Part shown: one piece after another, positions 1 through 64,000 of the stretch
Layout: each line of letters begins with the position of its first letter
Position numbering within the stretch: position 1 is the first letter of the stretch
Notes under the pieces: model-generated
Seen by the model: only the letters and a program-made list of their open reading frames with translations
What the model was told of the DNA's origin: nothing
Databases searched by the model: none
Position numbers and translations under genes: made by a program
NCBI GenBank assembly: GCA_035606695.1
Contig: DATNEW010000039.1
Location: 62,001-126,000, forward strand
Direction of reading: 5' to 3'
Source of the DNA: Gemmatimonadaceae bacterium
Lineage (GTDB): Bacteria; Gemmatimonadota; Gemmatimonadetes; Gemmatimonadales; Gemmatimonadaceae
DNA: 64,000 nt

Positions 1-465
1 TTCCTCGCATCGGATGGCGAGACTAGCATCCGACGCGTGTGGTCCGACTCTCTCCTTGCCGCCGAGCGCCAGCACCTGCTGCGCTTGCTGCTGTGGTCCG
101 CGCTGTCGATCGTTGCAGCGACCAGCATTTTCGTAATTCTCGCCGCACGGCGCGCACGTTCGCCGCTGCTCGTGCATTTCGCGCTGCAGACTGCCGCGTG
201 GGGCGCGGTGTTCGGCGCGATCGCCATCGTTCAGCTGGGGCACTTGCAGCTGCGTGATATTTCAGGAGCCGTACGCCTCGACCGTGTGTTGTGGATGAAC
301 ATCGGGCTCGAGGTCGGGTACGTTCTCATGGGCGCCGCAATCGCGCTTCTCGGTCGCGCGTTGACGCGCAGCATGGCCGCCGTCGGCGCTGGAACCGCAA
401 TCGTGGTGCAAGGCTTGGCGCTGCTCGTGATCGATTTGCAGTTTGCGGCGCTGGTGTCGAGGTAG
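1..465 (+). CDS. Multi-pass membrane protein of unknown function (possibly 5'-truncated)
   Basis: The frame is open from the first base of the window, so the gene may begin upstream. The first in-window start is GTG at 37, giving 142 residues. The product is hydrophobic, with about four predicted membrane helices (near residues 18-36, 46-66, 85-106 and 115-135 counting from the GTG) and short charged loops. I see no catalytic motif. It ends 3 bases before the next gene, msrC-like, so the two are probably co-transcribed. It resembles small uncharacterised four-helix membrane proteins; I assign no function. Confidence 0.6.
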   Translation, partial: FLASDGETSIRRVWSDSLLAAERQHLLRLLLWSALSIVAATSIFVILAARRARSPLLVHFALQTAAWGAVFGAIAIVQLGHLQLRDISGAVRLDRVLWMNIGLEVGYVLMGAAIALLGRALTRSMAAVGAGTAIVVQGLALLVIDLQFAALVSR

Positions 466-468
466 CTG

Positions 469-963
469 ATGGCCGAAGTGACGCTGGACCTAAGACGGAT
501 GCCCAAGGAGCGCGCATATGCGCAGCTTCATGCGCATATCATCAACGTCCTGGCCGGCATCGACGACGATATCGCGGGCATGGCGACGATGAGTTCCCTC
601 ATCCAGCATGCGTTTCGCCATTTGTGGACCGGTTTTTACCGTGTCGTGGCCCCCGATCTCCTTCGCGTCGGACCCTACCAGGGCACGGTGGGCTGCCTGG
701 ACATCACTTTCGGCCGCGGAGTGTGCGGTACAGCGGCTGCCGAGCGTCGCACGTTACTAGTACCAGACGTGTCGAGGTTCCCCGGTCACATAGCGTGCGA
801 CGACCGATCGCGTTCGGAGATCGTCGTACCCGTCTACGGCCGCGATCGACAGCTCATCGCGGTGCTCGACATCGACTCGGACCGACTCGCCGCCTTCGAT
901 CAGGAAGATGCGAACGGGCTCGAGCGGATCATGCGATGGTTTGCCGGCGAAGCACGCGGTTGA
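469..963 (+). CDS. msrC: Free methionine-(R)-sulfoxide reductase (fRMsr), GAF fold
   Basis: This 164-residue single-GAF-domain protein should reduce free L-methionine-(R)-sulfoxide in the cytosol, using thioredoxin-type reductant. The family signature is clear: GRGVCGTAA near residues 82-90, then FPGHIACD (104-111), SEIVVP and VLDIDS. The three family cysteines are all present (C76, C86, C110), with the same 10- and 24-residue spacing as E. coli YebR/MsrC. Full length for the family. ATG at 469 follows the stop of the membrane-protein gene by 3 bases, suggesting translational coupling. Confidence is high because catalytic residues and spacing both match. Confidence 0.93.
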   Translation: MAEVTLDLRRMPKERAYAQLHAHIINVLAGIDDDIAGMATMSSLIQHAFRHLWTGFYRVVAPDLLRVGPYQGTVGCLDITFGRGVCGTAAAERRTLLVPDVSRFPGHIACDDRSRSEIVVPVYGRDRQLIAVLDIDSDRLAAFDQEDANGLERIMRWFAGEARG

Positions 964-1000
964 CGCACAGCGGCCGCGACTGGAAGGTGGAGACCCTGCC

Positions 1001-1624
1001 ATGACGATCACCGGATACTCGGACCGCATCAACCACGCGTTGGCGTTCGCCGCGAAACATCACGACCAGCAAGTGCGGAAAGGCACGCGGTTGCCGTACA
1101 TCACGCATCCGGCCAACGTGGCCATCATCCTGACGCGGTATGGCCGCGACGATCAGACCGTGGTGGGCGGCATTCTGCACGACGTCATCGAAGACTGCGT
1201 GCGGCAGGCGTACACGCGTGAGATGCTGGAACAGCGCATCGGCGACAAGTTCGGCAACGAGGTTCTCGATATCGTCCTTGCGGTGACATTTCGCCGCGTG
1301 GACGACGACGGCATCGAGCTCTCGCACGATGAACGGCGCGACGATTATCTCGAGCGCCTTGCGCAGGCGAGCGAGTCCGCGCGCTGGGTATGCGCGGCGG
1401 ACAAGCTCCACAACTCGAGCACCGTGCTCGCGGATCTTCGCCGTACGATAGATCCGAACAGTGTCTGGAGCCGGTTCACCGGCGGACGCGAAGGAACCAT
1501 CCGCTGGTACCGCCGCGTCTTCGATCGCCTCACCGCGCTCGGCTTCAAAGCCGAGCTCATGGAAGAGTTGGAGCGGGCGGTCGTGGGTCTCGAGGAGTAC
1601 GAGCCCGAGCCCGCGTCACACTGA
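1001..1624 (+). CDS. HD-domain phosphohydrolase, RelA/SpoT hydrolase-like
   Basis: A 207-residue metal-dependent HD hydrolase. It resembles the hydrolase half of RelA/SpoT and small alarmone hydrolases: an early THPANVA segment supplies the first His, followed by [10 protein letters not shown] with the HD pair, and later AADKLHN, the family's conserved third motif. There is no synthetase or TGS/ACT domain, so it could be a stand-alone (p)ppGpp hydrolase, though related HD enzymes with other nucleotide substrates exist. The ATG at 1001 is chosen because it has a purine-rich GGAAGGTGGAG just upstream; the frame is open further upstream, overlapping msrC. Its 3' end overlaps the convergent ispG by 9 bases. 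Confidence 0.8.
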
Positions 1625-2857
1625 CGCCGCCTCCGCCTTCGCACTCGTGGAATAGTGGCTCGCCACGTAGTCTTCGAGAATCTTTAGAAAATCGTGAACG
1701 ATAGTGTCGCCCTTGAGCGTCGTCATCAACTTGCCGTCGACGTACACCGGCGCTTTCGGTTCCTCGAAGGTGCCAGGCAGCGAGATGCCGATGTTCGCGT
1801 GCTTGGACTCGCCCGGGCCGTTCACGACGCAGCCCATGACGGCGACCTTCATTTCCTCGACACCGGGCCGCTCCTCCCGCCACGCCGGCATCTGCTCGCG
1901 AATGTACGTCTGAATATCCTCGGCCATATGCTGAAAGAATGTCGAGGTGGTGCGACCGCAGCCCGGGCACGCAGTCACCTGAGGTGAGAAGCTCCGAAGC
2001 CCGAGTGACTGGAGAATCTGCTGCGCGACGAGCACTTCCTCCGTGCGATCGCCGTTCGGCTTCGGGGTGAGCGACACGCGAATCGTGTCGCCGATGCCTT
2101 CCGCGAGGAGAATCGACAACCCGGCCGTACTTGCGACGATGCCTTTGGTGCCCATACCCGCTTCGGTGAGTCCCAAGTGCAGCGGATAGTCACACCGCGC
2201 GGCGAGGCGCCGATACACCGTGACGAGATCGGGAACACCGGAGACCTTCGCCGAAATGATGATTTGGTCATGCCGCAACCCAACTTCTTCCGCGAGCTCG
2301 GCCGAGCGTAGCGCGCTCGCCAGCATCGCCTCGATGTAGACGTCCTTCGCGGACAGCGGCTCGGCCGCTGTGGCGTTGTCGTTCATCATCTGCGTGAGCA
2401 GATCCTGATCGAGCGACCCCCAGTTCACGCCAATGCGCACCGGCTTGTCGTTGTCGACGGCGATCTGAACGATTGTGCGAAAGTTCTCATCGCGGCGCTT
2501 GCCGCCGACGTTGCCGGGGTTGATGCGATACTTGGCCAACGTGCGCGCCGCGTCTGGATACTTCGCGAGCAGCAGGTGGCCGTTGTAGTGAAAATCGCCG
2601 ACGATCGGAACGATGACGCCGGCGTCGACCACACGTTGCGCGATCTCCGCGACCGCGGCAGCGGCCTCGTCATTGTTCACCGTGACGCGGACGATCTGCG
2701 ATCCGGCGCGCGCGAGTGCGATGACCTGCTCCGCTGTCGCGCGCGCGTTCGCGGTGTCGGTGTTCGTCATCGATTGCACGACGACCGGCATTGCGGATCC
2801 CACGGGGACGCCGCCTACCCAGGTTGTAACGGTGTGTCGCCGATCGCCGAATGTCAC
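1616..2857 (-). CDS. ispG: 4-hydroxy-3-methylbut-2-enyl diphosphate synthase
   Basis: IspG (GcpE) makes HMBPP from MEcPP in the non-mevalonate isoprenoid pathway, using a [4Fe-4S] cluster. The 413-residue sequence has the N-terminal TIM-barrel segment [12 protein letters not shown] and the C-terminal cluster motif CPGCGRT (near residue 295) followed by [10 protein letters not shown], which supply the three cysteine ligands and the conserved Glu. The segment between the second and third Cys is about ten residues longer than in E. coli IspG. It is a monocistronic-looking gene, divergent from the cold-shock gene. Confidence 0.96.
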
Positions 2858-2938
2858 CAGGCTGCTCCCGAGCTATTCGAGGTTCACTCAAAGATATCAA
2901 GCGGTTCGGCAGCCGCAGGGGCTGCGGTCGAGAACGCC

Positions 2939-2967
2939 TTGACGCTTTTTTCAAGCGCGACTACCTT
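2939..2967 (+). promoter_or_regulatory. Possible sigma70-type promoter of the cold-shock gene
   Basis: TTGACG at 2939-2944 and TACCTT at 2962-2967 are 17 bases apart and would give a 5' leader of about 95 bases, in line with the long leaders usual for csp genes. The -10 match is weak, so this is a suggestion only. Confidence 0.3.
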
Positions 2968-3069
2968 CGCGGTCGCCTGAGACCGTACGCCCGGGGGTGC
3001 CGGACGCGGGATCAGCAACATCGCCCGCGCAACATGGTGTTGTAGCGGAAGCACTTTCAGGAGTGGGAC

Positions 3070-3285
3070 ATGCGTACGACCGGAAAGGTGAAGTGGTTCA
3101 ACGACGCCAAGGGCTTTGGGTTCATCACGCCCGACGGCGGTGACAAGGACTGCTTCGTCCACTACAGCAGCATTCAGGGCAATGGCTTCAAGACGCTTGC
3201 CGAGGGAGAGCCTGTGGAGTTCGACCTCGTGCAGGGTCAGAAGGGCCCGGCGGCGGAGAACGTGAGCAAGGCTGTCGCGCGGTAG
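3070..3285 (+). CDS. Cold-shock domain protein (CspA family)
   Basis: A 71-residue single cold-shock domain that binds single-stranded RNA/DNA as a chaperone. RNP1 is KGFGFI, and RNP2 reads CFVHY, with Cys in place of the more usual Val. The start is preceded by CAGGAGTGGGAC, a good ribosome site. About 210 bases separate it from divergent ispG, leaving room for a long regulatory leader. A strong terminator follows. A paralogue lies at 24152-24361. Confidence 0.95.
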
Positions 3286-3312
3286 GCTGCCGAGCGCGGA
3301 GTTCGATGTGGA

Positions 3313-3345
3313 GCGGGGGGCCTCGATGAGGCCCCCCGCTTTCGT
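3313..3345. terminator. Rho-independent terminator between convergent genes
   Basis: A perfect 12-bp GC-rich stem (3313-3324 with 3328-3339) with a 3-base GAT loop is followed by TTTCGTTT. It ends the cold-shock transcript and may also serve the convergent gene to its right. Confidence 0.85.
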
Positions 3346-3360
3346 TTGCGCTCACGCGGA

Positions 3361-3741
3361 TCAGGCCCTGCTCGGTGGCCGGCCTCGGCGCGCGGGGACG
3401 ATGGATTCGACGGCATCGGCGAGGCGATGGTCGACGTCGGTTCGAAAGCGCGTTCGGTCGATGTGGAGCGTGAGGACTTGGGAGAGGTCGACGTGGTTGG
3501 CGTCTGTGCGGAGGAGGGCGTGGGCGACCGTGATCGCTCGGTCGGTCGAGATGGCGAGGTCGCGGGTGAGTTGTCGAATCAGTGCGATGTGGTGGACGCC
3601 GCTCGCCGAGATGCGGCGAGCGACTCCCTGCTTGTCGGCGTCAACGCCCGGAACGTCGAAGTGAGAGAGTAGGTTGTCGACCCATTTTCGGTCGGCGTCC
3701 GCCGCATGTGCAGCGATGTCAACGTGATAGTATCTCGCCAT
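3361..3741 (-). CDS. Small regulator-like protein of unknown family
   Basis: A 126-residue soluble protein I cannot place in a named family. A helical stretch in the middle (GVARRISASGVHHIALI and onward) looks like a helix-turn-helix or MerR-like winged helix, and the tail is basic (RRGRPPSRA). The ATG at 3741 abuts a perfect inverted repeat (3741-3768) whose AGGA supplies the Shine-Dalgarno 5 bases upstream of the start. A second, larger copy of the palindrome lies 47 bp further upstream. This arrangement suggests an autoregulated DNA-binding protein, but that is inference. It is divergent from the outer-membrane protein gene at 3938. Confidence 0.6.
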   Translation of the reverse strand: MARYYHVDIAAHAADADRKWVDNLLSHFDVPGVDADKQGVARRISASGVHHIALIRQLTRDLAISTDRAITVAHALLRTDANHVDLSQVLTLHIDRTRFRTDVDHRLADAVESIVPARRGRPPSRA

Positions 3742-3768
3742 AATTATCCTATATCGCGAGGATAATTA
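3741..3768. promoter_or_regulatory. Palindromic operator overlapping start of the 3361-3741 gene
   Basis: TAATTATCCT, 8 bases, then AGGATAATTA: a perfect 10-bp inverted repeat whose edge touches the start codon and contains the gene's AGGA ribosome site. It shares the core TATCCT-N8-AGGATA with the palindrome at 3785-3818. A bound protein, or a hairpin in the RNA, would block translation. Confidence 0.65.
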
Positions 3769-3784
3769 ACGGAAGGGGCGAGCA

Positions 3785-3818
3785 CAATAAATATCCTGAG
3801 TCAATAGGATATTTATTG
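3785..3818. promoter_or_regulatory. Second palindromic operator, TATCCT-N8-AGGATA core
   Basis: CAATAAATATCCT, 8 bases, AGGATATTTATTG: a perfect 13-bp inverted repeat in AT-rich DNA, with the same 8-base spacer and core as the palindrome at 3741-3768. The centres are 47 bp apart. It sits in the divergent region between the small regulator-like gene and the beta-barrel gene, so it could control both. Confidence 0.65.
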
Positions 3819-3937
3819 CACGCGCGAACTGGCGCAACCTCCGCGCTTCAACACCGCCCCGCTTGGCACAAATCTGGATGCCCCCAAAGCGCTCAACACC
3901 ACCTTCACCGCAACACCGACCAAGCTTGAGGACCACC

Positions 3938-4471
3938 ATGAAACTCGTCTCCGCCTGCACTTCGATCCTCCTCGCCCTCACGCCAATCGCGGCCACTCAG
4001 GCCCAAGCCTCCGACCTCCATTTCAACATCGGCGCTGGCGCCAGCATCCCGAACGGCGACTTCGGCAGCCATAACGACGTCGGCTACAACGTACTCCTCG
4101 GACTCGGCACCACTCCGCGCGGCTCACCGCTTGGCTTTCGTGTCGAGGGCATTTACAACGAATTCTCCGTGAGCAACGGCGGAAACGCCAAATCGCACGC
4201 CGGCGGCGTTACAGCCAACGCGATCTACGCGTTCAACGTTGCCGCGCCAGGAACGACCGGAAACTCGTTGTACGTCATCGGCGGACTCGGCTACTACACC
4301 ACGCGCGAGCCGTTCCTCATCAACGACAGCGAAACGAATTTCGGCTGGAACGTCGGTGCCGGCTTCCGGTTTCCGCTGACCGGCTTCTCAGCCTACATCG
4401 AGGCGCGGTATCACACCGTCTCGAACACTGACGTGCGATTCACGCCGATCACGTTCGGGCTGATTTTCTAA
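3938..4471 (+). CDS. Outer-membrane beta-barrel protein
   Basis: A 177-residue exported protein. Residues 1-23 form a signal peptide ending near ATQAQA. The rest is alternating hydrophobic/polar strands (FNIGAGASIPNGDF, YNVLLGLG, FGWNVGAGFRFPL) and ends in Phe (ITFGLIF), the usual outer-membrane insertion signature, as in OmpA/OmpW-like eight-strand barrels. ATG 3938 is chosen because it has TTGAGGACC upstream and starts a clean signal peptide. Function beyond a small surface barrel is unknown. Confidence 0.8.
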   Translation: MKLVSACTSILLALTPIAATQAQASDLHFNIGAGASIPNGDFGSHNDVGYNVLLGLGTTPRGSPLGFRVEGIYNEFSVSNGGNAKSHAGGVTANAIYAFNVAAPGTTGNSLYVIGGLGYYTTREPFLINDSETNFGWNVGAGFRFPLTGFSAYIEARYHTVSNTDVRFTPITFGLIF

Positions 4472-4483
4472 GGACGCACGCGT

Positions 4484-4606
4484 GTGTCATCGGGCGAGCG
4501 TAAGCGAGTCGAGGGAGCGCCGTCCCGGCGGAGGAGCTATATGCGGCGCTCCGCTGAGAAGGGGGTCCCTCGACTCCGGCGCGACGCGCCTCCGCTCGGG
4601 AGGACA
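4484..4606. repeat. Long imperfect palindrome between convergent genes (REP/MITE-like)
   Basis: About 120 bases fold on themselves: an outer arm TGTCATCGGGCGAGCG pairs imperfectly with CGCTCGGGAGGACA, an 11-bp perfect arm lies at 4506-4516/4566-4576, and an inner 8-bp arm at 4514-4521/4545-4552. The text (TCATC..GAGCG..GTCGAGGGA) resembles dispersed palindromes in intergenic DNA of several high-GC phyla. It lies between the ends of the barrel gene and argH and could also act as a terminator. Confidence 0.55.
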
Positions 4607-4623
4607 AAAGCGATATTTGAATT

Positions 4624-6020
4624 CTATAACGCCCGCTGCGCCGCCTCGAGCTGCGCGCGCACGGAGCTCGGTCCCGTTCCACCATCCACTTCACGTTGTT
4701 CCACCGACGCCAGCGCCGAGAGAGCGCCGAACACGTCCTGCTCGAACAGCGGATGCGCCTCGGTGAACGCCGCCAGCGGCAGCGTATGCAGCTCCGCTTT
4801 CTCCCGCTCGCAGCGGCGAATCAACCCACCGACCGCTCCATGCGCCTCGCGGAACGTGGCGCCCTTGCGCACGAGATAGTCCGCGAGATCCGTCGCCATC
4901 ATGGTGCTCGACAACGCCGCCCGCATGCGCGCCGGCTTGAACTCACACTCGGCGAGCGCGCCTGAGACCGCGGGCAGCACCAACAGCAGCGTATCGACCG
5001 CGTCGAACAGGACGCGCTTGTCGTCCTGCAAATCCTTGTTGTAACTCGTCGGCAAGCCTTTCAACGTCGCGATCAACGTCGTCAGGTCGCCGAGCATCCG
5101 GGCGGCCGACCCGCGCGCAAGTTCGAGCGCGTCCGGATTTCGCTTCTGCGGCATCATGCTCGAGCCGCTCGTGAACGCATCGCCAAATTGCACGAAACCA
5201 AACTCGCTCGAGCCGTAGATGATCAAATCCTCGGCGAGGCGTGAGAGGTGCGTCCCGATCATCGTGGCCGTGAACAACAGTTCGGCGACGAAATCGCGAT
5301 CGCTGACGGCGTCGATCGAGTTCGGCGTGATCGCCGCGAAGCCGAGGCTGCCCTGCAGCAACACACGCGAGACGGGATATGCGCACCCCGCCACCGCGCC
5401 CGAGCCAAGCGGCAACACGGCGGCCGAGCTGCGCGCGGAGCGCAGGCGTACGCGATCGCGCTCGAGCGGCCAGAAGTGCGACAGCAGCCAATGCGCACCC
5501 GAAACCGGTATCGCGCGCTGCATGTGCGTGTACGACGGCATCAAGGCCGTCTCGAGCCCGTGCGCCTGATCGATCATCGTTTGCTGCAGCTGACGCACCG
5601 CGTCGTCGAGCCGTTCGGTGGCGTCCATCGCCCACATGCGGGTTGCGGTGGCCACCTGATCGTTTCGGCTACGGCCGGTGTGCAGCTTCGACGCGACGTC
5701 GCCGATCTCGTCGTGCAGCAACCGGTCGATCATCGTGTGCACGTCTTCGTCGCTCTCGATCGGCTGCTCACCGTGCTCGAGGCGGCGCGCGACGGCGTCC
5801 AGGCCGCGCTCGAGATCATTGCACTCGCCAAGTGTGAGCACGCCGGCGTTGTACAGCGCCATCGCCCAGGCCTTCGAGAGCTGGACATCGAATGGCCACA
5901 GACGGAAGTCGACGCCGATCGAATTATTCAGCGCATCGAACGCCGGAGCGGGGCCGCCGCCGAAGCGGCCGCCCCACAACTTGTGCGACTTGGCGGCCGC
6001 CGAATTCAACGCCGTCGCCG

Positions 6021-6024
<4 letters not shown>
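4624..6024 (-). CDS. argH: Argininosuccinate lyase
   Basis: Splits argininosuccinate into arginine and fumarate, the last step of arginine synthesis. The protein belongs to the fumarase/aspartase superfamily; its signature GSSMMPQKRNPD is intact, as is the substrate-binding TGRSRNDQ segment, and LWGGRFGG opens the core. I choose the GTG at 6024, which overlaps the argG stop (GTGA) and gives 466 residues, the usual size; an ATG at 6069 would add 15 residues inside argG. It is the last gene of the argR-argG-argH line. Confidence 0.95.
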
Positions 6025-7298
<1,274 letters not shown>

Positions 7299-7312
7299 TC
7301 GCGCTCCTGAGT

Positions 7313-7348
7313 ATGCAAGGTTATGCAGTCTACATGCATAATTAATCA
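7313..7348. promoter_or_regulatory. ARG-box-like sites upstream of argG
   Basis: TGCAT-AATT-AATCA at 7335-7348 matches the TGCAT-N4-ATGCA ARG box in the left half and three of five bases in the right half. Two more ATGCA half sites lie at 7314-7318 and 7323-7327. The AT-rich patch stands out between argR and argG and would let ArgR repress argG-argH. Confidence 0.5.
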
Positions 7349-7400
7349 CATCGCTCGCGCGCGTCAATACATGCCAAGAACCCTTTTTTGTCGACGACCT

Positions 7401-7862
7401 CTACTCTTCCGACGCCAGCCGCACGATGCGCGCGGATACAGCCTCCCGCGCTACTCCCGACCGGCAGATGATGAGAACCGTGTTCTCCCCCGCCAGCGTT
7501 CCCATGATCTCCGGCCAACCCTGATCGTCCAATGCTTCGGCGATCGGCTGGGCGCCGCCGGGCAACGTGTGCAGGACGAGCAGTTCGCTCACGCCGTCGA
7601 TCCGTGAGAACCATTGTGGTAAGATGCTGTCCAGCGATGGTTTAGCATCGTCCGCCACCATCTCTGGAAGCAGGTACCGCGACCCTTCCTCGCTGGGGGC
7701 TCGAACGACGCCGAGCTCGCGCAAGTCGCGGGATAATGTCGCCTGGGTGACTTCCCAGCCGCGACCGCTCAACAGCCGGCGAAGATCTTCCTGATTCGCG
7801 ACATGGTGGCTACCGATCAGTCCCAAGATCGCCGCCTGGCGGGTCTGCTTGTCGCGCGTCAA
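7401..7862 (-). CDS. argR: Arginine repressor
   Basis: A 153-residue ArgR/AhrC protein: N-terminal winged helix (residues 1-70, with VTQATLSRDLRELGVVR as recognition region) and a C-terminal arginine-binding oligomerisation domain ending ENTVLIICRSGVARE. The start is TTG (7862), since no ATG or GTG lies in frame nearby and TTG gives the standard N-terminus; AGGGTGGG lies upstream. It is divergent from argC across 83 bases with an ARG box, and upstream of argG-argH on the same strand, so it probably regulates both operons and itself. Confidence 0.93.
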   Translation of the reverse strand: MTRDKQTRQAAILGLIGSHHVANQEDLRRLLSGRGWEVTQATLSRDLRELGVVRAPSEEGSRYLLPEMVADDAKPSLDSILPQWFSRIDGVSELLVLHTLPGGAQPIAEALDDQGWPEIMGTLAGENTVLIICRSGVAREAVSARIVRLASEE

Positions 7863-7910
7863 ATCACACCCACCCTGGGAAAATCGCGGGCGGTGCAGTC
7901 CACGCGGCCA

Positions 7911-7939
7911 TTGACATGGAATTCATGCATTATTATGCA
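7911..7939 (+). promoter_or_regulatory. Predicted argC promoter
   Basis: A perfect -35 TTGACA (7911-7916) is 17 bases from TATGCA (7934-7939), a weak -10. The -10 lies inside the ARG box, so ArgR binding would exclude RNA polymerase. The transcript would start near 7946, right at the GTG of argC. Confidence 0.5.
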
Positions 7940-7940
7940 T
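7925..7940. promoter_or_regulatory. ARG box in argR-argC divergent region
   Basis: ATGCAT-TATT-ATGCAT is a perfect 6-bp inverted repeat with a 4-base spacer, closely matching the mycobacterial ARG box TTGCAT-N4-ATGCAA. A degenerate second copy (TGCAT-TATA-CGTGA) follows at once. It is the obvious ArgR operator for argC and argR. Confidence 0.75.
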
Positions 7941-7945
7941 TATAC

Positions 7946-8905
7946 GTGAATAAGATTCCAGTCGGTGTGCTCGGGGCCAGCGGATACGCGGGTCGCGAGC
8001 TCTGCGCACTCATCCAGCGACACCCCGGCCTCTCGCTCACGTTCGCGACCGCGAACGAGCAGCGCGGGACTACCGTCCGCGCAGGCGGGCGCGATCTCAC
8101 GTTCGTCGCGCCGGACGACGCGGCGCTCGACGATGTCGAGCTCGTGTTCAGCGCGCTGCCGCATGGCGCCTCGAAGGAGTGGGTGGAGCGCATCCGTATC
8201 GCCGGCGCGCGTGCCGTTGATCTATCGGCGGACCTGCGTCCTGGCAACGGGTGCGAGGGAATTCCCTATGGATTGACGGAGCTGACGCGGGAGTTGGTCT
8301 CGGGCGCGGCCGTCGTCGCCAATCCCGGTTGCTATCCGACCTCGATTCTCCTCGCCCTGGCGCCGCTGTTCGAGCGCGGACTCGTGGCGGACGGCGCGAC
8401 GATCGTCGCCAACTCGGCGAGCGGTGTGACTGGAGCGGGTAATTCGCCCAAGCGCGAGCTGTTGTTCGGCGAGGTGAGCGAGGATTATCGCGCGTACGGC
8501 ATCGGAAACACGCATCGCCATCTGAACGAGATGCGAGCGACACTCGGCACATGGAACGCCGCTGCCGACCTCGTGTTCACGCCGCATCTTCTGCCCGTCG
8601 CGCGCGGGATTCTGTCGACCATCACGGTACCGCTCGCGCGGCCGCTCGCCGACAGTCTCGCGCCGTGGAACGAGGCGTACGCCGGCGAGCCTTTCATTGA
8701 AGTAGTCAAGGAAACGCCGTCGCTGCGCGATGTGGCGTATCGCAACGTCGTGCGGATCTCGGCGACAATGCTGGCGAACACGCGGCAGCCAATGCTGCTC
8801 GTCACGTCGGCGATCGACAACCTGATGAAGGGCGCCGCCGGGCAGGCCGTGCAGAACGCGAACCTCATGCTCGGTCTGGATGAGGTTGCGGGGCTGCAGG
8901 CATGA
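7946..8905 (+). CDS. argC: N-acetyl-gamma-glutamyl-phosphate reductase
   Basis: NADPH-dependent third step of arginine synthesis. VGVLGASGYAGRELC is the dinucleotide-binding motif and NPGCYPTS (near residue 130) carries the catalytic Cys; FTPHLLPVARGI is a further family motif. I choose GTG 7946 (319 residues), because it places the Rossmann strand at the N-terminus and lies just after the predicted promoter. ATG 7916 is in frame but would sit inside the -35/ARG-box region. The end overlaps argB by 4 bases (ATGA). Confidence 0.93.
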   Translation: MNKIPVGVLGASGYAGRELCALIQRHPGLSLTFATANEQRGTTVRAGGRDLTFVAPDDAALDDVELVFSALPHGASKEWVERIRIAGARAVDLSADLRPGNGCEGIPYGLTELTRELVSGAAVVANPGCYPTSILLALAPLFERGLVADGATIVANSASGVTGAGNSPKRELLFGEVSEDYRAYGIGNTHRHLNEMRATLGTWNAAADLVFTPHLLPVARGILSTITVPLARPLADSLAPWNEAYAGEPFIEVVKETPSLRDVAYRNVVRISATMLANTRQPMLLVTSAIDNLMKGAAGQAVQNANLMLGLDEVAGLQA

Positions 8906-9660
8906 CGCGCGTCATCAAGGTGGGCGGGCGGCCGCAATCCGACCCTCTGCTTCCCGGCATCATCGCTGCGGCGAGCCGCGTACGTGGTGGGCTCGTCGTG
9001 GTGCACGGCGGCGGCGATGAGGTGTCGACGCTTCAGGGCGCACTTGGAGGAAGCACGAAGTTCGTCAACGGACGTCGCGTGACGACCTCGAAGGACATCG
9101 ACATCGTGCGCATGGCGCTGTCGGGCAGCGCGAACAAGCGGCTCGTCGCGTCGTTTGTCGACTGTGGTGTGAACGCGGTCGGCATTTCCGGTGAAGATGC
9201 CGGTTTGATTGCCGCCTTGCCGATGGATCCGGAGCAGCTCGGATTCGTCGGGTCGCCGGGTCGCATCAATGTGGCGTTCCTGCGTTTCCTCTTGTCCGGC
9301 GGCTACACGCCGGTCATCTCGCCGGTCAGTCGCGACGCGAGTGGCAGCCTGGGCATCGCGCTGAACGTGAATGGTGACGATGCGGCCGCGGCAATTGCCG
9401 TTTCGGTCGACGCCGAGGAGTTGTTGCTGGTGTCGGACGTTGAAGGGGTGATGTCGGACGGTGCCCTGGTCCGATCGCTGTCGGCGATCGAGGCGACTGG
9501 ACTGATCGTGAACGGAACCGCGGCGGGCGGTATGCAGGCGAAGCTGCAGGCCGGACTGGCGGCGCTCGAGGGTGGCGTGATGCGCGTTCGCATCTCCGAC
9601 ATCCGGGCCATCGATGATTTGTCGCGCGGCACGGTGCTGCGCTCCACGGGAGGAGAATAG
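8902..9660 (+). CDS. argB: Acetylglutamate kinase
   Basis: A 252-residue amino-acid kinase that phosphorylates N-acetylglutamate. The family motifs are visible: IKVGG at the N-terminus, VVVHGGGDE for nucleotide/substrate binding, NGRRVT for the acetylglutamate site, NVNGDDAAAAIA and AGGMQAKL near the C-terminus. It overlaps argC by 4 bases and is 2 bases from argD. It lacks the N-terminal helix typical of arginine-inhibited hexameric enzymes, so allosteric control by arginine is doubtful; that point is inference. Confidence 0.92.
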   Translation: MTRVIKVGGRPQSDPLLPGIIAAASRVRGGLVVVHGGGDEVSTLQGALGGSTKFVNGRRVTTSKDIDIVRMALSGSANKRLVASFVDCGVNAVGISGEDAGLIAALPMDPEQLGFVGSPGRINVAFLRFLLSGGYTPVISPVSRDASGSLGIALNVNGDDAAAAIAVSVDAEELLLVSDVEGVMSDGALVRSLSAIEATGLIVNGTAAGGMQAKLQAGLAALEGGVMRVRISDIRAIDDLSRGTVLRSTGGE

Positions 9661-9662
9661 AG

Positions 9663-10841
9663 ATGACGACGTCCATCGCACCCTCGGCATCGCCCAGCGC
9701 GCTGCTTGGCAACTACAAGCGCGCGCCGTCGGAATTCGTCGACGGAGACGGCGTGTATCTCGTGGACGCGGACGGCAAGCGCTATCTCGATTTCGTGAGT
9801 GGCATCGCCGTGAACGCGCTCGGTTACGGCGACGCGGGTCTGCGCGCGGCCATGCACGCCGCGGCGGACGGTCTCGTACACACGTCCAATCTGTACGCGA
9901 CGAGTGCAGGCGAGCGATTGGCTGCGACGCTGGTCGAAAAGTCGTTCGCGTCGAAGGTGTTCTTCTGCAACTCCGGCGCGGAGGCCAACGAGGGCGCGTT
10001 CAAGTTCGCGCGTCGCTGGGCGCGCACGCAGGGTGACGCGAAGCACGAGATCGTCGCGCTGCGCGGCTCGTTTCATGGACGGTTGTTCGGAACCCTCGCC
10101 GCGACGGATCGTCCGTCGTATCGCATGCCGTTCCGTCCACTCGCGCCCGGGATCTCGATCGTCGAGCGCGACATCGAGGATCTCGCGGTCGCGTTGAACC
10201 CGGAGACGGCCGCCGCCGTCATTCTCGAGCCGATTCAGGGCGAGGGTGGCGTGCGCGTGCTGGACGCGGGGTTCGTGCGCGAAGTGCGCGCGCTCACGCG
10301 CGAGCGGAACGTCGCGCTCATCTTCGACGAGATTCAGTGTGGCCTTGGCCGCACCGGGACGCTCTTCGCGTATGAGCATTTTGGTATCGAGCCCGACATG
10401 GTGACGCTCGCGAAGCCACTCGCCGGCGGGTTGCCCATGGCCGCGGTGTTGATGACCGAGCAAATCGCTGAAACGATCAAGCCCGGCGATCACGGCACGA
10501 CGTTCGGCGGCGGGCCGTTCGTCGCGAGCGTGGCGAACCATGTCATCGATCGGGTCTCCCGTCCGGAGATGCTGAAGCATGTCGCGGAGAATGGCGCGTG
10601 GCTCGGCCGTCAGCTCAACGAGATCGCGCATCGCACGGCGCGCATTCGCGCGGTGCGCGGGCTGGGCTACATGTGGGGCATCGACGTCATGGGCACCGCC
10701 GCGCACGTCGTGAGCGAAGCATTCAACGCCGGCTTGCTCGTCTGCAGCGCGGGCGAGTACACCGTGCGTCTGCTGCCGCCGCTCGTGATGACGCGCGACG
10801 AGCTTGCACTCGGCCTCGGGAAGCTCGAAGAGATTCTCTGA
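9663..10841 (+). CDS. argD: Acetylornithine aminotransferase
   Basis: A class-III PLP aminotransferase of 392 residues converting N-acetylglutamate semialdehyde to N-acetylornithine. FCNSGAEANEGAFKFAR, the ILEPIQGEGG segment, FDEIQCGLGRTG and TLAKPLAGG (with the PLP lysine) are all conserved. ATG 9663 follows GGAGGAGAATAG. The stop TGA overlaps the start of the GNAT gene by one base. The usual annotation caveat is that ArgD enzymes can also serve as succinyldiaminopimelate aminotransferases. Confidence 0.94.
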   Translation: MTTSIAPSASPSALLGNYKRAPSEFVDGDGVYLVDADGKRYLDFVSGIAVNALGYGDAGLRAAMHAAADGLVHTSNLYATSAGERLAATLVEKSFASKVFFCNSGAEANEGAFKFARRWARTQGDAKHEIVALRGSFHGRLFGTLAATDRPSYRMPFRPLAPGISIVERDIEDLAVALNPETAAAVILEPIQGEGGVRVLDAGFVREVRALTRERNVALIFDEIQCGLGRTGTLFAYEHFGIEPDMVTLAKPLAGGLPMAAVLMTEQIAETIKPGDHGTTFGGGPFVASVANHVIDRVSRPEMLKHVAENGAWLGRQLNEIAHRTARIRAVRGLGYMWGIDVMGTAAHVVSEAFNAGLLVCSAGEYTVRLLPPLVMTRDELALGLGKLEEIL

Positions 10842-11374
10842 TGACGGCGGACGTGATCATCCGGCGCGCACGCACCGAGGACGCGGCGGCGTTGGCGCAG
10901 CTCATCGGCACGTTCGCCGACGACGCGCTGATGCTTCGCCGTACACCCGAGATGATCGAGCTCGCGATCCACGACTACGTCGTAGGCGCACGGCGGGCGA
11001 ACGGGGCGATCGTCGCGTGCGGCGCGTTGAAGGAATACTCGCCGTCGGTGGCGGAGGTCGCGGCGATCGCGGTGTCGCGCGAGGTGCACGGGTGCGGGGT
11101 CGGGCGCGCGATCGTCGACGCTGTCGAGGCGCTCGCCATCAAGCGCGGGGTATACGACGTCTTCGCGCTCACGCTGCAGCCCGCATTTTTTTCAGCGGTC
11201 GGGTACCAGCGCGTGGATCGCGCGCGCTACCCGGAGAAGATTCGCCGAGATTGTTTGGCGTGCGCGAGGCGGTTTGCGTGCAATGAGATTTGCTTCGCGA
11301 AGAATCTGAAGATCGAGGCGCGGGCCGCCGCGACCGAGGTGATACGCCCGCATTTGACTATTGCGGCTGCGTAG
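10841..11374 (+). CDS. argA: N-acetylglutamate synthase, short GNAT type
   Basis: A 177-residue GNAT acetyltransferase placed as the last gene of the argCBD operon, sharing one base with the argD stop. IIRRARTEDAAALAQLI begins the fold, and the acetyl-CoA loop is VHGCGVGRAIVDA (residues about 82-94). This compact form, without the kinase-like domain of E. coli ArgA, matches the mycobacterial short synthase (Rv2747 type). It should acetylate glutamate at step one. Operon position and fold agree; direct proof of substrate is lacking. A Cys-rich tail (CLACARRFACNEICF) is unusual and might sense redox or bind metal. Confidence 0.82.
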   Translation: MTADVIIRRARTEDAAALAQLIGTFADDALMLRRTPEMIELAIHDYVVGARRANGAIVACGALKEYSPSVAEVAAIAVSREVHGCGVGRAIVDAVEALAIKRGVYDVFALTLQPAFFSAVGYQRVDRARYPEKIRRDCLACARRFACNEICFAKNLKIEARAAATEVIRPHLTIAAA

Positions 11375-11384
11375 TCCGAGTGTT

Positions 11385-11408
11385 ACTGTATCACAACAAT
11401 GATACAGT
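11385..11408. promoter_or_regulatory. GntR/YtrA-type operator
   Basis: ACTGTATCA, 6 bases, TGATACAGT: a perfect 9-bp inverted repeat located 12 bases before the GntR gene start. Position and symmetry fit autoregulation of the regulator-ABC operon. Confidence 0.78.
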
Positions 11409-11420
11409 CGCTCGCGGTCG

Positions 11421-11801
11421 ATGTTTGAACGCATCGACCCTAGAAGTCCAACCCCGCTCTACGCGCAAATAGCGGCGCGGCTTCGAGTTGCGATAGCCGC
11501 GGACGAGCTGCGTCCCGGAGCGGCACTACCGTCGGTGCGGCAGTTGGCGGCGCAGCTTCGGATCAACCCGGCGACGGTTGTCCAGGCGTATCGGGAGCTC
11601 GAGTCCGAGGGGCTCGTTGCCACACGACAGGGCGCCGGGACGTACGTCCTCGACGTTCCTCGCGACCGGCTCGAGACGGATCGCCGGGCGGAAGCGCGGC
11701 GTCTCGTGCGCGAGCTGCTGGCTGATGCGGGCCGATTGGGGATCTCCGCGGCGGACGTACGCGCCGCGATAGAGCACGAGCTCAACGGGAGGAACGAGTA
11801 G
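11421..11801 (+). CDS. GntR-family transcriptional regulator, YtrA subfamily
   Basis: A 126-residue repressor: winged helix at residues 8-75 (PLYAQIAARLRVAIAADEL, then LPSVRQLAAQL and NPATVVQAYRELESEGL) and a short C-terminal helical tail without a large effector domain, the mark of the YtrA subfamily. Such proteins usually control a neighbouring ABC transporter, as here, where the ATPase gene follows one base after. The palindrome just upstream is the likely binding site. The signal sensed is unknown. Confidence 0.9.
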   Translation: MFERIDPRSPTPLYAQIAARLRVAIAADELRPGAALPSVRQLAAQLRINPATVVQAYRELESEGLVATRQGAGTYVLDVPRDRLETDRRAEARRLVRELLADAGRLGISAADVRAAIEHELNGRNE

Positions 11802-11802
11802 C

Positions 11803-12708
11803 GTGACGCTCGCCATCGAAACGCGCGATCTCCAGTACCGCCCCGGCCGCGGATTTCAGATCTCTAATTTGAGTATGCATGTGCCGTCCGGGGCCATCTA
11901 TGGCTTTCTCGGGCCGAACGGCGCGGGGAAGACCACGACAATCCGCCTGCTGCTTGGATTGCTGCCGCCCGGCGGCGGAACAATCACGGTACTCGGGCAT
12001 GAAATGCCGGCCGACCATGTTGCGGTCACGGCACGAACGGGGTACGTCCCCGAGCGCCCCCACTTGTATCCGACGCTCACGGTCGACGATGCGCTCCGCT
12101 ACCACTCCGCGTTTCACGCGCGCTGGGACCAGCGCTGGGCCGGCGAGCTGCAGCGCGAATTCAATCTCGTGCCGGATCGCCGTGTGGGCTCGTTATCGAA
12201 GGGTGAGACCGGAAAGTTGATGATGCTCCTCGCCCTTGCGCAGCAGCCGGATCTGCTGCTGCTCGACGAGCCGACAGACGGGCTCGATCCCGTGGTTCGG
12301 CGCGAGGTGCTCGAGGCGCTGCTGGCGTACGTCTCGAATCACCACGCAACGGTGCTCATCTCGAGTCATCTCGTGCACGAGCTCGAGCGGATCTGCGATT
12401 GGATCGCGGTCATGGATCGCGGCTCACTCGTCGCCGAGTTACCGATGCAGCAATTCAAGGATGGGATCAAGCGGCTCTCGATCGTGAATCCGCCGCGCGT
12501 GACGGCCGACGCGCCGTTCACTGTGCTGACGCGGCGTCAGCAAAACGGCAGCGGCGAACAGTGGCTCGTGCGCGGCTGGTCGAACGACATGCGAGAGTAT
12601 TTCGGACCGCAGGGCGCGACGCTGCGCGAAGTCGTGGATCTCGATCTCGAGGATGGATTCGTCGAGCTGCTGCGGTCGTTCCGCAGCAAGGCCGAGGTGA
12701 CGCGATGA
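11803..12708 (+). CDS. ABC transporter ATP-binding protein
   Basis: A 301-residue ATPase. Walker A is GPNGAGKTT (near residue 37), the signature is LSKGE (near 130), Walker B is LLLLDEPTDGLD (near 150), and the switch His is in ISSH. The signature reads LSKGE rather than LSGGQ, as in YtrB/BcrA-like exporters. GTG 11803 lies one base after the regulator's stop region. It overlaps the permease gene by 4 bases (ATGA). Substrate unknown; the YtrA context suggests a role in envelope stress or antibiotic export, by analogy only. Confidence 0.92.
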   Translation: MTLAIETRDLQYRPGRGFQISNLSMHVPSGAIYGFLGPNGAGKTTTIRLLLGLLPPGGGTITVLGHEMPADHVAVTARTGYVPERPHLYPTLTVDDALRYHSAFHARWDQRWAGELQREFNLVPDRRVGSLSKGETGKLMMLLALAQQPDLLLLDEPTDGLDPVVRREVLEALLAYVSNHHATVLISSHLVHELERICDWIAVMDRGSLVAELPMQQFKDGIKRLSIVNPPRVTADAPFTVLTRRQQNGSGEQWLVRGWSNDMREYFGPQGATLREVVDLDLEDGFVELLRSFRSKAEVTR

Positions 12709-13382
12709 ACCGACCGACGATGTGGCGTGCGATTCTCGAGACGCAATGGAAGTGGTGCAAGGGCTTGGCACTGCTCGGCGTTCTCATCGTCTTCGCCATT
12801 CCGCTCGTCTCGTTGCGGACCGCGGCATTCGCGGCCGATGAAGCGCGCGTATCGCCGCTCGCGACCTTTGTATTGACCATGCAGGGGTGGGGCGTCGGGT
12901 ATGCGATCGCGGCCGGCGCGCTCGGACTCGCGACCGCGATGCTGGCGTGGGCGTCGGATCATCGCCTGCGGCATGTCTATGCGCTGTCGCTTCCCATCGC
13001 GCGGTGGCGGTACGTGTGGTATCGATTTGCGGCGGGGATCCTGATGCTCGTGATTCCGGTCATCGCCCTGCTGATCGCGACCGAAATCGTGGCGCACAGC
13101 TCGATGGTGCCGAAGGAGCTGCACGCCTATCCTCTCGCGCTGACGCTGCGTTTTGCATTCGCGACGCTCGTGGCGTACGCGTTGTTCTTCGCCATCTCCG
13201 CCGCGACGCCGCGAACCGCGGGATACATCCTTGGCGCGATTGCGCTCATCATCGTCGCACAGGTGGTGCTCTCGTCGGCGAACTCGCACATCGACATCCT
13301 GTCGCACGCCATCGACGTCCTGTTCGCGACGCCGGGACTGCTGGCGGTGTTCGGTGGTCGTTGGGCGCTGGTCGATGTCTAG
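12705..13382 (+). CDS. ABC transporter permease
   Basis: A 225-residue membrane protein with about six helices (starting near residues 18, 55, 100, 140 and 170), no export signal and no ATPase motif. It lies between the ATPase gene (4-base overlap) and an exported protein (8-base overlap). It is probably the membrane half of an ABC-2-like exporter working with the ATPase at 11803. The N-terminus WKWCKGLALLGVLIVFAIPL starts the first helix. Confidence 0.8.
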   Translation: MNRPTMWRAILETQWKWCKGLALLGVLIVFAIPLVSLRTAAFAADEARVSPLATFVLTMQGWGVGYAIAAGALGLATAMLAWASDHRLRHVYALSLPIARWRYVWYRFAAGILMLVIPVIALLIATEIVAHSSMVPKELHAYPLALTLRFAFATLVAYALFFAISAATPRTAGYILGAIALIIVAQVVLSSANSHIDILSHAIDVLFATPGLLAVFGGRWALVDV

Positions 13383-14514
13383 GCGCGTCGTTGTCGCGAT
13401 CGCGGGACTGATGCTCGCGAGACATGCCGGCGCTCAGACCGTGGCCGAGTTCAGGGGACGTGTCGATTCGTTGGCGAAGACTTGGCGTCCGATGGCGGCA
13501 GCCGAAGCAATTCGGCAGACCAAGACGTACTTGAACCTGCCTCCCGACTCTGTGCGCGTGGGCGACGTGATCGCACGCTCCGATTCGAGCAGCGCGGCGC
13601 TCGCGTACGAGGCAGCGCAACGCTTGGCGCCCGTCGTCGAACGGGCGTACGGCGCGTTCGCTGAACGACTGCTTCGCCATCCGTTCGTCGTCATCTCACC
13701 CGGCGATCCGCGCGCTCGCGACGTCGTGACGAGGTCCGCGAGCTCGTCGAGCCCTCGGGACCGTCTTCCGGTGTTGACGTCGAGCGCCGATTCGACCGGA
13801 CGCCTTACGCTGCGCAGTTCCGTGTATCCGACTGCCGACGCGCTGTATACCGCTTGGGCCGCAAAGGCGCAGCAGGTCGTCATGGATGAGCTGGGACCCC
13901 CTGTCCGCGACTGGCTTGGCGGACCCATCGCGCTCACTCAACCCACGCGAGACGATTGGTCATCCGCGCGCGTCGCGTTGCTGCTTGCCGCCTCAAAGGC
14001 CGATCGCGAGTGTGCGGACGGAGACGTACAGCGGTGTCTTCAAGTACTCGGGCTTTCGGATTCTCTAAATCCCGTATTCGACTTCTATGATGCATCGGAA
14101 CGTTCCAGCCTGATTCGAACGTTTCGACAGATCCTTCGAACGGCGGACGTGCACCTCTACGACCGATGCACGCAACAAGGACTGCAACCAGCATGCGATT
14201 CAGTCGCCGAGCTGATTCCGGGAGATGCACTGTCGCTCCCTGCGCCGCCGCTCGTGCGGCAGAGCTTCGTCCGCTTCGCGCTTCAGCTGGGCGGGTCAGG
14301 CGCCTTCGATCGCTTCGCGGCCAACGGCTCGCGCCGCGAGCGCATCGAGGCGGCGGCGAAGATGCCGATCGATTCGGTGGTCGCGCGCTGGCGCGCCACG
14401 ATCGCTGACACCAAGTCGACGTCGACGGCGATTGACCTCATGACGGCCGTTTCGTCGCTCGTGTGGGCGGGGGCATGCGCCGGCCTCGCACTGAGGAGCT
14501 CGCGATGGCGCTGA
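13375..14514 (+). CDS. Exported protein of unknown function in ABC operon (first of a pair)
   Basis: A 379-residue protein with a signal peptide (VVVAIAGLMLARHAGA, cleavage near residue 20) and a predicted C-terminal membrane helix (near residues 355-373). The central part is helical. Its last third (FVRFALQLGG...AFDRFA...IDSVVARWRATI) resembles the helical tail that follows the catalytic domain in gluzincin-type peptidases, but no HExxH is present. It starts inside the permease gene (ATG 13375) and overlaps the next gene. The next gene product has the same layout, so the two may be diverged paralogues. Function unknown. Confidence 0.7.
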   Translation: MSRRVVVAIAGLMLARHAGAQTVAEFRGRVDSLAKTWRPMAAAEAIRQTKTYLNLPPDSVRVGDVIARSDSSSAALAYEAAQRLAPVVERAYGAFAERLLRHPFVVISPGDPRARDVVTRSASSSSPRDRLPVLTSSADSTGRLTLRSSVYPTADALYTAWAAKAQQVVMDELGPPVRDWLGGPIALTQPTRDDWSSARVALLLAASKADRECADGDVQRCLQVLGLSDSLNPVFDFYDASERSSLIRTFRQILRTADVHLYDRCTQQGLQPACDSVAELIPGDALSLPAPPLVRQSFVRFALQLGGSGAFDRFAANGSRRERIEAAAKMPIDSVVARWRATIADTKSTSTAIDLMTAVSSLVWAGACAGLALRSSRWR

Positions 14515-15737
14515 CCGTTTCCCGCTGGCTGCTCGTTACGGTCCTTGCTTGCGCGTTTATCTGGTTCGGCGCGCTGTTTCGCGCAACGCCTCCGGCGATG
14601 AGTGCGCCAGAAATCATGGCGCCCAGAGAGTGGGAGTATCGCGGCAGCCCGGCAGCGGCGATGGAAGGACAACTTGCGCGCGCCAACGGCAGACTGCGTT
14701 CGCTCGAATTGCGCGATTCGCTGCTGCAGGCCGCGCGCAACCTTCGCGGGCCGCAGCCGATAGTGATGCTCGATCCGAAGCTGAGCGAAGTCACTCGGCA
14801 GCGCCTGCTCTCAGCGATCCAGACGCAGTGGGCACGGCTGCACATCACAACAACACAGCCGACGGTGATTGCCGTCGTCCTGGACACTCTGGAGATGCCG
14901 CACGGCCTGCCGGTTGCTCGATCGCTCATGCCGGGTACGCCGATCGAAGGGTTTCTGCCCGATGCCGCAACGCAGGGCGTCTGCGTGTCGATGGCACATG
15001 TGCGGGGCCTGCGGACGAACGTTCGGCTAGATCTCGATCGCATCATCGCTCGGCTCATTACGTCGCCGGAAACGATCGACGCGCTCCTGAATCCGTGCGC
15101 GTTGTATGCCGAGTTCGGCATGCCGAGCCGCACGGTGCAGCGCTGGATGTTCGATACGCGCTGGGCACCCGCGCGCATCGCTGCGTGGAACGAAGAATCC
15201 GCTCCGTGGCGCGGGCTATCTCGCAGCCCGATGTACGGTCGCCAGCCCGACTGGCAAGTTGACAATCAACAGGATCAACTACGCGCGCTCGTCACACCCG
15301 CCGGGGTGGCGTGCATCGCCGGCGAACCGGGCGCGTGTCAACGCATTTTGTTCAGCTCACGGGCCAGCGGCGTCGACTCCGCGTGGCGCTCGCACGTCGT
15401 CACGTCGTTCGGAAGCAGCGTGTCGAGCTTCTATGGTCCAGTGCGTCGCACGCCGCTCGGTCCGTCCGACGGATTGATCGTGTCGGACATGGTGCATACG
15501 CTCGGACACGACCGGTTCGCGCGGTTCTGGCATTCGCCTTTGCCGGCGGTGGATGCGTTCAAGCAAGCGAGCGGCGAGGACGTCGACGCATGGCTGAGGG
15601 CGTGGGCGAGAAGAATGTATGGCTCATTCGACATCGGGCCGACGGTATCCATCGTTGGATTGGCAACGGGCGTTCTGGTCGCGATCCTCGGCTTGGGCGG
15701 TGCCGTGCTCATCGAGCGGAAGCGGCGCGTGGCGTAA
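14505..15737 (+). CDS. Exported protein of unknown function in ABC operon (second of the pair)
   Basis: A 410-residue protein with an N-terminal signal anchor (WLLVTVLACAFIWFGALF) and a C-terminal membrane helix (VSIVGLATGVLVAILGLGGAVLI) followed by ERKRR. The tail before it (DMVHTLGHDRFARFW..AFKQASGEDVDAWLRAWARR) matches the preceding protein in layout and looks like a peptidase-type helical tail without catalytic residues. ATG 14505 is preceded by GAGGAG and overlaps the previous gene by 10 bases. It may be an extracytoplasmic partner of the ABC exporter. Confidence 0.7.
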   Translation: MALTVSRWLLVTVLACAFIWFGALFRATPPAMSAPEIMAPREWEYRGSPAAAMEGQLARANGRLRSLELRDSLLQAARNLRGPQPIVMLDPKLSEVTRQRLLSAIQTQWARLHITTTQPTVIAVVLDTLEMPHGLPVARSLMPGTPIEGFLPDAATQGVCVSMAHVRGLRTNVRLDLDRIIARLITSPETIDALLNPCALYAEFGMPSRTVQRWMFDTRWAPARIAAWNEESAPWRGLSRSPMYGRQPDWQVDNQQDQLRALVTPAGVACIAGEPGACQRILFSSRASGVDSAWRSHVVTSFGSSVSSFYGPVRRTPLGPSDGLIVSDMVHTLGHDRFARFWHSPLPAVDAFKQASGEDVDAWLRAWARRMYGSFDIGPTVSIVGLATGVLVAILGLGGAVLIERKRRVA

Positions 15738-15769
15738 CCGTGCGGTGTTTCTGGGATAGATTCAGAGTC

Positions 15770-16390
15770 ATGAATCGTCCGGATCGCCGTGTGGGCGGAG
15801 GACTGCGGGGTCTTCGCCAAGCGTTCGATGAAGTGCGTTTCGGCGCGCAGCGCACGTTGAACTTGCGAGAGTCGCTTCCGACGCCGCAGGCCGCGTCTAC
15901 CCGAGCCGAGGCGTGGCTTCGCCAGCAGCAGATCGATCGTGCCGAGGAAGTGCTCATCATCACCGGTCGCGGCAACAACAGTGAAGGCGGGCATTCCGTC
16001 GTGCGCGAAGCGATCATCCGGCAGCTGCATGTGTTGAAGCGCCGCGGTGTGATCGCCGGACACGAGGAGCACACGCCGGGATCGTTCGTCGTGACGCTCG
16101 CACCGGTTGCCGCGCTGTGGGAGTCTCCAAAACGCAACGGTGGTCGCGGCGTCGCGCCGCCACCGCGCACGCCACCGTCGTTGGACGACCTCGATAACGA
16201 CACGCGACTCCTGCTCCACCATCTTGCCGAGCGCGCGCTGGAAGGACTCGGCATCAAGGAGACGGCCGAGTTTCTCCAGGGCGAGATGCTGCGGCAGTTC
16301 GGTGCGATCGCGGCGAGTGTGGGCGAGGCGCCCGACCGTGAGAAGCGACTGCGCGAGGCCGTCCGTGCGGCCCTGGACCAGCACGAATAA
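15770..16390 (+). CDS. Smr-domain protein (MutS2 C-terminal-like)
   Basis: A 206-residue protein. Residues about 28-115 form a small MutS-related (Smr) domain: TLNLRES and AEAWLRQQ, then EEVLIITGRGNNSEGGHS with the conserved TGRG and HSVVREAI. Smr domains nick or bind DNA/RNA, with TGxG as the catalytic loop. The C-terminal 80 residues are helical and unassigned. It is a stand-alone Smr without the MutS ATPase. No clear operon partner; it follows the ABC operon by 32 bases. Confidence 0.8.
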   Translation: MNRPDRRVGGGLRGLRQAFDEVRFGAQRTLNLRESLPTPQAASTRAEAWLRQQQIDRAEEVLIITGRGNNSEGGHSVVREAIIRQLHVLKRRGVIAGHEEHTPGSFVVTLAPVAALWESPKRNGGRGVAPPPRTPPSLDDLDNDTRLLLHHLAERALEGLGIKETAEFLQGEMLRQFGAIAASVGEAPDREKRLREAVRAALDQHE

Positions 16391-16410
16391 GCACGAGTAA
16401 GCACGAGACC
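16381..16410 (+). repeat. Three direct decamers GCACGARTAA at the Smr gene end
   Basis: GCACGAATAA, GCACGAGTAA and GCACGAGACC are three consecutive 10-base units; the TAA in the first is the stop codon of the Smr gene. Probably slippage-derived. Confidence 0.5.
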
Positions 16411-16485
16411 GCGCGAGCGCGACGCGTTGCTTGGCGGTAAGTTCACGGAAGTGTTGATGAACTTTCTCGCACCCGGATTATCTCC

Positions 16486-18582
16486 GTGAAAACAACATTG
16501 GTCATCGTCGTCGCGTCGCTGTGCGGCGCGGCGTTGTCCGCGCAGCAGCCGATGGTCGGCTACACTCCCGCCAACGCGGCGCGTGAACGACAGCTCGAGA
16601 CGAGCGCGATCGCACGTCCTTCGCCGGACGTTGCGGCGCGCGAATCGAAGGATCTCTCGCGCGAGACGCACGTCTCGGGCACACCGGCGCAAGCGCGCAC
16701 CCGTGACTACGTGGTCGCGGAGATGAAGAAAATGGGGATCGAGACGGAGGTGCGATCATACGACGTGTGGATGCCGCATCCCGTCTCCGTGCATGCGGCG
16801 CGGGTATCGCCACGGCCGAAGGAGCTCTCGTTGGCCGAGCCGCCGGTCGCCGGCGACCCGACGTCCGCGCTCGCGCAATATCCGACGGTCAACGGCTACA
16901 GCGGCGAAGGTGACGTCACCGCGGATGTCGTGTACGTGAATTACGGTTTGATCGAAGACTACGCGCAGCTCGATTCGATGGGCGTGTCGGTGAAGGGGAA
17001 GATTGCGATCGCGCGCTACGGCCGATCGTTCCGCGGCATCAAGGCGCGCGAGGCGGAGAAGCATGGCGCGGTCGGGTTGTTCATCTACAGCGATCCGCAG
17101 GACGACGGATACGTCGTCGGCGACGTCTATCCTGACGGCCCAATGCGGAACAGCGCCGGCGTGCAGCGCGGAAGCATTCTGAATTCCGACGGTGATCCGT
17201 CGACGCCGGGGTACGGCAGCAAGGCCGGTGTGCCACGCCTGATGCCTCAGCAGATGGATATCCCGCACATCCCCGTGGTGCCGATCAGCTACGGCAACGC
17301 CGCGGAGCTGCTCAAGGACGTGCGTGGCGCGAGCGTACCGCGCGGATGGCAGGGGGGATTAGCGTTTCATTATCACGTGGGGCCGGGGCCGGTGCGCGCA
17401 CGTCTCGCGGTGAAGGACGACCGCGCCACGAAGGCGGTCAAGCCGATCTACGACACGTTCGGCATCATTCGCGGCACCGAATTCCCCGATGAGCTGGTCA
17501 TTGTGGGAGGACACCGCGACGCCTGGGGTCCGGGTACAGCCGACAACGTGAGCGGTACGGTGAGCGTGCTCGAGGCGGCGCGCGCGATTTCCGCCGAGCT
17601 CAAATCCGGGTGGCGCCCGAAGCGCACGATCGTGTTCGCGACATGGGACGCCGAAGAATGGGGCTTGATCGGCTCGACGGAATACGTCGAAGACGATTCG
17701 CTTCGTTTGGCGCGCGGCGCGGTGGCGTATCTCAATCAGGACGTCGCGGCGCAGGGACCCCGCTTCAACGGCGGCGGTTCCCCATCCTTACGTCCGACGT
17801 TGCGAGACGTCGCGCGACTCGTTCCCGATCCGAACAACGCCGGCAGCGTATACAGCGAATGGCGCAAGGCGAGTGGTGTCGCGAACGGCGCGGAGCCCGC
17901 GATGGGCGATCCCGGCGGCGGCTCGGACTTCGCGGGCTTCTACAATCACCTGGGCATTCCGATCGCCGAGTGGGGATTTGGCGGACCGGGTGGCGTGTAT
18001 CACTCGCAGTACGACGACTACGCGTGGATGACAAAGTTCGGCGATCCGGGCTTCAAGTATCACGCGGCCGCCGCGCGCATCGCGACGGCAATGATGCTGC
18101 GGCTCGCCGACGCCGACGTTCTGCCATACGACTATGTCGAATTCGCGCGAACCATGCGCCGGTATTTGCCCGCGATCGACAGCGCCGTCATGGCGCATCA
18201 TTGGACCGCTTCCACGACAACGCTCGTGACGTCGATCGATCGCCTCGAGCGTGAAGGCGCGGCGTTCAATGCCGCGCGCGATTCGGCGCTCGCCAACAAT
18301 GCATCGCGCGCCACGACTGAGCGCGCGAACCAGGCCCTCCTTCAGGTCGAACGAGCGTTGATTCGACCGCAAGGACTGCACAGCCGGCCGTGGTTTCGCA
18401 ACCTGATTTACGTGGCGGATGAGAACAACGGCTATGCGAACATGGCCCTGCCGTCGATCAACGAAGCCATTCGTGCAAACGACGCGGGTTTGACGCAGTC
18501 GGAGATAGCGGATCTTGCGTCACGCTTCGATCGCGCGGCGCAGGCCGTCGCGAACGCGCGCGCGGCACTGCACGCGCCGTAA
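16486..18582 (+). CDS. M28-family metallopeptidase, glutamate carboxypeptidase II-like
   Basis: A 698-residue exported zinc peptidase. Signal peptide at residues 1-19 (to LSAQQ). Order: N-terminal segment, PA domain (about residues 125-300), M28 catalytic core, and a C-terminal helical dimerisation domain like that of transferrin receptor/GCPII. Zinc ligands are visible: GGHRDAW (His near 344), TADNVSG (Asp near 354), WDAEEWG (Glu pair near 389), LNQDVA (Asp) and VYHSQYDDY (His near 505). GTG 16486 is chosen as it opens the signal peptide. Likely cleaves peptides in the periplasm for nutrition. Confidence 0.93.
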   Translation: MKTTLVIVVASLCGAALSAQQPMVGYTPANAARERQLETSAIARPSPDVAARESKDLSRETHVSGTPAQARTRDYVVAEMKKMGIETEVRSYDVWMPHPVSVHAARVSPRPKELSLAEPPVAGDPTSALAQYPTVNGYSGEGDVTADVVYVNYGLIEDYAQLDSMGVSVKGKIAIARYGRSFRGIKAREAEKHGAVGLFIYSDPQDDGYVVGDVYPDGPMRNSAGVQRGSILNSDGDPSTPGYGSKAGVPRLMPQQMDIPHIPVVPISYGNAAELLKDVRGASVPRGWQGGLAFHYHVGPGPVRARLAVKDDRATKAVKPIYDTFGIIRGTEFPDELVIVGGHRDAWGPGTADNVSGTVSVLEAARAISAELKSGWRPKRTIVFATWDAEEWGLIGSTEYVEDDSLRLARGAVAYLNQDVAAQGPRFNGGGSPSLRPTLRDVARLVPDPNNAGSVYSEWRKASGVANGAEPAMGDPGGGSDFAGFYNHLGIPIAEWGFGGPGGVYHSQYDDYAWMTKFGDPGFKYHAAAARIATAMMLRLADADVLPYDYVEFARTMRRYLPAIDSAVMAHHWTASTTTLVTSIDRLEREGAAFNAARDSALANNASRATTERANQALLQVERALIRPQGLHSRPWFRNLIYVADENNGYANMALPSINEAIRANDAGLTQSEIADLASRFDRAAQAVANARAALHAP

Positions 18583-18602
18583 TTCAGTCCTGTAATTCAG
18601 TC
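18579..18602 (+). repeat. Short direct repeat GTAATTCAGTC at M28 gene end
   Basis: Two perfect 11-base copies at 18579-18589 and 18592-18602, 13 bases apart. The first contains the TAA stop of the peptidase gene. It lies between the convergent M28 and hydrogenase-like genes, which are only 42 bases apart. Confidence 0.45.
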
Positions 18603-18624
18603 GCAGCAAGCGATCCGGCGGTGA

Positions 18625-19995
18625 TTATCGGAGGAAGCGTCCGACGATCACCGCCACCATCGTGCTCACCGACAGCGTGAGCAGAAGGATCGCACCCGCG
18701 ACATAAAGGAGATGGCGCGCCGTGAGCGACGCCGGAAGCGCCAGCCGAATCTCCGATCCGGCGCGCCGTGTCGAAGCCTCGGCGACGCTCGGAACGTCAG
18801 TCGCCGCGGTTGTCTCCGTGCTCGCGCGCCGTCGACGCGGCAGCGGCGGTGGATCCGCGATGTCGTCAGGCGGAAGAGACATCACCGGAATGCCCTTGGG
18901 TGATGAGCGCCGGCGCGCAACGTATGCCCGCGGCAGCGATTTTCCTTCGACGTCGCGACTCACGGGCACCGCACCCAGGACCGCGCGCGGATTCACCGGA
19001 CTGCTCGTGCGCGACTGCCGGACGTCGACGACCGTCGACAGCCCGCGGACGGGACTGATTCGATGACCCAGGGGCATCGTACCGGCGGCGGGTGGGGTGA
19101 GGAATGGCTTCGGCGGCGTGTCGAACGGTGAGATCGCGAGGACGTCGGTCGGCGTGCGTGGTGCCGCGGGCACCGCGAGATCGAGATCGATCGGCGCGCT
19201 CTCTTCGACGACCGCGGTCGTCGCACGCGGCGGTTCGAGCGCAACGACGCCGGCCCGTGCGTCCTTCGCCGACATTCCGCCAAGTGCGCCGCTACACGCG
19301 CAGCCGAGTCGTGCGGAAACGTCAATGAGCACATTCTTACCACTCAGCAGCTGCTGCGCGAGCTCGGCAACGAGGTCGTCTCCGTCGATCTCGACGAGCG
19401 TGCGCGCACCCGCATCGTTCCAAAGCGCGTCGGCCGAAGGAAGTCCACCGGGCTGGGAGCGAAAGCGGCGACGGTCGGGAGGAATCACCGACTCGAACAC
19501 GCGCGGTTGCTCGTCGAGCGCGATCTGTCGCTCGGCGAGCATGCCGAGCAGCGCATCCGGCGTCATCCGAATGTCGATCGAGTCATCGATCGCGCCCGGG
19601 CAGCGGCCGACGTACGTGATACGCGTGCGCGCGGGTTGCGAGAGCGTGCGGACGTATCGCGCGATCGCGACCGGCGGCGGGACGAGACCGATCATTGCCT
19701 GACGCAAGTCTCCGCCGACGCTCAGAAGGCGATGCGCGACGATCGGACAACTGCATTGAATCGCGGGTCCGCCCGTGAAGTGCGGCAACCGGCGAAGCAC
19801 AGCGCTCGCGATGAGCTCATCGCCCCAGCTCGCGGGGATGACGTTGGCGAAACCCGCGCGCAAACATGCGTGTGCGAGCTGCACCGGCGTCGACGGCGAG
19901 GCTGCAAGCAACGCATCCGTTCCGAGGACGACAATCGGAACGGTCTGCGGGACGTTGGGCTGAAAGGACGAGGGGTTGGCCACCGCGAGCGTCAT
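18625..19995 (-). CDS. [FeFe]-hydrogenase large-subunit-like protein with C-terminal membrane anchor
   Basis: A 456-residue protein. Residues about 20-240 resemble the C-terminal catalytic half of iron-only hydrogenases: an L1-like CSCP (C81, C83), YVGRCPGAIDDSIDIRMTPDAL as the L2-like region (C132), the QPGGLPS segment, and LGCACSG (C232, C234) where L3 belongs. The H-cluster signatures TSCCPxW, MPCxxKxxE and CxxGC are all altered, and no N-terminal ferredoxin domain exists. Residues 240-425 are Pro/Arg/Ala-rich linker; 430-452 form one membrane helix, leaving the domain cytosolic. More likely a sensor or Fe-S protein than a hydrogenase. Start ATG 19995; longer frames overlap the divergent Crp gene. 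Confidence 0.72.
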   Translation of the reverse strand: MTLAVANPSSFQPNVPQTVPIVVLGTDALLAASPSTPVQLAHACLRAGFANVIPASWGDELIASAVLRRLPHFTGGPAIQCSCPIVAHRLLSVGGDLRQAMIGLVPPPVAIARYVRTLSQPARTRITYVGRCPGAIDDSIDIRMTPDALLGMLAERQIALDEQPRVFESVIPPDRRRFRSQPGGLPSADALWNDAGARTLVEIDGDDLVAELAQQLLSGKNVLIDVSARLGCACSGALGGMSAKDARAGVVALEPPRATTAVVEESAPIDLDLAVPAAPRTPTDVLAISPFDTPPKPFLTPPAAGTMPLGHRISPVRGLSTVVDVRQSRTSSPVNPRAVLGAVPVSRDVEGKSLPRAYVARRRSSPKGIPVMSLPPDDIADPPPLPRRRRASTETTAATDVPSVAEASTRRAGSEIRLALPASLTARHLLYVAGAILLLTLSVSTMVAVIVGRFLR

Positions 19996-20132
19996 GACGC
20001 GGAGAGTATCTGAAGCACGCGTGCAGGAGCGGGATAGCGAGCCGTACAGCGACGTATCCGTGAGCCATGCAACAGAGGGCGGTGCACTAGCCGTGTCAAG
20101 AGCGGCCCAGACATTGCAACCCCTGCATTCTG

Positions 20133-20885
20133 ATGCGGGATGTGAGGATGGTTGTGGGGGATATGAACTTGGGCCTCGCGCGGTTGACAGACGCTGAACG
20201 AGAAACGCTGACCGCCTACGCCGCACGTGCGTCGTGGCCTTCGGGTTTTGCGATTTATCAACGCGGTGCGGCGGCGGATGGCGTGTTCATCGTGACTCGC
20301 GGACGGATCGTTCTGCGAAGCCGAGTGCGCGCCGGTCGCGGATTCGTGCCGTGGATCGCGACGCCCGGCGAGACGTTCGGCTCGGAAGGGCTTTCGCAAA
20401 ACGCGCGCTACGTCACCGACGCGCGCGCGGATGAAGAGAGTGAAACGCTGTTTTTGAGCTCCGCGCGATTCCGCGCCTTCGTCCGCGAACAGCCGCATCA
20501 ATCGCTCATGCTCGTCAACCAGCTCATGGGCGAACGCACCGCGCTGCTCGACAAGCTGCGCGAGCTGACGACGCTGAGCGTCGAGCAGCGCCTGCTCGCC
20601 ACCTTGGTGCGCATGGCCAGCAACAACACATTCACGCGCGAAGATGGCCGCATCGTCCTGTGCACCGCGCGATATCGCCTGCTGTGTGAACTGGTCGGTG
20701 CCACGCGCGAATCGGTCTCGCTCGTGCTGGGACGCTTGACAGGCGAAGGGCTCGTGGAGCGCAAAGGCACCTCGCTGATCGTCGCTCCGCCGTCGCAGCT
20801 CGCGGAACGACTGGAATCGGGAGCGCTCGACAACGAGCTTCCCTTCCCGGCCATCGCGGACGGAGCGGAACAGGCCCTCCAGTAG
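20133..20885 (+). CDS. Crp/Fnr-family transcriptional regulator
   Basis: A regulator of up to 250 residues: cyclic-nucleotide-binding-like beta barrel (about residues 25-125) and a C-terminal HTH of the Crp type (LLCELVGATRESVSLVLGRLTGEGLVERKG). It lacks the N-terminal cysteine cluster of FNR, and the phosphate-binding loop is poor (GRGFVPWIATPGETFG), so cAMP and oxygen sensing by the FNR route are both doubtful. Possible starts are 20133, 20148 and 20163; ribosome sites do not decide. It is divergent from the hydrogenase-like gene across 137 bases and may control it. Confidence 0.88.
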   Translation: MRDVRMVVGDMNLGLARLTDAERETLTAYAARASWPSGFAIYQRGAAADGVFIVTRGRIVLRSRVRAGRGFVPWIATPGETFGSEGLSQNARYVTDARADEESETLFLSSARFRAFVREQPHQSLMLVNQLMGERTALLDKLRELTTLSVEQRLLATLVRMASNNTFTREDGRIVLCTARYRLLCELVGATRESVSLVLGRLTGEGLVERKGTSLIVAPPSQLAERLESGALDNELPFPAIADGAEQALQ

Positions 20886-20909
20886 CACTCTCATCTCGAC
20901 AAGCATCGG

Positions 20910-20945
20910 CACGCCCGCTCCACAAAGAGCGGGCGTGTATATTTT
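20910..20945 (+). terminator. Rho-independent terminator after the Crp gene
   Basis: A perfect 11-bp stem (20910-20920 with 20927-20937), a 6-base loop and TATATTTTT downstream. Confidence 0.85.
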
Positions 20946-21018
20946 TGGCCCGATTGATCCATGCTCCCGGTTCAGTGTACGTCCGGAGCGCATCCGTGTT
21001 TGACCGCCAGCTCTCCGC

Positions 21019-21909
21019 ATGACGACCGTCACGATCGTTGGCCTGGTCGTCCTCGCCTCTGCGCTATATGCGCTGCGATGGCGGCACGTCCGAACACTGA
21101 CAACGTTCGTTGCTTCACGTGCCCCGCTGGGACCGGACGGCATTGTCATCGGTGCCGAAGGGTTTGTTCTTGCGCGACCCGGCGCGCCTGCGACGCTGTT
21201 GCTCCACGGTGCCGGCGATACGCCCCAGACGCTGCGCTACCTCGCCGACCGACTCTTCGAGCGCGGCTATCACGTCGAGGCACCGCTACTCCCCGGCCAC
21301 GGACGCACGCCGGCGGCGTTCGCTCGGCTGCGAGCCGATGATTTGACAGACGCCGCGAATGTACACTACGCGCGCCTTCGCGAGCGGCACGAATGGGTCG
21401 GTGTCGTCGGTTTGTCGATGGGCGGCGCACTCGCGGTGCAAGTCGCCGCCACGGCTCCCGAGCTGCCTGCGCTCGGACTCGTCGCGCCGTACCTGGCCAT
21501 GCCGCCTGCGATCGAGCGTGCAGCCGCGCTGTCCTGGATTTGGGGACCGATAGTGCCGCTCGTTCGCTCAGGTGACGGACTCTCGGTACTCGACCCGAGT
21601 GAACGCCAACGCAGTCTGGCGTACGGCGTGTTCACGCCGGCGGCGCTCCGTGCGCTTCGCGAGACCGTACACCGCGCGGCCGCCGCACTTCCGCGCGTTA
21701 TGGCGCCGACCCTGGTCGTGAATTCGCGCGGAGACAATCGCATCACAATGCGCGACGCCGAGGCGGCGTTCGCTCGCCTCGGCGCCGACGAGAAGCGCCT
21801 CGAGTGGATCGAAGGCGCCGCTCACGTCATCACTGTCGATTATGGCCGCGAAAAAGTGTTCGACATGCTCGCGGACTGGATGGATTCACACCGCGCCGTC
21901 AGCTCGTAA
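21019..21909 (+). CDS. Alpha/beta-hydrolase, carboxylesterase type, membrane-anchored
   Basis: A 296-residue serine hydrolase with an N-terminal membrane helix (residues 2-20). LLLHGAGDTPQT carries the oxyanion HG, GLSMGG (about residue 135) the nucleophile Ser, and VVNSRGDNRIT the acid; AAHVITVDYGR contains the catalytic His. The layout is that of Est30/monoglyceride-lipase-like esterases. No partner gene suggests a substrate. The last 11 bases overlap the convergent H1-like gene. Confidence 0.87.
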   Translation: MTTVTIVGLVVLASALYALRWRHVRTLTTFVASRAPLGPDGIVIGAEGFVLARPGAPATLLLHGAGDTPQTLRYLADRLFERGYHVEAPLLPGHGRTPAAFARLRADDLTDAANVHYARLRERHEWVGVVGLSMGGALAVQVAATAPELPALGLVAPYLAMPPAIERAAALSWIWGPIVPLVRSGDGLSVLDPSERQRSLAYGVFTPAALRALRETVHRAAAALPRVMAPTLVVNSRGDNRITMRDAEAAFARLGADEKRLEWIEGAAHVITVDYGREKVFDMLADWMDSHRAVSS

Positions 21910-22327
21910 CACGATCGACGAGATTCTCGCCGAGCTCCTTGAGCGTCTCCACGCCTTCGGTCACGACGGTCGTGGCCTGCTGTGTGATCTCCTTCGCGAC
22001 GCGAGTCACACGCGAGAGCGGATTGCGACTGCCGCCTTTCTTTGCGCCGCCGGAACTGCGTTTGGTCGCGCTCTTCTTCGCTCCGCTCTTCTTTGCGGCG
22101 CTGCCGCGCGAAGCGCTCGATCGTTTGACGGCCGGCTTGTTGCCGCGCTTGGCGTTGCCCTTCTTCGCCATGGACTTCTTGGCGCCGCCTTTCTTCGCGC
22201 TCTTCTTCGCGCCGCCTTTCTTCGCGCTGCCGCGCGATTTTGATCCGCCACGCGCGCTCGCGGTCTTGCCCCCGGACTTCGCGCGAGACTTCTTCCTTGC
22301 ACCGGCGCTGCGCTTGCTGGCCGCCAT
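21899..22327 (-). CDS. Histone H1-like Lys/Ala/Gly-rich DNA-binding protein
   Basis: A 142-residue, very basic protein. Residues 1-100 are low-complexity repeats of KKGGAKKSA, AKKGN and RGSAKK type, like the C-terminal tail of eukaryotic H1 or of bacterial HctB/AlgP/BpH1-like proteins. Residues about 100-142 are different: an amphipathic helix (LSRVTRVAKEITQQATTVV, then ETLKELGENLVDRV). GAGGAG 7 bases before ATG 22327 supports real translation despite the odd composition. It probably coats DNA or RNA, acting as a nucleoid protein. Confidence 0.75.
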   Translation of the reverse strand: MAASKRSAGARKKSRAKSGGKTASARGGSKSRGSAKKGGAKKSAKKGGAKKSMAKKGNAKRGNKPAVKRSSASRGSAAKKSGAKKSATKRSSGGAKKGGSRNPLSRVTRVAKEITQQATTVVTEGVETLKELGENLVDRVTS

Positions 22328-22433
22328 AGGACTTCTCCTCGGAGTCGGTGGTGAATTTCGTGAATAGACGATAGCAAAAACTGGACACGGCGGTAAGCCT
22401 CAATGCATCATTCGCCGCGGATTCCCTCCTCTC

Positions 22434-23426
22434 ATGCCACCGCTTCTCATTCCACATCTCGCTCCCGGTGAACGCGTCACCGGTGAGCTCCTCGTCTATG
22501 AGCGCGCCGAGAAGAAGACCAGCAACGGCGATCCTTACGTCGTGCTGACGCTGGGCAACGCGAGTGGAAAGATCGATACGTCGCCGATCTGGTCGGACAA
22601 GCTCGAATGGGCCGACGGCGCTCGGTCCGGCAAGGTCGTGCAAGCGATCGGCGACGTCACGATTTACACGCGGGGCGGACCGGGAAAGAAGCAACTGTCG
22701 CTGACCGGCCCGGTGAGAATTCTTCCCGACGAAACGTTTCGTGCAGAGGAGTTTCTGCCGGTCATCGACGGCGATTGCGCGAAGTTGTGGGCGTGGGTCG
22801 ACCGGGTTCGGTCGGAGATGGAATCGCGAACGCTGAGACGTGTGCTCGACCTTTTCTTCGGCGACGACGACTTCCGGGTGCGGTTCGAGCGGACGCCGGC
22901 GTCCACCGCCGGGCATCACGCCAAGCTCGGCGGCTTGTTGTTACACGTCTATGAAGTCACGAGCATTGCGCGCCAGGCCGCGCGGACGATGCGCGCGAAC
23001 GTCGATCTGGTGGTCGCGGGTGCGCTGCTGCACGACATCGGCAAGCTCGAGTCGTACGAGATCGGGCCGGGCGGGTTCACGACGACGCCGTGCGGGCTGT
23101 TGCTCGGACACATCGTGCTTGGCTGCCTGATGCTGGAGCGCCGCGTCGCCGCGGTGGGTGAGGCCGTGTGCAACAGCGCGCAGCTCATGGAGCTGCAGCA
23201 CATGATTCTGTCGCATCATGGCGCGTTGGAGTTCGGCAGCCCGGTGCTGCCGATGACGACGGAAGCGGAAATCGTCCACTGGGCCGACGAGTCGTCCGCC
23301 AAGGCCACGGACATGCTCGACCTCCTCGGCGACAGTGAACTGTTTCCCGACGGTCGAGAGATTTCTGAAAAGGCGCATTGGCGCCTGAAGCGGCGGATCT
23401 GGCGGCGTCCGCACGACTGGGGATAG
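22434..23426 (+). CDS. YhaM-like 3'-5' exoribonuclease (OB fold plus HD domain)
   Basis: A 330-residue protein with an N-terminal OB fold (residues 10-100: VTGELLVYERAEKKTSNGDPYVVLTL) and an HD domain (about 150-310): HHAKLGGLLLHVYEV, then ALLHDIGK (H200, D201), LGHIVLG and HMILSHHGALEFGSP, the last being typical of the YhaM/CBF1 family. YhaM trims RNA 3' ends using Mn2+. It lies divergent from the H1-like gene and stands alone. The next 287 bases hold no gene. Confidence 0.88.
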   Translation: MPPLLIPHLAPGERVTGELLVYERAEKKTSNGDPYVVLTLGNASGKIDTSPIWSDKLEWADGARSGKVVQAIGDVTIYTRGGPGKKQLSLTGPVRILPDETFRAEEFLPVIDGDCAKLWAWVDRVRSEMESRTLRRVLDLFFGDDDFRVRFERTPASTAGHHAKLGGLLLHVYEVTSIARQAARTMRANVDLVVAGALLHDIGKLESYEIGPGGFTTTPCGLLLGHIVLGCLMLERRVAAVGEAVCNSAQLMELQHMILSHHGALEFGSPVLPMTTEAEIVHWADESSAKATDMLDLLGDSELFPDGREISEKAHWRLKRRIWRRPHDWG

Positions 23427-23713
23427 CGGGCAGTACTGCCTAGGACCGTACGCGTATCCGCAGGCCTGTTCCGTCGTCCTGTAGGTGGGGCAATGGGAGT
23501 GGCTATGGGGAACCATCTGGCGCGCCGGGCGTATAACGCAGGCGCCACTGCGCGCGCCGTGCTTGCCCGGAGTCGATCCCAAGCGACCCCAGCCGCAACA
23601 CAACCTCAATGTGACAAGTATATAACGTTGAGAGTCTTAGCGAATTAGAAGGTTAGCTGTTACAGGCGTACCGGAGCCGTATTTCCGGGCAGTCAGCTGT
23701 CGAGGAGGGACGA
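23427..23713. other. Intergenic stretch without a recognisable gene
   Basis: 287 bases after the YhaM-like gene. I see no tRNA, terminator or coding potential. The last 120 bases are AT-richer (GACAAGTATATAACG near 23615) and may hold the promoter of the zinc-ribbon gene. Confidence 0.4.
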
Positions 23714-23923
23714 ATGCGGAAGCCACGCCCGGCTACGTATAACCCAGCGCAGGCCTTGCACTTGATCGCGAACGACCGCACCGGTGCCCCGTTGAGCTGT
23801 CCGTCGTGCTCCGGGCCCATCGAACGTGAGCCGGGTGATGTCCCCCCGCCGCCGCGCTCGCATGTCACGCTGCGTTGCGCCGCGTGTGGACGCGTGGCCC
23901 GCTATATCGCTGGCGCCGCATAG
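23714..23923 (+). CDS. Small zinc-ribbon protein
   Basis: A 69-residue protein with two CxxC pairs (C29/C32 and C55/C58), the layout of a zinc ribbon. GAGGAGGGACGA before ATG 23714 is an excellent ribosome site. The rest is Pro/Arg-rich. No domain family is recognised. It precedes the second cold-shock gene by 228 bases on the same strand. Confidence 0.68.
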   Translation: MRKPRPATYNPAQALHLIANDRTGAPLSCPSCSGPIEREPGDVPPPPRSHVTLRCAACGRVARYIAGAA

Positions 23924-24151
23924 TCGGCGAGGCGCTGTGAAGCGGTAGTGTACGGCGGGAGAAAAGCACGCCTCCGCCAGTTTGACCCCTTCGAGTTGCA
24001 CAAAACTTGCCTCGACCGCCCTACAAGCGGCCTCGTTGATTTATTGGCGAAGGCTGCGAGGCGGGGGGAGGATCACGCAGGCGGGGTGCGCAGCAAGGCA
24101 ATTACCGCAGCGCGGGATCAAGGGTCACAGTTTCGGCAAGAGGTACGTGCA

Positions 24152-24361
24152 ATGGCTCGTCTACAAGGCACCGTGAAGTGGTTCAACGACGCCAAGGGGT
24201 ACGGATTCATTTCTCGTGAAGGCGGCCCCGACGTATTCGTTCACTTCAGCGCCATCCAGGGGAACGGCTTCAAGTCCCTGGCCGAAGGCGATCGCGTGGA
24301 GTTCGAGATCGTTCAAGGTCAGAAGGGCCCACAAGCAGCCGACGTAGTCAAGGCGTCGTGA
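24152..24361 (+). CDS. Cold-shock domain protein (CspA family), second copy
   Basis: A 69-residue cold-shock domain with canonical RNP1 (KGYGFI) and RNP2 (VFVHF). The ATG at 24152 begins [11 protein letters not shown]; the frame is open further upstream but without family similarity. The 228 bases before it could be a long regulatory leader. A clear terminator follows. It is about two-thirds identical by eye to the copy at 3070. Confidence 0.95.
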
Positions 24362-24383
24362 TCCCGCGCAAACGGTCGACAAG

Positions 24384-24416
24384 AAACGCCTCGGCAACGT
24401 CCGAGGCGTTTTCTTT
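24384..24416 (+). terminator. Rho-independent terminator after the second csp gene
   Basis: An 11-bp stem (24384-24394 with 24401-24411), a 6-base loop, then TTTCTTTTT-like tail. Confidence 0.85.
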
Positions 24417-24469
24417 TTCGAGCATGCGCATCTAGTGTGGGCATCGAGCATGCGCACCTAAGGTCGACC

Positions 24470-25459
24470 ATGTCCGCACCGGAACCGATGTACGCGACGA
24501 TCGGCACGACGGTACCGGCCGGGCGCGACTGGGTCTTCGAGCAGAAGTACGACGGCATGCGCGTCATCGCCGTTGTCAGCGCTCGTACAATTCAGCTCGT
24601 GACGCGGAACGGACGCGACAAGAGCGTCCAGTTTCCCGAGATCGTCGACGCGTTCAAGGCGCTCGCCAAGCGCGCCAGACGCCCGCTCGTGCTGGACGGC
24701 GAGATCGTCGCGATGGTACGCGGCGCCCCGGCCCCCTTTCAAGCGCTGCAGGGCCGCTTTCATCGCAAGGAAGCGATCGCCGACACCATGAAGACGAGTC
24801 CGGCCGCCATCATGCTCTTCGACATCCTGCGCGACGGCCGCACCGATCTCACTCGGCAACCGCTCGCGGCGCGCCGCGCGCGACTCGAAGCCCTGGTCGA
24901 CCAATTCGGTGATAAGAGAATTAAAATTAGCGAATCCTCAGCAAGCGGCGCGCGCATGCTCGCCAAAGCGCGCCGGCGCGGCTGGGAAGGCGTGATCGCG
25001 AAACGGCTCGAATCGCGATACGTGCCCGGCGCCCGCTCGCGCGACTGGCGCAAGCTCAAGCTGCAGCATCGCGCCGAGTTCGTGGTCGGCGGCTATACGG
25101 AGCCGCGGCTGTCGCGCCAATACCTGGGTGCGCTGCTCCTGGGATACTTCGATGCGCATCGCCGGCTTCGCTACGTCGGACACATGGGCGGCGGATTCAA
25201 CCGCGCCTCGCTGCGTGACATGCGTCGACGACTCGAGCCGCTCGAGCGTCGCTCGAGTCCATTCGCCGAGCCGGTCAAGACGAACGAGCCCGCGCACTGG
25301 GTACGGCCAACGGTGGTGGTCGAGGTGAAGTTCGCCGAGTGGACGTCGGACGGCCGGCTGAGACAACCAATCTTTCTTGGCGTGCGCGAAGACAAGAACG
25401 CGCGCGACGTGCACAAGGAGCGCGAAAGCGTACAACAGTGGGCGCAGGAGATGACATGA
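24470..25459 (+). CDS. ATP-dependent DNA ligase (LigD ligase domain)
   Basis: A 329-residue DNA ligase of the LigD/LigC type. Motif I is EQKYDGMR with the adenylated lysine at K26; motif III is near VLDGEIV; motif IV is WEGVIAKR, and motif V is SRDWRKLKL. An OB-fold domain follows (about 215-320: VVGGYTEPR, LLLGYFD, LRYVGHMGGGF). It overlaps the polymerase gene by 4 bases, so the usual fused LigD is split into two coupled genes. Likely role: bacterial end joining. ATG 24470 is chosen over 24437 because the family N-terminus begins there. Confidence 0.93.
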   Translation: MSAPEPMYATIGTTVPAGRDWVFEQKYDGMRVIAVVSARTIQLVTRNGRDKSVQFPEIVDAFKALAKRARRPLVLDGEIVAMVRGAPAPFQALQGRFHRKEAIADTMKTSPAAIMLFDILRDGRTDLTRQPLAARRARLEALVDQFGDKRIKISESSASGARMLAKARRRGWEGVIAKRLESRYVPGARSRDWRKLKLQHRAEFVVGGYTEPRLSRQYLGALLLGYFDAHRRLRYVGHMGGGFNRASLRDMRRRLEPLERRSSPFAEPVKTNEPAHWVRPTVVVEVKFAEWTSDGRLRQPIFLGVREDKNARDVHKERESVQQWAQEMT

Positions 25460-26457
25460 GCGACGGGCGAACTACGGCGTCCATCATCAAGCAATTGCAA
25501 CGCATCGAGCGCGAGGACGGCGACGGTGAACTCGCGCTCGGACGAGGCAAGACGCTGCACGTATCGAGTCTTGGCAAATCGTTCTTCCCGAAGGCGGGCA
25601 TCACCAAGGGTGACGTAATGCGTTACTACGTCTCGGTGTCGCCGATGCTGCTGCCGATCATCAAAGACCGTCCGCTCATCCTGAAGCGCTATCCCGATGG
25701 TATCGACGGTCCGTTCTTCTTCCAGCAAAATGCGGGGAAATCCGTACCGCGCGGTGTACGGACGGCGCCTATCATAGCCGCAACCGGTGAAAAGGCCGAG
25801 CGATTGATTGGAGGCGACTTGTCGACGCTGCTCTACACGGTGCAGATCGGGACGATCGCGGTGCACACATGGCAGGCGCGCATCAAGACGCGACAGTACG
25901 CCGACACCACCACGATTGATCTCGATCCGGGCGACGATGTTCCGTTCCGCGACGTGGTCACGCTGGCGAAACAAATCAAAGCCCAGCTTGACAAAATGGG
26001 GCTCACGGCCGCAATAAAGACGTGGGGCTCCAGCGGCCTACACATCGTACTTCCGCTCCCGCCGAAGACGGCGTTCGAGGAAGCCGCGTTGGCCGCCGAG
26101 CGAATTGCCGAGCGCGTCGTGGAGGCGCATCCGGACCGAGCGACCGTCGAACGCAGCATCAAGGCGCGGCCGCCGCATACGACTTACGTCGACGCACAAC
26201 AGAACGCGGAAGGGAAGAGCGTCGTCGCGGCCTATTCCCTGCGTGAGCGGGCTCTGGCGACCGTCTCCGCACCGCTCGATTGGCGCGAACTGCGCAGCAG
26301 CCTTCGTCTCGAGCAATTCACGCTCGAGACCATGCCGTCTCGACTTCGGCGGGTCGGCGACCTGTGGGGGCCCGCGATGAAGCGACGAAATACCCGACGC
26401 ACCATCGACCGCGTACTCGGCAAGCAGGCACGCAGCGGAAGCAGGAGGAAGGGATGA
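25456..26457 (+). CDS. LigD-type polymerase/primase domain protein
   Basis: A 333-residue eukaryotic-type primase-polymerase (AEP), as in the LigD polymerase domain, which fills ends during non-homologous end joining. The metal-binding motif is TIDLDPGDD (D155, D157), and WGSSGLHIVLPL corresponds to the SGxxGxH motif. SFFPKAGITKGDVMRYYVSV is the conserved N-terminal segment. It is translationally coupled to the ligase gene (ATGA) and to the next small gene (ATGA). No LigD nuclease domain and no Ku gene lie in the window. Confidence 0.92.
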   Translation: MSDGRTTASIIKQLQRIEREDGDGELALGRGKTLHVSSLGKSFFPKAGITKGDVMRYYVSVSPMLLPIIKDRPLILKRYPDGIDGPFFFQQNAGKSVPRGVRTAPIIAATGEKAERLIGGDLSTLLYTVQIGTIAVHTWQARIKTRQYADTTTIDLDPGDDVPFRDVVTLAKQIKAQLDKMGLTAAIKTWGSSGLHIVLPLPPKTAFEEAALAAERIAERVVEAHPDRATVERSIKARPPHTTYVDAQQNAEGKSVVAAYSLRERALATVSAPLDWRELRSSLRLEQFTLETMPSRLRRVGDLWGPAMKRRNTRRTIDRVLGKQARSGSRRKG

Positions 26458-26747
26458 CGGAACAATCGTACGGGGAAGAAAGCGCGCTCGTCTACCAACG
26501 TGAACTGCCCGGCGGCGGCTACGTCGCGATCGACGTGCGGCGGGACCGCGAAGTCGCGCGCACCTGCGTGTCGGTCGAGCGGCGCGCGAAGCACGAGCGG
26601 CGCCCGGGACACAAGCCGGTGGTGATCGCGCAGGCGTTCGGCGACGAGCGTTCGCCGGCATTCGCGGATTTATATCGCATGGCATCGGACAACGCGGCGA
26701 TCGCGCGCGCGATGCTCGAGATCGAAGGTCCGCAGCGCGCGGACTGA
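26454..26747 (+). CDS. Small hypothetical protein in the LigD-like operon
   Basis: A 97-residue protein of no recognised family, with alternating charged segments and no membrane helix or signal peptide. It overlaps the polymerase gene by 4 bases (ATGA), which strongly suggests co-translation and a related role. GAGGAAGGG lies before ATG 26454. The next gene is convergent, with a one-base gap. Confidence 0.7.
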   Translation: MTEQSYGEESALVYQRELPGGGYVAIDVRRDREVARTCVSVERRAKHERRPGHKPVVIAQAFGDERSPAFADLYRMASDNAAIARAMLEIEGPQRAD

Positions 26748-26748
26748 A

Positions 26749-27453
26749 TCAGCTCAGCAGATCGAATCGAATTCCGCGCCGCTGATGCCGGCGGCGCGGC
26801 GGTGCATAGCGGAAGAGCTGCGCGGGACGACCCCGGCCTTCGCTGCGCCACTCGTCAGTGGCCTCGACGAGACCAGCGGCGTGCAGCGAGCGCCGAAAGC
26901 TCGCCTTGTGCAGGCGACGTCCGAGCAGGAGCTCGTAGACCGATTGGAGCTCGCTCAGGGTGAACGCCGCCGGCAGCAACCGAAATGCGATGGGTTGTTG
27001 ATCGACGCGTGCGCGCAACGCGCTGAGTGCGGCGTCGAGGGTTTCGCGCTGGCGACCCGCGAGCGCAGACAATTCAGACAGCGCGATCCACTCGGCGTCA
27101 CCGCGTGCGACGTTGGCCTCGGGCGCGAGACCGAAGTACGTGACGCTGACATTCGGGCCTTCAGTGACGCGCCGTGCGCCGCCGAGTGCGATGGCTTGCT
27201 CGAGCAACGAGGGCGCGCCACCGAGTACGTCTCGCGCGACGCGCGCCGCGGTGTCCGCGAGTGATTCTTCACCGCGCAGTGAATCCGACGGGAAGGCGCG
27301 ACGATCGCGCGCGCGCGCGGCGCCCGCCGCGACGGTGGGCGCCGCGGCGAGCAGCACCGCCAGCTCTGCCACGCGAGGCGTGAAGAGCACGACGTCGACG
27401 GCGAGAATGAGAGCGCGCGCCGGCGCGCGTGCGGAAAGCGGACGATCGGGCAT
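26749..27453 (-). CDS. NrtR-like regulator (degenerate Nudix plus winged helix)
   Basis: A 234-residue protein. Residues 10-150 look like a Nudix fold, but the Nudix box is degraded: the region around GEESLADTAARVARDVLGG lacks the REVxEE residues, so pyrophosphohydrolase activity is unlikely. Residues about 155-225 form a winged helix (FTLSELQSVYELLLGRRLHKASFRR and GRGRPAQLFRY), typical of NrtR. NrtR proteins bind ADP-ribose and repress NAD-related genes; here no NAD gene is adjacent. Target unknown. Confidence 0.8.
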   Translation of the reverse strand: MPDRPLSARAPARALILAVDVVLFTPRVAELAVLLAAAPTVAAGAARARDRRAFPSDSLRGEESLADTAARVARDVLGGAPSLLEQAIALGGARRVTEGPNVSVTYFGLAPEANVARGDAEWIALSELSALAGRQRETLDAALSALRARVDQQPIAFRLLPAAFTLSELQSVYELLLGRRLHKASFRRSLHAAGLVEATDEWRSEGRGRPAQLFRYAPPRRRHQRRGIRFDLLS

Positions 27454-27517
27454 CGCACGCGAATTAGTAGCAGTTTGTGAATAAAGTCAAGCCCGGAGAC
27501 GATGCTCAGGGCGACGC

Positions 27518-29410
27518 TCAGGGCGACACAGCGCGCGGCGATATCAATCGATCGTATCCGGCGCCAAAATGCAACAGTGGAGGAATGCTGATCGGCAATC
27601 GCCCGGAGATCGGCGCGCTGCCGATGACCGCGCGACCCGCCGCGATTTGCGAGACTGGAAATCCGCCCCACGCGGCGATGTATGTCGACGCGGACGGCAC
27701 TTGTTGAAGCAGATAGGGATTGCCGAATGCCACGATGATGGTGCGAGGATGCCGCTGCACGAGATCGCGCATGAACTGCGCAAGCGGCGCCGGCACACTC
27801 GGATCCGACACGTTCGATCCGGTAGTGATGTACGAGCCAACGATCGCTACGTCCACTGAATCGCTCAACGCGAGTAACCGATTGAAGTTCGTCGATGGGT
27901 CGTCGGGAATGACCCACTCCGTCCGCACGCCCGGTGCCACGCGGCGCAATTCACCGTTGAATGTGGTGCCGGCCGCGAGATCATTGCGCGGCGCGAGCGT
28001 GATCGACAACACGCGCGGGCTTTGGCCGCTCGCGGCGCGCAGTGGAACCAGGTTCAACGAATCCTTCGCCAGGGTGATCGCACGCTCGGCGATCGTGGCG
28101 GCGAGGGCAAGGTGTGCGGTATCGCCGACAATCGCCCGCAACGAATCGAGGTCGACGAAGCGACGACGCTCGAGCCCGAGCTGCTCCTTCATCATCAGCA
28201 CGCGCCGAACCGACGAGTCGACGCGCGCCTGCGTGAATCGTCCCTCGCGCACGCCGTCGACCACCGCGTCGATCGCGGCCGGCACGTCGCTTGGCATCAG
28301 GAGAATGTCGGCGCCCGCATGAATCGCCAGCTTGCACGCTTCGGCGATCGTGATGGCGTTGCGGAGCGTTCCGCCATAGCTGCCCGACACCGACGGCGAC
28401 GTCGCGGATGCCGCGGGCGTTGCGACCGATACGCGAGCGAGCACACCGCTCATGTCCATGGCGTCGGTAATGAGCAGGCCGTTGAAGCCGAGCTGCTTTC
28501 GCAGGAGTCCGGTCATGATCGCCGGATTGAGCGTCGCGGGTACCGAGGCCGTGTCGAGCGCGGGAATGAGTCCGTGGAAGGTCATCATGCCCTGCACGCC
28601 CGCCGCGATGGCACGACGGAACGGCACGAGCTCGACGCTATCGATGCGCGCGCGGCTCGCGTGAACCGTCGTGATCGTGAGATGCGAGTTCTCGTCCGTG
28701 TCGCCGTGTCCGGGAAAGTGCTTTCCCGTGGCGATCATGCCGTGTTCCTGCAGGCCGTGAATGATCGCGGCGCCCATGTCTGCAACGAGATGCGGATCTT
28801 CCCCGAACGACCGCATGCCGATGACCGGGTTCGCCGGATTGTTGTTGACGTCGAGCACCGGAGCGAACGCGACGTGCACGCCGATCGCGCGGCCCTCGAG
28901 CGCGGTGACACGCCCCTGTTGATAGGCGAGCGACGTATCACGCGTTGCGCCAAGTCCCATTTGATACGGGAACATCGTGGCGCCGCCGAGATAGATGTTG
29001 TTCGGCAGGAAGTAACCGCCGCGCTGGCGGAATGCGGCACCGGTCTCGTAATCGGCGCCGACGAGCAATGGCAGCGCACTCGATCGCTGCATGGCGTTGA
29101 GCTTTACGGCCGTCTCGATCGGAGAGCCGATCGACATGATGAATCCGCCGACATGCTGCTGCGCGATGAGCTGCTGCACGCGAATCCATGCGGCACTCGT
29201 GGCGGGCGTGTAGTCGCCGTAGAGCTGTGGCCACACGAGCTGCGCCGCCTTCTCGCGCGGCGAGAGCGTGGCAAGAACGGAGTCGGCCCACTGCGACGGG
29301 CGCTGGGCGTTGGGCACTGGGCGGGAGTTCGTCATTGGCGAGCTGCAGGCCGTCGCCGCGACAAGTGCCACGACCAGCGCCCATCGGCCAACGCCCAGCG
29401 CCGCTACCAC
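27518..29410 (-). CDS. Glycoside hydrolase family 3 (NagZ-like) lipoprotein
   Basis: A 630-residue exported enzyme. GTG 29410 gives a signal peptide with a weak lipobox (VAATACSS) near residue 25, and overlaps the end of the iron-trafficking gene. The GH3 TIM barrel shows KHFPGHGDTDENSH, the NagZ motif with the acid/base His, and GLLITDAMDMSGV, with the nucleophile Asp. A C-terminal domain (about 400-630) follows, as in larger GH3 proteins. Likely role: beta-N-acetylhexosaminidase acting on peptidoglycan fragments in the periplasm. The start codon area carries heptamer repeats, and a longer frame to 29668 would overlap YggX completely. Confidence 0.9.
   Translation of the reverse strand: MVAALGVGRWALVVALVAATACSSPMTNSRPVPNAQRPSQWADSVLATLSPREKAAQLVWPQLYGDYTPATSAAWIRVQQLIAQQHVGGFIMSIGSPIETAVKLNAMQRSSALPLLVGADYETGAAFRQRGGYFLPNNIYLGGATMFPYQMGLGATRDTSLAYQQGRVTALEGRAIGVHVAFAPVLDVNNNPANPVIGMRSFGEDPHLVADMGAAIIHGLQEHGMIATGKHFPGHGDTDENSHLTITTVHASRARIDSVELVPFRRAIAAGVQGMMTFHGLIPALDTASVPATLNPAIMTGLLRKQLGFNGLLITDAMDMSGVLARVSVATPAASATSPSVSGSYGGTLRNAITIAEACKLAIHAGADILLMPSDVPAAIDAVVDGVREGRFTQARVDSSVRRVLMMKEQLGLERRRFVDLDSLRAIVGDTAHLALAATIAERAITLAKDSLNLVPLRAASGQSPRVLSITLAPRNDLAAGTTFNGELRRVAPGVRTEWVIPDDPSTNFNRLLALSDSVDVAIVGSYITTGSNVSDPSVPAPLAQFMRDLVQRHPRTIIVAFGNPYLLQQVPSASTYIAAWGGFPVSQIAAGRAVIGSAPISGRLPISIPPLLHFGAGYDRLISPRAVSP
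29298..29325 (+). repeat. GCGNTGG heptamer array 1
   Basis: Units GCGCTGG, GCGTTGG and GCACTGG run in tandem from 29300, with partial units at both ends. Inside the GH3 gene, just after its signal peptide. Confidence 0.6.
29374..29401 (-). repeat. GCGNTGG heptamer array 2
   Basis: Four units on the minus strand: GCGCTGG, GCGTTGG, CCGATGG, GCGCTGG. Opposite orientation to array 1. It encodes the start of the GH3 signal peptide. Confidence 0.6.
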
Positions 29411-29679
29411 TGGATGGTTCCCTTCTTCGACGTATCGACGTCCTCTTCCGCGCCCGACTTGAAGAGGAACGCCTGCATGTTCTGCTTGAGAAAGCTGCGG
29501 GCCTGCGGGTCCATGACGTTCAGGCCGTAATGATTGATGAGCATCGTCTGCTGCTTGAGCCACTGGCCCCAGCAGTCCTGGCAGATCTGCTGAACGATGC
29601 GCTGCCCAATTTCGCCGGGAAACGGTGGACGCTCGAAGCCGGGCTTTTGCTGGCCGCAGCGGGTGCAAGTGATTTCCAT
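29404..29679 (-). CDS. YggX-like Fe(II)-trafficking protein
   Basis: A 91-residue protein matching the iron-traffic (YggX) family, which protects Fe-S clusters from oxidation. Seen: N-terminal TCTRCGQQKPGF, with a CxxC pair (YggX itself keeps one Cys), PPFPGEIGQRI, W..WLKQQTMLINHYGLN and FLKQNMQAFLF. Full family length. Its stop overlaps the GTG of the GH3 gene by design of the GTGGTAG sequence, so the two are probably co-translated. Gene symbol left blank as orthology was not tested. Confidence 0.85.
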   Translation of the reverse strand: MEITCTRCGQQKPGFERPPFPGEIGQRIVQQICQDCWGQWLKQQTMLINHYGLNVMDPQARSFLKQNMQAFLFKSGAEEDVDTSKKGTIQW

Positions 29680-29707
29680 GTCGGTCTCCGTGTCAATCGC
29701 AATTTAC

Positions 29708-29728
29708 GCGCTGGGTGATGGGCAGTGG
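29708..29728 (+). repeat. GCGNTGG heptamer array 3
   Basis: Three units on the plus strand: GCGCTGG, GTGATGG, GCAGTGG, just upstream of the YggX gene start. Confidence 0.6.
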
Positions 29729-29745
29729 ACGCTTGACGTGAAAAT

Positions 29746-29778
29746 CAAAAGGCGACGGATTCTCTCCGTCGCCTTTTG
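29746..29778 (-). terminator. Rho-independent terminator after the desaturase gene
   Basis: A perfect 14-bp stem (29746-29759 with 29765-29778) and a 5-base loop. On the minus strand it runs into CCTTTTGATTTT. It lies between arrays 3 and 4. Confidence 0.85.
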
Positions 29779-29787
29779 CCGTTTGGC

Positions 29788-29815
29788 CCAACGCCCATCA
29801 CCCGCCGCCCAGCGC
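29788..29815 (-). repeat. GCGNTGG heptamer array 4
   Basis: Four units on the minus strand: GCGCTGG, GCGGCGG, GTGATGG, GCGTTGG, starting at the stop codon of the desaturase gene and facing array 3 across the terminator. Confidence 0.6.
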
Positions 29816-30567
29816 TAATGTCCGCGCGCGTAATCCACTTTTGCGAGACGCAGCAGCTGTAGCATGCGGATGTAGAACCAGCCGATGTCGAACTCGAACC
29901 ACCGCGACGCAAAGCGCGCGGACTTCGGATCGGCGTGATGGTTGTTATGCAGTTCTTCGCCGCCGAGCCAGATGGCGATCGGCGAGATGTTGCGGCTTTC
30001 ATCCTTCACTTCGTAGTTCCGATAGCCGAGCGCATGACCGACGCCGTTGACGATGCCGGCGGCCCAGAACGGAATCCACAACATCTGCACGCCCCAAACG
30101 ACCGGGCCGATGAAGAACCCGAACAGATACATGTCGACCGCGAGCATGACGAGAATGCCGACCCAGTTCAGGCGGCTCAACAGATTGCGCTCGATCCAGT
30201 CATTGGGCGTACCCTTGCCGTACTTCTCGAGCATCCCAGGCTGGCGAACGGCCTTGCGGTAGTAGAACGCGCCCTTGAACACGATGTTGCGCAAGCCTTC
30301 GATCAAGGGGCTGTGGGGATCGCCCTCGCGATCGGCGAACGCGTGATGCTTCCGGTGGCACGCCACCCATTCCTTCGTGACGATGGCGGTGGTCAGCCAG
30401 AGCCACAGCCGCATGGGAAGCGCGGCGAGGTAATGCAGTCGAACGCCGCGGTGCGTCTGCGCACGATGGAGAAACAGCGTTACGCACACGTTCGTGAGGT
30501 GGCCCGCGACCACAATGAACAACACGGGCATCCACCAACGGGCTGCCAACGCGCCAAAACCGGGCAT
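29815..30567 (-). CDS. Acyl-CoA/acyl-lipid delta-9 desaturase
   Basis: A 250-residue integral-membrane fatty-acid desaturase. The three histidine boxes that bind the di-iron centre are present: HRAQTHR (near residue 34), HRKHHAFAD (near 71) and GEELHNNHH (near 205). Four membrane helices surround them. Shorter than eukaryotic stearoyl-CoA desaturases, without the cytochrome b5 domain. It introduces a cis double bond into membrane acyl chains, probably as part of cold adaptation. It stands alone with its own terminator. Confidence 0.9.
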   Translation of the reverse strand: MPGFGALAARWWMPVLFIVVAGHLTNVCVTLFLHRAQTHRGVRLHYLAALPMRLWLWLTTAIVTKEWVACHRKHHAFADREGDPHSPLIEGLRNIVFKGAFYYRKAVRQPGMLEKYGKGTPNDWIERNLLSRLNWVGILVMLAVDMYLFGFFIGPVVWGVQMLWIPFWAAGIVNGVGHALGYRNYEVKDESRNISPIAIWLGGEELHNNHHADPKSARFASRWFEFDIGWFYIRMLQLLRLAKVDYARGH

Positions 30568-30665
30568 TGCTACTCCACGATCAAAGTGTAAGACGAACAG
30601 GGTGCGGAATCTAAGCCGCTTGGCCGTCCACTGCTACAGGGACGACCGGCGCACCTCGCACGCCA

Positions 30666-32714
30666 CTATCGCTGAAACGGGCTCGACGGAATTGGCGGTG
30701 CGAGTCCACCGCCCGTAGACGCCGTTGCGGCGTCGCGTGTCGGGGGATCTCCCCATACATCGTTGATTTCGTTCCAGTCGGGCACGCTCCCGTTCGGCCA
30801 CAGCCGCGCGCCGATTACGGAACGCTCGACGGGAACTTCGGCCACGTAGCGATCGCCGTGCGACCAGATCTCGACCGGCAGGCGAATGTCGCGGGTCGAC
30901 TTGTCATCGAACTTGAGCCGGATCGTCACCGGAAATGGAATTGTGGTGGCACGGCGGAGACTGATCGACGCCACCGTTCGACCGTTTGCCGTTCGCATCG
31001 ATACGCCGTCAATGGCGATGTCGAGCACTTCGGTGCCGTAGAAGAACGCGCTCCAGAACCAGGACAGGTCCTCGCCCGAAACGTTTTCGACCGTGCGGAA
31101 AAAATCGCCCGGCGTCGGATGCTTGAACGACCATCGGCGCGCGTATTCGCGCATTGCCCGGTCCATGGCGTCGCGACCGATGACGTTGTCGCGCAGTGCG
31201 AGCAGCACCGCGCCCGGTTTGCGATAGCCGATGGCGCCGAGCGCCGACGCGTCGATTCGGTCGGGCGGAGTCATGAGCGGCGACTGCGTGCCCGCATCCA
31301 CCGCCTCCTTCCAATTCGTGACGTAGCCGGGGAACAAGTCAGTGCCCGGCACACGCCGTTCATTCGAGAACGCGTTCTGATAGGTGTTGAACCCCTCGTC
31401 CATCCACGCGTAGCGCCGCTCGTTCGAGCCCACGACCATCGGAAACCACTCGTGCCCTTGTTCGTGATCGATCGTGGAAAAGATCGAGGCGGGATCGCTC
31501 GTCCCGTAGTGCACCATCACGAACATCGGGTACTCCATTCCACCGACCGGCCCGGCGACCGACGTCGCTTGCGGGTACGGGTAGTGGAACCACAGCGATG
31601 AGTAGGTGCGAATGGACCACTGCGTCTGCTCGGCCGCGGATTCCCAGGCCTTGCCGGCTTTAGGAAACTCATACAACGCCTGCGTGAGAATGCCGTCCCA
31701 GCTCGTGGCGTCCCAGCGGAAATCCGGCGCGGCGGACCACGCGACATCCCGCACGTGCTCGGCGCGAAACCGCCACGTGCGAGTGCCCGGCGTGGCGCGG
31801 TGTCGCGCCGCGAGCGCTTCGTCGGCGGTAATGACCTGCACGACGCCGGTATTGTGCGCCGCGCGATCGAGGCGCTCGATCTGAACCGGCGTCAGGACGT
31901 CGGCGCGATTCTGCAAGACGCCGCTGCCGGCGACGACATACCCAGCGGGGACGGTGACGGCGTAGTCGATGTCGCCGTACTCCAGGTAGAACTCGCCCTG
32001 GCCGAGGTAGGGATCGGTATTCCAGCCGCGGACGTCGTCGTACACGGCCATGCGAGGAAACCACTGAGCGATCTCGTAGAGCGCGCTGTCACGCCCCATG
32101 CGATCCGAACCGTGCTCCGGAATGTTGAATGAGTACTGCATGCCGATCGCGATGCTGCCACCGCGCGGAAGCAGTGGCGCCTCGAGATCGATGCGCATCA
32201 TCGTGTCGTCGACCTTGCCCGTGACGCCCCGGCCGTTCACCTGAATTCCGGTGAGCACATAGCCGCCCTGAAAGCCCCTGACGCCCCAGCGCGAGTCGGC
32301 GGGAAAGAGCGCGGAGCCTTTACTGTCCGTACGATAGAGATTCTGATCGAGCTGCAACCAGACGAAGCGAAGCGTGTCGGGGGAATTGTTGGTGTAGTGA
32401 ATGCTCACTGTGCCGCGGATCGTCTTCGCCGCGGTGTCGAGCGTGGCAGCCACGCTGTAATCGGCGCGCTGCTGCCAATAGCCAGGGCCCGGCGCGCCGC
32501 TCGCGAGGCGCGCGTCGTTGGGCCCCGGCCAATCCATCCGGTCGATGCGATGGAACGGATCGTCAGTGACGTTGGAGAGTGGACGAACGACCGTGGGGTG
32601 CAGTTCGGGCGGCGGCGGCTGAACGCTTTCGATGCGCACCGGCGTCAGAATCTGCGGACCCCGCCACACACACCCCGCGGCGAGCAGGCAGCTCGCGAGT
32701 GTCAACCATCGCAC
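30666..32714 (-). CDS. M1-family metallopeptidase lipoprotein
   Basis: A 682-residue lipoprotein (lipobox LLAAGC, C15). After an N-terminal beta-saddle domain (about 55-300), the zinc-binding HEQGHEW (near residue 414) and the downstream DEGFN provide the HExxH-(18)-E motif of gluzincins. The M1 aminopeptidase GAMEN-like motif appears as GGMEYP. A C-terminal segment with beta structure follows (FPVTIRLKFDD). It should trim peptides on the periplasmic face of a membrane. It lies divergent from the aldo/keto reductase. Confidence 0.9.
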   Translation of the reverse strand: MRWLTLASCLLAAGCVWRGPQILTPVRIESVQPPPPELHPTVVRPLSNVTDDPFHRIDRMDWPGPNDARLASGAPGPGYWQQRADYSVAATLDTAAKTIRGTVSIHYTNNSPDTLRFVWLQLDQNLYRTDSKGSALFPADSRWGVRGFQGGYVLTGIQVNGRGVTGKVDDTMMRIDLEAPLLPRGGSIAIGMQYSFNIPEHGSDRMGRDSALYEIAQWFPRMAVYDDVRGWNTDPYLGQGEFYLEYGDIDYAVTVPAGYVVAGSGVLQNRADVLTPVQIERLDRAAHNTGVVQVITADEALAARHRATPGTRTWRFRAEHVRDVAWSAAPDFRWDATSWDGILTQALYEFPKAGKAWESAAEQTQWSIRTYSSLWFHYPYPQATSVAGPVGGMEYPMFVMVHYGTSDPASIFSTIDHEQGHEWFPMVVGSNERRYAWMDEGFNTYQNAFSNERRVPGTDLFPGYVTNWKEAVDAGTQSPLMTPPDRIDASALGAIGYRKPGAVLLALRDNVIGRDAMDRAMREYARRWSFKHPTPGDFFRTVENVSGEDLSWFWSAFFYGTEVLDIAIDGVSMRTANGRTVASISLRRATTIPFPVTIRLKFDDKSTRDIRLPVEIWSHGDRYVAEVPVERSVIGARLWPNGSVPDWNEINDVWGDPPTRDAATASTGGGLAPPIPSSPFQR

Positions 32715-32836
32715 GCGTCAGAATCTCCTGATCTGAATGTCCCGACCGTGCGCCACCGCACGGACACCGCGCTACTTTCGCCAAGAAGTTTGTGATCGCT
32801 TGCGAGCACAACCGGAGTCATGTATGACTCATTGGA

Positions 32837-33985
32837 ATGCCCAAAGAATCAATGTCGAATCGCTCTCCGGCCACATCGTCCGACGTCCCTAGCGTGGACG
32901 CGAGCCGTCTCAAGGCCACGGAAACCGGAACGGCACGCTATCGTGATCGCTTCCAAACCGAATTCGTCGCGGACTACTTTCGCCCCCTCGCCTCAGGGCT
33001 GACTGCCTCCTCGATTGGCATCGGCACCTATCTCGGCGACAGCACTGACGATGACGATCGCGCTTACGAATCCGCGATCCAGGCAGCGGTCGGAAGCGGG
33101 ATCAACCTGATCGACACGGCGATCAACTACCGGAGTCAACGATCTGAGCGCACGGTCGGCGCGGCCATCCAGCAATTGATCGCCACGGGAAATACGACAC
33201 GCGAGGAGCTCGTTGTCTGTACGAAGGGCGGATATATCCCGCTCGATCGCACCCCACCGGCGACGCGAGAAGAGTACCGCGACTACGTCCGTCGTGAATT
33301 CGTCGACACGGAGATTTTGTTGCCCGACGACATTGTCGGGGGCGGCCATTGCCTGGCGCCGCGCTTTCTACGCTACTGCCTGGCGAAGAGCCGCCAGAAC
33401 CTGGGTCTCCGGACGATCGACATCTACTACATCCACAACCCGGGCCAGCAATTGGTTGCGGTCTCGCCGGCGGAGTTGCTGGGCCGGCTGCGCGCAGTGT
33501 TCGAGGTGCTGGAGGAGGCTGCGGGGCGCGGTGAAATCGGCATTTACGGAATCGCGACCTGGGATAGCCTGCGGCAGCCGCCCGGGAGCACCGATCACAT
33601 CGACCTGGCGGACCTCGTCGACATCGCGCGCTCGATCGGAGGGGCCGATCACCGGTTCCGCGCGGTGCAGCTCCCGATCAGCATGGCGATGCCGGAAGCA
33701 ATTCGCGGCCAGACGCAGCGCGTGAATGGGAAGTTGGTCAGCGTCATCGAGGCCGCGGAGGCGCTCGAGCTCAGTCTCGTTGGCAGCGCGTCGTTGATGC
33801 AGGGCAAGCTGGCGACGGGGCTTCCCGAGGCTGTCCGTTCACTATTCTCGGGGTTGGACACAGATGCCCAGCGCGCTCTGGCGTTCGCCCGGTCCGCGCC
33901 TGGAGTTGCGTCGGCGCTCGTTGGGATGAAACGACCCGAGCACGTTCTCGAGAATCTGGGGACGGCAAGGATAACACGGAGCTAA
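32837..33985 (+). CDS. Aldo/keto reductase
   Basis: A 382-residue NADP-linked TIM-barrel oxidoreductase. The catalytic tetrad is visible: Asp in INLIDTAINY with Tyr just after, Lys in VVCTKGG and His in YYIHNPG. GIYGIATWDS follows. The N-terminal 45 residues are not conserved, so a start further in (MSNRS, 32852) is possible. Substrate unknown. Divergent from the M1 peptidase, and followed by the first pseudopilin pair after about 170 bases. Confidence 0.88.
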   Translation: MPKESMSNRSPATSSDVPSVDASRLKATETGTARYRDRFQTEFVADYFRPLASGLTASSIGIGTYLGDSTDDDDRAYESAIQAAVGSGINLIDTAINYRSQRSERTVGAAIQQLIATGNTTREELVVCTKGGYIPLDRTPPATREEYRDYVRREFVDTEILLPDDIVGGGHCLAPRFLRYCLAKSRQNLGLRTIDIYYIHNPGQQLVAVSPAELLGRLRAVFEVLEEAAGRGEIGIYGIATWDSLRQPPGSTDHIDLADLVDIARSIGGADHRFRAVQLPISMAMPEAIRGQTQRVNGKLVSVIEAAEALELSLVGSASLMQGKLATGLPEAVRSLFSGLDTDAQRALAFARSAPGVASALVGMKRPEHVLENLGTARITRS

Positions 33986-34025
33986 GTTGCGCTCGCGCTT
34001 GCTTTTGCCGCTGCTGTCCAGACCC

Positions 34026-34065
34026 AGCGTTACGGTGATGGTTGTTTGCGTAACGCTTCGGTAAT
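34026..34065. promoter_or_regulatory. Inverted and direct GTAAC repeats before the first pseudopilin pair
   Basis: AGCGTTAC (34026-34033) and GTAACGCT (34050-34057) form an 8-bp inverted repeat, and GTAAC at 34050 is followed by GTAAT at 34061, 11 bases on. SARP regulators bind direct repeats with 11- or 22-bp spacing, so this is a possible target of the SARP-type protein at 39990-44150. Confidence 0.45.
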
Positions 34066-34156
34066 GCGTCTAGAGTAGGCTTATGGTTGATCGGAACGAA
34101 AAGCTGGGCATCTCATGCCCCGCCAGCGATCGCCGGACACTTCGCTCGCATTACAC

Positions 34157-34822
34157 ATGGCCTGTACGCCCCTGAATCGTTCTCGACGGCGCGTCGGATT
34201 TACGTTGATCGAAACGATCGTGACGGTCGGCCTCATCGCGGTCATGGCCGCGTTCGTGGTGCCGACGGTCATTCAGAAGGCGGGTTCGGGCGATCCGGTA
34301 AAGGTTCAAAACGATTTGAATACGGTCCGGACGGCGATGGAGACGTTCGCCACGGACATCAAGAACGGATATCCGCATCAGATTTCGACGCTGACGGCTA
34401 AGCCGACGGCGGGAATCGATCGGTTCATCGACAGCACGCTCATGACGACGTCACAGGTGGCCGCGTGGAACGGGCCGTATCTTGCCGCCACGATCACGGT
34501 CGCGGCGGGAGACAGCCTGGCGACCGGTTACACCGCGTACATCATGAACTTCCTGGACCGCTACGATCTGGACCACAACGTCGCAGAGCATCGGATCGAC
34601 GGTTCTCTGAATCCCGCATTCTCGACCGCCGGAACCCTGTTCGCCTCCGTCCAGGTCCACGGTCTCACGACGTCACAGGCCAACGCGCTCAATGCGATTT
34701 TTGACGGCGGAGCTGATCCAAATCAGCACGACCGCTCGAACACCACCGGCCGGTTTCGGTTCGGGGTGCCCAACTCATCGAACATCGTGGTCGCCTACTA
34801 CATGGCCGATCCCATCACCTGA
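34157..34822 (+). CDS. Type II secretion/pilus pseudopilin, GspG-like
   Basis: A secreted pseudopilin of about 221 residues. The class-III leader ends RRRVG, with FTLIE following (Glu at +5), and a hydrophobic N-terminal helix carries on to VVPTVIQ. The GspG-like part includes TAMETFATDIKNGYP and WNGPYL. ATG 34157 gives a 14-residue leader; ATG 34115 would add 14 residues, and neither has a strong ribosome site. It would be cleaved by a prepilin peptidase encoded elsewhere. 15 bases separate it from the next pseudopilin. Confidence 0.85.
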   Translation: MACTPLNRSRRRVGFTLIETIVTVGLIAVMAAFVVPTVIQKAGSGDPVKVQNDLNTVRTAMETFATDIKNGYPHQISTLTAKPTAGIDRFIDSTLMTTSQVAAWNGPYLAATITVAAGDSLATGYTAYIMNFLDRYDLDHNVAEHRIDGSLNPAFSTAGTLFASVQVHGLTTSQANALNAIFDGGADPNQHDRSNTTGRFRFGVPNSSNIVVAYYMADPIT

Positions 34823-34837
34823 TCGAGAGTGACCTCC

Positions 34838-35569
34838 ATGACGCAGTCGAGACAACGATCGAGACAACGATCGACACGGCGACCGAGACACGTGGTTCGG
34901 GCGCGCGAAGGCTTTACGCTGATCGAGACGGTCGTTACGGTCGCGCTGATCGCGGTTCTTGCCGCGTTCGTCGTGCCTTCAGTCATGAAGAAAGCCGATG
35001 CCGCGGATCCCGTGAAGGTCGCGAACGACCTGAACTCGATCTCAACCGCGATTCAATCCTTCGCGTCCGACGTCAAAGGGGCGCTCCCGGGCGATCTCGA
35101 GGATCTCACTGATCCGTTGCTCACGAATGCGGCGTGCAACTCCGGCAATCCCTGCGATTCCACCGTGACGCACGCCGACATCTACAGCCCGCAGCAGGTG
35201 CGTCTCTGGAAGGGGCCGTACCTCAGTCTGTCGTTGTCGGCGGATCCGACGACCGCGGTGCGCAGCGGGTACGTCGCCGAAATTCACAATATGCTAATGC
35301 GGTTCGACGCGATCAGCGGCGTACCCGAGTTCTGTGACGGTGTGGGTACGGCGACGGTGCCATGCGCTGGTTTTGTCGCGACAAATCCGCTCTACGTGGC
35401 GGTGCGTGTGGACAGCCTGACCTTGGCGCAGGCACTGATCGTGAACGGGATCATCGACGGTCCGAACGAGACGCAGCCAGGATTGCAGGGTCGGTTTCGC
35501 TTTCCGACTCCGTCGTTGCCGACGAAGATTGCGTCCCCAGCGTACTTCCTGGCGGCTCCCGTACCGTAA
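34838..35569 (+). CDS. Pseudopilin, GspG-like
   Basis: A 243-residue pseudopilin. The leader is unusually long, about 25 residues, very basic (SRQRSRQRSTRRPRH, from a tandem 12-mer in the DNA), and ends REG; FTLIE follows. The mature part shows DLNSISTAIQSFASDVKGALP, WKGPYL and two Cys pairs (CNSGNPC and CDGVGTATVPC) that may form disulfides. Paired with the pseudopilin just upstream. ATG 34838 is chosen over GTG 34829. Confidence 0.85.
   Translation: MTQSRQRSRQRSTRRPRHVVRAREGFTLIETVVTVALIAVLAAFVVPSVMKKADAADPVKVANDLNSISTAIQSFASDVKGALPGDLEDLTDPLLTNAACNSGNPCDSTVTHADIYSPQQVRLWKGPYLSLSLSADPTTAVRSGYVAEIHNMLMRFDAISGVPEFCDGVGTATVPCAGFVATNPLYVAVRVDSLTLAQALIVNGIIDGPNETQPGLQGRFRFPTPSLPTKIASPAYFLAAPVP
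34847..34870 (+). repeat. Tandem 12-mer in pseudopilin leader
   Basis: TCGAGACAACGA occurs twice in a row and encodes SRQR-SRQR in the basic leader of the pseudopilin. Confidence 0.55.
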
Positions 35570-35871
35570 CAAAAAGGTACAGCGGCTCGGGTTGCGGCGG
35601 CCTGGTGCCGATACTAACCTATGGGCGCTCATACCTGTAATGCCGACGAATGTCGACATGTGATATTTGTGACGCTGACCGGGTTGCTTTTGGCCGGACC
35701 CGGAGAGAATGTTAAGGGCTGTTGAGCAGAGTTAACTGCCGCGAGTATGAAGTAAGGAAAGCGGTAGTCGTTTGTAACCGGCGTCACTGCATCGGCGAGC
35801 ATGGGGTCACATTTTCCTCGGCTCTCGCCCATGCATCAACTGATTTCTCTCTCAAGGTAGAGACTTCGACG
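35570..35871. other. 302-base intergenic region before the repeat lipoprotein
   Basis: No gene or tRNA is visible. It holds GTAAG at 35752 and GTAAC at 35774 (22 bases apart), an inverted repeat CCGGGT/ACCCGG at 35679-35703 and the palindrome TGTCGACA (35651-35658). Probably a promoter region for the lipoprotein gene; the GTAAC repeats echo those at the pseudopilin promoters. Confidence 0.4.
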
Positions 35872-38691
35872 ATGATCTCTCTCCGTTCGCTGTTCACCCT
35901 GTCCGCTGTTGCCGCGCTGTCCGCCTCGATTTCGGGCTGCGGTGACCTCTCCAGCAATCCGCTGACACGCGCGCTGCAGCCAGGCAGCGCCAACCTCGAT
36001 GGCTCGGTCGGGTGTACGGGCAACGCTTGTAAGAACGGCGACATCGACGTGCGCGTGCTCGCCGACAAAGTCGGCAACGCGGTGATCGTCGTCCACACGG
36101 GGACGTTCGATCCGAGCACCGGGACCGCGGTGCCGAACGGCTACTTCCAGACGTTGCAGTACAAGGTCTACAACGACGCCGGCAAGCAGGTGCTGGTGCG
36201 CAACGTCAACTTCAACAAGTCCAACACCACCGTCTACAGCGCACCGATCCCGCTGTGCGCCGGCAACGGATCGGACGACGACGACGACAATGGCTCGTCG
36301 TCCTTCGCATCCTGCGGCACGCACTTCGGCGCCAAGTGGAAAGTCTCCGTTCAGGCGAACGTGAAGGGCGTCGGCGGCGACGACAAGAAGACGGCGGTCG
36401 TGCGCGAAGACGGCGTGAACGGCTACCTGCCGGACGTCGATCTCTCGCACCAGGCAATCACGGTCGTCAGCGCGAATCAGTCGAACGGAGTACCGGCCGG
36501 CTCGCCCGTGCAGTTCACGGTGAACGTCCCAAACGAGGCACCGACGACGCCCACGGGCCCGGGGGTCTTCCCGGTGCAGACGGCGTGCGTCGTCACGGTC
36601 GACGGCAACATTCAGCTTGCTGTCCCGAACGTGGTGATCCTAGGGCATCCGACGAATCCCTTCGCGTTTTCGTACGTCACGGGTCCGCTGCTCAGCATTC
36701 CGGCGAACGGCCACCTTCCCTGCACGTTCAACCTCACGCTTCCCGCCGGCCCGCATACGATCGTCGTGACTGCGGCGCCCGTCATTCCCGGCGATTTCGA
36801 TTACAGCAACAACAGCACGCAAACCTTCACGTTCACCGCGTCGAACCAGCCGACCGACATCGCCGTGGGAGGCGTGCAGGTCGACTACCTCGACGGTGCG
36901 GGTCCGGGCAATCTGGCGAACAAGCCAATCACGGCCGGCCAGACGGTGCAGCTCGATCAGCTGATCACGCTCGTGAGCGGCGCGGCACCGGGCGGCACTA
37001 TCTCGTGCTCCGCGACCATCACGGATCCGAACGGCGTTGCGACGACGTTGACGGGCAGCACGCCCGGATCGGCAACCGCGTGTAAGTTGACGAATTATCG
37101 TTTTGCCATCGCCGGCGACTACACGTATACGGCCACGATCTCGACGACCCCGGCCGATGCGAACGCGGCGAACAACACGACCGCCGCGATCACCATTCAT
37201 GCGTCGGCGCCCACCACGGCGATCAGCGCGGTGGTGCAGAACATCTCGCTCGTCACGCCGACGCAGAACATCGTACTGCCGGCCAACCCGGATACGGTCG
37301 TGCACGCGGGCCAGCTCGTCACGTACTCGGCCGATGTCAGCTCGTCTCTCGTCGGCTTGTCGACGAGCGCGGTCACTTGTCACGCCTTCATCGACGGTGG
37401 CGACTCGACAGCCAAGGTCCAGTGGATCGCGCAAACGATCACCGCAACGACCGGCGCGACGATTCAGCCATGCAGCTTCAAGGCGGCAATCGCCGAGTCC
37501 AACACGTCGGCCGCCGGCGCGACGCACACCGTCGGCGTGCAGGTGACGACGGCCACGGGCTTGCTGAACCTGTCGCCGCCGGCGCCGGGACAAGGCACGC
37601 CGTTTTACACGGTGAACGTGCATGTCGCGACGCGCCTCGACATCAGCGCCGGCGCATTCACGATCGTCGGCAAGACGCGGTTGCTCACCGACACCACGAT
37701 CAAGCAGGGTGCGACGGCGACGTTCCAAACGACCGTGACGGGACCGGCGAACACGCAGGTGAGCTGTGGCACGCTCGTCACTGCGCCGAGCGTGAACGAT
37801 CCGACGGTGATCGGCAATTTGACGCCCACGACGCTCACGACCACGAACGTGACGCTCACGAACGGAAGCGGCGTCTGTCAGTATTCGGTCATTGCGCCGT
37901 CGAACCTTGGTCTCGCGTCGATTCCGCTTCAGGCCAGCATCGCGGCCGTGAACACCACGGCTCTGGATCCGACGCCGGCCAATAACATCGCGGCGGGCAC
38001 ACTGACCATCAGCAGCAACGGCCAGTTCACGTCCCTGCCGAATCCGTCGGCGGACGCGATCGACATCGAGCAGTCGTGGGTCAACGGACCGACGATCCCG
38101 GACACGCAAATCGGCACGCTCTCGACGCAGCAGTTCTCGGTGAAGCACCTCGCGCTGATCGTCATTCCGACGCAGAACATTCTCGGCACGTTCAGTTTGT
38201 CGGGTACGGTCACGAGCGACACCGCTTCGGCGACGCCGGTCAACTTTGGCACCGGCACGGTGAGCGGCACACTGCAAGCCGCCGTTTCGCGCGGAGAAAA
38301 CTGTCAGTCGGTGAACATCGTGAACGGGCCGCTCAACCCGCCGAACGAGCCGCTGAATACGAGCGGCACGAACGCCCTGGGCTTCTCTGCGTCGGTGTGC
38401 GCGGTGGACAACGGGAACGGCTTCCAGACGATCACCGTCGACTATGCCCAGGCGCTGACGGGACCGATCGCCGGGTCGGCCAATCCGCTGCTGTTCAAGA
38501 ACAACGTGCGCATGCGCATCGTGCTGGGCTTCACGCTCACGGGCTCGACTCACGCCGATCAGGTGAGCGCGACTGTCCCGGTGACGGTCACGAGCTTCCT
38601 CGGCGGTCCGTGCACGTCGGCGACGGGCGATGAAAGCGATCCGCGGACATGCGGCACGGCGTTCACCCTCGGAAACGTCACAACGCCATAA
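35872..38691 (+). CDS. Large repeat lipoprotein with CARDB/Ig-like modules
   Basis: A 939-residue lipoprotein (lipobox SISGC near residue 23). It starts with a domain containing Cys-rich loops and a run of five Asp residues (DDDDDNGSSS) and continues with several Ig-like/CARDB-like modules of about 110-130 residues: for example VPAGSPVQFTVNVPNEAP, ITAGQTVQLDQLITLVSG and VVHAGQLVTYSADVSSS, each ending with strands such as ANNTTAAITI. The protein sits between pseudopilin pairs and is a likely substrate or surface partner of the pilus/secretion system, though no experiment shows it. ATG 35872 is chosen since it opens the signal peptide. Confidence 0.8.
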   Translation: MISLRSLFTLSAVAALSASISGCGDLSSNPLTRALQPGSANLDGSVGCTGNACKNGDIDVRVLADKVGNAVIVVHTGTFDPSTGTAVPNGYFQTLQYKVYNDAGKQVLVRNVNFNKSNTTVYSAPIPLCAGNGSDDDDDNGSSSFASCGTHFGAKWKVSVQANVKGVGGDDKKTAVVREDGVNGYLPDVDLSHQAITVVSANQSNGVPAGSPVQFTVNVPNEAPTTPTGPGVFPVQTACVVTVDGNIQLAVPNVVILGHPTNPFAFSYVTGPLLSIPANGHLPCTFNLTLPAGPHTIVVTAAPVIPGDFDYSNNSTQTFTFTASNQPTDIAVGGVQVDYLDGAGPGNLANKPITAGQTVQLDQLITLVSGAAPGGTISCSATITDPNGVATTLTGSTPGSATACKLTNYRFAIAGDYTYTATISTTPADANAANNTTAAITIHASAPTTAISAVVQNISLVTPTQNIVLPANPDTVVHAGQLVTYSADVSSSLVGLSTSAVTCHAFIDGGDSTAKVQWIAQTITATTGATIQPCSFKAAIAESNTSAAGATHTVGVQVTTATGLLNLSPPAPGQGTPFYTVNVHVATRLDISAGAFTIVGKTRLLTDTTIKQGATATFQTTVTGPANTQVSCGTLVTAPSVNDPTVIGNLTPTTLTTTNVTLTNGSGVCQYSVIAPSNLGLASIPLQASIAAVNTTALDPTPANNIAAGTLTISSNGQFTSLPNPSADAIDIEQSWVNGPTIPDTQIGTLSTQQFSVKHLALIVIPTQNILGTFSLSGTVTSDTASATPVNFGTGTVSGTLQAAVSRGENCQSVNIVNGPLNPPNEPLNTSGTNALGFSASVCAVDNGNGFQTITVDYAQALTGPIAGSANPLLFKNNVRMRIVLGFTLTGSTHADQVSATVPVTVTSFLGGPCTSATGDESDPRTCGTAFTLGNVTTP

Positions 38692-38709
38692 CCCAGATGA
38701 TGGTACGAA

Positions 38710-38756
38710 ACGCGCTGGCTCTCTGGATCGTCGATCTCGGAGCCAGCGCGTGCTAT
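38710..38756 (+). terminator. Probable terminator after the repeat lipoprotein gene
   Basis: A perfect 12-bp stem (38710-38721 with 38740-38751) and an 18-base loop that folds once more, followed by GCTATTTTC. It lies 18 bases after the stop. Confidence 0.65.
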
Positions 38757-38790
38757 TTTCGGCGCCGTATGGGAGCCTAATGGCGTCGGT

Positions 38791-39426
38791 ATGCGAATGA
38801 AGCCAAGTCGAAGACGATCGGGATTCACTCTCGTCGAGATCGCCGTAGCCGCGGTGATTCTCGCGCTCCTGGCTGCCGTCACCACGCCGTATTTGATCGG
38901 GTTCATCGACAAGCAGCGCGCGCAAACGACGGCGGACAAGCTTGCGGCGCTTGCCACGGGCATCGCGGCGTTCAACTCCGCTGTCCACGCGACGGCGACG
39001 TTGACGACCACGACGATGTATCCCGGCCGCCTGTCGGAGCTGACCAACGTCATCGTCACGAACACGACCGCGTCACACACGAGCTGCGGCACCGCGACCG
39101 CGACACTCTCGACATTTACGACGACGGCCGTCACGAGCTGGAACACGAGCGCCCCGTTCGTCACGTTCATGATCACGACGAATGGCGTCGAGACCCCCAT
39201 GGGCATCATCATGGATTCCATCGTGCGAACGAGCATCACGAATCCGCCGACGCCCACGACGCTGCAGCTCAAGATCATCGGCGCCGACTCCACGGATGCG
39301 CCGCTGCTCGACCGAATCGTCGATGGCGGCGACGGCGCCTCCGCGGGTGTGGTGCAGTGGGTCGCGAACGCCAACCCCGCGCTCGTCGATATCAAGTATT
39401 TCATTCCGGCAGGTGGCAAATGCTGA
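38791..39426 (+). CDS. Pseudopilin with C-terminal Cys
   Basis: A 211-residue pseudopilin: leader MRMKPSRRRSG, then FTLVE and a hydrophobic helix (VAAVILALLAAVTTPYLI). The mature part is Thr-rich and lacks the WxGPYL motif of the others, so it may be a minor pseudopilin. The protein ends AGGKC, with Cys as the last residue, and has one more Cys (SCGTATA). Its stop overlaps the next pseudopilin by 7 bases (ATGCTGA). Confidence 0.83.
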   Translation: MRMKPSRRRSGFTLVEIAVAAVILALLAAVTTPYLIGFIDKQRAQTTADKLAALATGIAAFNSAVHATATLTTTTMYPGRLSELTNVIVTNTTASHTSCGTATATLSTFTTTAVTSWNTSAPFVTFMITTNGVETPMGIIMDSIVRTSITNPPTPTTLQLKIIGADSTDAPLLDRIVDGGDGASAGVVQWVANANPALVDIKYFIPAGGKC

Positions 39427-39977
39427 CGCGCGCACATCGCCGCGGCGGCTTTACGCTCGCCGAAGTGCTGGTCTCCTTCGCGTTGATCGCGGTGCTCGCG
39501 GCCGTCATCGTTCCAACGATTCGCGGCCGTTTGCAGGGTGGATACGAGGATGCACTCGTGCAGGAAATCGACAATCTGTCGAGCGCGGTGATCGCCTACC
39601 GGCAGGACGTCGGACACTATCCGCCGAACTTCGACTATCTCACGGCGCTGCCGGCGACGCCGAAGGACAAATGCGGCGTCACACTCAGCGCGACCGCGCA
39701 GGCGAACTGGCGCGGCCCGTACGTCACGCGCGCCATTCTTCCGTTCGGCGTGTTTCTGGTGGCGCAGAAAGACAGCGTCGTCGACACGCTGTACACCGCG
39801 ACGTCGCCCACTGGCCTCATCATCCGAATCAAGGGTCCGGATACGCTCACGGCGCACAACATCGACGTTGTCTTCGACGGTGTGAACAACAAAGGCACCG
39901 GTTCGCTCCAGTGGACTCCCGGAACGAACGACGTCGTGATGGACTACATCATTCCCACGAAGAGCGGGGCGTGCTGA
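39420..39977 (+). CDS. Pseudopilin, GspG-like, with C-terminal Cys
   Basis: A 185-residue pseudopilin: leader MLTRAHRRGG, then FTLAE and helix. Mature part: DNLSSAVIAYRQDVGHYPPNF and WRGPYV, as in GspG. Like its upstream partner it ends in Cys (KSGAC) and has one internal Cys (KDKCG), so each could form an internal disulfide or pair with the other. Coupled to the previous gene by overlap and convergent with the SARP-type gene, whose end lies 12 bases away. Confidence 0.85.
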   Translation: MLTRAHRRGGFTLAEVLVSFALIAVLAAVIVPTIRGRLQGGYEDALVQEIDNLSSAVIAYRQDVGHYPPNFDYLTALPATPKDKCGVTLSATAQANWRGPYVTRAILPFGVFLVAQKDSVVDTLYTATSPTGLIIRIKGPDTLTAHNIDVVFDGVNNKGTGSLQWTPGTNDVVMDYIIPTKSGAC

Positions 39978-39989
39978 CGTCTCTCGCGC

Positions 39990-42900
39990 TCAGCGCGAGC
40001 GAGCGCGGGGCGCGGGCTGATCGAGCGTGACGTTCGAGATGGCGACGCTGCTTCCAGTCGCCCGTCCGCCCATCCACCATTGTGCGACAGTCTCTTCGCC
40101 CGTCGAGCCCAGGAAGCTGAGGCTCGACTTCCAGCGCTGGGTGCCGTCGATCGCGAACACCACCGAGCGATCTGCGCCGACGCTGACGTCGATCGTATGA
40201 CGATCGCCCGCGCCCGTTGCCGCGGCAGGTTCGGAGAAGTTTTCAGGTCCGACGCTGTAGGTGAGGTTGCCGGAGGCGCCATCCCACGCGACAGTCACGA
40301 GCGGCGTGAATTGCGGCGCACGTCGGTCGATCGAGCCTTCGGCGGCTGCCGCGACGAAGCCGAGCATCAACGTCGTCGCTGACGGCCGGCCGGTGAACGG
40401 AGCTGTCACTCGCACGCTCGCGTGCAACCCTGGACGAAGGGCCATTGCGGACCGCAGCAACAATCCGCTGTCCCATTCAAGGTCGCCGTTCGGGAAAACC
40501 GCGGGCGCACCGTCGCTCGTACGTCCGGTGCGCGGCAACGGAACTCCGAGCGGCAACCAGCTCGAATCGATTCGCGCGAAGCTGTCGTTGAAATGCAACG
40601 CCTGATTTGAACTGACCAAGAGCGTCAGCGTATCAGCGCGCCATCCGGGAATCGACGCGATCACGCGGGCGCTACCGGTACCGCGCGCGACCACGGATAT
40701 CATACTTGCGGAGTCCGCGGCATTCGACTGCAATTGTGTTGCCTCGCGGCCTTGTACCGACCACTGCACAGGGACATCGCGCAGCGGACTGTTCGCCGGA
40801 GTGAGCGCGATGAATCCGAGGCGCGCCGTGTCGCCGACGGCGATCGATCTCGGCCCGACGATTCTGAGTCGATCGATGAACTGCGGCCGCCCGCCTGACC
40901 ACGACGCAATCGAGAACTGCCGGCCCGCGGGAGTCAGCCGCTTCGGTGTTCCGCCGAGCGACGGACGCGCATAGACGGCGCGATCGCCGTCGCGGACCGC
41001 TTCGAATGCGATCGAGCGCCCGTCCGGTGAAAAGACGGCGTGCGATTCGCCGGAACGATCCGAGATCGGCCACAGACGCTTGTTGTCGAAGTCATACACG
41101 TACAATCGCGAGCCACCGCCATCTCGCTGGCTCGTGAATGCCAGCAGCGAGCCGTCAGGCGACCACGCCAGCTCGTAATCGTCAGCGGAATTCGACGACA
41201 CGTTGAGAACGTCGCTGCCGTCGGCGCGCGAGACGAAGACGTCGCGCTGTCGTTGCGACCCGACGCGCGCCACCCACGCCACGCGATCGCCCGTGGGCGA
41301 CCACGCTGCCTCGGCAACCGCTCGGCTCGATGAGGTGTCGATTGGAACGGCGAGCGCGGGCGCACCAATGGTGACGCGCCAAAGATCCGTGTCGAGGCTG
41401 CCATCGACGAGAAGACGCGATCTCGAGACGAGCAACGATCGGCTGTCGGGAGACCACGCCAAACCAATGTTGTCGCCGGGTGTCGTGGATACGAGCGACG
41501 TGTCGCGTCGATCCACTCCGACGACGAGCAGCTGTTCGCCTTCGGGCGTCACGCGTTGCAAGGCGACGCGTTGACGATCTGGTGAAACGAGTCCGCCAGT
41601 CCATGGCGACGCGAGCGAATCCAGCCACGCCGGCGCGAACAATCCAGCGGCGGCGGCGATCGGCGTCCCCGTCGATCGCTCGCGTCGAGGATTGCGAATC
41701 AGCTCCAGCGCGGCGCGGCCCCGCGCATCGCGCTCGGTCAGTACGAGCGTGTCGGAAACATTTCGCGTGGAGGCGCGCGCGAGAACGATAGGGCGCGCGT
41801 AATATCCGGCGAGGGCGATCGCCAACGATGCGGCAATCGACACGACCCATTGCCGCGTCGAGGCAGGCCGCCACAGCGATCGCCGCGAGCGCACATCCGT
41901 TGGCGGCGCGGGTTCCGCGCGGCTGAAGGACACATCGTCATCGCGAACGGCGTTGTCGTCGGCGACCGGTGTACTTTCGACGCTCGGCGCGAGATCCGCG
42001 GAAGCGCCGTGGTCGCGCGCACCCGGAAGGGTGAGCCGGGTGCGGCCGAACGCGGTCAAAAGCGAGTCGACTTCGCGACGCGCGGCATCCGTCGGCGCGA
42101 ACGTCAGCGCGATGCCAAGGAGCCGTGCGACTTCGCTCGATGCGCCGATCGCGGCGGCGGCAAATGCCGCGGCGCGCGCGCGAATGAACGCATCGCCGGC
42201 GCGGCCGGCCATTGCGTAGAGTGACGCGAGCTCCGCGTCCGACGCATCGTGCTCGGCGGCGAGTGCGTCCGCGGCCCACGATGCAAGCACCGCGCGACCC
42301 GCGAGCCCGCTCGCATCGACGAGAAAACCTTGCGTCACGTCGTGAGCGACGGCGTATCCATCATCCGTCGCGCGCAGATAGCCAAGACGCAGCAACACTT
42401 CGACGGCCTCGTACGCAGCTGCTTCCGGCAGATGCGCCGCGGCCGCGAGCACGCGAAGATTCGCCGATCGTTCGAGCAGCGATGCGGCGAAGAACGTTCG
42501 CCGTTGCGACGGCGACAGCGCCTGGAATCGTGCCCATAGAATGTCGCGCAGGGAGGCCGGCAGTTCAGTCGTCGGTGTGCCGCTCGCCGTTCGTCGCGCG
42601 AGCTCGAGGATCGCGAACGGCCGGCCCCCGGATGCACGCACAACGCGATCGACGTCCGCGTCGGTCGTGCGACCGACACCGCGCAGGACGGCGCGTGCGA
42701 GCGCCAGCGACTCGTGATCGTCGAACGCACCGAGTGCGATCGAGGTGCTGGCGTTTCCGTCGACGTCGCTCAGGGCACGCAACCGTTCCACGGCGGCGCC
42801 TACGACTCGCTCCGTACGGTATGACGCGATGAACAACACGGGAGATTCGTGCAGCCGGCGCGAGAGATACACAAACAGGTCGATCGTCGACGGCGACGCG

Positions 42901-44150
42901 TGATGCATGTCGTCGACGATGACGCAGACTGGCCGTTCATACGCCGCTGCGTCGATCAGCGCCGCGATTCCCTCGAAGAATCGGAGCCGTCCCGTTTCGT
43001 CTTCGATGGGAGACGCGGCCGGCAGATCGAACGCATCTCGCAATTCAGGAAGAAGTCGCGCCGCCTCGGCGAGGAGATGCTTGCTGGCGCCTGCGACACC
43101 GGATGCGCGCACGATTGGTCGCAGCGCGTCGACGAGGCCTGCGTACGGAAGCACACCTCCAAGCCCGGCCTCACGCCCGCGCAAGAGCAGCACGCCGCCG
43201 AGGTTTCGCGCGCGGTCGGCGAATTCTTCGAGCAGTCGCGACTTGCCGATGCCGGCTTCGCCCTCGAGCAGCACTGTCGCGCCGCGCTCGTGTTTGAGAC
43301 CCGAGATGAGGGCCAGCATTCGCGCGAGCTCGGATTCACGGCCGACGAATGGAGCCTTTCCCGGCTCCGCCGAAATGCCGCTGCTGGGCGTCTGTTGGTC
43401 GCGTGCGCCGTGACGCTCGAGGCGCTCGACGAGTGCGCGCAGCGTGGCGGAGGGCGCGAGATCGAATTCGTCGCGAATTCGATCGATGAATTGGCGCAAC
43501 GTCGTGACGGCCTGCCGCGACTTGCCCGCGGCGACCAGCGTGTTGGCCGAAAAGAGCGCGGCAGACTCATCGTACGGCGCCGTGGTCGTCAGGCGATTCG
43601 CGTGGTCGAGCGCGTCGGACAGACGGCCGTCGGCGAGGGCGGATTCGCCGGCGGCCAACAAGGCTTCCTGGTATCGCGCGCGCAATCGGACCCGCTCGGC
43701 ATCGGCCCAGCGATCGAACGCGGGCTCGCCGGACTCGAAGCCCTCGAGAAACTCCCCGCCGTACGCGTTGATCGCGACTTCCCAATGTCCGGTCTCGAGC
43801 GCGGCGAGGAACTCATCGCGATCGGTCGACAGGATGCCGTCGGCGGACAACGCGACCTGGTCTCGGTCCTGAGGGAGCACCGTGTCGCCGAGTATGGTGC
43901 GCAATCGGTGGAGTGACTGCCGGAAGGCGTTTCGTGCGCGTTCCTCTGGGACTTCTCCCCAGAGGATACTGATCAGTTCGTCCCTCCTGGCCGGCCCTCG
44001 GACGGAGATGTAAGCCAGAATGGCAAGCGACTTACCGGCGCCGAGCTCAGCGGTGCCGTCCGCCGTGCCGAGTCCCGGGGAGCCAAGCAGACTCAACCGG
44101 AAATTTACGCTTGACGGGGAAGGCTGTGACGATGAATCGGACGGGGTCAT
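39990..44150 (-). CDS. Giant membrane-bound SARP-type regulator with AAA, PD40 and lectin-like domains
   Basis: A 1386-residue protein. Residues about 16-110 form an OmpR-like DNA-binding domain (SILWGEVPEERARNAFRQ), 115-245 the BTAD domain; together these define SARP regulators. An AAA ATPase follows (P-loop EGEAGIGKSR near 295; VIVDDMHHASP as Walker B) with a helical part to about 740. One membrane helix lies near 768-790 (VVSIAASLAIALAGYYA). Outside it are PD40/TolB repeats (about 840-1100: AWSPDSRS, AWSPDGS, FSPDGRS), an Ig-like domain and a C-terminal lectin/LamG-like domain (FNDSFARIDSSWLPLG). A one-component sensor passing surface signals to DNA is the likely role. Divergent from a pseudopilin pair. 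Confidence 0.85.
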   Translation of the reverse strand: MTPSDSSSQPSPSSVNFRLSLLGSPGLGTADGTAELGAGKSLAILAYISVRGPARRDELISILWGEVPEERARNAFRQSLHRLRTILGDTVLPQDRDQVALSADGILSTDRDEFLAALETGHWEVAINAYGGEFLEGFESGEPAFDRWADAERVRLRARYQEALLAAGESALADGRLSDALDHANRLTTTAPYDESAALFSANTLVAAGKSRQAVTTLRQFIDRIRDEFDLAPSATLRALVERLERHGARDQQTPSSGISAEPGKAPFVGRESELARMLALISGLKHERGATVLLEGEAGIGKSRLLEEFADRARNLGGVLLLRGREAGLGGVLPYAGLVDALRPIVRASGVAGASKHLLAEAARLLPELRDAFDLPAASPIEDETGRLRFFEGIAALIDAAAYERPVCVIVDDMHHASPSTIDLFVYLSRRLHESPVLFIASYRTERVVGAAVERLRALSDVDGNASTSIALGAFDDHESLALARAVLRGVGRTTDADVDRVVRASGGRPFAILELARRTASGTPTTELPASLRDILWARFQALSPSQRRTFFAASLLERSANLRVLAAAAHLPEAAAYEAVEVLLRLGYLRATDDGYAVAHDVTQGFLVDASGLAGRAVLASWAADALAAEHDASDAELASLYAMAGRAGDAFIRARAAAFAAAAIGASSEVARLLGIALTFAPTDAARREVDSLLTAFGRTRLTLPGARDHGASADLAPSVESTPVADDNAVRDDDVSFSRAEPAPPTDVRSRRSLWRPASTRQWVVSIAASLAIALAGYYARPIVLARASTRNVSDTLVLTERDARGRAALELIRNPRRERSTGTPIAAAAGLFAPAWLDSLASPWTGGLVSPDRQRVALQRVTPEGEQLLVVGVDRRDTSLVSTTPGDNIGLAWSPDSRSLLVSRSRLLVDGSLDTDLWRVTIGAPALAVPIDTSSSRAVAEAAWSPTGDRVAWVARVGSQRQRDVFVSRADGSDVLNVSSNSADDYELAWSPDGSLLAFTSQRDGGGSRLYVYDFDNKRLWPISDRSGESHAVFSPDGRSIAFEAVRDGDRAVYARPSLGGTPKRLTPAGRQFSIASWSGGRPQFIDRLRIVGPRSIAVGDTARLGFIALTPANSPLRDVPVQWSVQGREATQLQSNAADSASMISVVARGTGSARVIASIPGWRADTLTLLVSSNQALHFNDSFARIDSSWLPLGVPLPRTGRTSDGAPAVFPNGDLEWDSGLLLRSAMALRPGLHASVRVTAPFTGRPSATTLMLGFVAAAAEGSIDRRAPQFTPLVTVAWDGASGNLTYSVGPENFSEPAAATGAGDRHTIDVSVGADRSVVFAIDGTQRWKSSLSFLGSTGEETVAQWWMGGRATGSSVAISNVTLDQPAPRARSR

Positions 44151-44440
44151 CGGTGCCGTTGCGGAGCGCGCGAAGTAACAGCTCTAACCGTCGTAATGAC
44201 TGCTATTTATGAACGCCGTAACACCGACTGATGGCTGCCTAACGGCGACATAACGCCGTGTTGCGATAATTCCCTCGTCATCGCGGTCCCGGAGGTTGTG
44301 GCCCGGTACTGTTTCCCATGGGCGCCGATGCCATCGTGATGCGGTCGTAAGTAGCGTAACGCGAGGCGTAACCCCAAGCCAAACATGATCGTCCACGATT
44401 GTCTACGCGAAGATTCCTTTTGAGTGTTTGTGAGAATGCC
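44151..44440. promoter_or_regulatory. Divergent SARP-pseudopilin region with phased NTAAC/T repeats
   Basis: 290 bases without a gene. NTAAC/NTAAT occurs at 44175, 44184, 44193, 44218, 44239, 44250, 44347 (GTAAG), 44356 and 44368; neighbouring copies are 9, 11, 12 or 21 bases apart, about one or two helical turns. Such clustering is unusual in GC-rich DNA. It may be the operator of the SARP-type protein encoded to the left, controlling itself and the pseudopilins to the right. Confidence 0.5.
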
Positions 44441-45070
44441 ATGACCCAGCGAATCGAAAAAGTCAGCCGGCGTCGCGGATTTACGCTTCCGGAAGTCCTC
44501 GTCACCGTGAGCCTGGTCGCGATCTTGGCAGCCGTAGTCGTGCCCGCCATTGCGGGTCAGATTCGCAAGGGCGATCAGTCGCGCATCGGGAATGACATGT
44601 TGGCCATCCGTGGCGGCGTGGAGCAGTTCCTGTCGGACGTTCGCCGGTACCCGTCTGACGTAACGCAACTCGTCACGCCGATTACCACGACTCAGTCTCC
44701 GCTGACCGGAACTGGCCTGGGAACGTACGGCAAGCCGGACACGCTCCGCTGGCGCGGACCGTACCTGAGCAAAGACGCTGCGTCGATTCTCGGAACGGGA
44801 TACGGCTACAGCTTCAAGAGCACCTTCTTCAATCAGTCGCTCACGGCGAACAGTGCCGTGCCTGGTAGCGGTGCGGGTTATCAAGCGTATCTGGTGCTGT
44901 GCCTTCCAATGAATCCCACGGGCAGCACGGCCACCACCGATGCCTCGAACGCGCTCACCATCGACCAGATGTTCGATGACGGCGACATCACCAACGGGGT
45001 GATTCGCTACATCTCGCCGGGCGGCGGCCACGCCGACACGCTCAAGTTCCTCGTCATGCCCATTTATTGA
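44441..45070 (+). CDS. Pseudopilin, GspG-like
   Basis: A 209-residue pseudopilin with leader MTQRIEKVSRRRG and FTLPE (Pro at +4, as in GspH-like and MSHA pilins), then a hydrophobic helix. The GspG-type part has DMLAIRGGVEQFLSDVRRYP and WRGPYL. ATG 44441 is chosen for leader length; an ATG 42 bases upstream has no family support. First of a pair with the gene at 45150. Confidence 0.86.
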   Translation: MTQRIEKVSRRRGFTLPEVLVTVSLVAILAAVVVPAIAGQIRKGDQSRIGNDMLAIRGGVEQFLSDVRRYPSDVTQLVTPITTTQSPLTGTGLGTYGKPDTLRWRGPYLSKDAASILGTGYGYSFKSTFFNQSLTANSAVPGSGAGYQAYLVLCLPMNPTGSTATTDASNALTIDQMFDDGDITNGVIRYISPGGGHADTLKFLVMPIY

Positions 45071-45149
45071 GTCGGGAACCGCTTCCGACCGATCGCTTGC
45101 AAGTTCGACGTTCATCCTGCTGTTCAGATAGACCACTAAGGAGAAAACC

Positions 45150-45704
45150 ATGAAGAACCGAGTTCGCCGCGGCTTTACGCTGCCTGAAGTCCTCGTGACC
45201 GTGACGGTCGTCGCCGTGCTGGCGGCCGTGGTCGTTCCCGCCGTGACCCAGTACGTCAACAAAGGCGACACGCCGGTGTTCCAGCAGGACCTCAGCGAAA
45301 TCCGCAACGCCGTGACGGCGTACATCGCGGACAACCGCTCCTTCCCGGCTGAATTCTATGATCTGACGGCGGCCGGCAATTCGGGCGGCAAGATCTACTT
45401 CGCCGGCAGCGTGACCGGCACGTCGACGGCTGTTGCGTCGTTCACCAGCGCCGGCGGCATCACCCTCGGACCCGCCATCACGTCCGCCAATGGCTATCTG
45501 ACGACGCCGCTCGCGTTCTCGACCGGCGCGAGTGCGACCTGCAACGACATCTATCAGCTGGACAAGACGATCGACGGCACGGTCGACGGCACGAACGGCA
45601 ACGTGCTGTATGACGGGACCACATGTACGGGCGCGGCCTCCACGAACAGCACGGCGATCGGAAGCACGGTAATCACGCTCCGCCTTGCGGCGACGGGCAC
45701 CTGA
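45150..45704 (+). CDS. Pseudopilin, candidate major subunit
   Basis: A 184-residue pseudopilin. Its leader is the shortest of the six (MKNRVRRG, then FTLPE), and the ribosome site AAGGAGAAAACC is the best in the locus, hinting at high expression, so it may be the major subunit. It has one Cys pair (SATCNDIY and TTCTGA) near the C-terminus. Followed by a strong terminator shared with the convergent operon. Confidence 0.87.
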   Translation: MKNRVRRGFTLPEVLVTVTVVAVLAAVVVPAVTQYVNKGDTPVFQQDLSEIRNAVTAYIADNRSFPAEFYDLTAAGNSGGKIYFAGSVTGTSTAVASFTSAGGITLGPAITSANGYLTTPLAFSTGASATCNDIYQLDKTIDGTVDGTNGNVLYDGTTCTGAASTNSTAIGSTVITLRLAATGT

Positions 45705-45732
45705 TCGATTCGCCTCGAGTCGTCTGAAAAGC

Positions 45733-45776
45733 GAAACGCGGTGGGAAGCCAAGTGCTTCCCACCGCGTTTCCTTTT
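45733..45776. terminator. Bidirectional terminator between pseudopilin and STN genes
   Basis: A perfect 17-bp stem (45733-45749 with 45755-45771), 5-base loop, then CTTTTTC on the plus strand and GCTTTTC on the minus strand. It separates the convergent pseudopilin pair and the nine-gene operon. Confidence 0.9.
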
Positions 45777-45814
45777 TCGCCGTTCGATCTCGCCGTGTGA
45801 ACTGTCGCGACCGG

Positions 45815-46333
45815 CTACGGCCGTACGGTTCGCGCTTGCACGATCAACTCGGCAACGGTGCGTCCGACGCCGAAGCGCTTCATGATCGCTTCGATCGAGA
45901 GCGAGTCCACGTTCACCGGCAGCTGGTAGAACACCACCGCGTTCGCGCCCGGCGCTCGGGCATCCTGCGTCGCGTGCTCGAGCGTGAGACTCGCGGACGA
46001 CAGCACGGCTTGCAGTGCAACCGATACCGGGACGTTGGTCAGGTGAACGCGCACCTTCCGCGCGACGCCTTGGCCATACACGAGCTTGAAGTTGCCCATC
46101 GAGCCGATGTAATCCAGCACGGTGCGTATGTCGACTTCACTCCCGTGCGTGTCGATGCTGATCAGCGGATCGTTCACGGAATCTACCGGCGACAGACTTC
46201 GCGTCTCGGTGAGGACCGGCGGGGAGAGCTGCTGGGCCGGCAACACGGGCGGCGGAACGGCCGCGGGCGAATGGTGACATGCCGCGGCAATCACCAGCGC
46301 CGCAACGCCGCCGACTATGTGATGCGATTTCAT
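45815..46333 (-). CDS. STN-domain lipoprotein (secretin/TonB short N-terminal domain)
   Basis: A 172-residue lipoprotein (AAACHHS lipobox near residue 19) with a Pro-rich linker and an STN-like domain (about 55-125: IDTHGSEVDIRTVLDYIGSMGNFKLVYGQGV, HLTNVPVSVALQAVL), normally the N-terminal domain of secretins. Here it is a separate gene at the end of the secretin operon, overlapping the TPR gene by 4 bases. It may bind the secretin or act as a pilot-like factor; this is inference. Confidence 0.8.
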   Translation of the reverse strand: MKSHHIVGGVAALVIAAACHHSPAAVPPPVLPAQQLSPPVLTETRSLSPVDSVNDPLISIDTHGSEVDIRTVLDYIGSMGNFKLVYGQGVARKVRVHLTNVPVSVALQAVLSSASLTLEHATQDARAPGANAVVFYQLPVNVDSLSIEAIMKRFGVGRTVAELIVQARTVRP

Positions 46334-47610
46334 GGATAGAGTTTGCGGAGCGAGTTGACGTACGCTCTGACTTTCTCGATCTCGTCCGGAGGAACGGCGC
46401 CGGGCGCGAGGTCGAGAAACGACTGCATTTCGCGAATGGCGCTGTGGAAGTCGTGCTGCGCGACCAGGAATGCGCCGAATGCGTAGTGGGCGCGTGCATC
46501 CTTGGGAGCGAGTCCGAGCGCTTCCGTGAACCCGCGGCGCGCGCTTGCCGTGTCGCCCAATGCTTGATACTCCGTGGCGAGACGAATCTTCAGGCTCGAG
46601 TTGGCCGGATCGAGCTTGGCCGCCGCAAAGAACGCCGACATCGCATCCGCGTGTCGGCCGAGTGCGTTGTACGCGACGCCGATGTTCATCCAGAGCTTCG
46701 GATCGCGATCGTTTGCGGCGAGGCCGAGCCTGTACATGGTGATCGCGGCGGTGTGATTGCCGCGCAGATCGAGGAGCGCGCCATAATCGTTGTACAACTC
46801 GGGCGGCACCGGCGGCTTCTGCAGTGCTTTCTCGTAGTAGTCGGCGGCGGCGTCGTAGTTCCCGCGCAGGTGCTCGCTGTACGCGCGGGCGAAGAGCGAA
46901 TCGCCCAAGCGCGCGCCGTTGGCGTCGAGTACGACACGCACCGGTGCGGGTGTGGGCGTGGGCGCCGTCGTGGGCGGCGCCGGACGCGGTGGAGCGTCCG
47001 CGGCTGCCGCGACGTTCGATGCCGCGCGCGCCGCGCTGTCCGTACGATCGGCAGTGACGGAGGCCGCCGTCGACGGGGCCGGCAGCGGCTTGATGCCAGT
47101 ACTGGTATTACGATTTTGTGATGGCGAATTCACCGCGCGGCTGGGCGGCGCACTGGATACCGGCGAGGGTGCGCCGGCGTCGCGGATCGCTCTGCCGCTA
47201 GGCTCAGCAGCGCCACTTCGCTGATTCGACGCCGTCTTCGTCCCCATCTTCGCCGGCGGAATGATTGAAATCGGAACGGCCGGCTGGCTCGGCGGCGGTG
47301 TGGTCGGCTGCGGCACCGCCGGCACGCCACTCGGGCGCTGGCTCGCGACGGGTCTCGCGGTCGGAACGGCGAGCGACGACGCCCGTCCTGCACGCGAGCG
47401 AGCCCGCCACAGTCCCGCCGCTCCGGCCGCCAAGATCACAGCGGCGGCCGCGAAGACCATCAACGCGCGGCTGGTGCTGCTGCTCCTGTTGTTCGCGGAC
47501 TTGCCCGCGGGATACGGAAAAAAGTTGTCACCGACGGCGGCCGCCGTTCGTCCCGCGCGCTGTGTGCGCTCGCGCTGCGCTTCCTTGAGCGCGTCGTTGA
47601 TGAGACTCAC
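46330..47610 (-). CDS. MshN/GspB-like membrane TPR protein
   Basis: A 426-residue protein beginning SLINDALKEAQRER, the GspB/MshN N-terminal motif, then a membrane helix (about residues 48-66) and a long Pro/Ala/Thr-rich periplasmic linker. The C-terminal part carries TPR repeats (AGLFARAYSEHLRGNYDAAADYYEKAL-like units up to about residue 410). GTG 47610 overlaps the ATPase stop (GTGA) and gives the family N-terminus. It corresponds to MshN in MSHA order. Confidence 0.83.
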   Translation of the reverse strand: MSLINDALKEAQRERTQRAGRTAAAVGDNFFPYPAGKSANNRSSSTSRALMVFAAAAVILAAGAAGLWRARSRAGRASSLAVPTARPVASQRPSGVPAVPQPTTPPPSQPAVPISIIPPAKMGTKTASNQRSGAAEPSGRAIRDAGAPSPVSSAPPSRAVNSPSQNRNTSTGIKPLPAPSTAASVTADRTDSAARAASNVAAAADAPPRPAPPTTAPTPTPAPVRVVLDANGARLGDSLFARAYSEHLRGNYDAAADYYEKALQKPPVPPELYNDYGALLDLRGNHTAAITMYRLGLAANDRDPKLWMNIGVAYNALGRHADAMSAFFAAAKLDPANSSLKIRLATEYQALGDTASARRGFTEALGLAPKDARAHYAFGAFLVAQHDFHSAIREMQSFLDLAPGAVPPDEIEKVRAYVNSLRKLYP

Positions 47611-49070
47611 GGCTTCGGTCCTGCGGGCGGCCGGGCCGCGGATGGTTTCGCTGTCGAATCGCGCGGCGTGGCCGGCCGTGCGGCGAGCGAATCGGCGGCG
47701 ATCGAACCGCCGCTCGTTGCGGCGCGCCCGGCGCAAACGGCGGATACCGTCTGCGCATCGCGCGCAAGCAGGGGATTTGCCGCCGACGCCGAATCAACGC
47801 CGGCACCGTATCCGTTGCACGCGGCGGTCGTATCACCGCCGTCGAGTTGAGCCACGGCCGTGAGCACGACGGCGCGTGCGTGCGTGACTCCTGCCGGCGC
47901 GTGCTGAGCGAGTGCGGCGAGGTGTTGCACGGCGCTCGCGCGGTCGCCGCGCGCCATCTCGAGTTGCGCCAGGCGAAGCAGTGCATCGTCGACGCGTTTG
48001 GACGTCGGATACGTCGCGACCAGTGTCCGCAAATCCCGCTCGGCGTCGGCGGGCACGGCGCTCATGGTGGCGCGCCAGTACAAATCCTCGTCGGCGGCCT
48101 TCACGGGACCGCGCGGCCAGAGTGCGATGCCAACAGTCACCGCCGCCACGACGAGCACCGCGGCGATGATCATCACGCGCCGTATCTGTCCGCGGCGCTG
48201 GTTGCGGGGACGATCGCGGCGCGGTGCGGGCGCGGTGACGTTTTCGTCGACTTCGGAATCCTCACCACGCAACGCCGCCACGGCCTTGCGGACGTGCTGC
48301 GGTTCGATGTCACGCGTCTGCGCGGCGTATCCGGCCAGCAGCGCCCGGTCGCAAATCAGATTGATCAAGCGCGGAACGCCGTGGCTCGCGCGATAGATCT
48401 CCGTCACCGCCTTCGGTGTGAAGCGAATCTGGCCGCGCGCGCCCGCCACGTTCAACCGGTGGTGGATGTAGCGGTCGGTCTCCTGCTCGTCGAGATCGTT
48501 CAGCGTGCAGCGGATCGACACACGCTGGTCGAGCTGCGCCATTTGCGGCGTGCGGATCTTGTCGAGCAGCTCCGGTTGGCCGACGAGAACAATTTGAATG
48601 AGCTTTTCCTGATCGGTCTCGAGATTCGACAGCACGCGAATCTGTTCAAGAAACTCTGACGACAGGTGCTGTGCTTCGTCGAAGATCGCGACGCAGCTTT
48701 TTCCCAGCGCGAGTTGCGCGAGCAGGAACTGGTTGAGCCGATCGAGCAATTCCTTGCGCGAACCGCCCGGCGGCACGCTGACGCCGAACTCCGTGAGGAG
48801 CGCGGCCAGCGTCTCGACACCGTTGAAGAACGGATTGAAGATCAGCGCCGACTGCGACTTGTCGCGATCCAACTTTTCGATGAGATCGCGGCACAGCGTC
48901 GTCTTGCCGGTGCCGGGCTGGCCAGTGACCAGCATGAACCCTTCCCGGTTGTTGATGCCGTACAGCAGCTGGCCTTCTGCCTCGCGATACTGTTGCGAGT
49001 AGAAGACGAACCGTGGGTTCGGCGTCAGCGAGAAGGGCTTGTCGGTCAGCCCGTAGAACTGCTCGTACAT
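47607..49070 (-). CDS. ExeA/MshM-like AAA ATPase with membrane helix and periplasmic tail
   Basis: A 487-residue protein. Residues 1-270 form an ExeA/GspA-type ATPase: FYGLTDKPFSLTPNP, Walker A GQPGTGKTT (near 50), Walker B AIFDEAQH and HGVPRLINLICD. A membrane helix lies at about 298-318, followed by a TPR-like periplasmic segment and a Thr/Ala/Pro-rich end. Partner of GspB/MshN, with which it usually inserts the secretin into peptidoglycan. 4 bases follow the secretin gene; its stop overlaps the next gene. Confidence 0.9.
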   Translation of the reverse strand: MYEQFYGLTDKPFSLTPNPRFVFYSQQYREAEGQLLYGINNREGFMLVTGQPGTGKTTLCRDLIEKLDRDKSQSALIFNPFFNGVETLAALLTEFGVSVPPGGSRKELLDRLNQFLLAQLALGKSCVAIFDEAQHLSSEFLEQIRVLSNLETDQEKLIQIVLVGQPELLDKIRTPQMAQLDQRVSIRCTLNDLDEQETDRYIHHRLNVAGARGQIRFTPKAVTEIYRASHGVPRLINLICDRALLAGYAAQTRDIEPQHVRKAVAALRGEDSEVDENVTAPAPRRDRPRNQRRGQIRRVMIIAAVLVVAAVTVGIALWPRGPVKAADEDLYWRATMSAVPADAERDLRTLVATYPTSKRVDDALLRLAQLEMARGDRASAVQHLAALAQHAPAGVTHARAVVLTAVAQLDGGDTTAACNGYGAGVDSASAANPLLARDAQTVSAVCAGRAATSGGSIAADSLAARPATPRDSTAKPSAARPPAGPKP

Positions 49071-49074
49071 GCCG

Positions 49075-50859
49075 TTAACGTCCCGATGCGGGCTGCCCGC
49101 TGATGATCGTTGGCGTCAGGAACACGACGAGCTCCGTGCGCGTCTCGGTATTGTCGATGTGCTGGAACGCCTTGCCAAGCAGCGGAATGTCCTTGAGCAC
49201 CGGAATGCCGCTGGTGGTTTGATCCTTTCGATTCTGTACGAGGCCGCCAATCACCATGGTCTCACCGGCGCGCATGCGTGCGATCGTATCGCCCTCCCGG
49301 CGTGCGATCACCGGCGCGCTCGCCGTGGTGCCGTCGGGCAGCGAGATCGTGGCGGTGTGATCGATCGACGTCACGGCCGGACGAATGTCCATGGTCAACA
49401 CGTTGTCCGCCGAAATCTGCGGCAGTACGTCGAGGACGACGCCGACCGAGATCTGCTGCGGAATGATCGAGCTCTGTGTCGTCACGACGCCGCCGTTGGG
49501 CCCAAGCAACGGCGTCCGCGACACGTTGAAGAATATCTCGTCCGTGGTCACGTCAAAGATGGCGCGCTGATTGTTGAGCGCCGAGGTCTGCTCGTTCGAC
49601 AAGACGCTGACGTTGCCTTCCGACGCCAACGCCGTGAGTACGGCAGTGACCGACGTCGCACCACCCGTGAACGTGAAATTGATGTTGCCGGCGTTTCCGG
49701 TCGTGGTCACCGACGGATCGCTGCGCAGCGTCACGCCGAACTTGTTGGAAGCCGCCGCCGAGACGATGCTCCAGTCGATGCCGTACTGGAAGGTCTTGGT
49801 CAGCGTGACTTCGACGATCTTCGCTTCGATCATCACCTGACGGAGAACCGACGCCTGAAAGTCGTCGAGAAACTCCTGGACGCGGGCGACTTTATCCGGC
49901 ATGGCCGTCACGTTGATCAAGCCCGCCATGGGGCTGATCACCAGCGACGATCCGTCGCCGAACACGGTGTTCGAGGCAGACGGACCGCCGCCCGCACCGG
50001 ACGCCGCCTGCTGCGCGGCGTTGATCCCGCCCGTCGACGTCTGCGATTCGCCCGCCGCACCAGTCGTCGGCGCGTTCGCGTTGTTCGCGTTGCCCGACGC
50101 TGTGCCCTGCGCCGGCTGGCCCGACGCCATGATTCCCGTGAGCGCGACGCGGATATCCTGCCACACGTCCGCGACCGATTGCGCCGTGAGCACGTCGCCG
50201 CCGCTGGCCGCCGCCGCGGCGCCGGCGCCGAGCGCGCTCAATCCGGTGTTCGTGCCCGGTGTTGCGACACCCGCACTCGACAACCGTCGCTGCACGACTG
50301 TGCTCATTGTGCCGATACGCGACAGCGCGACATAATCGAGATGAAACGTGTGACTCTCCATGCGAATGGGAACGACACGCAGCACGGTTCCTTGCAGCTG
50401 ATACTGCGCACCGTTGCGCGAGACCAACTCGTGCAGCGCCTCCTCGAGCGTGACATTGCGCAAATTCGCGTGCGCGGTGCCGTGCACAGCGGGATCGACG
50501 GTCACCGTCAATCCGAGCTGCGATCCGAGCTGCGTCACCGCCGTCGCGATGGGAGTTCCATCCGGGACATTGATCTCGCGGATGCGACGCTCGGGCGCGG
50601 CCGACAACTGCGGTCCGGCAGCCGTCGCCACTTGAGGCAACGCCGGCGCCGCTCCCGCAGGTTGGCCTGGTTGCGAGACACTCACCGCAGCTGGGCTTCC
50701 CTGCGGTTGAACGACCGGTGCCGTCGGTTCGACGTGAACCGTGGTGTGCACCTGCCGAGCGGCCGCACCGCTGCTGGCGCACGCCGCGGCCGCCAGTCCA
50801 GCGGCGAACATCGTCGTCGTCCGGAGCGCTTGTAGCGCGCGAGTCATCGTCGACCTCAT
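49075..50859 (-). CDS. MshL-type secretin
   Basis: A 594-residue outer-membrane secretin lipoprotein (AAAACASSG near residue 25). Order: signal and Pro-rich linker, STN/N0-like domain (about 90-160), N1-like, an Ala/Gly/Asn-rich insertion (about 215-285), then the secretin core with VMIEAKIVEVTL and IPVLKDIPLLGKAF near the C-terminus. No N2/N3 ring repeats are obvious, as in MshL. It forms the channel for the pseudopilus or pilus. It starts on the stop of the PilP-like gene (ATGA). Confidence 0.92.
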   Translation of the reverse strand: MRSTMTRALQALRTTTMFAAGLAAAACASSGAAARQVHTTVHVEPTAPVVQPQGSPAAVSVSQPGQPAGAAPALPQVATAAGPQLSAAPERRIREINVPDGTPIATAVTQLGSQLGLTVTVDPAVHGTAHANLRNVTLEEALHELVSRNGAQYQLQGTVLRVVPIRMESHTFHLDYVALSRIGTMSTVVQRRLSSAGVATPGTNTGLSALGAGAAAAASGGDVLTAQSVADVWQDIRVALTGIMASGQPAQGTASGNANNANAPTTGAAGESQTSTGGINAAQQAASGAGGGPSASNTVFGDGSSLVISPMAGLINVTAMPDKVARVQEFLDDFQASVLRQVMIEAKIVEVTLTKTFQYGIDWSIVSAAASNKFGVTLRSDPSVTTTGNAGNINFTFTGGATSVTAVLTALASEGNVSVLSNEQTSALNNQRAIFDVTTDEIFFNVSRTPLLGPNGGVVTTQSSIIPQQISVGVVLDVLPQISADNVLTMDIRPAVTSIDHTATISLPDGTTASAPVIARREGDTIARMRAGETMVIGGLVQNRKDQTTSGIPVLKDIPLLGKAFQHIDNTETRTELVVFLTPTIISGQPASGR

Positions 50860-51365
50860 CCGTTATCCTCCTTCACGGCAACCGTATGCGGTTTGCCTTG
50901 GGCGTCGGTTACGACGACGCGGTCGCGCTCGACCGACGTGAGCTTTCCGCCGCCTGGCAGCGGATCGCCGACGTAAATCAATGCATCGTTGATCACCGCG
51001 GCGCGTCGCGTACCAGACGTGAGCGTGGCGGTGACATCCCACAGGGTGCCTTCACTTTGTTGTGTTACCGGACCCGCTACCACCGTATGACGCCGAACCA
51101 CCGGCGTCGGCACGATTACGTCGCCGAACGGGTCGCGACGAACGACGATTGAATCAGCGGGCGCGGGTGCGATACGAACGCTGTCCGCGAGCGGCGCCGC
51201 ATACGGCATGAGCTGCGCGAGCTGCGGGCTCGGCACCGGCGCGGGGACCGCGAAGCGTCCCGGACCCGACGCACTCGGCGGCCGAACCGAGCGCCACGCC
51301 ACGAATGACACGACGAGCACCGCCGCCGTCGCGATGCCGAGCCAGCGCTGCGCGGGCTCAGCCAT
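50856..51365 (-). CDS. PilP/MshK-like protein
   Basis: A 169-residue membrane-anchored protein: helix at about residues 12-28 (LGIATAAVLVVSFVAW), Pro-rich linker, and a C-terminal beta domain with RDPFGD and the VTAT..GTRRAAVINDALIYVGDPL block of PilP/GspC homology-region type. It links platform and secretin. The start ATG lies inside the end of the PilO-like gene, 8 bases overlap. Matches MshK by position. Confidence 0.78.
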   Translation of the reverse strand: MAEPAQRWLGIATAAVLVVSFVAWRSVRPPSASGPGRFAVPAPVPSPQLAQLMPYAAPLADSVRIAPAPADSIVVRRDPFGDVIVPTPVVRRHTVVAGPVTQQSEGTLWDVTATLTSGTRRAAVINDALIYVGDPLPGGGKLTSVERDRVVVTDAQGKPHTVAVKEDNG

Positions 51366-51975
51366 GCTGTCCCGCCTTCGAATCCTTCGGATCCTTCGAA
51401 TCCTTCGGATGCTCGAGCACCGCGAACGCCAGCAGATACGACGCGCCATTACCCTTGTCGCCAACCGCGGACACGCGTTCCAGCGCGATGGACGGCGGGA
51501 GATGTGTAACGACCGAGAGGACGGCGCCAAGGCCGCCGCTGCACTCGAGCACGAGCGTATAGCTCGCCACGGTCGGCGGATCAGCGGTTACCTGCGGCAG
51601 AGGCGGCGGAGCTGATCCACTGGAATCCGCGCCGCCAAACCGAACTCGTACGTCGCGGAGCCCAGCACCTTCAGCTGCCGTCGCGATATCCTGCGCCAGC
51701 GTTACGCGATCGGCGCGATCGACTGACGTGGCCATCGAGTCCGGAAGCGTCGTCGGCTCGAGCGTCGCCGGCCGAAACGCGGCGCGAAAATTCGCGACTT
51801 CGCTCGAGTCGGCGCGCAGGCGATTCAGTTCCAGCGTCAGCGACGAACGCTGCCGTTGCGCGGCGACGCCGACGATCGCGGACGCGACGATAGCCAGCGC
51901 GGCGACTCCCATCGCCTCGCCTCGCACACCATAGCGTTGGAAGCTCGAGCGAACGTCGGCCATGGTCATCGCCAT
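51358..51975 (-). CDS. PilO/MshJ-like protein
   Basis: A 205-residue protein: N-terminal membrane helix (about 18-38: MGVAALAIVASAIVGVAA), coiled coil (SSLTLELNRLRADSSEVANF), and a C-terminal ferredoxin-like periplasmic domain, as in PilO/GspM. Its last 14 residues repeat KDS/KDP, produced by four 9-base units in the DNA. The ATG 51975 sits on the previous stop (TGATG). Forms the alignment complex with PilM/N. Confidence 0.8.
   Translation of the reverse strand: MAMTMADVRSSFQRYGVRGEAMGVAALAIVASAIVGVAAQRQRSSLTLELNRLRADSSEVANFRAAFRPATLEPTTLPDSMATSVDRADRVTLAQDIATAAEGAGLRDVRVRFGGADSSGSAPPPLPQVTADPPTVASYTLVLECSGGLGAVLSVVTHLPPSIALERVSAVGDKGNGASYLLAFAVLEHPKDSKDPKDSKAGQHG
51375..51410 (-). repeat. 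Four 9-base tandem units in PilO-like gene
   Basis: CCTTCGAAT and CCTTCGGAT alternate twice (plus strand 51375-51410), encoding the Lys-Asp-rich C-terminal tail. Confidence 0.6.
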
Positions 51976-53465
51976 CAGTGCGACGCCCCTGACGGACGAG
52001 CGAGTGCGAACGATGCGCGAAATTGTATGACGACCGCCGTCGGCGCCTTGTGGGTCGTGTCGTTCGTCGCGGGATAGTCGAGACGGTCGAGATTGGCGTC
52101 GCTCACACCGTCGCGCATGCGCAGCGAGGTAAAGAATCCGTCGAGCGACCGCACGGCTTGCGCGCCGCTCGCACCCTTCGCCGCACCGGCGACGATCACG
52201 TTCCAACCAGTGGCCGAGCGAGTGACGTGCAGGCTGTCGAATCGAATGGCGTCGGGTGTCGTGGACGCGATCGCAACCAGTGATTGCGCGAGCGCGCTGC
52301 GTTCGCCTTGTACGCTGCGCACATATTCGACCTGCTTCGCAAAGTCCGACCGCCGTTCCGCGATTTGCCGCATGGGCTCGACCGTCGGAATCGTTGCTTT
52401 GAGCGAATTGCGCAAGCGTTCCGTCGCGGCGCGATCGCCATGCAACGAAGTGACCTGTCGCCCCGCGAACAGGATCGCTAATGCCGCCGCGGCCACGCTC
52501 GCGGCTACCGCCGCATTTGGACCACGCATCAAGTTGCGGACGCGCTCCGCGACCGTCGGCGGATGAGGAAAGAGATCGAGCGGGGCGGCCTGCCGTGCCT
52601 CGAGGACCGCGCCCATCGCGATCACCGCTTCCGGTGCCGTCACGCCGGAGAACAACGGCTTCACATGCGCGCCCAGCCGCGACTGGAGGGCCGACGCGAG
52701 CTCCTCGTAGTCTTTCGGTGAAGCCGCGAGCAGAACACGCGACGCCGTCGCGCCGCGGAATTGCTGCCGGAAGTAGACGGCGCCACGCTCGACCTGATCG
52801 AGAATCATCTCGACGCTCGGGCGATCGCCCTCGAGCGCAATCGGGGGATCGATCGCCATCTCGAGACGCCCTTCGAGGAAGAACGCCAGGTGCGGTCCGC
52901 TTTCCAGACACACAAGCACGGCGGTCGGCTCGAGCGCGCCACCCGTTGCGTCGTACAGGCTGTGCATCGCCTTGGGGACGACCGTCACACACTCGACGTT
53001 GACAGTCTTGTCGGCGAGGCGATCGCGAAGCGCGTTGATGGTTTCCTGTGGTGCACCGGCCACGAGAATCTGATGCGGCGCCGTGCGCGCATCCGCGCGC
53101 GACGGCTCGCGCCGCTCGTCGATGGCGCCGCGCGTGAACGCGACGACGGGATCGGCGACGCCGAACACACGCTGTACTTCGCGACGCACGATCGGCCGCA
53201 GCACCTCATCGGTCGCCGCGGGCAGCGTCATCGAATGCTGAAACACACCAAACTGCTCGACCGCCAATGCGATCGACGCCATGCGCGCGTCTACTGATTC
53301 CAGAAGCGCGCGGAGCCGGTCGATCGCCTGATCGATGGACGCCGACCGCGTCGCATCAACCCACTGATCGATCACGCGCAGCCCCATCCGCTCGGCGTCG
53401 TACTCGACGAGCGCAACGCTGTCGTGCGCGATGAGCGCGCCGAAGTGGCGAATGGACGCGCTCAA
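51975..53465 (-). CDS. PilM-PilN fusion (MshI-like)
   Basis: A 496-residue protein. Residues 1-300 resemble the actin-like cytoplasmic PilM/GspL (VALVEYD; ALAVEQFGVFQHSM; ILVAGAPQE), then a membrane helix (about 319-339) and a coiled-coil plus periplasmic ferredoxin-like PilN domain. Such fusions are known as MshI and GspL. The start is TTG at 53465, overlapping the platform-gene stop (TTGA). It is followed by the PilO-like gene. Confidence 0.85.
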   Translation of the reverse strand: MSASIRHFGALIAHDSVALVEYDAERMGLRVIDQWVDATRSASIDQAIDRLRALLESVDARMASIALAVEQFGVFQHSMTLPAATDEVLRPIVRREVQRVFGVADPVVAFTRGAIDERREPSRADARTAPHQILVAGAPQETINALRDRLADKTVNVECVTVVPKAMHSLYDATGGALEPTAVLVCLESGPHLAFFLEGRLEMAIDPPIALEGDRPSVEMILDQVERGAVYFRQQFRGATASRVLLAASPKDYEELASALQSRLGAHVKPLFSGVTAPEAVIAMGAVLEARQAAPLDLFPHPPTVAERVRNLMRGPNAAVAASVAAAALAILFAGRQVTSLHGDRAATERLRNSLKATIPTVEPMRQIAERRSDFAKQVEYVRSVQGERSALAQSLVAIASTTPDAIRFDSLHVTRSATGWNVIVAGAAKGASGAQAVRSLDGFFTSLRMRDGVSDANLDRLDYPATNDTTHKAPTAVVIQFRASFALARPSGASH

Positions 53466-54679
53466 TGCCGCACTCCGATCGACGCGTAGATGTTGAGAAT
53501 CGGCAGCATGATCGCGAGCGCCACCATCAGGATGACACCGCCGATCATCGCAATCAGCAGCGGCTGAAGCACGGTGATCATGCGCCGCACCGACGCGGGG
53601 ATTTCGCGATTGTAGAATTCCTTGGTGCGAGCGAGTGCCTGATCGAGATTACCCGTCGCTTCGCCGAGCGCGACGGAGCGCAGCACGACGTTGGGGAAGA
53701 GCGCCGATTGTCCGAGTGCCGAGGCGATCGAGATGCCTTGAATGACTTGTTCGCGCGCGCTGCCGACGGCCCGCGAGACCGCGCGGTTCGTGATGATGCG
53801 CTCGATGATCTCGAGCGACAGCACGAGCTCCACGCCGGTGCGATAGAACAGACTCAGATAGGTGACGACGCGCGCCATGTTGACGTCGCGGATGACGCCG
53901 CCAACGACCGGCAGGCGCAGCACGAGACCGTCGATGAACAACCGGCCTTTTTGCGTGCGGTGGATGAAATACACCGTGAGCACGATCGCATTGAACACGA
54001 CCAGAACCGCGAGCCAGTCGGCGCGCACGATTTCCGACGCACGCAGGATGATGCGCGTCGGCAGCGGCAGGGTCTTCTGTCCCTTGAGCAGCGGCAGAAT
54101 GCGCGGAAACACGAAGCCGATCAAGCCGATCACCAGCAGCGTGACCGCGCCGACGACGATGACCGGATACATGGTCGCCTGCTTGAGCTGCGAGGCGATC
54201 GTCTCCTGCCAGTCCATGTACTCGACGAGCTGCCGAAGCGCGTAGCCCAACTCGCCGCTGGCTTCGCCGGCGCGAATGGTTCCGATGCAGAGCTCCGGAA
54301 ACGCCATCGGATGCTCGGACATCGCGCCGGAGAGGCTCTTGCCTTCCTCGGACACGGCGAAGCGAATCTCGCCGATGATCTTGCGCAGCCGCTTGGACTG
54401 CAGGCGCTTCGCGACGTCGTCGAGCGCTTCGAGAATGGGAATGCCGACGTCGAACGAGCCCGCGACATACTCCAGGAACGCGAGCAGTTCCTTGCGATCG
54501 ACCTTGCCGTCGGTGGTCGTGCGGACCGCAGCGCGCTTTTCGCGAACTTCCGTGCGAATGAGGAAGGCGCCCTTCTCACGGAGCTGATTCTCGAGCGTGG
54601 TCTCGTCGGGAGCGAACAACACTCCCTCGCGAACCACGCCGGCGTCAGTCAGAGCGCTATACCAGAAATCCGGCACCAA
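53462..54679 (-). CDS. Inner-membrane platform protein PilC/GspF (MshG-like)
   Basis: A 405-residue T2SSF-family platform protein with two homologous cytoplasmic helical domains (about 65-190 and 270-390) and three membrane helices (near 170, 220 and 380). VTLLVIGLIGFVFPRILPLLKG and IIGGVILMVALAIMLPI are the last helices. It turns with the ATPase to add or remove subunits. It follows the ATPase gene by 28 bases. Confidence 0.93.
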   Translation of the reverse strand: MVPDFWYSALTDAGVVREGVLFAPDETTLENQLREKGAFLIRTEVREKRAAVRTTTDGKVDRKELLAFLEYVAGSFDVGIPILEALDDVAKRLQSKRLRKIIGEIRFAVSEEGKSLSGAMSEHPMAFPELCIGTIRAGEASGELGYALRQLVEYMDWQETIASQLKQATMYPVIVVGAVTLLVIGLIGFVFPRILPLLKGQKTLPLPTRIILRASEIVRADWLAVLVVFNAIVLTVYFIHRTQKGRLFIDGLVLRLPVVGGVIRDVNMARVVTYLSLFYRTGVELVLSLEIIERIITNRAVSRAVGSAREQVIQGISIASALGQSALFPNVVLRSVALGEATGNLDQALARTKEFYNREIPASVRRMITVLQPLLIAMIGGVILMVALAIMLPILNIYASIGVRH

Positions 54680-54707
54680 ATCCTCGAACGCTTATTCGTG
54701 TGTCATG

Positions 54708-56411
54708 CTATGCGGTGACCCGAAGTACTTCATCGAGCGTGGTAAGCCCGGATCGCACCTTCGAAACGCCATCGTCCAGAAGAGTGGGACGACCGGAGAG
54801 GCGGCGAATGTCTTCCGACGACCGTCTCTCATATATGGCGGAGACGATTTCCTCGGTAATTGGCAAAAACTCGAAGATGCCTATTCGCCCACGGAAGCCG
54901 GTATTACGGCAGAGTTTGCAGCCGTTCGGCCGATAAACTTTCGAGCCATCGAGCGCGAAGCGCTGACGAATCGCGTCGGGTACGTCGTTTTCCGCCTTGC
55001 AGTCGGCGCAGAGCGTTCGAACGAGGCGCTGGGACGCGACGAGTGAAATCGCCGACGCCACGATGAACGGCTCCGCCCCCATATCGAGCAGGCGCGGAAT
55101 GGCGCCGGCGGCGGTCGTAGTGTGCAGCGTCGTCAATACGAGGTGGCCGGTAAGCGCGGCGCTCAAGGCGATCTGAACCGTTTCCTGGTCGCGCATCTCG
55201 CCAACGAGAATGACGTCCGGATCGTGCCGAAGCATCGAGCGAAGACCCGATGCGAACGTCAACCCAGCGCGGACGTTGATCTGCGACTGGCGAATGCGCT
55301 CGACCTCGTACTCGACGGGATCTTCGAGCGTGATCAGGCAGCGCTCGCCGGTGTTCATCTCCAGCAGTGCCGAGTAGAGCGTCGTCGTCTTGCCGGATCC
55401 GGTTGGGCCCGTAACGGGAAGCAAACCGAACGGTTTGTTCAGCGCGTCGCGCAGCAGCGCCATGTCCGTCGGGTTGATGCCGAGCGATTCGAGCTTGAGG
55501 TTGACTCGGCTCCGGTCCAGCACGCGCAGCACCGTGTCCTCGCCATGCACCGTCGGAAAGGTCGAGACGCGAAGGTCGATCAACCGTCCCTCTACGCGCG
55601 TGCGCACCCGACCGTCCTGCGGCAAGCGGCTTTCGGCGATGTCCAGGCTCGAGAGAATCTTGATGCGGCTGAGCAGTGATGCCTGAAGTGCTTTCGGGTA
55701 CGACGGTCCGTTTTGCAGCAGGCCGTCGACCCGGTAGCGGATCTGGACGATCTCCTCGAGGGGTTCGATGTGAATGTCGGTCGCGCCCACGGTCACGCCG
55801 CGTCGGATGATCTCGTCCGCGAGTTCGGCGGCCGTCATGCTGTCTTCGCTACCGGTCGCTGGCGCCTGGCGGGGAGTGGTGACGGCGGCGGTCGGCGCTG
55901 CGTTTTGCGTCCATGTCGACCGGGCGCGGGCGGCGATCTCACTGGCGCCAGACTGCGATGATGCTGTTTGTGTAGTGCCGCCACGACCATACACCGTCTC
56001 GACGAGCTGCGCAATCTCGGCAGGATCAGCCGCCGCGACCCGGATGTGCTTTCCAGTCGATCGTTCGAGTGAGCGAATGACGCCGACGTCGAACGGGTTG
56101 CCCATCGCGACAAGGAGGGCCTTGGCCTCCATGCGGAGTGGAACCACGTGCTGCGAGCGGGCGACGGCCGGCGGCACATCGCCTGTCACTGTCGGATCGA
56201 CGATCAGCTCGCGCGGTTCGAGGTACGGAATGTCAGCGTCGGCGGCGAGCGTCTTGAGCAGGTCGCGCTCGGAAATGTAGCCGAGTCCGACGAGCGCTTC
56301 GCCGATGCGTTCCCCTGTCGTGAGTCGACGCTTGAGGGCCTCTTCCAGTTGGCCTGGAGTGATGAGGCCCGCTTCGACGAGCGATTCGCCGAGCCGAATT
56401 CTGCGCGACAT
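54708..56411 (-). CDS. Type II/IV assembly ATPase, GspE/PilB (MshE-like)
   Basis: A 567-residue ATPase opening the operon. N-terminal T2SSE_N domain (1-150: LGESLVEAGLITPGQLEEAL), linker, then the core with TDIHIEP, Walker A GPTGSGKTTT (near 333), Asp box/Walker B near ILVGEMRD and the His box LTTLHT. The C-terminal four-Cys motif is present as TLCADCK and CKLCRNTG. It powers pilus or pseudopilus extension. No retraction ATPase (PilT) is found nearby. Confidence 0.94.
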   Translation of the reverse strand: MSRRIRLGESLVEAGLITPGQLEEALKRRLTTGERIGEALVGLGYISERDLLKTLAADADIPYLEPRELIVDPTVTGDVPPAVARSQHVVPLRMEAKALLVAMGNPFDVGVIRSLERSTGKHIRVAAADPAEIAQLVETVYGRGGTTQTASSQSGASEIAARARSTWTQNAAPTAAVTTPRQAPATGSEDSMTAAELADEIIRRGVTVGATDIHIEPLEEIVQIRYRVDGLLQNGPSYPKALQASLLSRIKILSSLDIAESRLPQDGRVRTRVEGRLIDLRVSTFPTVHGEDTVLRVLDRSRVNLKLESLGINPTDMALLRDALNKPFGLLPVTGPTGSGKTTTLYSALLEMNTGERCLITLEDPVEYEVERIRQSQINVRAGLTFASGLRSMLRHDPDVILVGEMRDQETVQIALSAALTGHLVLTTLHTTTAAGAIPRLLDMGAEPFIVASAISLVASQRLVRTLCADCKAENDVPDAIRQRFALDGSKVYRPNGCKLCRNTGFRGRIGIFEFLPITEEIVSAIYERRSSEDIRRLSGRPTLLDDGVSKVRSGLTTLDEVLRVTA

Positions 56412-56566
56412 TAACGATACCGTTCCGGGATCAGCGGGGACGCATCACTGCGGTCAGCCTTCGTCGGCTAACAATCCGTCGATCGGACAGAGGAGAACTG
56501 CGGGGGATTGAGGTTCAGCCCTGCAATCTAATCCCCAGCTCTGGCCGGTCGGCAAGCAATAAATGT

Positions 56567-57619
56567 TTACGGTCGCCAGTTCGCCATGAACAGATTCAAC
56601 TCGCCCGGCTTCGACGAGCGCCCGGACGCCCACACCAACTCGCTTCCATCCGGGCTGAACATTGGAAATCCGTCAAACTCCGGATGGTTCGTTACGGCCT
56701 CGAGATGCGAACCGTCGGCGTCGACCAAATACAGCTCGAAATTCCGGCTTCGAGGATTCTTGTAGTTCGACGAGAAAATGATCCGCTTGTCGTCCGGCGT
56801 GAAGTACGGCGCGAAGTTCGCGCCGCCCAGGTTCGTGATTTGATGCTGGTTCGATCCATCGGCGTTCATCACCCAGATCTCCATGCGGTTCGGACGAACG
56901 AGCCGCTGCCGCAAAAGATCCTGATAATTCGTGAGCGCCGTGTCGGATGGATGCCACGCGCGATACACGATTTGCTTCCCGTCGTGCGAGAAGAACGCGC
57001 CGCCGTCATAGCCCGGTGCCGTCGTCAACCGCTTCAGGTTCGAGCCGTCGACGCGCATGGTGTAGATGTCGAGGTCTCCGTCCTTGAGCGACGTGAACAC
57101 GATCGTCTGCCCGTCCGGTGACAGCGTCCCTTCGGCCGTATACACGCCGTAGTTCGTGAGGCGCGTGAGTCCGGAGCCGTCGGGGCGCGCGGTGTAGATG
57201 TCGTACGGATCCAGTCCCCACACATAACCCTTCGACGGATCGGGTTTCGGCGGGCACGCGGTATCGGCGGCGTGCGTCGAGCCGAAGAAGATGTTCGCGT
57301 CGCCGCCGTAGAAGTAGCCGCACGTGGTCTTGCCGAACCCGGTCGACACGCGTCGCACGTGCGAGCCGTCGGCGTTCATCACGAATTCCTGATCGCAGCT
57401 GCGGCCGTCACGCGTCGACTGAAAGATCAGGCGCTTGCCGTCGCTGCTGAAATACGCTTCGGCATTCTCGCCGCCGAACGTCAGCTGGCGAATGTTCGTG
57501 AGGTGACGCTCGCCCGCTTCGGGCTGGACTCGCGTGACGCTCGAGCCATGACAGCCACATGAAGAAACCGCCGCTACGATGGCGATCGTAGCGGCGGTGA
57601 GACGGGGCGCTGTTCGCAT
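56567..57619 (-). CDS. TolB/PD40-type beta-propeller lipoprotein
   Basis: A 350-residue exported protein (signal AATIAIVAAVSSCGC, possible lipobox) with about six PD40 repeats: AYFSSDGKRLIFQS, TLSPDGQTIVFTS, FFSHDGKQIVY, YFTPDDKRIIFSS and MFSPDGSELVWAS. Similar to TolB-type and prolyl-oligopeptidase-like propellers without catalytic domain. The ATG 57619 lies 10 bases after the S41 gene and follows it on the same strand. Confidence 0.87.
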   Translation of the reverse strand: MRTAPRLTAATIAIVAAVSSCGCHGSSVTRVQPEAGERHLTNIRQLTFGGENAEAYFSSDGKRLIFQSTRDGRSCDQEFVMNADGSHVRRVSTGFGKTTCGYFYGGDANIFFGSTHAADTACPPKPDPSKGYVWGLDPYDIYTARPDGSGLTRLTNYGVYTAEGTLSPDGQTIVFTSLKDGDLDIYTMRVDGSNLKRLTTAPGYDGGAFFSHDGKQIVYRAWHPSDTALTNYQDLLRQRLVRPNRMEIWVMNADGSNQHQITNLGGANFAPYFTPDDKRIIFSSNYKNPRSRNFELYLVDADGSHLEAVTNHPEFDGFPMFSPDGSELVWASGRSSKPGELNLFMANWRP

Positions 57620-57629
57620 GCCCCGGAAC

Positions 57630-59249
57630 TTACGGCTTCTTTGGCGCTGCGGCAGTCCGGGTGCTGGCACCGGCCAACGTTTCGCCGGCCGCGGTGAAGA
57701 GCTCGCGTTGCGAGCTCGCGTGATCGAGCAGATCGATGGCGCGGCGCAACGGCGCGTCGTACGGCAGGTCGCGGCGCTTGGCGCTCGAGTCGCCGGCGAC
57801 GAAGTGTGCGACGCGCTGCTCGAGGACGCGGGTCATGTAGCGATTGGCCGCGTCGTACTGCTTGCGGTCGACGGTCACGCCTTTGGACTGCAGCCGGTTG
57901 TAGAACTCGTTGAGCCACGACGACTGCACTGTGAAGTTCGGCGACGCCGACTTTGCCAATTCGGTGGCGTAGTCGTCGCGCACGGTCACGAAATCCTGAC
58001 CCTTCGGCGCGATCGTTTTGAGGAACGTCTGCTCGGCGGTCGTGAGCGTGTCGTCCTGCACGATCACGTCGGGCGTGATGCCACCGCCGCCGTAGACCAC
58101 GCGTCCCGCGTCCGACTTATAGGGCGGCCGATTCTTCTTCGACGCGTTGGTTTCATTGCTGTCCGGCGTGTCTTCGACGAACTGGCCGTTCACGAACTTC
58201 CGCGGACGCTGAATGGATCGACCGCTCGGCGTGAGCCACTTGCCGGTCGTCAGCTTGAGCGCGTACCCGCCGTCGAGATTGTAGACGCCCTGGACCAGAC
58301 CTTTGCCGAAGCTCGTCTGGCCGACGACGAGCGCACGGTCATGATCCTGCAGCGCGCCGGTCACGATCTCGGCTGCCGAAGCAGTGCGATCGTCGACGAG
58401 AATCACGAGGGGGATCGTTGCGGCGACGGGTGCATTCTTCGCCTGCTCCGACTGCGCGGGCCCTTCGCGATACTTCACGGCCGCGATGAGCGAACCTTGC
58501 GGCAGGAACATGTTCGCGATGTCGAGACTTTGCTCGAGAATGCCGCCCGGGTCGCCGCGCATGTCGATGATCAGACCGCGCGCGCCCTGCGACTGATACT
58601 GCTTGACGGCCGCGAGCAGATTGTCGTACGCGTTCTCGTTGTATTGCTGCAGCGGGATGTAGCCAATCTTGTTGCCGAGCGTGAGCGTGAACGGCACGGC
58701 GGGAATGTGAATCTCGGCGCGCGTGAAGTTGCTCGTGATCGGCTCGGTCACACCGGGGCGGGCGAACGACACGCGTACGCGAGTTCCGATGATGCCGGTG
58801 AGTGAATCGGAGACTTGATTGATCGTCCAGCCTCGCGTCGACGTCGAATCGACGCGAATGATCATGTCACCTTCACGGACGCCGCCGTTCTCGGCGGGCG
58901 TGTTCGGGTAGACCGTGACGACGCGGACGAGCTTCGTCGTCGGATCCTGCTCGATGAGCATGCCGAGTCCGCCGTATCGCCCGCCGGTTCGGCTGTTGAA
59001 CTGCTTGAGGTCGCGTGGCGACATGAGCTCGCTGTATGGATCGTTGAGCTCTTTGACCAGGCCACGCGCGGCCTTCTCATAGACGTCTGGAAGCGGCAGC
59101 GTGTCCACGAATCGATCGGAGACGAGACTCATCACCTGATCGAGCAGCAGCGCGCCTTGCTGCTGAGACCGTGATTGCAGAATGAATGCGCCGGCGACGA
59201 CCGGGATGGCCAGTGCGCCGATCAGCGCGGCCTTACGAAAACGTGGCAT
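57630..59249 (-). CDS. S41-family C-terminal processing peptidase
   Basis: A 539-residue exported protease with an N-terminal membrane anchor (about residues 8-25), a PDZ domain (about 90-170: YGGLGMLIEQD; AENGGVREGDMIIRVD) and the S41 core: DMRGDPGGIL, the serine in DDRTASAAEIV and the lysine in GQTSFGKGLVQ. Cleaves periplasmic proteins from their C-termini. ATG 59249 starts the anchor; the longer frame is unsupported. It heads a two-gene line with the PD40 protein. Confidence 0.92.
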   Translation of the reverse strand: MPRFRKAALIGALAIPVVAGAFILQSRSQQQGALLLDQVMSLVSDRFVDTLPLPDVYEKAARGLVKELNDPYSELMSPRDLKQFNSRTGGRYGGLGMLIEQDPTTKLVRVVTVYPNTPAENGGVREGDMIIRVDSTSTRGWTINQVSDSLTGIIGTRVRVSFARPGVTEPITSNFTRAEIHIPAVPFTLTLGNKIGYIPLQQYNENAYDNLLAAVKQYQSQGARGLIIDMRGDPGGILEQSLDIANMFLPQGSLIAAVKYREGPAQSEQAKNAPVAATIPLVILVDDRTASAAEIVTGALQDHDRALVVGQTSFGKGLVQGVYNLDGGYALKLTTGKWLTPSGRSIQRPRKFVNGQFVEDTPDSNETNASKKNRPPYKSDAGRVVYGGGGITPDVIVQDDTLTTAEQTFLKTIAPKGQDFVTVRDDYATELAKSASPNFTVQSSWLNEFYNRLQSKGVTVDRKQYDAANRYMTRVLEQRVAHFVAGDSSAKRRDLPYDAPLRRAIDLLDHASSQRELFTAAGETLAGASTRTAAAPKKP

Positions 59250-59344
59250 GCGAGTGTTCCAGCGTAGGTGTACCTGGTGTCCCGAACGATAACCCGGGAT
59301 AAAACGACGGCGAGCCCAACGGTGGCGCAACGCCTACGGCCCGA

Positions 59345-59548
59345 TCAGCGGTCCTCGATGACGCCCACAGGTGTAGCAGCGTCGTCCTGAGCACCGAACC
59401 GGGCCCACACCATCTTCCAGGATAATGCCACGCCGGAGCGAAACCGCTTTTTCGTGAGGCGAAAGCCGGCTGGAGAGATCGCGATGGTGAATGGCTCGCC
59501 ATCGATTTCGATCTCGCGGCGGATGGTCTTCTCGAGTTTGGTCGACAT
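59345..59548 (-). CDS. Small conserved hypothetical protein
   Basis: A 67-residue protein with beta-strand-like text (REIEIDGEPFTIAISPAGFRLTKKRFRSG). It looks like a small soluble cytoplasmic protein of no known family. The start ATG 59548 is supported by a near-perfect TATAAT 9 bases upstream and little room for a leader, which suggests a leaderless transcript. Confidence 0.6.
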   Translation of the reverse strand: MSTKLEKTIRREIEIDGEPFTIAISPAGFRLTKKRFRSGVALSWKMVWARFGAQDDAATPVGVIEDR

Positions 59549-59557
59549 GGCTGCGGG

Positions 59558-59563
59558 ATTATA
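59558..59563 (-). promoter_or_regulatory. TATAAT -10 element of the 67-residue gene
   Basis: A consensus -10 hexamer on the minus strand, ending 9 bases before the ATG. The -35 is not clear. The transcript would begin only about 3 bases before the start codon. Confidence 0.5.
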
Positions 59564-59607
59564 CCCTATCAAACAAACGGGGTTCACCCCGTTAGCGCTG
59601 ATGGGCC

Positions 59608-60477
59608 TTAGGCGCTCTTGCTCCCAGCCGATCGACCCGCCAGGACGTAATCGACGAACCACTCGCGCTGCTGCTGCCGAACCATCGCCTCGCGAATGAG
59701 GCCGCCTTCCTTGAGCATGTCGTGCGCCGGTTGCAGCACCCGCTGCAGATGGGAGGGATAGCGTTGGGAGAGCGGCAGTTGCTCGCGCAGGCGGTCGAGC
59801 GACACGCGCCAGGTCAGAACTCCGTTCGCGCGCGCGACCTCGATCAGTCGGAAGAGCCGGCGTGCAACAGGCGATGGAAGCGAGAAATATCTGCCGACGT
59901 TCATCGGCACGACGTAGCGCGCGGCGATGTTCTGTCGCACGAGCGGCGAGATGACGACGCGCGCCTCGCCCGGCTCCGCGGCGACGACGGCGGGGAAGAG
60001 CGCGAGCTGATCGCGCTCCGACGATCGCCGGCGCTCGATCATGACGGACGTGAGCAGCGTGAAGCTGACGTCGACCGGCCCGCACACCACGGCATCGTAA
60101 TACGCGTGCTCGGATTGAAGCACTGTGCGTTCGAGACGCGTGAGCGACGCGCGCAGCTGCTCGTAGGTGCGGCCGTCGGCTTGCCGGCCCATCGATCGCA
60201 GGAACGCATGAAGCGTGAACGTGAGCGCACCGTCACTCGGCGAGCCCGCCTCGTCGAAACGGCGCATCAGCTCGATGTACACGTCCTGATCGAAGGTGCC
60301 GGGCAATCGTTCGCCGGGGCTCGCGAGGACGCGCCACCGGCCGCCATCCGCCGTGGCGAAGGAGATGACCAACTCTTCGGCCGTGTCGCTCAGGCGAAAC
60401 AGCGGAAACTCCTCGATCGAGCGGTCCAGATGCACCACTCGCGCGTGAGAGCGTCGCTTCGCCGGGAGCATCATCAT
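59608..60477 (-). CDS. RepA-like replication initiator protein
   Basis: A 289-residue protein similar in layout to plasmid replication initiator protein A (RPA family): a beta-rich N-terminal part with EFPLFRLSDTAEELVISF, QDVYIELMRRFD and TLHAFLRSMGRQADGRTYEQLR, then a winged-helix-like second half with VSPLVRQNIAARYVVPMNVGRYFSLPSPVARRLFRLI and YPSHLQRVLQPAHDMLKEGGL. It is an odd find on what appears to be chromosomal DNA; no partition or plasmid genes lie near. The identification is from motif pattern and should be tested. Confidence 0.65.
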   Translation of the reverse strand: MMMLPAKRRSHARVVHLDRSIEEFPLFRLSDTAEELVISFATADGGRWRVLASPGERLPGTFDQDVYIELMRRFDEAGSPSDGALTFTLHAFLRSMGRQADGRTYEQLRASLTRLERTVLQSEHAYYDAVVCGPVDVSFTLLTSVMIERRRSSERDQLALFPAVVAAEPGEARVVISPLVRQNIAARYVVPMNVGRYFSLPSPVARRLFRLIEVARANGVLTWRVSLDRLREQLPLSQRYPSHLQRVLQPAHDMLKEGGLIREAMVRQQQREWFVDYVLAGRSAGSKSA

Positions 60478-60501
60478 GCGTGCGTCGTCATCGAGGCGGC
60501 G

Positions 60502-61215
60502 TCATCCCAGCGGAATGAGCGAACCGGTGATGGCGCCGGCGCGGCTCGAGCAGAGAAAGGCCACCAGATCCGCAACCTGTTCGCGTTCGACGTATCGAAC
60601 GTCATCGCCCATGGCGGCGACATTGGTCGCCGTACGAATCGACGTGGGCGCGATCGCATTCGCGCGCACGCCTGTCTTTCGCTCCTCGGCGGCAATGGCT
60701 CGCATCAGCGTGACGACGCCGGATTTCGCGACAGCGTACGCGGCCTTGTTCGCAACGCTTGCGCCCGGAAGCGCCGCCTCGGATGCAAAGAACACGAGCG
60801 CGCCGCGGCCGGCACGGAGCTGCGGCAAAAACGCGCGCGATGTGAGATACGCCGTGGTGAGATTGATCAAGAGCTGGCGCGACCAGATCGCGGGATCGCT
60901 TTCGGCGACGGGACCACTCATCGCGAAACCGCCGGCCATGTGGACGAGGCCCGCGAGTGCGCCGCCGTGATCGGCGCGTACGCGTTCGGCGAGATCGTCG
61001 ACCGCGCTCGGGTCGCTGAGATCACAGGCGTAGCCGCGCGCGTGCGCGCCCGAAGCGACGATCGCGGCTGCTCGCGCCTCGACGTGCTGCGCGGTGCGGT
61101 CGACCAACACGAGCGCGGCGCCGAGTCGAGCGAACGTTTGCGCGACGACCTCGCCGACCTGGCCTTCGGCGCCGACTCCTGTCAGGAGGACCGTTGTACC
61201 GTTGAACATGCTCAT
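60502..61215 (-). CDS. Short-chain dehydrogenase/reductase
   Basis: A 237-residue SDR enzyme. VLLTGVGAEGQVG is the cofactor motif, a modified TGxxxGxG; the catalytic Ser is in FFASEAALPG, and AAYAVAKSG gives Tyr and Lys. The usual NNAG is replaced by HMAGGF. C-terminal NAIAPTSIRT and GAITGSLIPLG are typical. Substrate unknown. ATG 61215 or 61209; the frame is open to 61278. Confidence 0.87.
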   Translation of the reverse strand: MSMFNGTTVLLTGVGAEGQVGEVVAQTFARLGAALVLVDRTAQHVEARAAAIVASGAHARGYACDLSDPSAVDDLAERVRADHGGALAGLVHMAGGFAMSGPVAESDPAIWSRQLLINLTTAYLTSRAFLPQLRAGRGALVFFASEAALPGASVANKAAYAVAKSGVVTLMRAIAAEERKTGVRANAIAPTSIRTATNVAAMGDDVRYVEREQVADLVAFLCSSRAGAITGSLIPLG

Positions 61216-61317
61216 AAGGTGGCGCAATCCTGGCCGGAGGAAAAGCAGATCCTCGGGCCTACGGCGCGAGGATGACACGTTCGGGCTGGCACGAAGCCTG
61301 TTATTGATTCACCTGAC

Positions 61318-62613
61318 ATGTCCCGCCTGAAAAGCGCCGGAATCATCGTAATTGTTGTCCTCGTGGCCTCCCTGGCCCTCATTGGCGGCCTGTCGATCAC
61401 GCGGGGCACGCCCGTCAGCTATGTCTCGACGCTGTCGGACTCCGGGCCGCCGGCGATCAGCGACTCGCTGTTCGAGCGGACGTTCGAGCTGTTCACCGGT
61501 ACGCACATCTTCCAGGGTAATGCCGTACAGCAGGCGAACAACGGCAACGGCATCTACCCCTCGCTCTGGCGCGACATGCGGTCGGCGCAGCACACGATCA
61601 CCGTGCAGATGTACTACTCGCTGCCCGGCAAAGTAGCGGACAGCATGGCCGCGGTGCTTCGCGAGCGGGCGCGCGCGAACGTTCGCGTGCTCTTTCTCAT
61701 CGACGCGTTCGGCTCGCAGCACCTGTCCGACGAGTATTTGAAATCTTTGACAGACGCCGGCGTGAAAGTGGCGAAGCTCAGGCCACTGCGCTGGTCCACC
61801 ATCTCCAACGCCGCGACGCGCTCCCACGTGCGCGTCGTCGTCGTCGATGGGCGCGTCGGGTACGAGGGCGGCTTCGGCCTGGCCGACTATTGGCTCGGCG
61901 ATGGACATCATGACGAGCAGTGGCGCGAATCGAACGTGCGATTCGAAGGCCCGGCGGTCATGCAACTCCAGGCCGCATTCGCCGCCGCGTGGGCGGAATC
62001 GACTGGAGAGCTGATCACCGGTCCGCTCTTCTTTCCGTCCAGCGGATTTCAGCCCGTTGGACCGACGCGCGCCGGGCTGCTGTATACGGCGCCGACGACG
62101 GGGAGCACGCCCGCCGAACGATTTCTGGCCCTCACGATCAGCGGCGCGCGCAAGTCGCTGTACATCGAGAATTCATACTTCGTTCCCGATGAGGATTTTC
62201 GAAAGCTTCTCGAGCGCGCCGCGCGTCGCGGCGTCGACGTTCGCGTGCTGACCGTGAGCTCGAAAACGGACGTGAAGACCACCTGGTACGCGGGCCGACA
62301 CTATTACGAGGAGCTGCTCGGCCGCGGCGTGAAGATCTACGAGTACCAGCCGACGATGCTGCACTCGAAAACCATCGTGGCCGATGGCTTGTGGAGCTCG
62401 GTCGGCTCGATGAACTTCGACAATCGTTCGATGGCGTTCAACAACGAGTCGAATCTCGTGGTGTTGGACACGGCCTTCGGCGCGCAAATGGACTCGATCT
62501 TTTTCGACGATCTCCGCTACGCGCGTGAGATCAAGCTCGACGAGTTCCGGCATCGCTCGCGATGGACGAAGCTGGTCGAGAGCATCGCCACGTTGATGTC
62601 GCGACTGCTCTAG
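61318..62613 (+). CDS. Phospholipase D/cardiolipin synthase-like protein with altered first HKD motif
   Basis: A 431-residue protein with an N-terminal membrane anchor and two HKD-type motifs. The second is canonical (LHSKTIVADG, H349 and K351, then GSMNFD). The first reads HVRVVVVDG (H170, R172): its Lys is replaced by Arg, yet GGFGLADYW follows as in the family. It resembles cardiolipin synthases (YQMYYSLPGKVADS, FVPDEDF). Arg may weaken or alter transfer activity. Divergent from the SDR gene. Confidence 0.87.
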   Translation: MSRLKSAGIIVIVVLVASLALIGGLSITRGTPVSYVSTLSDSGPPAISDSLFERTFELFTGTHIFQGNAVQQANNGNGIYPSLWRDMRSAQHTITVQMYYSLPGKVADSMAAVLRERARANVRVLFLIDAFGSQHLSDEYLKSLTDAGVKVAKLRPLRWSTISNAATRSHVRVVVVDGRVGYEGGFGLADYWLGDGHHDEQWRESNVRFEGPAVMQLQAAFAAAWAESTGELITGPLFFPSSGFQPVGPTRAGLLYTAPTTGSTPAERFLALTISGARKSLYIENSYFVPDEDFRKLLERAARRGVDVRVLTVSSKTDVKTTWYAGRHYYEELLGRGVKIYEYQPTMLHSKTIVADGLWSSVGSMNFDNRSMAFNNESNLVVLDTAFGAQMDSIFFDDLRYAREIKLDEFRHRSRWTKLVESIATLMSRLL

Positions 62614-62619
62614 GCTGCT

Positions 62620-63168
62620 CTAGCGAATATCCTCGCGGCCGAGTGCCGCGCGCACGGCTTCGCGCATGGCGACGAGCGCTGCTTCTCGGGACGACGGCGA
62701 ATCCTCGCGAACATGCAGTTCGACCCCGTCCGCCACCATGACTCGCCGCCAGCTCGCGGGCGCATCGTCATCGACGGCCTGCCGGCGCGTCTCGACCGTG
62801 GCGCCGAGCGCCGCGGCGAGTGATGACGCCACGCGGCGCTCGAGTGCGTCGCCCGTCACTTCCTTCATCTCGCCTTTGATCGTGTCGAGCGTCACGCCTT
62901 CGCGCTGGCGGATCTTGATGGCGAGAAGCTGAAGGAAGTGGCGGTAATTGTAGGTCGCGGCGGTGCCGGTCCCCTCGGGGCGTTCGAGCAATCCATTCGC
63001 GACGTAGAACCGAATCGATCGCGCGCTCGGCGCGGCGCGTGCCGACGCATTGGTCGGACGCACGCCAGCGGCATCGACGAGCGCGGTCACCTGCGCGGCG
63101 AGGCCGCGCGCGTTCCACGGCGCCTGCTTGGCGTGGGCGCGGAGAAGTGCGATGGGTGATTCAGCCAT
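62620..63168 (-). CDS. MerR-like transcriptional regulator
   Basis: A 182-residue protein with a MerR-type winged helix (about residues 45-115): RSIRFYVANGLLERPEGTG, then YNYRHFLQLLAIKIRQREGVTLDTI. The C-terminal half is helical with no metal-binding Cys, so the signal is unknown. ATG 63168 is chosen because the frame upstream has no family similarity. It is convergent with the PLD gene, 6 bases apart. Confidence 0.78.
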   Translation of the reverse strand: MAESPIALLRAHAKQAPWNARGLAAQVTALVDAAGVRPTNASARAAPSARSIRFYVANGLLERPEGTGTAATYNYRHFLQLLAIKIRQREGVTLDTIKGEMKEVTGDALERRVASSLAAALGATVETRRQAVDDDAPASWRRVMVADGVELHVREDSPSSREAALVAMREAVRAALGREDIR

Positions 63169-63261
63169 GTACCGCGAAGGGAAGCAAAGCCGTGAGCCGG
63201 CGACGAGAACGAGAAGCCAACGAGCCGAACGCGCAAGGAACAATAACGCGCACGACCGCGG

Positions 63262-64000
63262 TCAGGGGAGACGCAGGCTCGGCAGGGAAAATGTGAGCGT
63301 CGTGCCCGAGCCTTCGGCGCTGTCGAGCGACAGATTGCCGCCGTGGTCGTTTATCACGCGGTGCGCGACGGCCAGGCCAATGCCGGCGCGACCGGGCTTC
63401 GTCGTAACGAGAGGTTCGAAGGCGTGCGACAGCGTGTCGGCGGGGATGGCCGGGCCATCGTTGTGCAGACGCGACCGCCAGGCGCCGTCGCGATCGACCG
63501 ACGACGCGATCGTGAGATCACTCCCTTCGGGCGCCGCGTCAATGGCATTGACGAGGGCATTGCTCAGCGCCAGCGCGAGCTGCTCGGCGTCGATGGCGCA
63601 GGTTGCTCGCGGGTCGGCGGGGGTGTGTTGAACGAGGAGCGCCTTGCTCTCGAGGATGCCGCGATTGGACGCGAGGACGTCGGTCCAGACGTCGTCGGGA
63701 TTCGCGGGCTCGAGACGTACCGGCGCGGGACGTCCGTACTCGAGCAGTGCCGACACGAGAGCGTTGAGACGCTCCGTCTCGCGGAGAATGCGGCCGAGGT
63801 TCCGCTCGATGAGCGGGTCGTCGGTGTTGCGATAGCGCAGGAGCTGCGCGGCAGACGCAATGGCGAACACCGGGTTGCGCAACTCGTGCGCGATCGCGGC
63901 GGCGACATGCTGAGACGCCTTGACGCGCTCTCGCCGCAGCGTTCGCGCGGTGATCGGCGTGTCGGTGCGCGATTCGATGTCCACGGAGCCGTGTGGGAAG
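63262..64000 (-). CDS. Sensor histidine kinase, 5' end outside the window
   Basis: The C-terminal 240 or more residues of a histidine kinase. The H box is AAIAHELRNPVFAIAS, with the phosphorylated His; N box NALVNAIDAA; G boxes RAGIGLAVAH and GSGTTLTFSLP. The frame stays open to the window edge; an in-frame GTG at 63984 is the only start inside the window, so upstream sensor domains are probably cut off. Located 93 bases before the MerR-like gene on the same strand. Confidence 0.87.
   Translation of the reverse strand, partial: FPHGSVDIESRTDTPITARTLRRERVKASQHVAAAIAHELRNPVFAIASAAQLLRYRNTDDPLIERNLGRILRETERLNALVSALLEYGRPAPVRLEPANPDDVWTDVLASNRGILESKALLVQHTPADPRATCAIDAEQLALALSNALVNAIDAAPEGSDLTIASSVDRDGAWRSRLHNDGPAIPADTLSHAFEPLVTTKPGRAGIGLAVAHRVINDHGGNLSLDSAEGSGTTLTFSLPSLRLP

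Follow-up and report, generated by a model that had tools for sequence, protein, structure and literature searches.

The regulator gene described here lies within a pilus locus of a Gemmatimonadaceae bacterium and probably encodes a one-component transcription activator of the inner membrane, which acts through two operators on the pilus subunit genes of its own locus. From the N to the C terminus, the protein is composed of a SARP-type DNA-binding/BTAD domain, a STAND/AAA_16 ATPase, a helical arm, a linker, one membrane helix and an ectodomain. The features of the gene, of the candidate operators and of the surrounding locus are compiled in Table 1 for the window, that is, the whole stretch of 64,000 nucleotides that was analysed.

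Table 1 Features of the regulator gene and pilus locus, with positions in the window
Feature	Position	Strand	Basis
Second predicted operator and promoter, GTTACG-N15-gTAACG-N5-gTAATG-N9-TAGGCT, upstream of pilin gene 34115	34029..34081	+	
Pseudopilin, first gene behind operator 34029	34115..34822	+	N_methyl E 4e-4, just under cut-off; 54-64% homologues in same place
Pseudopilin	34829..35569	+	N_methyl
Large secreted protein with lipobox-like SISGC, between pilin genes	35722..38691	+	ORF; homologues
Pseudopilin	38791..39426	+	N_methyl
Pseudopilin, convergent with regulator, probable start 39420	39357..39977	+	N_methyl, T2SSG
Membrane-anchored SARP-STAND regulator, 1386 aa	39990..44150	-	ORF with ATG start; Pfam; orthologues
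ConA/LamG-like beta-sandwich, residues ~1183-1386	39993..40604	-	AlphaFold2 (AF2); Laminin_G_3 in relatives
Ig-like (Big_2-type) domain, residues ~1088-1182	40605..40889	-	AF2; Big_2 match in relative L100
TolB-like (PD40) beta-propeller, residues ~799-1087, predicted extracytoplasmic	40890..41756	-	Pfam; AF2; TolB match
Single transmembrane helix, residues ~765-793	41772..41858	-	Hydropathy, flanking charge; AF2 helix
STAND/AAA_16 ATPase (NOD) and helical arm, residues ~267-702	42045..43352	-	Pfam; Foldseek
SARP domain (winged HTH and BTAD), residues ~17-250	43401..44102	-	Pfam BTAD; Foldseek; conserved columns
Predicted SARP operator and promoter, GTAACA-N15-cTAACG-N5-aTAACG-N9-GATAAT, upstream of pilin gene 44441	44218..44270	+	
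Pseudopilin, divergent from regulator, first gene behind operator 44218	44441..45070	+	N_methyl; start from sequence
Pseudopilin	45150..45704	+	N_methyl
Pilus/T2SS-like assembly genes	45815..56411	-	Pfam; order common to relatives

Architecture and predicted topology of the regulator

Pfam matches in the regulator comprise BTAD (residues 122-244, E 9e-11), AAA_16 (267-441, E 6e-23) and three stretches of PD40 (E 7e-19), and its relatives over the full length have 57, 49 and 40% identity, with others added by later searches. The order of SARP, AAA, membrane helix and PD40 parts proposed in an earlier, sequence-only reading is thus borne out by the open reading frame, Pfam, the hydrophobic segment, the AF2 model and the full-length orthologues.

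The N-terminal region combines an OmpR-type winged helix with BTAD, as in the SARP family. Foldseek pairs this domain with the SARP part of AfsR in a transcription initiation complex (8k60, E 1e-7, TMt 0.72) as well as with EmbR, which a PDB sequence search also returned for the N terminus (E 4e-5). The helix ARNAFRQxLHRLR (residues 72-84), the likely recognition helix, is invariant in the pilus clade save at one position. Behind the SARP domain, as in the large SARP/STAND proteins, stands a NOD-type ATPase with a Walker A motif (GEAGIGKS) of the GxxGxGKS form, in which arginine replaces the lysine in one orthologue (G011). The Foldseek matches of the ATPase part are 6mfv, a STAND protein, and 8bob, which belongs to maltose-system regulation. 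Taken with the matches to AfsR and EmbR, these indicate that the cytoplasmic half (AF2 pLDDT 78.2) is arranged like AfsR in its SARP, NOD and arm portions, minus the TPR end.

On the other side of the membrane helix, AF2, run with 16 relatives, models a nearly all-beta, multi-domain ectodomain of about 590 residues (mean pLDDT 84.7): first a TolB-like propeller, then an Ig-like domain and last a sandwich of ConA/LamG type. By VIA, the propeller is matched to TolB (Z ~20; 250 residues at an rmsd of ~5.3) and to S9 peptidase propellers, with Z as high as 21.8; TolB was also returned by the PDB sequence search (E 2e-11). The NCBIfam model of TolB, TIGR02800, gives E 7e-23 at 81 bits, far short of its whole-protein cut-off of 343. 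The names of the other two domains follow from Pfam matches in relatives of the same architecture, in which Laminin_G_3 was detected in 3 of 16 (best E 3e-4) and stayed below threshold in L100. The window regulator itself has no Laminin_G_3 match in Pfam, and a PDB profile search with its ConA-like domain gave weak matches only, to calreticulin, a designed protein and a beta-glucanase. For the Ig-like and lectin-like parts that had been proposed, the all-beta model and the Big_2 and Laminin_G_3 matches in relatives support the folds, with no Pfam call in the window protein, and the term lectin-like stands as a description of fold and of nothing beyond it.

In the AF2 model a disordered linker (residues 702-762) precedes the membrane helix. 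The hydrophobic segment keeps its position in orthologues, in one paralogue of G005 and in five relatives that are not from pilus loci, and the net charge of the 15 residues preceding it equals or exceeds that of the 15 following in most sequences, G259 and G224 being the exceptions. Because there is a single helix and the DNA-binding N terminus lies inside, the propeller is predicted to be extracytoplasmic, with the DNA-binding head in the cell and the sensor-like part outside; hydropathy, charge and AF2 thereby agree with the side of the membrane that had been proposed, and the prediction does not put the propeller in the cytosol. The protein resembles ToxR in its predicted cytoplasmic winged helix, single membrane helix and extracytoplasmic C-terminal domain. 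Were the hydrophobic segment not an anchor, the whole protein would be cytosolic, and the propeller and sandwich would be intracellular interaction domains. Such a reading could draw on the moderate mean hydropathy of the segment in the window copy (1.58), G005 (1.41) and G137 (1.39) and on a flanking-charge bias that is modest in several sequences, but we regard it as hardly probable: mean hydropathy is 1.85-2.4 in most other sequences, the segment keeps its place even in relatives unlinked to pili, the linker ahead of it is disordered and the folds past it are typical of exported proteins.

The genome holding the window comprises 5.9 Mb in 50 contigs. Eight of its 12 BTAD proteins, the regulator included, have a membrane helix after BTAD (the BTAD gene of C20 was left out of this judgement), so that the premise of purely cytosolic SARP regulators does not hold for this phylum. 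The seven other membrane-anchored BTAD proteins likewise rule out that a membrane SARP is unique. These proteins (L102-L104, L106 and L108-L110) resemble the regulator in having BTAD and a single membrane helix, in most cases with a long C-terminal part; they differ from it in having no AAA_16 or PD40 match, and several carry TPR instead. A pilus-specific domain order is also ruled out, since relatives in the phylum have the same architecture with no pilin genes nearby, which indicates that this type of ectodomain is not specific to pili.

Association of the regulator with the pilus locus

As the sequence-only reading had placed it, the regulator gene sits within a pilus locus, with pseudopilin genes on both sides and divergent from the one that starts at 44441; it is the sole regulator gene recognised there. 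The assembly set comprises a T2SSE ATPase, a T2SSF platform protein, a T2SSC-like protein, a secretin, an ExeA/MshM-like ATPase, a TPR protein, a small protein and unassigned ORFs. The large secreted protein encoded between pilin genes has homologues with 34-37% identity in the same place in G002 and G005, and its true start is probably inside the ORF.

The pilus secretin was found in 10 of 179 Gemmatimonadaceae genomes, nine of which also have an orthologue of the regulator. In the tenth (G429), the contig breaks off within the pilin gene that comes first after the assembly genes, at the point where one would expect the regulator to follow. The regulator adjoins pseudopilin genes in all eight genomes that could be read (that of the window, G002, G005, G011, G120, G259, G066 and G119), with secretin, MshM/ExeA-like ATPase and TPR genes nearby where the contig reaches; the gene of G137, on a 3.3 kb fragment with no visible neighbours, was left out of this count. 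A second copy in G120 is likewise situated beside pilin genes. The conserved link to pilus genes, which had been set beforehand as a point on which the proposal could fall, thus held in secretin genomes and in gene neighbourhoods alike, although the nine regulator genomes are related and do not represent fully independent events. Across 395 genomes sampled from the phylum, high-scoring full-length matches to the ectodomain occurred in nine, all of one family.

Candidate operators before the pilin operons

The 290-bp gap between the regulator and the divergent pilin gene contains TAACG repeats, and a conserved predicted operator falls within this region (44151-44440), in line with the regulatory role suggested for it earlier. 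Among repeated 5-mers with periods of 8-23, the best was TAACG at 11 bp, which recurred in 7 of 8 orthologous regions, as compared with a maximum of 4 in 300 shuffles. The spacing pair (21, 11) was present in all eight divergent regions; the next-best pair reached three, and 139 of 144 outer/inner combinations gave zero. Nine bases past the last TNACG-type repeat, there is a hexamer whose second base is A and whose sixth base is T in 9 of 9 divergent-region sites, in a search that did not require that hexamer.

A matrix trained on the divergent sites of other genomes scored the 64 kb window highest at 44216 (33.7 bits) and at 34027 (21.9), with the next best at 5.2. The site at 34027, which was never in training, lies 33 bp ahead of the gene that opens the other pilin operon. 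A second site ahead of a pilin gene is also present in G002, G005, G011, G259, G066 and G119, with a looser middle repeat in G011 and G259. Altogether, 16 sites before the two pilin operons of the locus conform to the consensus GTNACG-N15-gTAACG-N5-GTNACG-N9-tAnnnT. Within the window, the assembly-gene operon has no such operator site.

According to work on AfsR, the direct repeats of SARP targets have a spacing of 11 or 22 bp, and 8 bp separate the 3' repeat from the -10 box (PMC10936776); three-repeat sites have been described (PMC10972967). The 16 candidate sites are similarly built, with repeat spacings of 11 and 21 bp and a gap of 9 bp before tAnnnT, the outer spacing being 21 bp here versus 22 bp in the published rule. 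From this SARP-like spacing, together with the near-invariant, likely recognition helix, we infer that the regulator binds the repeats and activates, and does not repress, the pilin operons.

The repeats could instead serve another, global regulator, with the membrane SARP controlling something else or only itself. The exact pattern has 14 matches in ten whole genomes (~36 Mb), every one at these promoters, and the reversed-pattern control has 0. Such confinement to the pilus locus argues against a global regulator, as do the closeness of the spacing to the SARP rule (PMC10936776), the lack of a second recognised regulator gene in the locus and the joint presence and absence of the regulator and the pilus system. 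A scan of the 179 family genomes adds 8 scattered matches; two of these were inspected (G129 and G071) and, with no pilin or SARP gene recognised nearby, are taken as chance. On the other hand, the binder of the repeats is predicted from sequence, and another factor could be encoded outside the locus. Furthermore, in five genomes (G011, G120, G259, G066 and G119) the TAACG repeat AATATAACG overlaps the presumed -10 box of the regulator gene, so more than one factor could recognise this site. Weighing both sides, we find a different reader of the repeats quite unlikely.

The position of AATATAACG would also suit self-repression, and with it the view that the regulator acts as a repressor, or as an autoregulator switching its own gene off, and does not activate pilin genes. 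The main sites, however, are upstream of the -10-like box, the position at which SARPs activate, and pilin activation and self-repression could coexist; a purely repressive role thus appears very improbable.

Proposed mechanism and relation to known regulators

For the regulator as an activator, the predicted parts suggest a course of events. The STAND ATPase and helical arm would hold the SARP domain off while the single helix tethers the protein to the membrane, and the propeller, Ig-like and ConA-like ectodomain would read an extracytoplasmic state, either of an envelope polymer or of a pilus component. Once switched on, the regulator would bind the tripartite direct repeats and recruit RNA polymerase at the two predicted promoters (44218-44270 and 34029-34081), which would drive the pseudopilin operons. 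NOD and TPR keep the SARP domain of AfsR inhibited, and ATP binding lifts the inhibition (PMC10936776). In a similar way, the ectodomain may govern the release of SARP inhibition across the membrane. We infer that the ectodomain senses a ligand, for which a glycan, another polymer and a pilus component are all candidates. The narrower proposal, in which binding of an external polymer or glycan triggers ATP-dependent SARP activation and turns on the pilin genes through one protein with no phosphorelay, seems doubtful.

AfsR of Streptomyces coelicolor (PMC10936776, PDB 8k60/8hvr) shares with the regulator the order of SARP domain, NOD/STAND ATPase and helical arm, and its operator likewise consists of direct repeats with an 11-bp unit just upstream of the -10 box. 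As described, AfsR lacks a membrane helix and carries a TPR sensor at its end, whereas the regulator has a membrane helix and a predicted propeller/Ig/ConA-like end; the candidate repeats at the pilus locus, 21 and 11 bp apart, also differ from those of AfsR. MalT and other STAND regulators share the ATP-dependent switch module (Foldseek 8bob, 6mfv). Compared with TolB, the matching propeller is here tethered to the membrane and followed by Ig-like and ConA-like domains. MalT is cytosolic and has a LuxR-type DNA-binding domain.

ToxR, TcpP and CadC (PMC8546550, PMC11323476, PMC5430869) have in common with the regulator an N-terminal DNA-binding domain, one membrane helix and a C-terminal periplasmic sensor, and ToxR and TcpP, too, act upstream of pilus genes. 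TcpP does so indirectly, through toxT. The regulator carries both BTAD and AAA_16, and we therefore regard it as ToxR-like in its predicted working and do not file it under the ToxR family. ToxR-type proteins are not known to have BTAD or a STAND ATPase, and their periplasmic domains are small.

Membrane one-component regulators (ToxR, TcpP and CadC) and AfsR-like SARPs are each already known. In the open-access papers searched, we found no description of a SARP domain joined to a STAND ATPase and a propeller/Ig/ConA-like ectodomain and tied to a pilus, and none that connects SARP or BTAD with either Gemmatimonadota or a membrane anchor. Two-component, chemosensory or small ToxR-like regulators control many of the pilus systems that have been studied in depth. 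Here, an AfsR-like activator, whose type is known chiefly from antibiotic clusters, appears to have been rebuilt in another phylum as a transmembrane receptor dedicated to one pilus system. STAND ATPases have mostly been studied as cytosolic switches; here one is tied to a predicted extracytoplasmic sensor. The two predicted operators per genome make for a sharp prediction that is open to a simple binding assay.

A conserved site before the regulator gene

Upstream of the gene for the membrane-anchored SARP regulator, AATATAACG is conserved approximately 5-12 bp from the start codon at five loci (L024, L090, L091, L092 and L093), where it shares bases with a TATATT box read in the direction of the regulator gene. 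This overlap so close to the start codon suggests leaderless transcription and self-regulation of the regulator.

Four genomes belonging to a single genus share a separate conserved sequence, GTAACGGCGCATGTGG...TTGCGAGGTT, which is matched by a mis-spaced version of the operator pattern.

Other genes of the window

The large secreted protein encoded among the pilin genes, a placement shared by three genomes of the genus, yielded no clear Pfam family and is possibly a pilus-associated adhesin or tip protein. The second PD40 propeller is weakly similar to the regulator's ectodomain.

Coordinates of conserved sequences, other window genes and regulator relatives
Feature	Location	Setting
GTAACGGCGCATGTGG...TTGCGAGGTT	G011:C11:7372-7425	
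GTAACGGCGCATGTGG...TTGCGAGGTT	G259:C135:23258-23311	
GTAACGGCGCATGTGG...TTGCGAGGTT	G137:C241:2076-2129	
GTAACGGCGCATGTGG...TTGCGAGGTT	G120:C238:10595-10648	
Large secreted protein, lipobox-like SISGC	window 35722-38691	among pilin genes
Second PD40 propeller protein and S41 peptidase	window 56567-57670 and 57630-59330	upstream of assembly genes
Regulator relative	L125:9743-13846	away from pilin genes
Regulator relative	L096:8217-12410	away from pilin genes
Regulator relative	L098:6430-10530	away from pilin genes
Regulator relative	L099:3-4088	away from pilin genes
Regulator relative	L100:6440-10600	away from pilin genes
Regulator relative	L095:5736-10823	away from pilin genes

Variants and relatives of the regulator

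Genome G120 carries a divergent second regulator copy (L094, contig C232) that also adjoins pilin genes. This genome may therefore have another pilus locus under separate control by that copy. Because the Walker A motif of one orthologue (L004, genome G011) reads GPPGIGRT, with arginine replacing lysine, ATP use by the regulator NOD may not be universal.

Relatives located away from pilin genes combine SARP, in some cases AAA, and a membrane helix with an ectodomain alignable to that of the regulator. In the window's own genome, seven further BTAD proteins (L102, L103, L104, L106, L108, L109 and L110) have one membrane helix at approximately residue 285-333. In most of them a long C-terminal part comes after the helix, and some have TPR; membrane-anchored SARPs may thus be a theme of the phylum.
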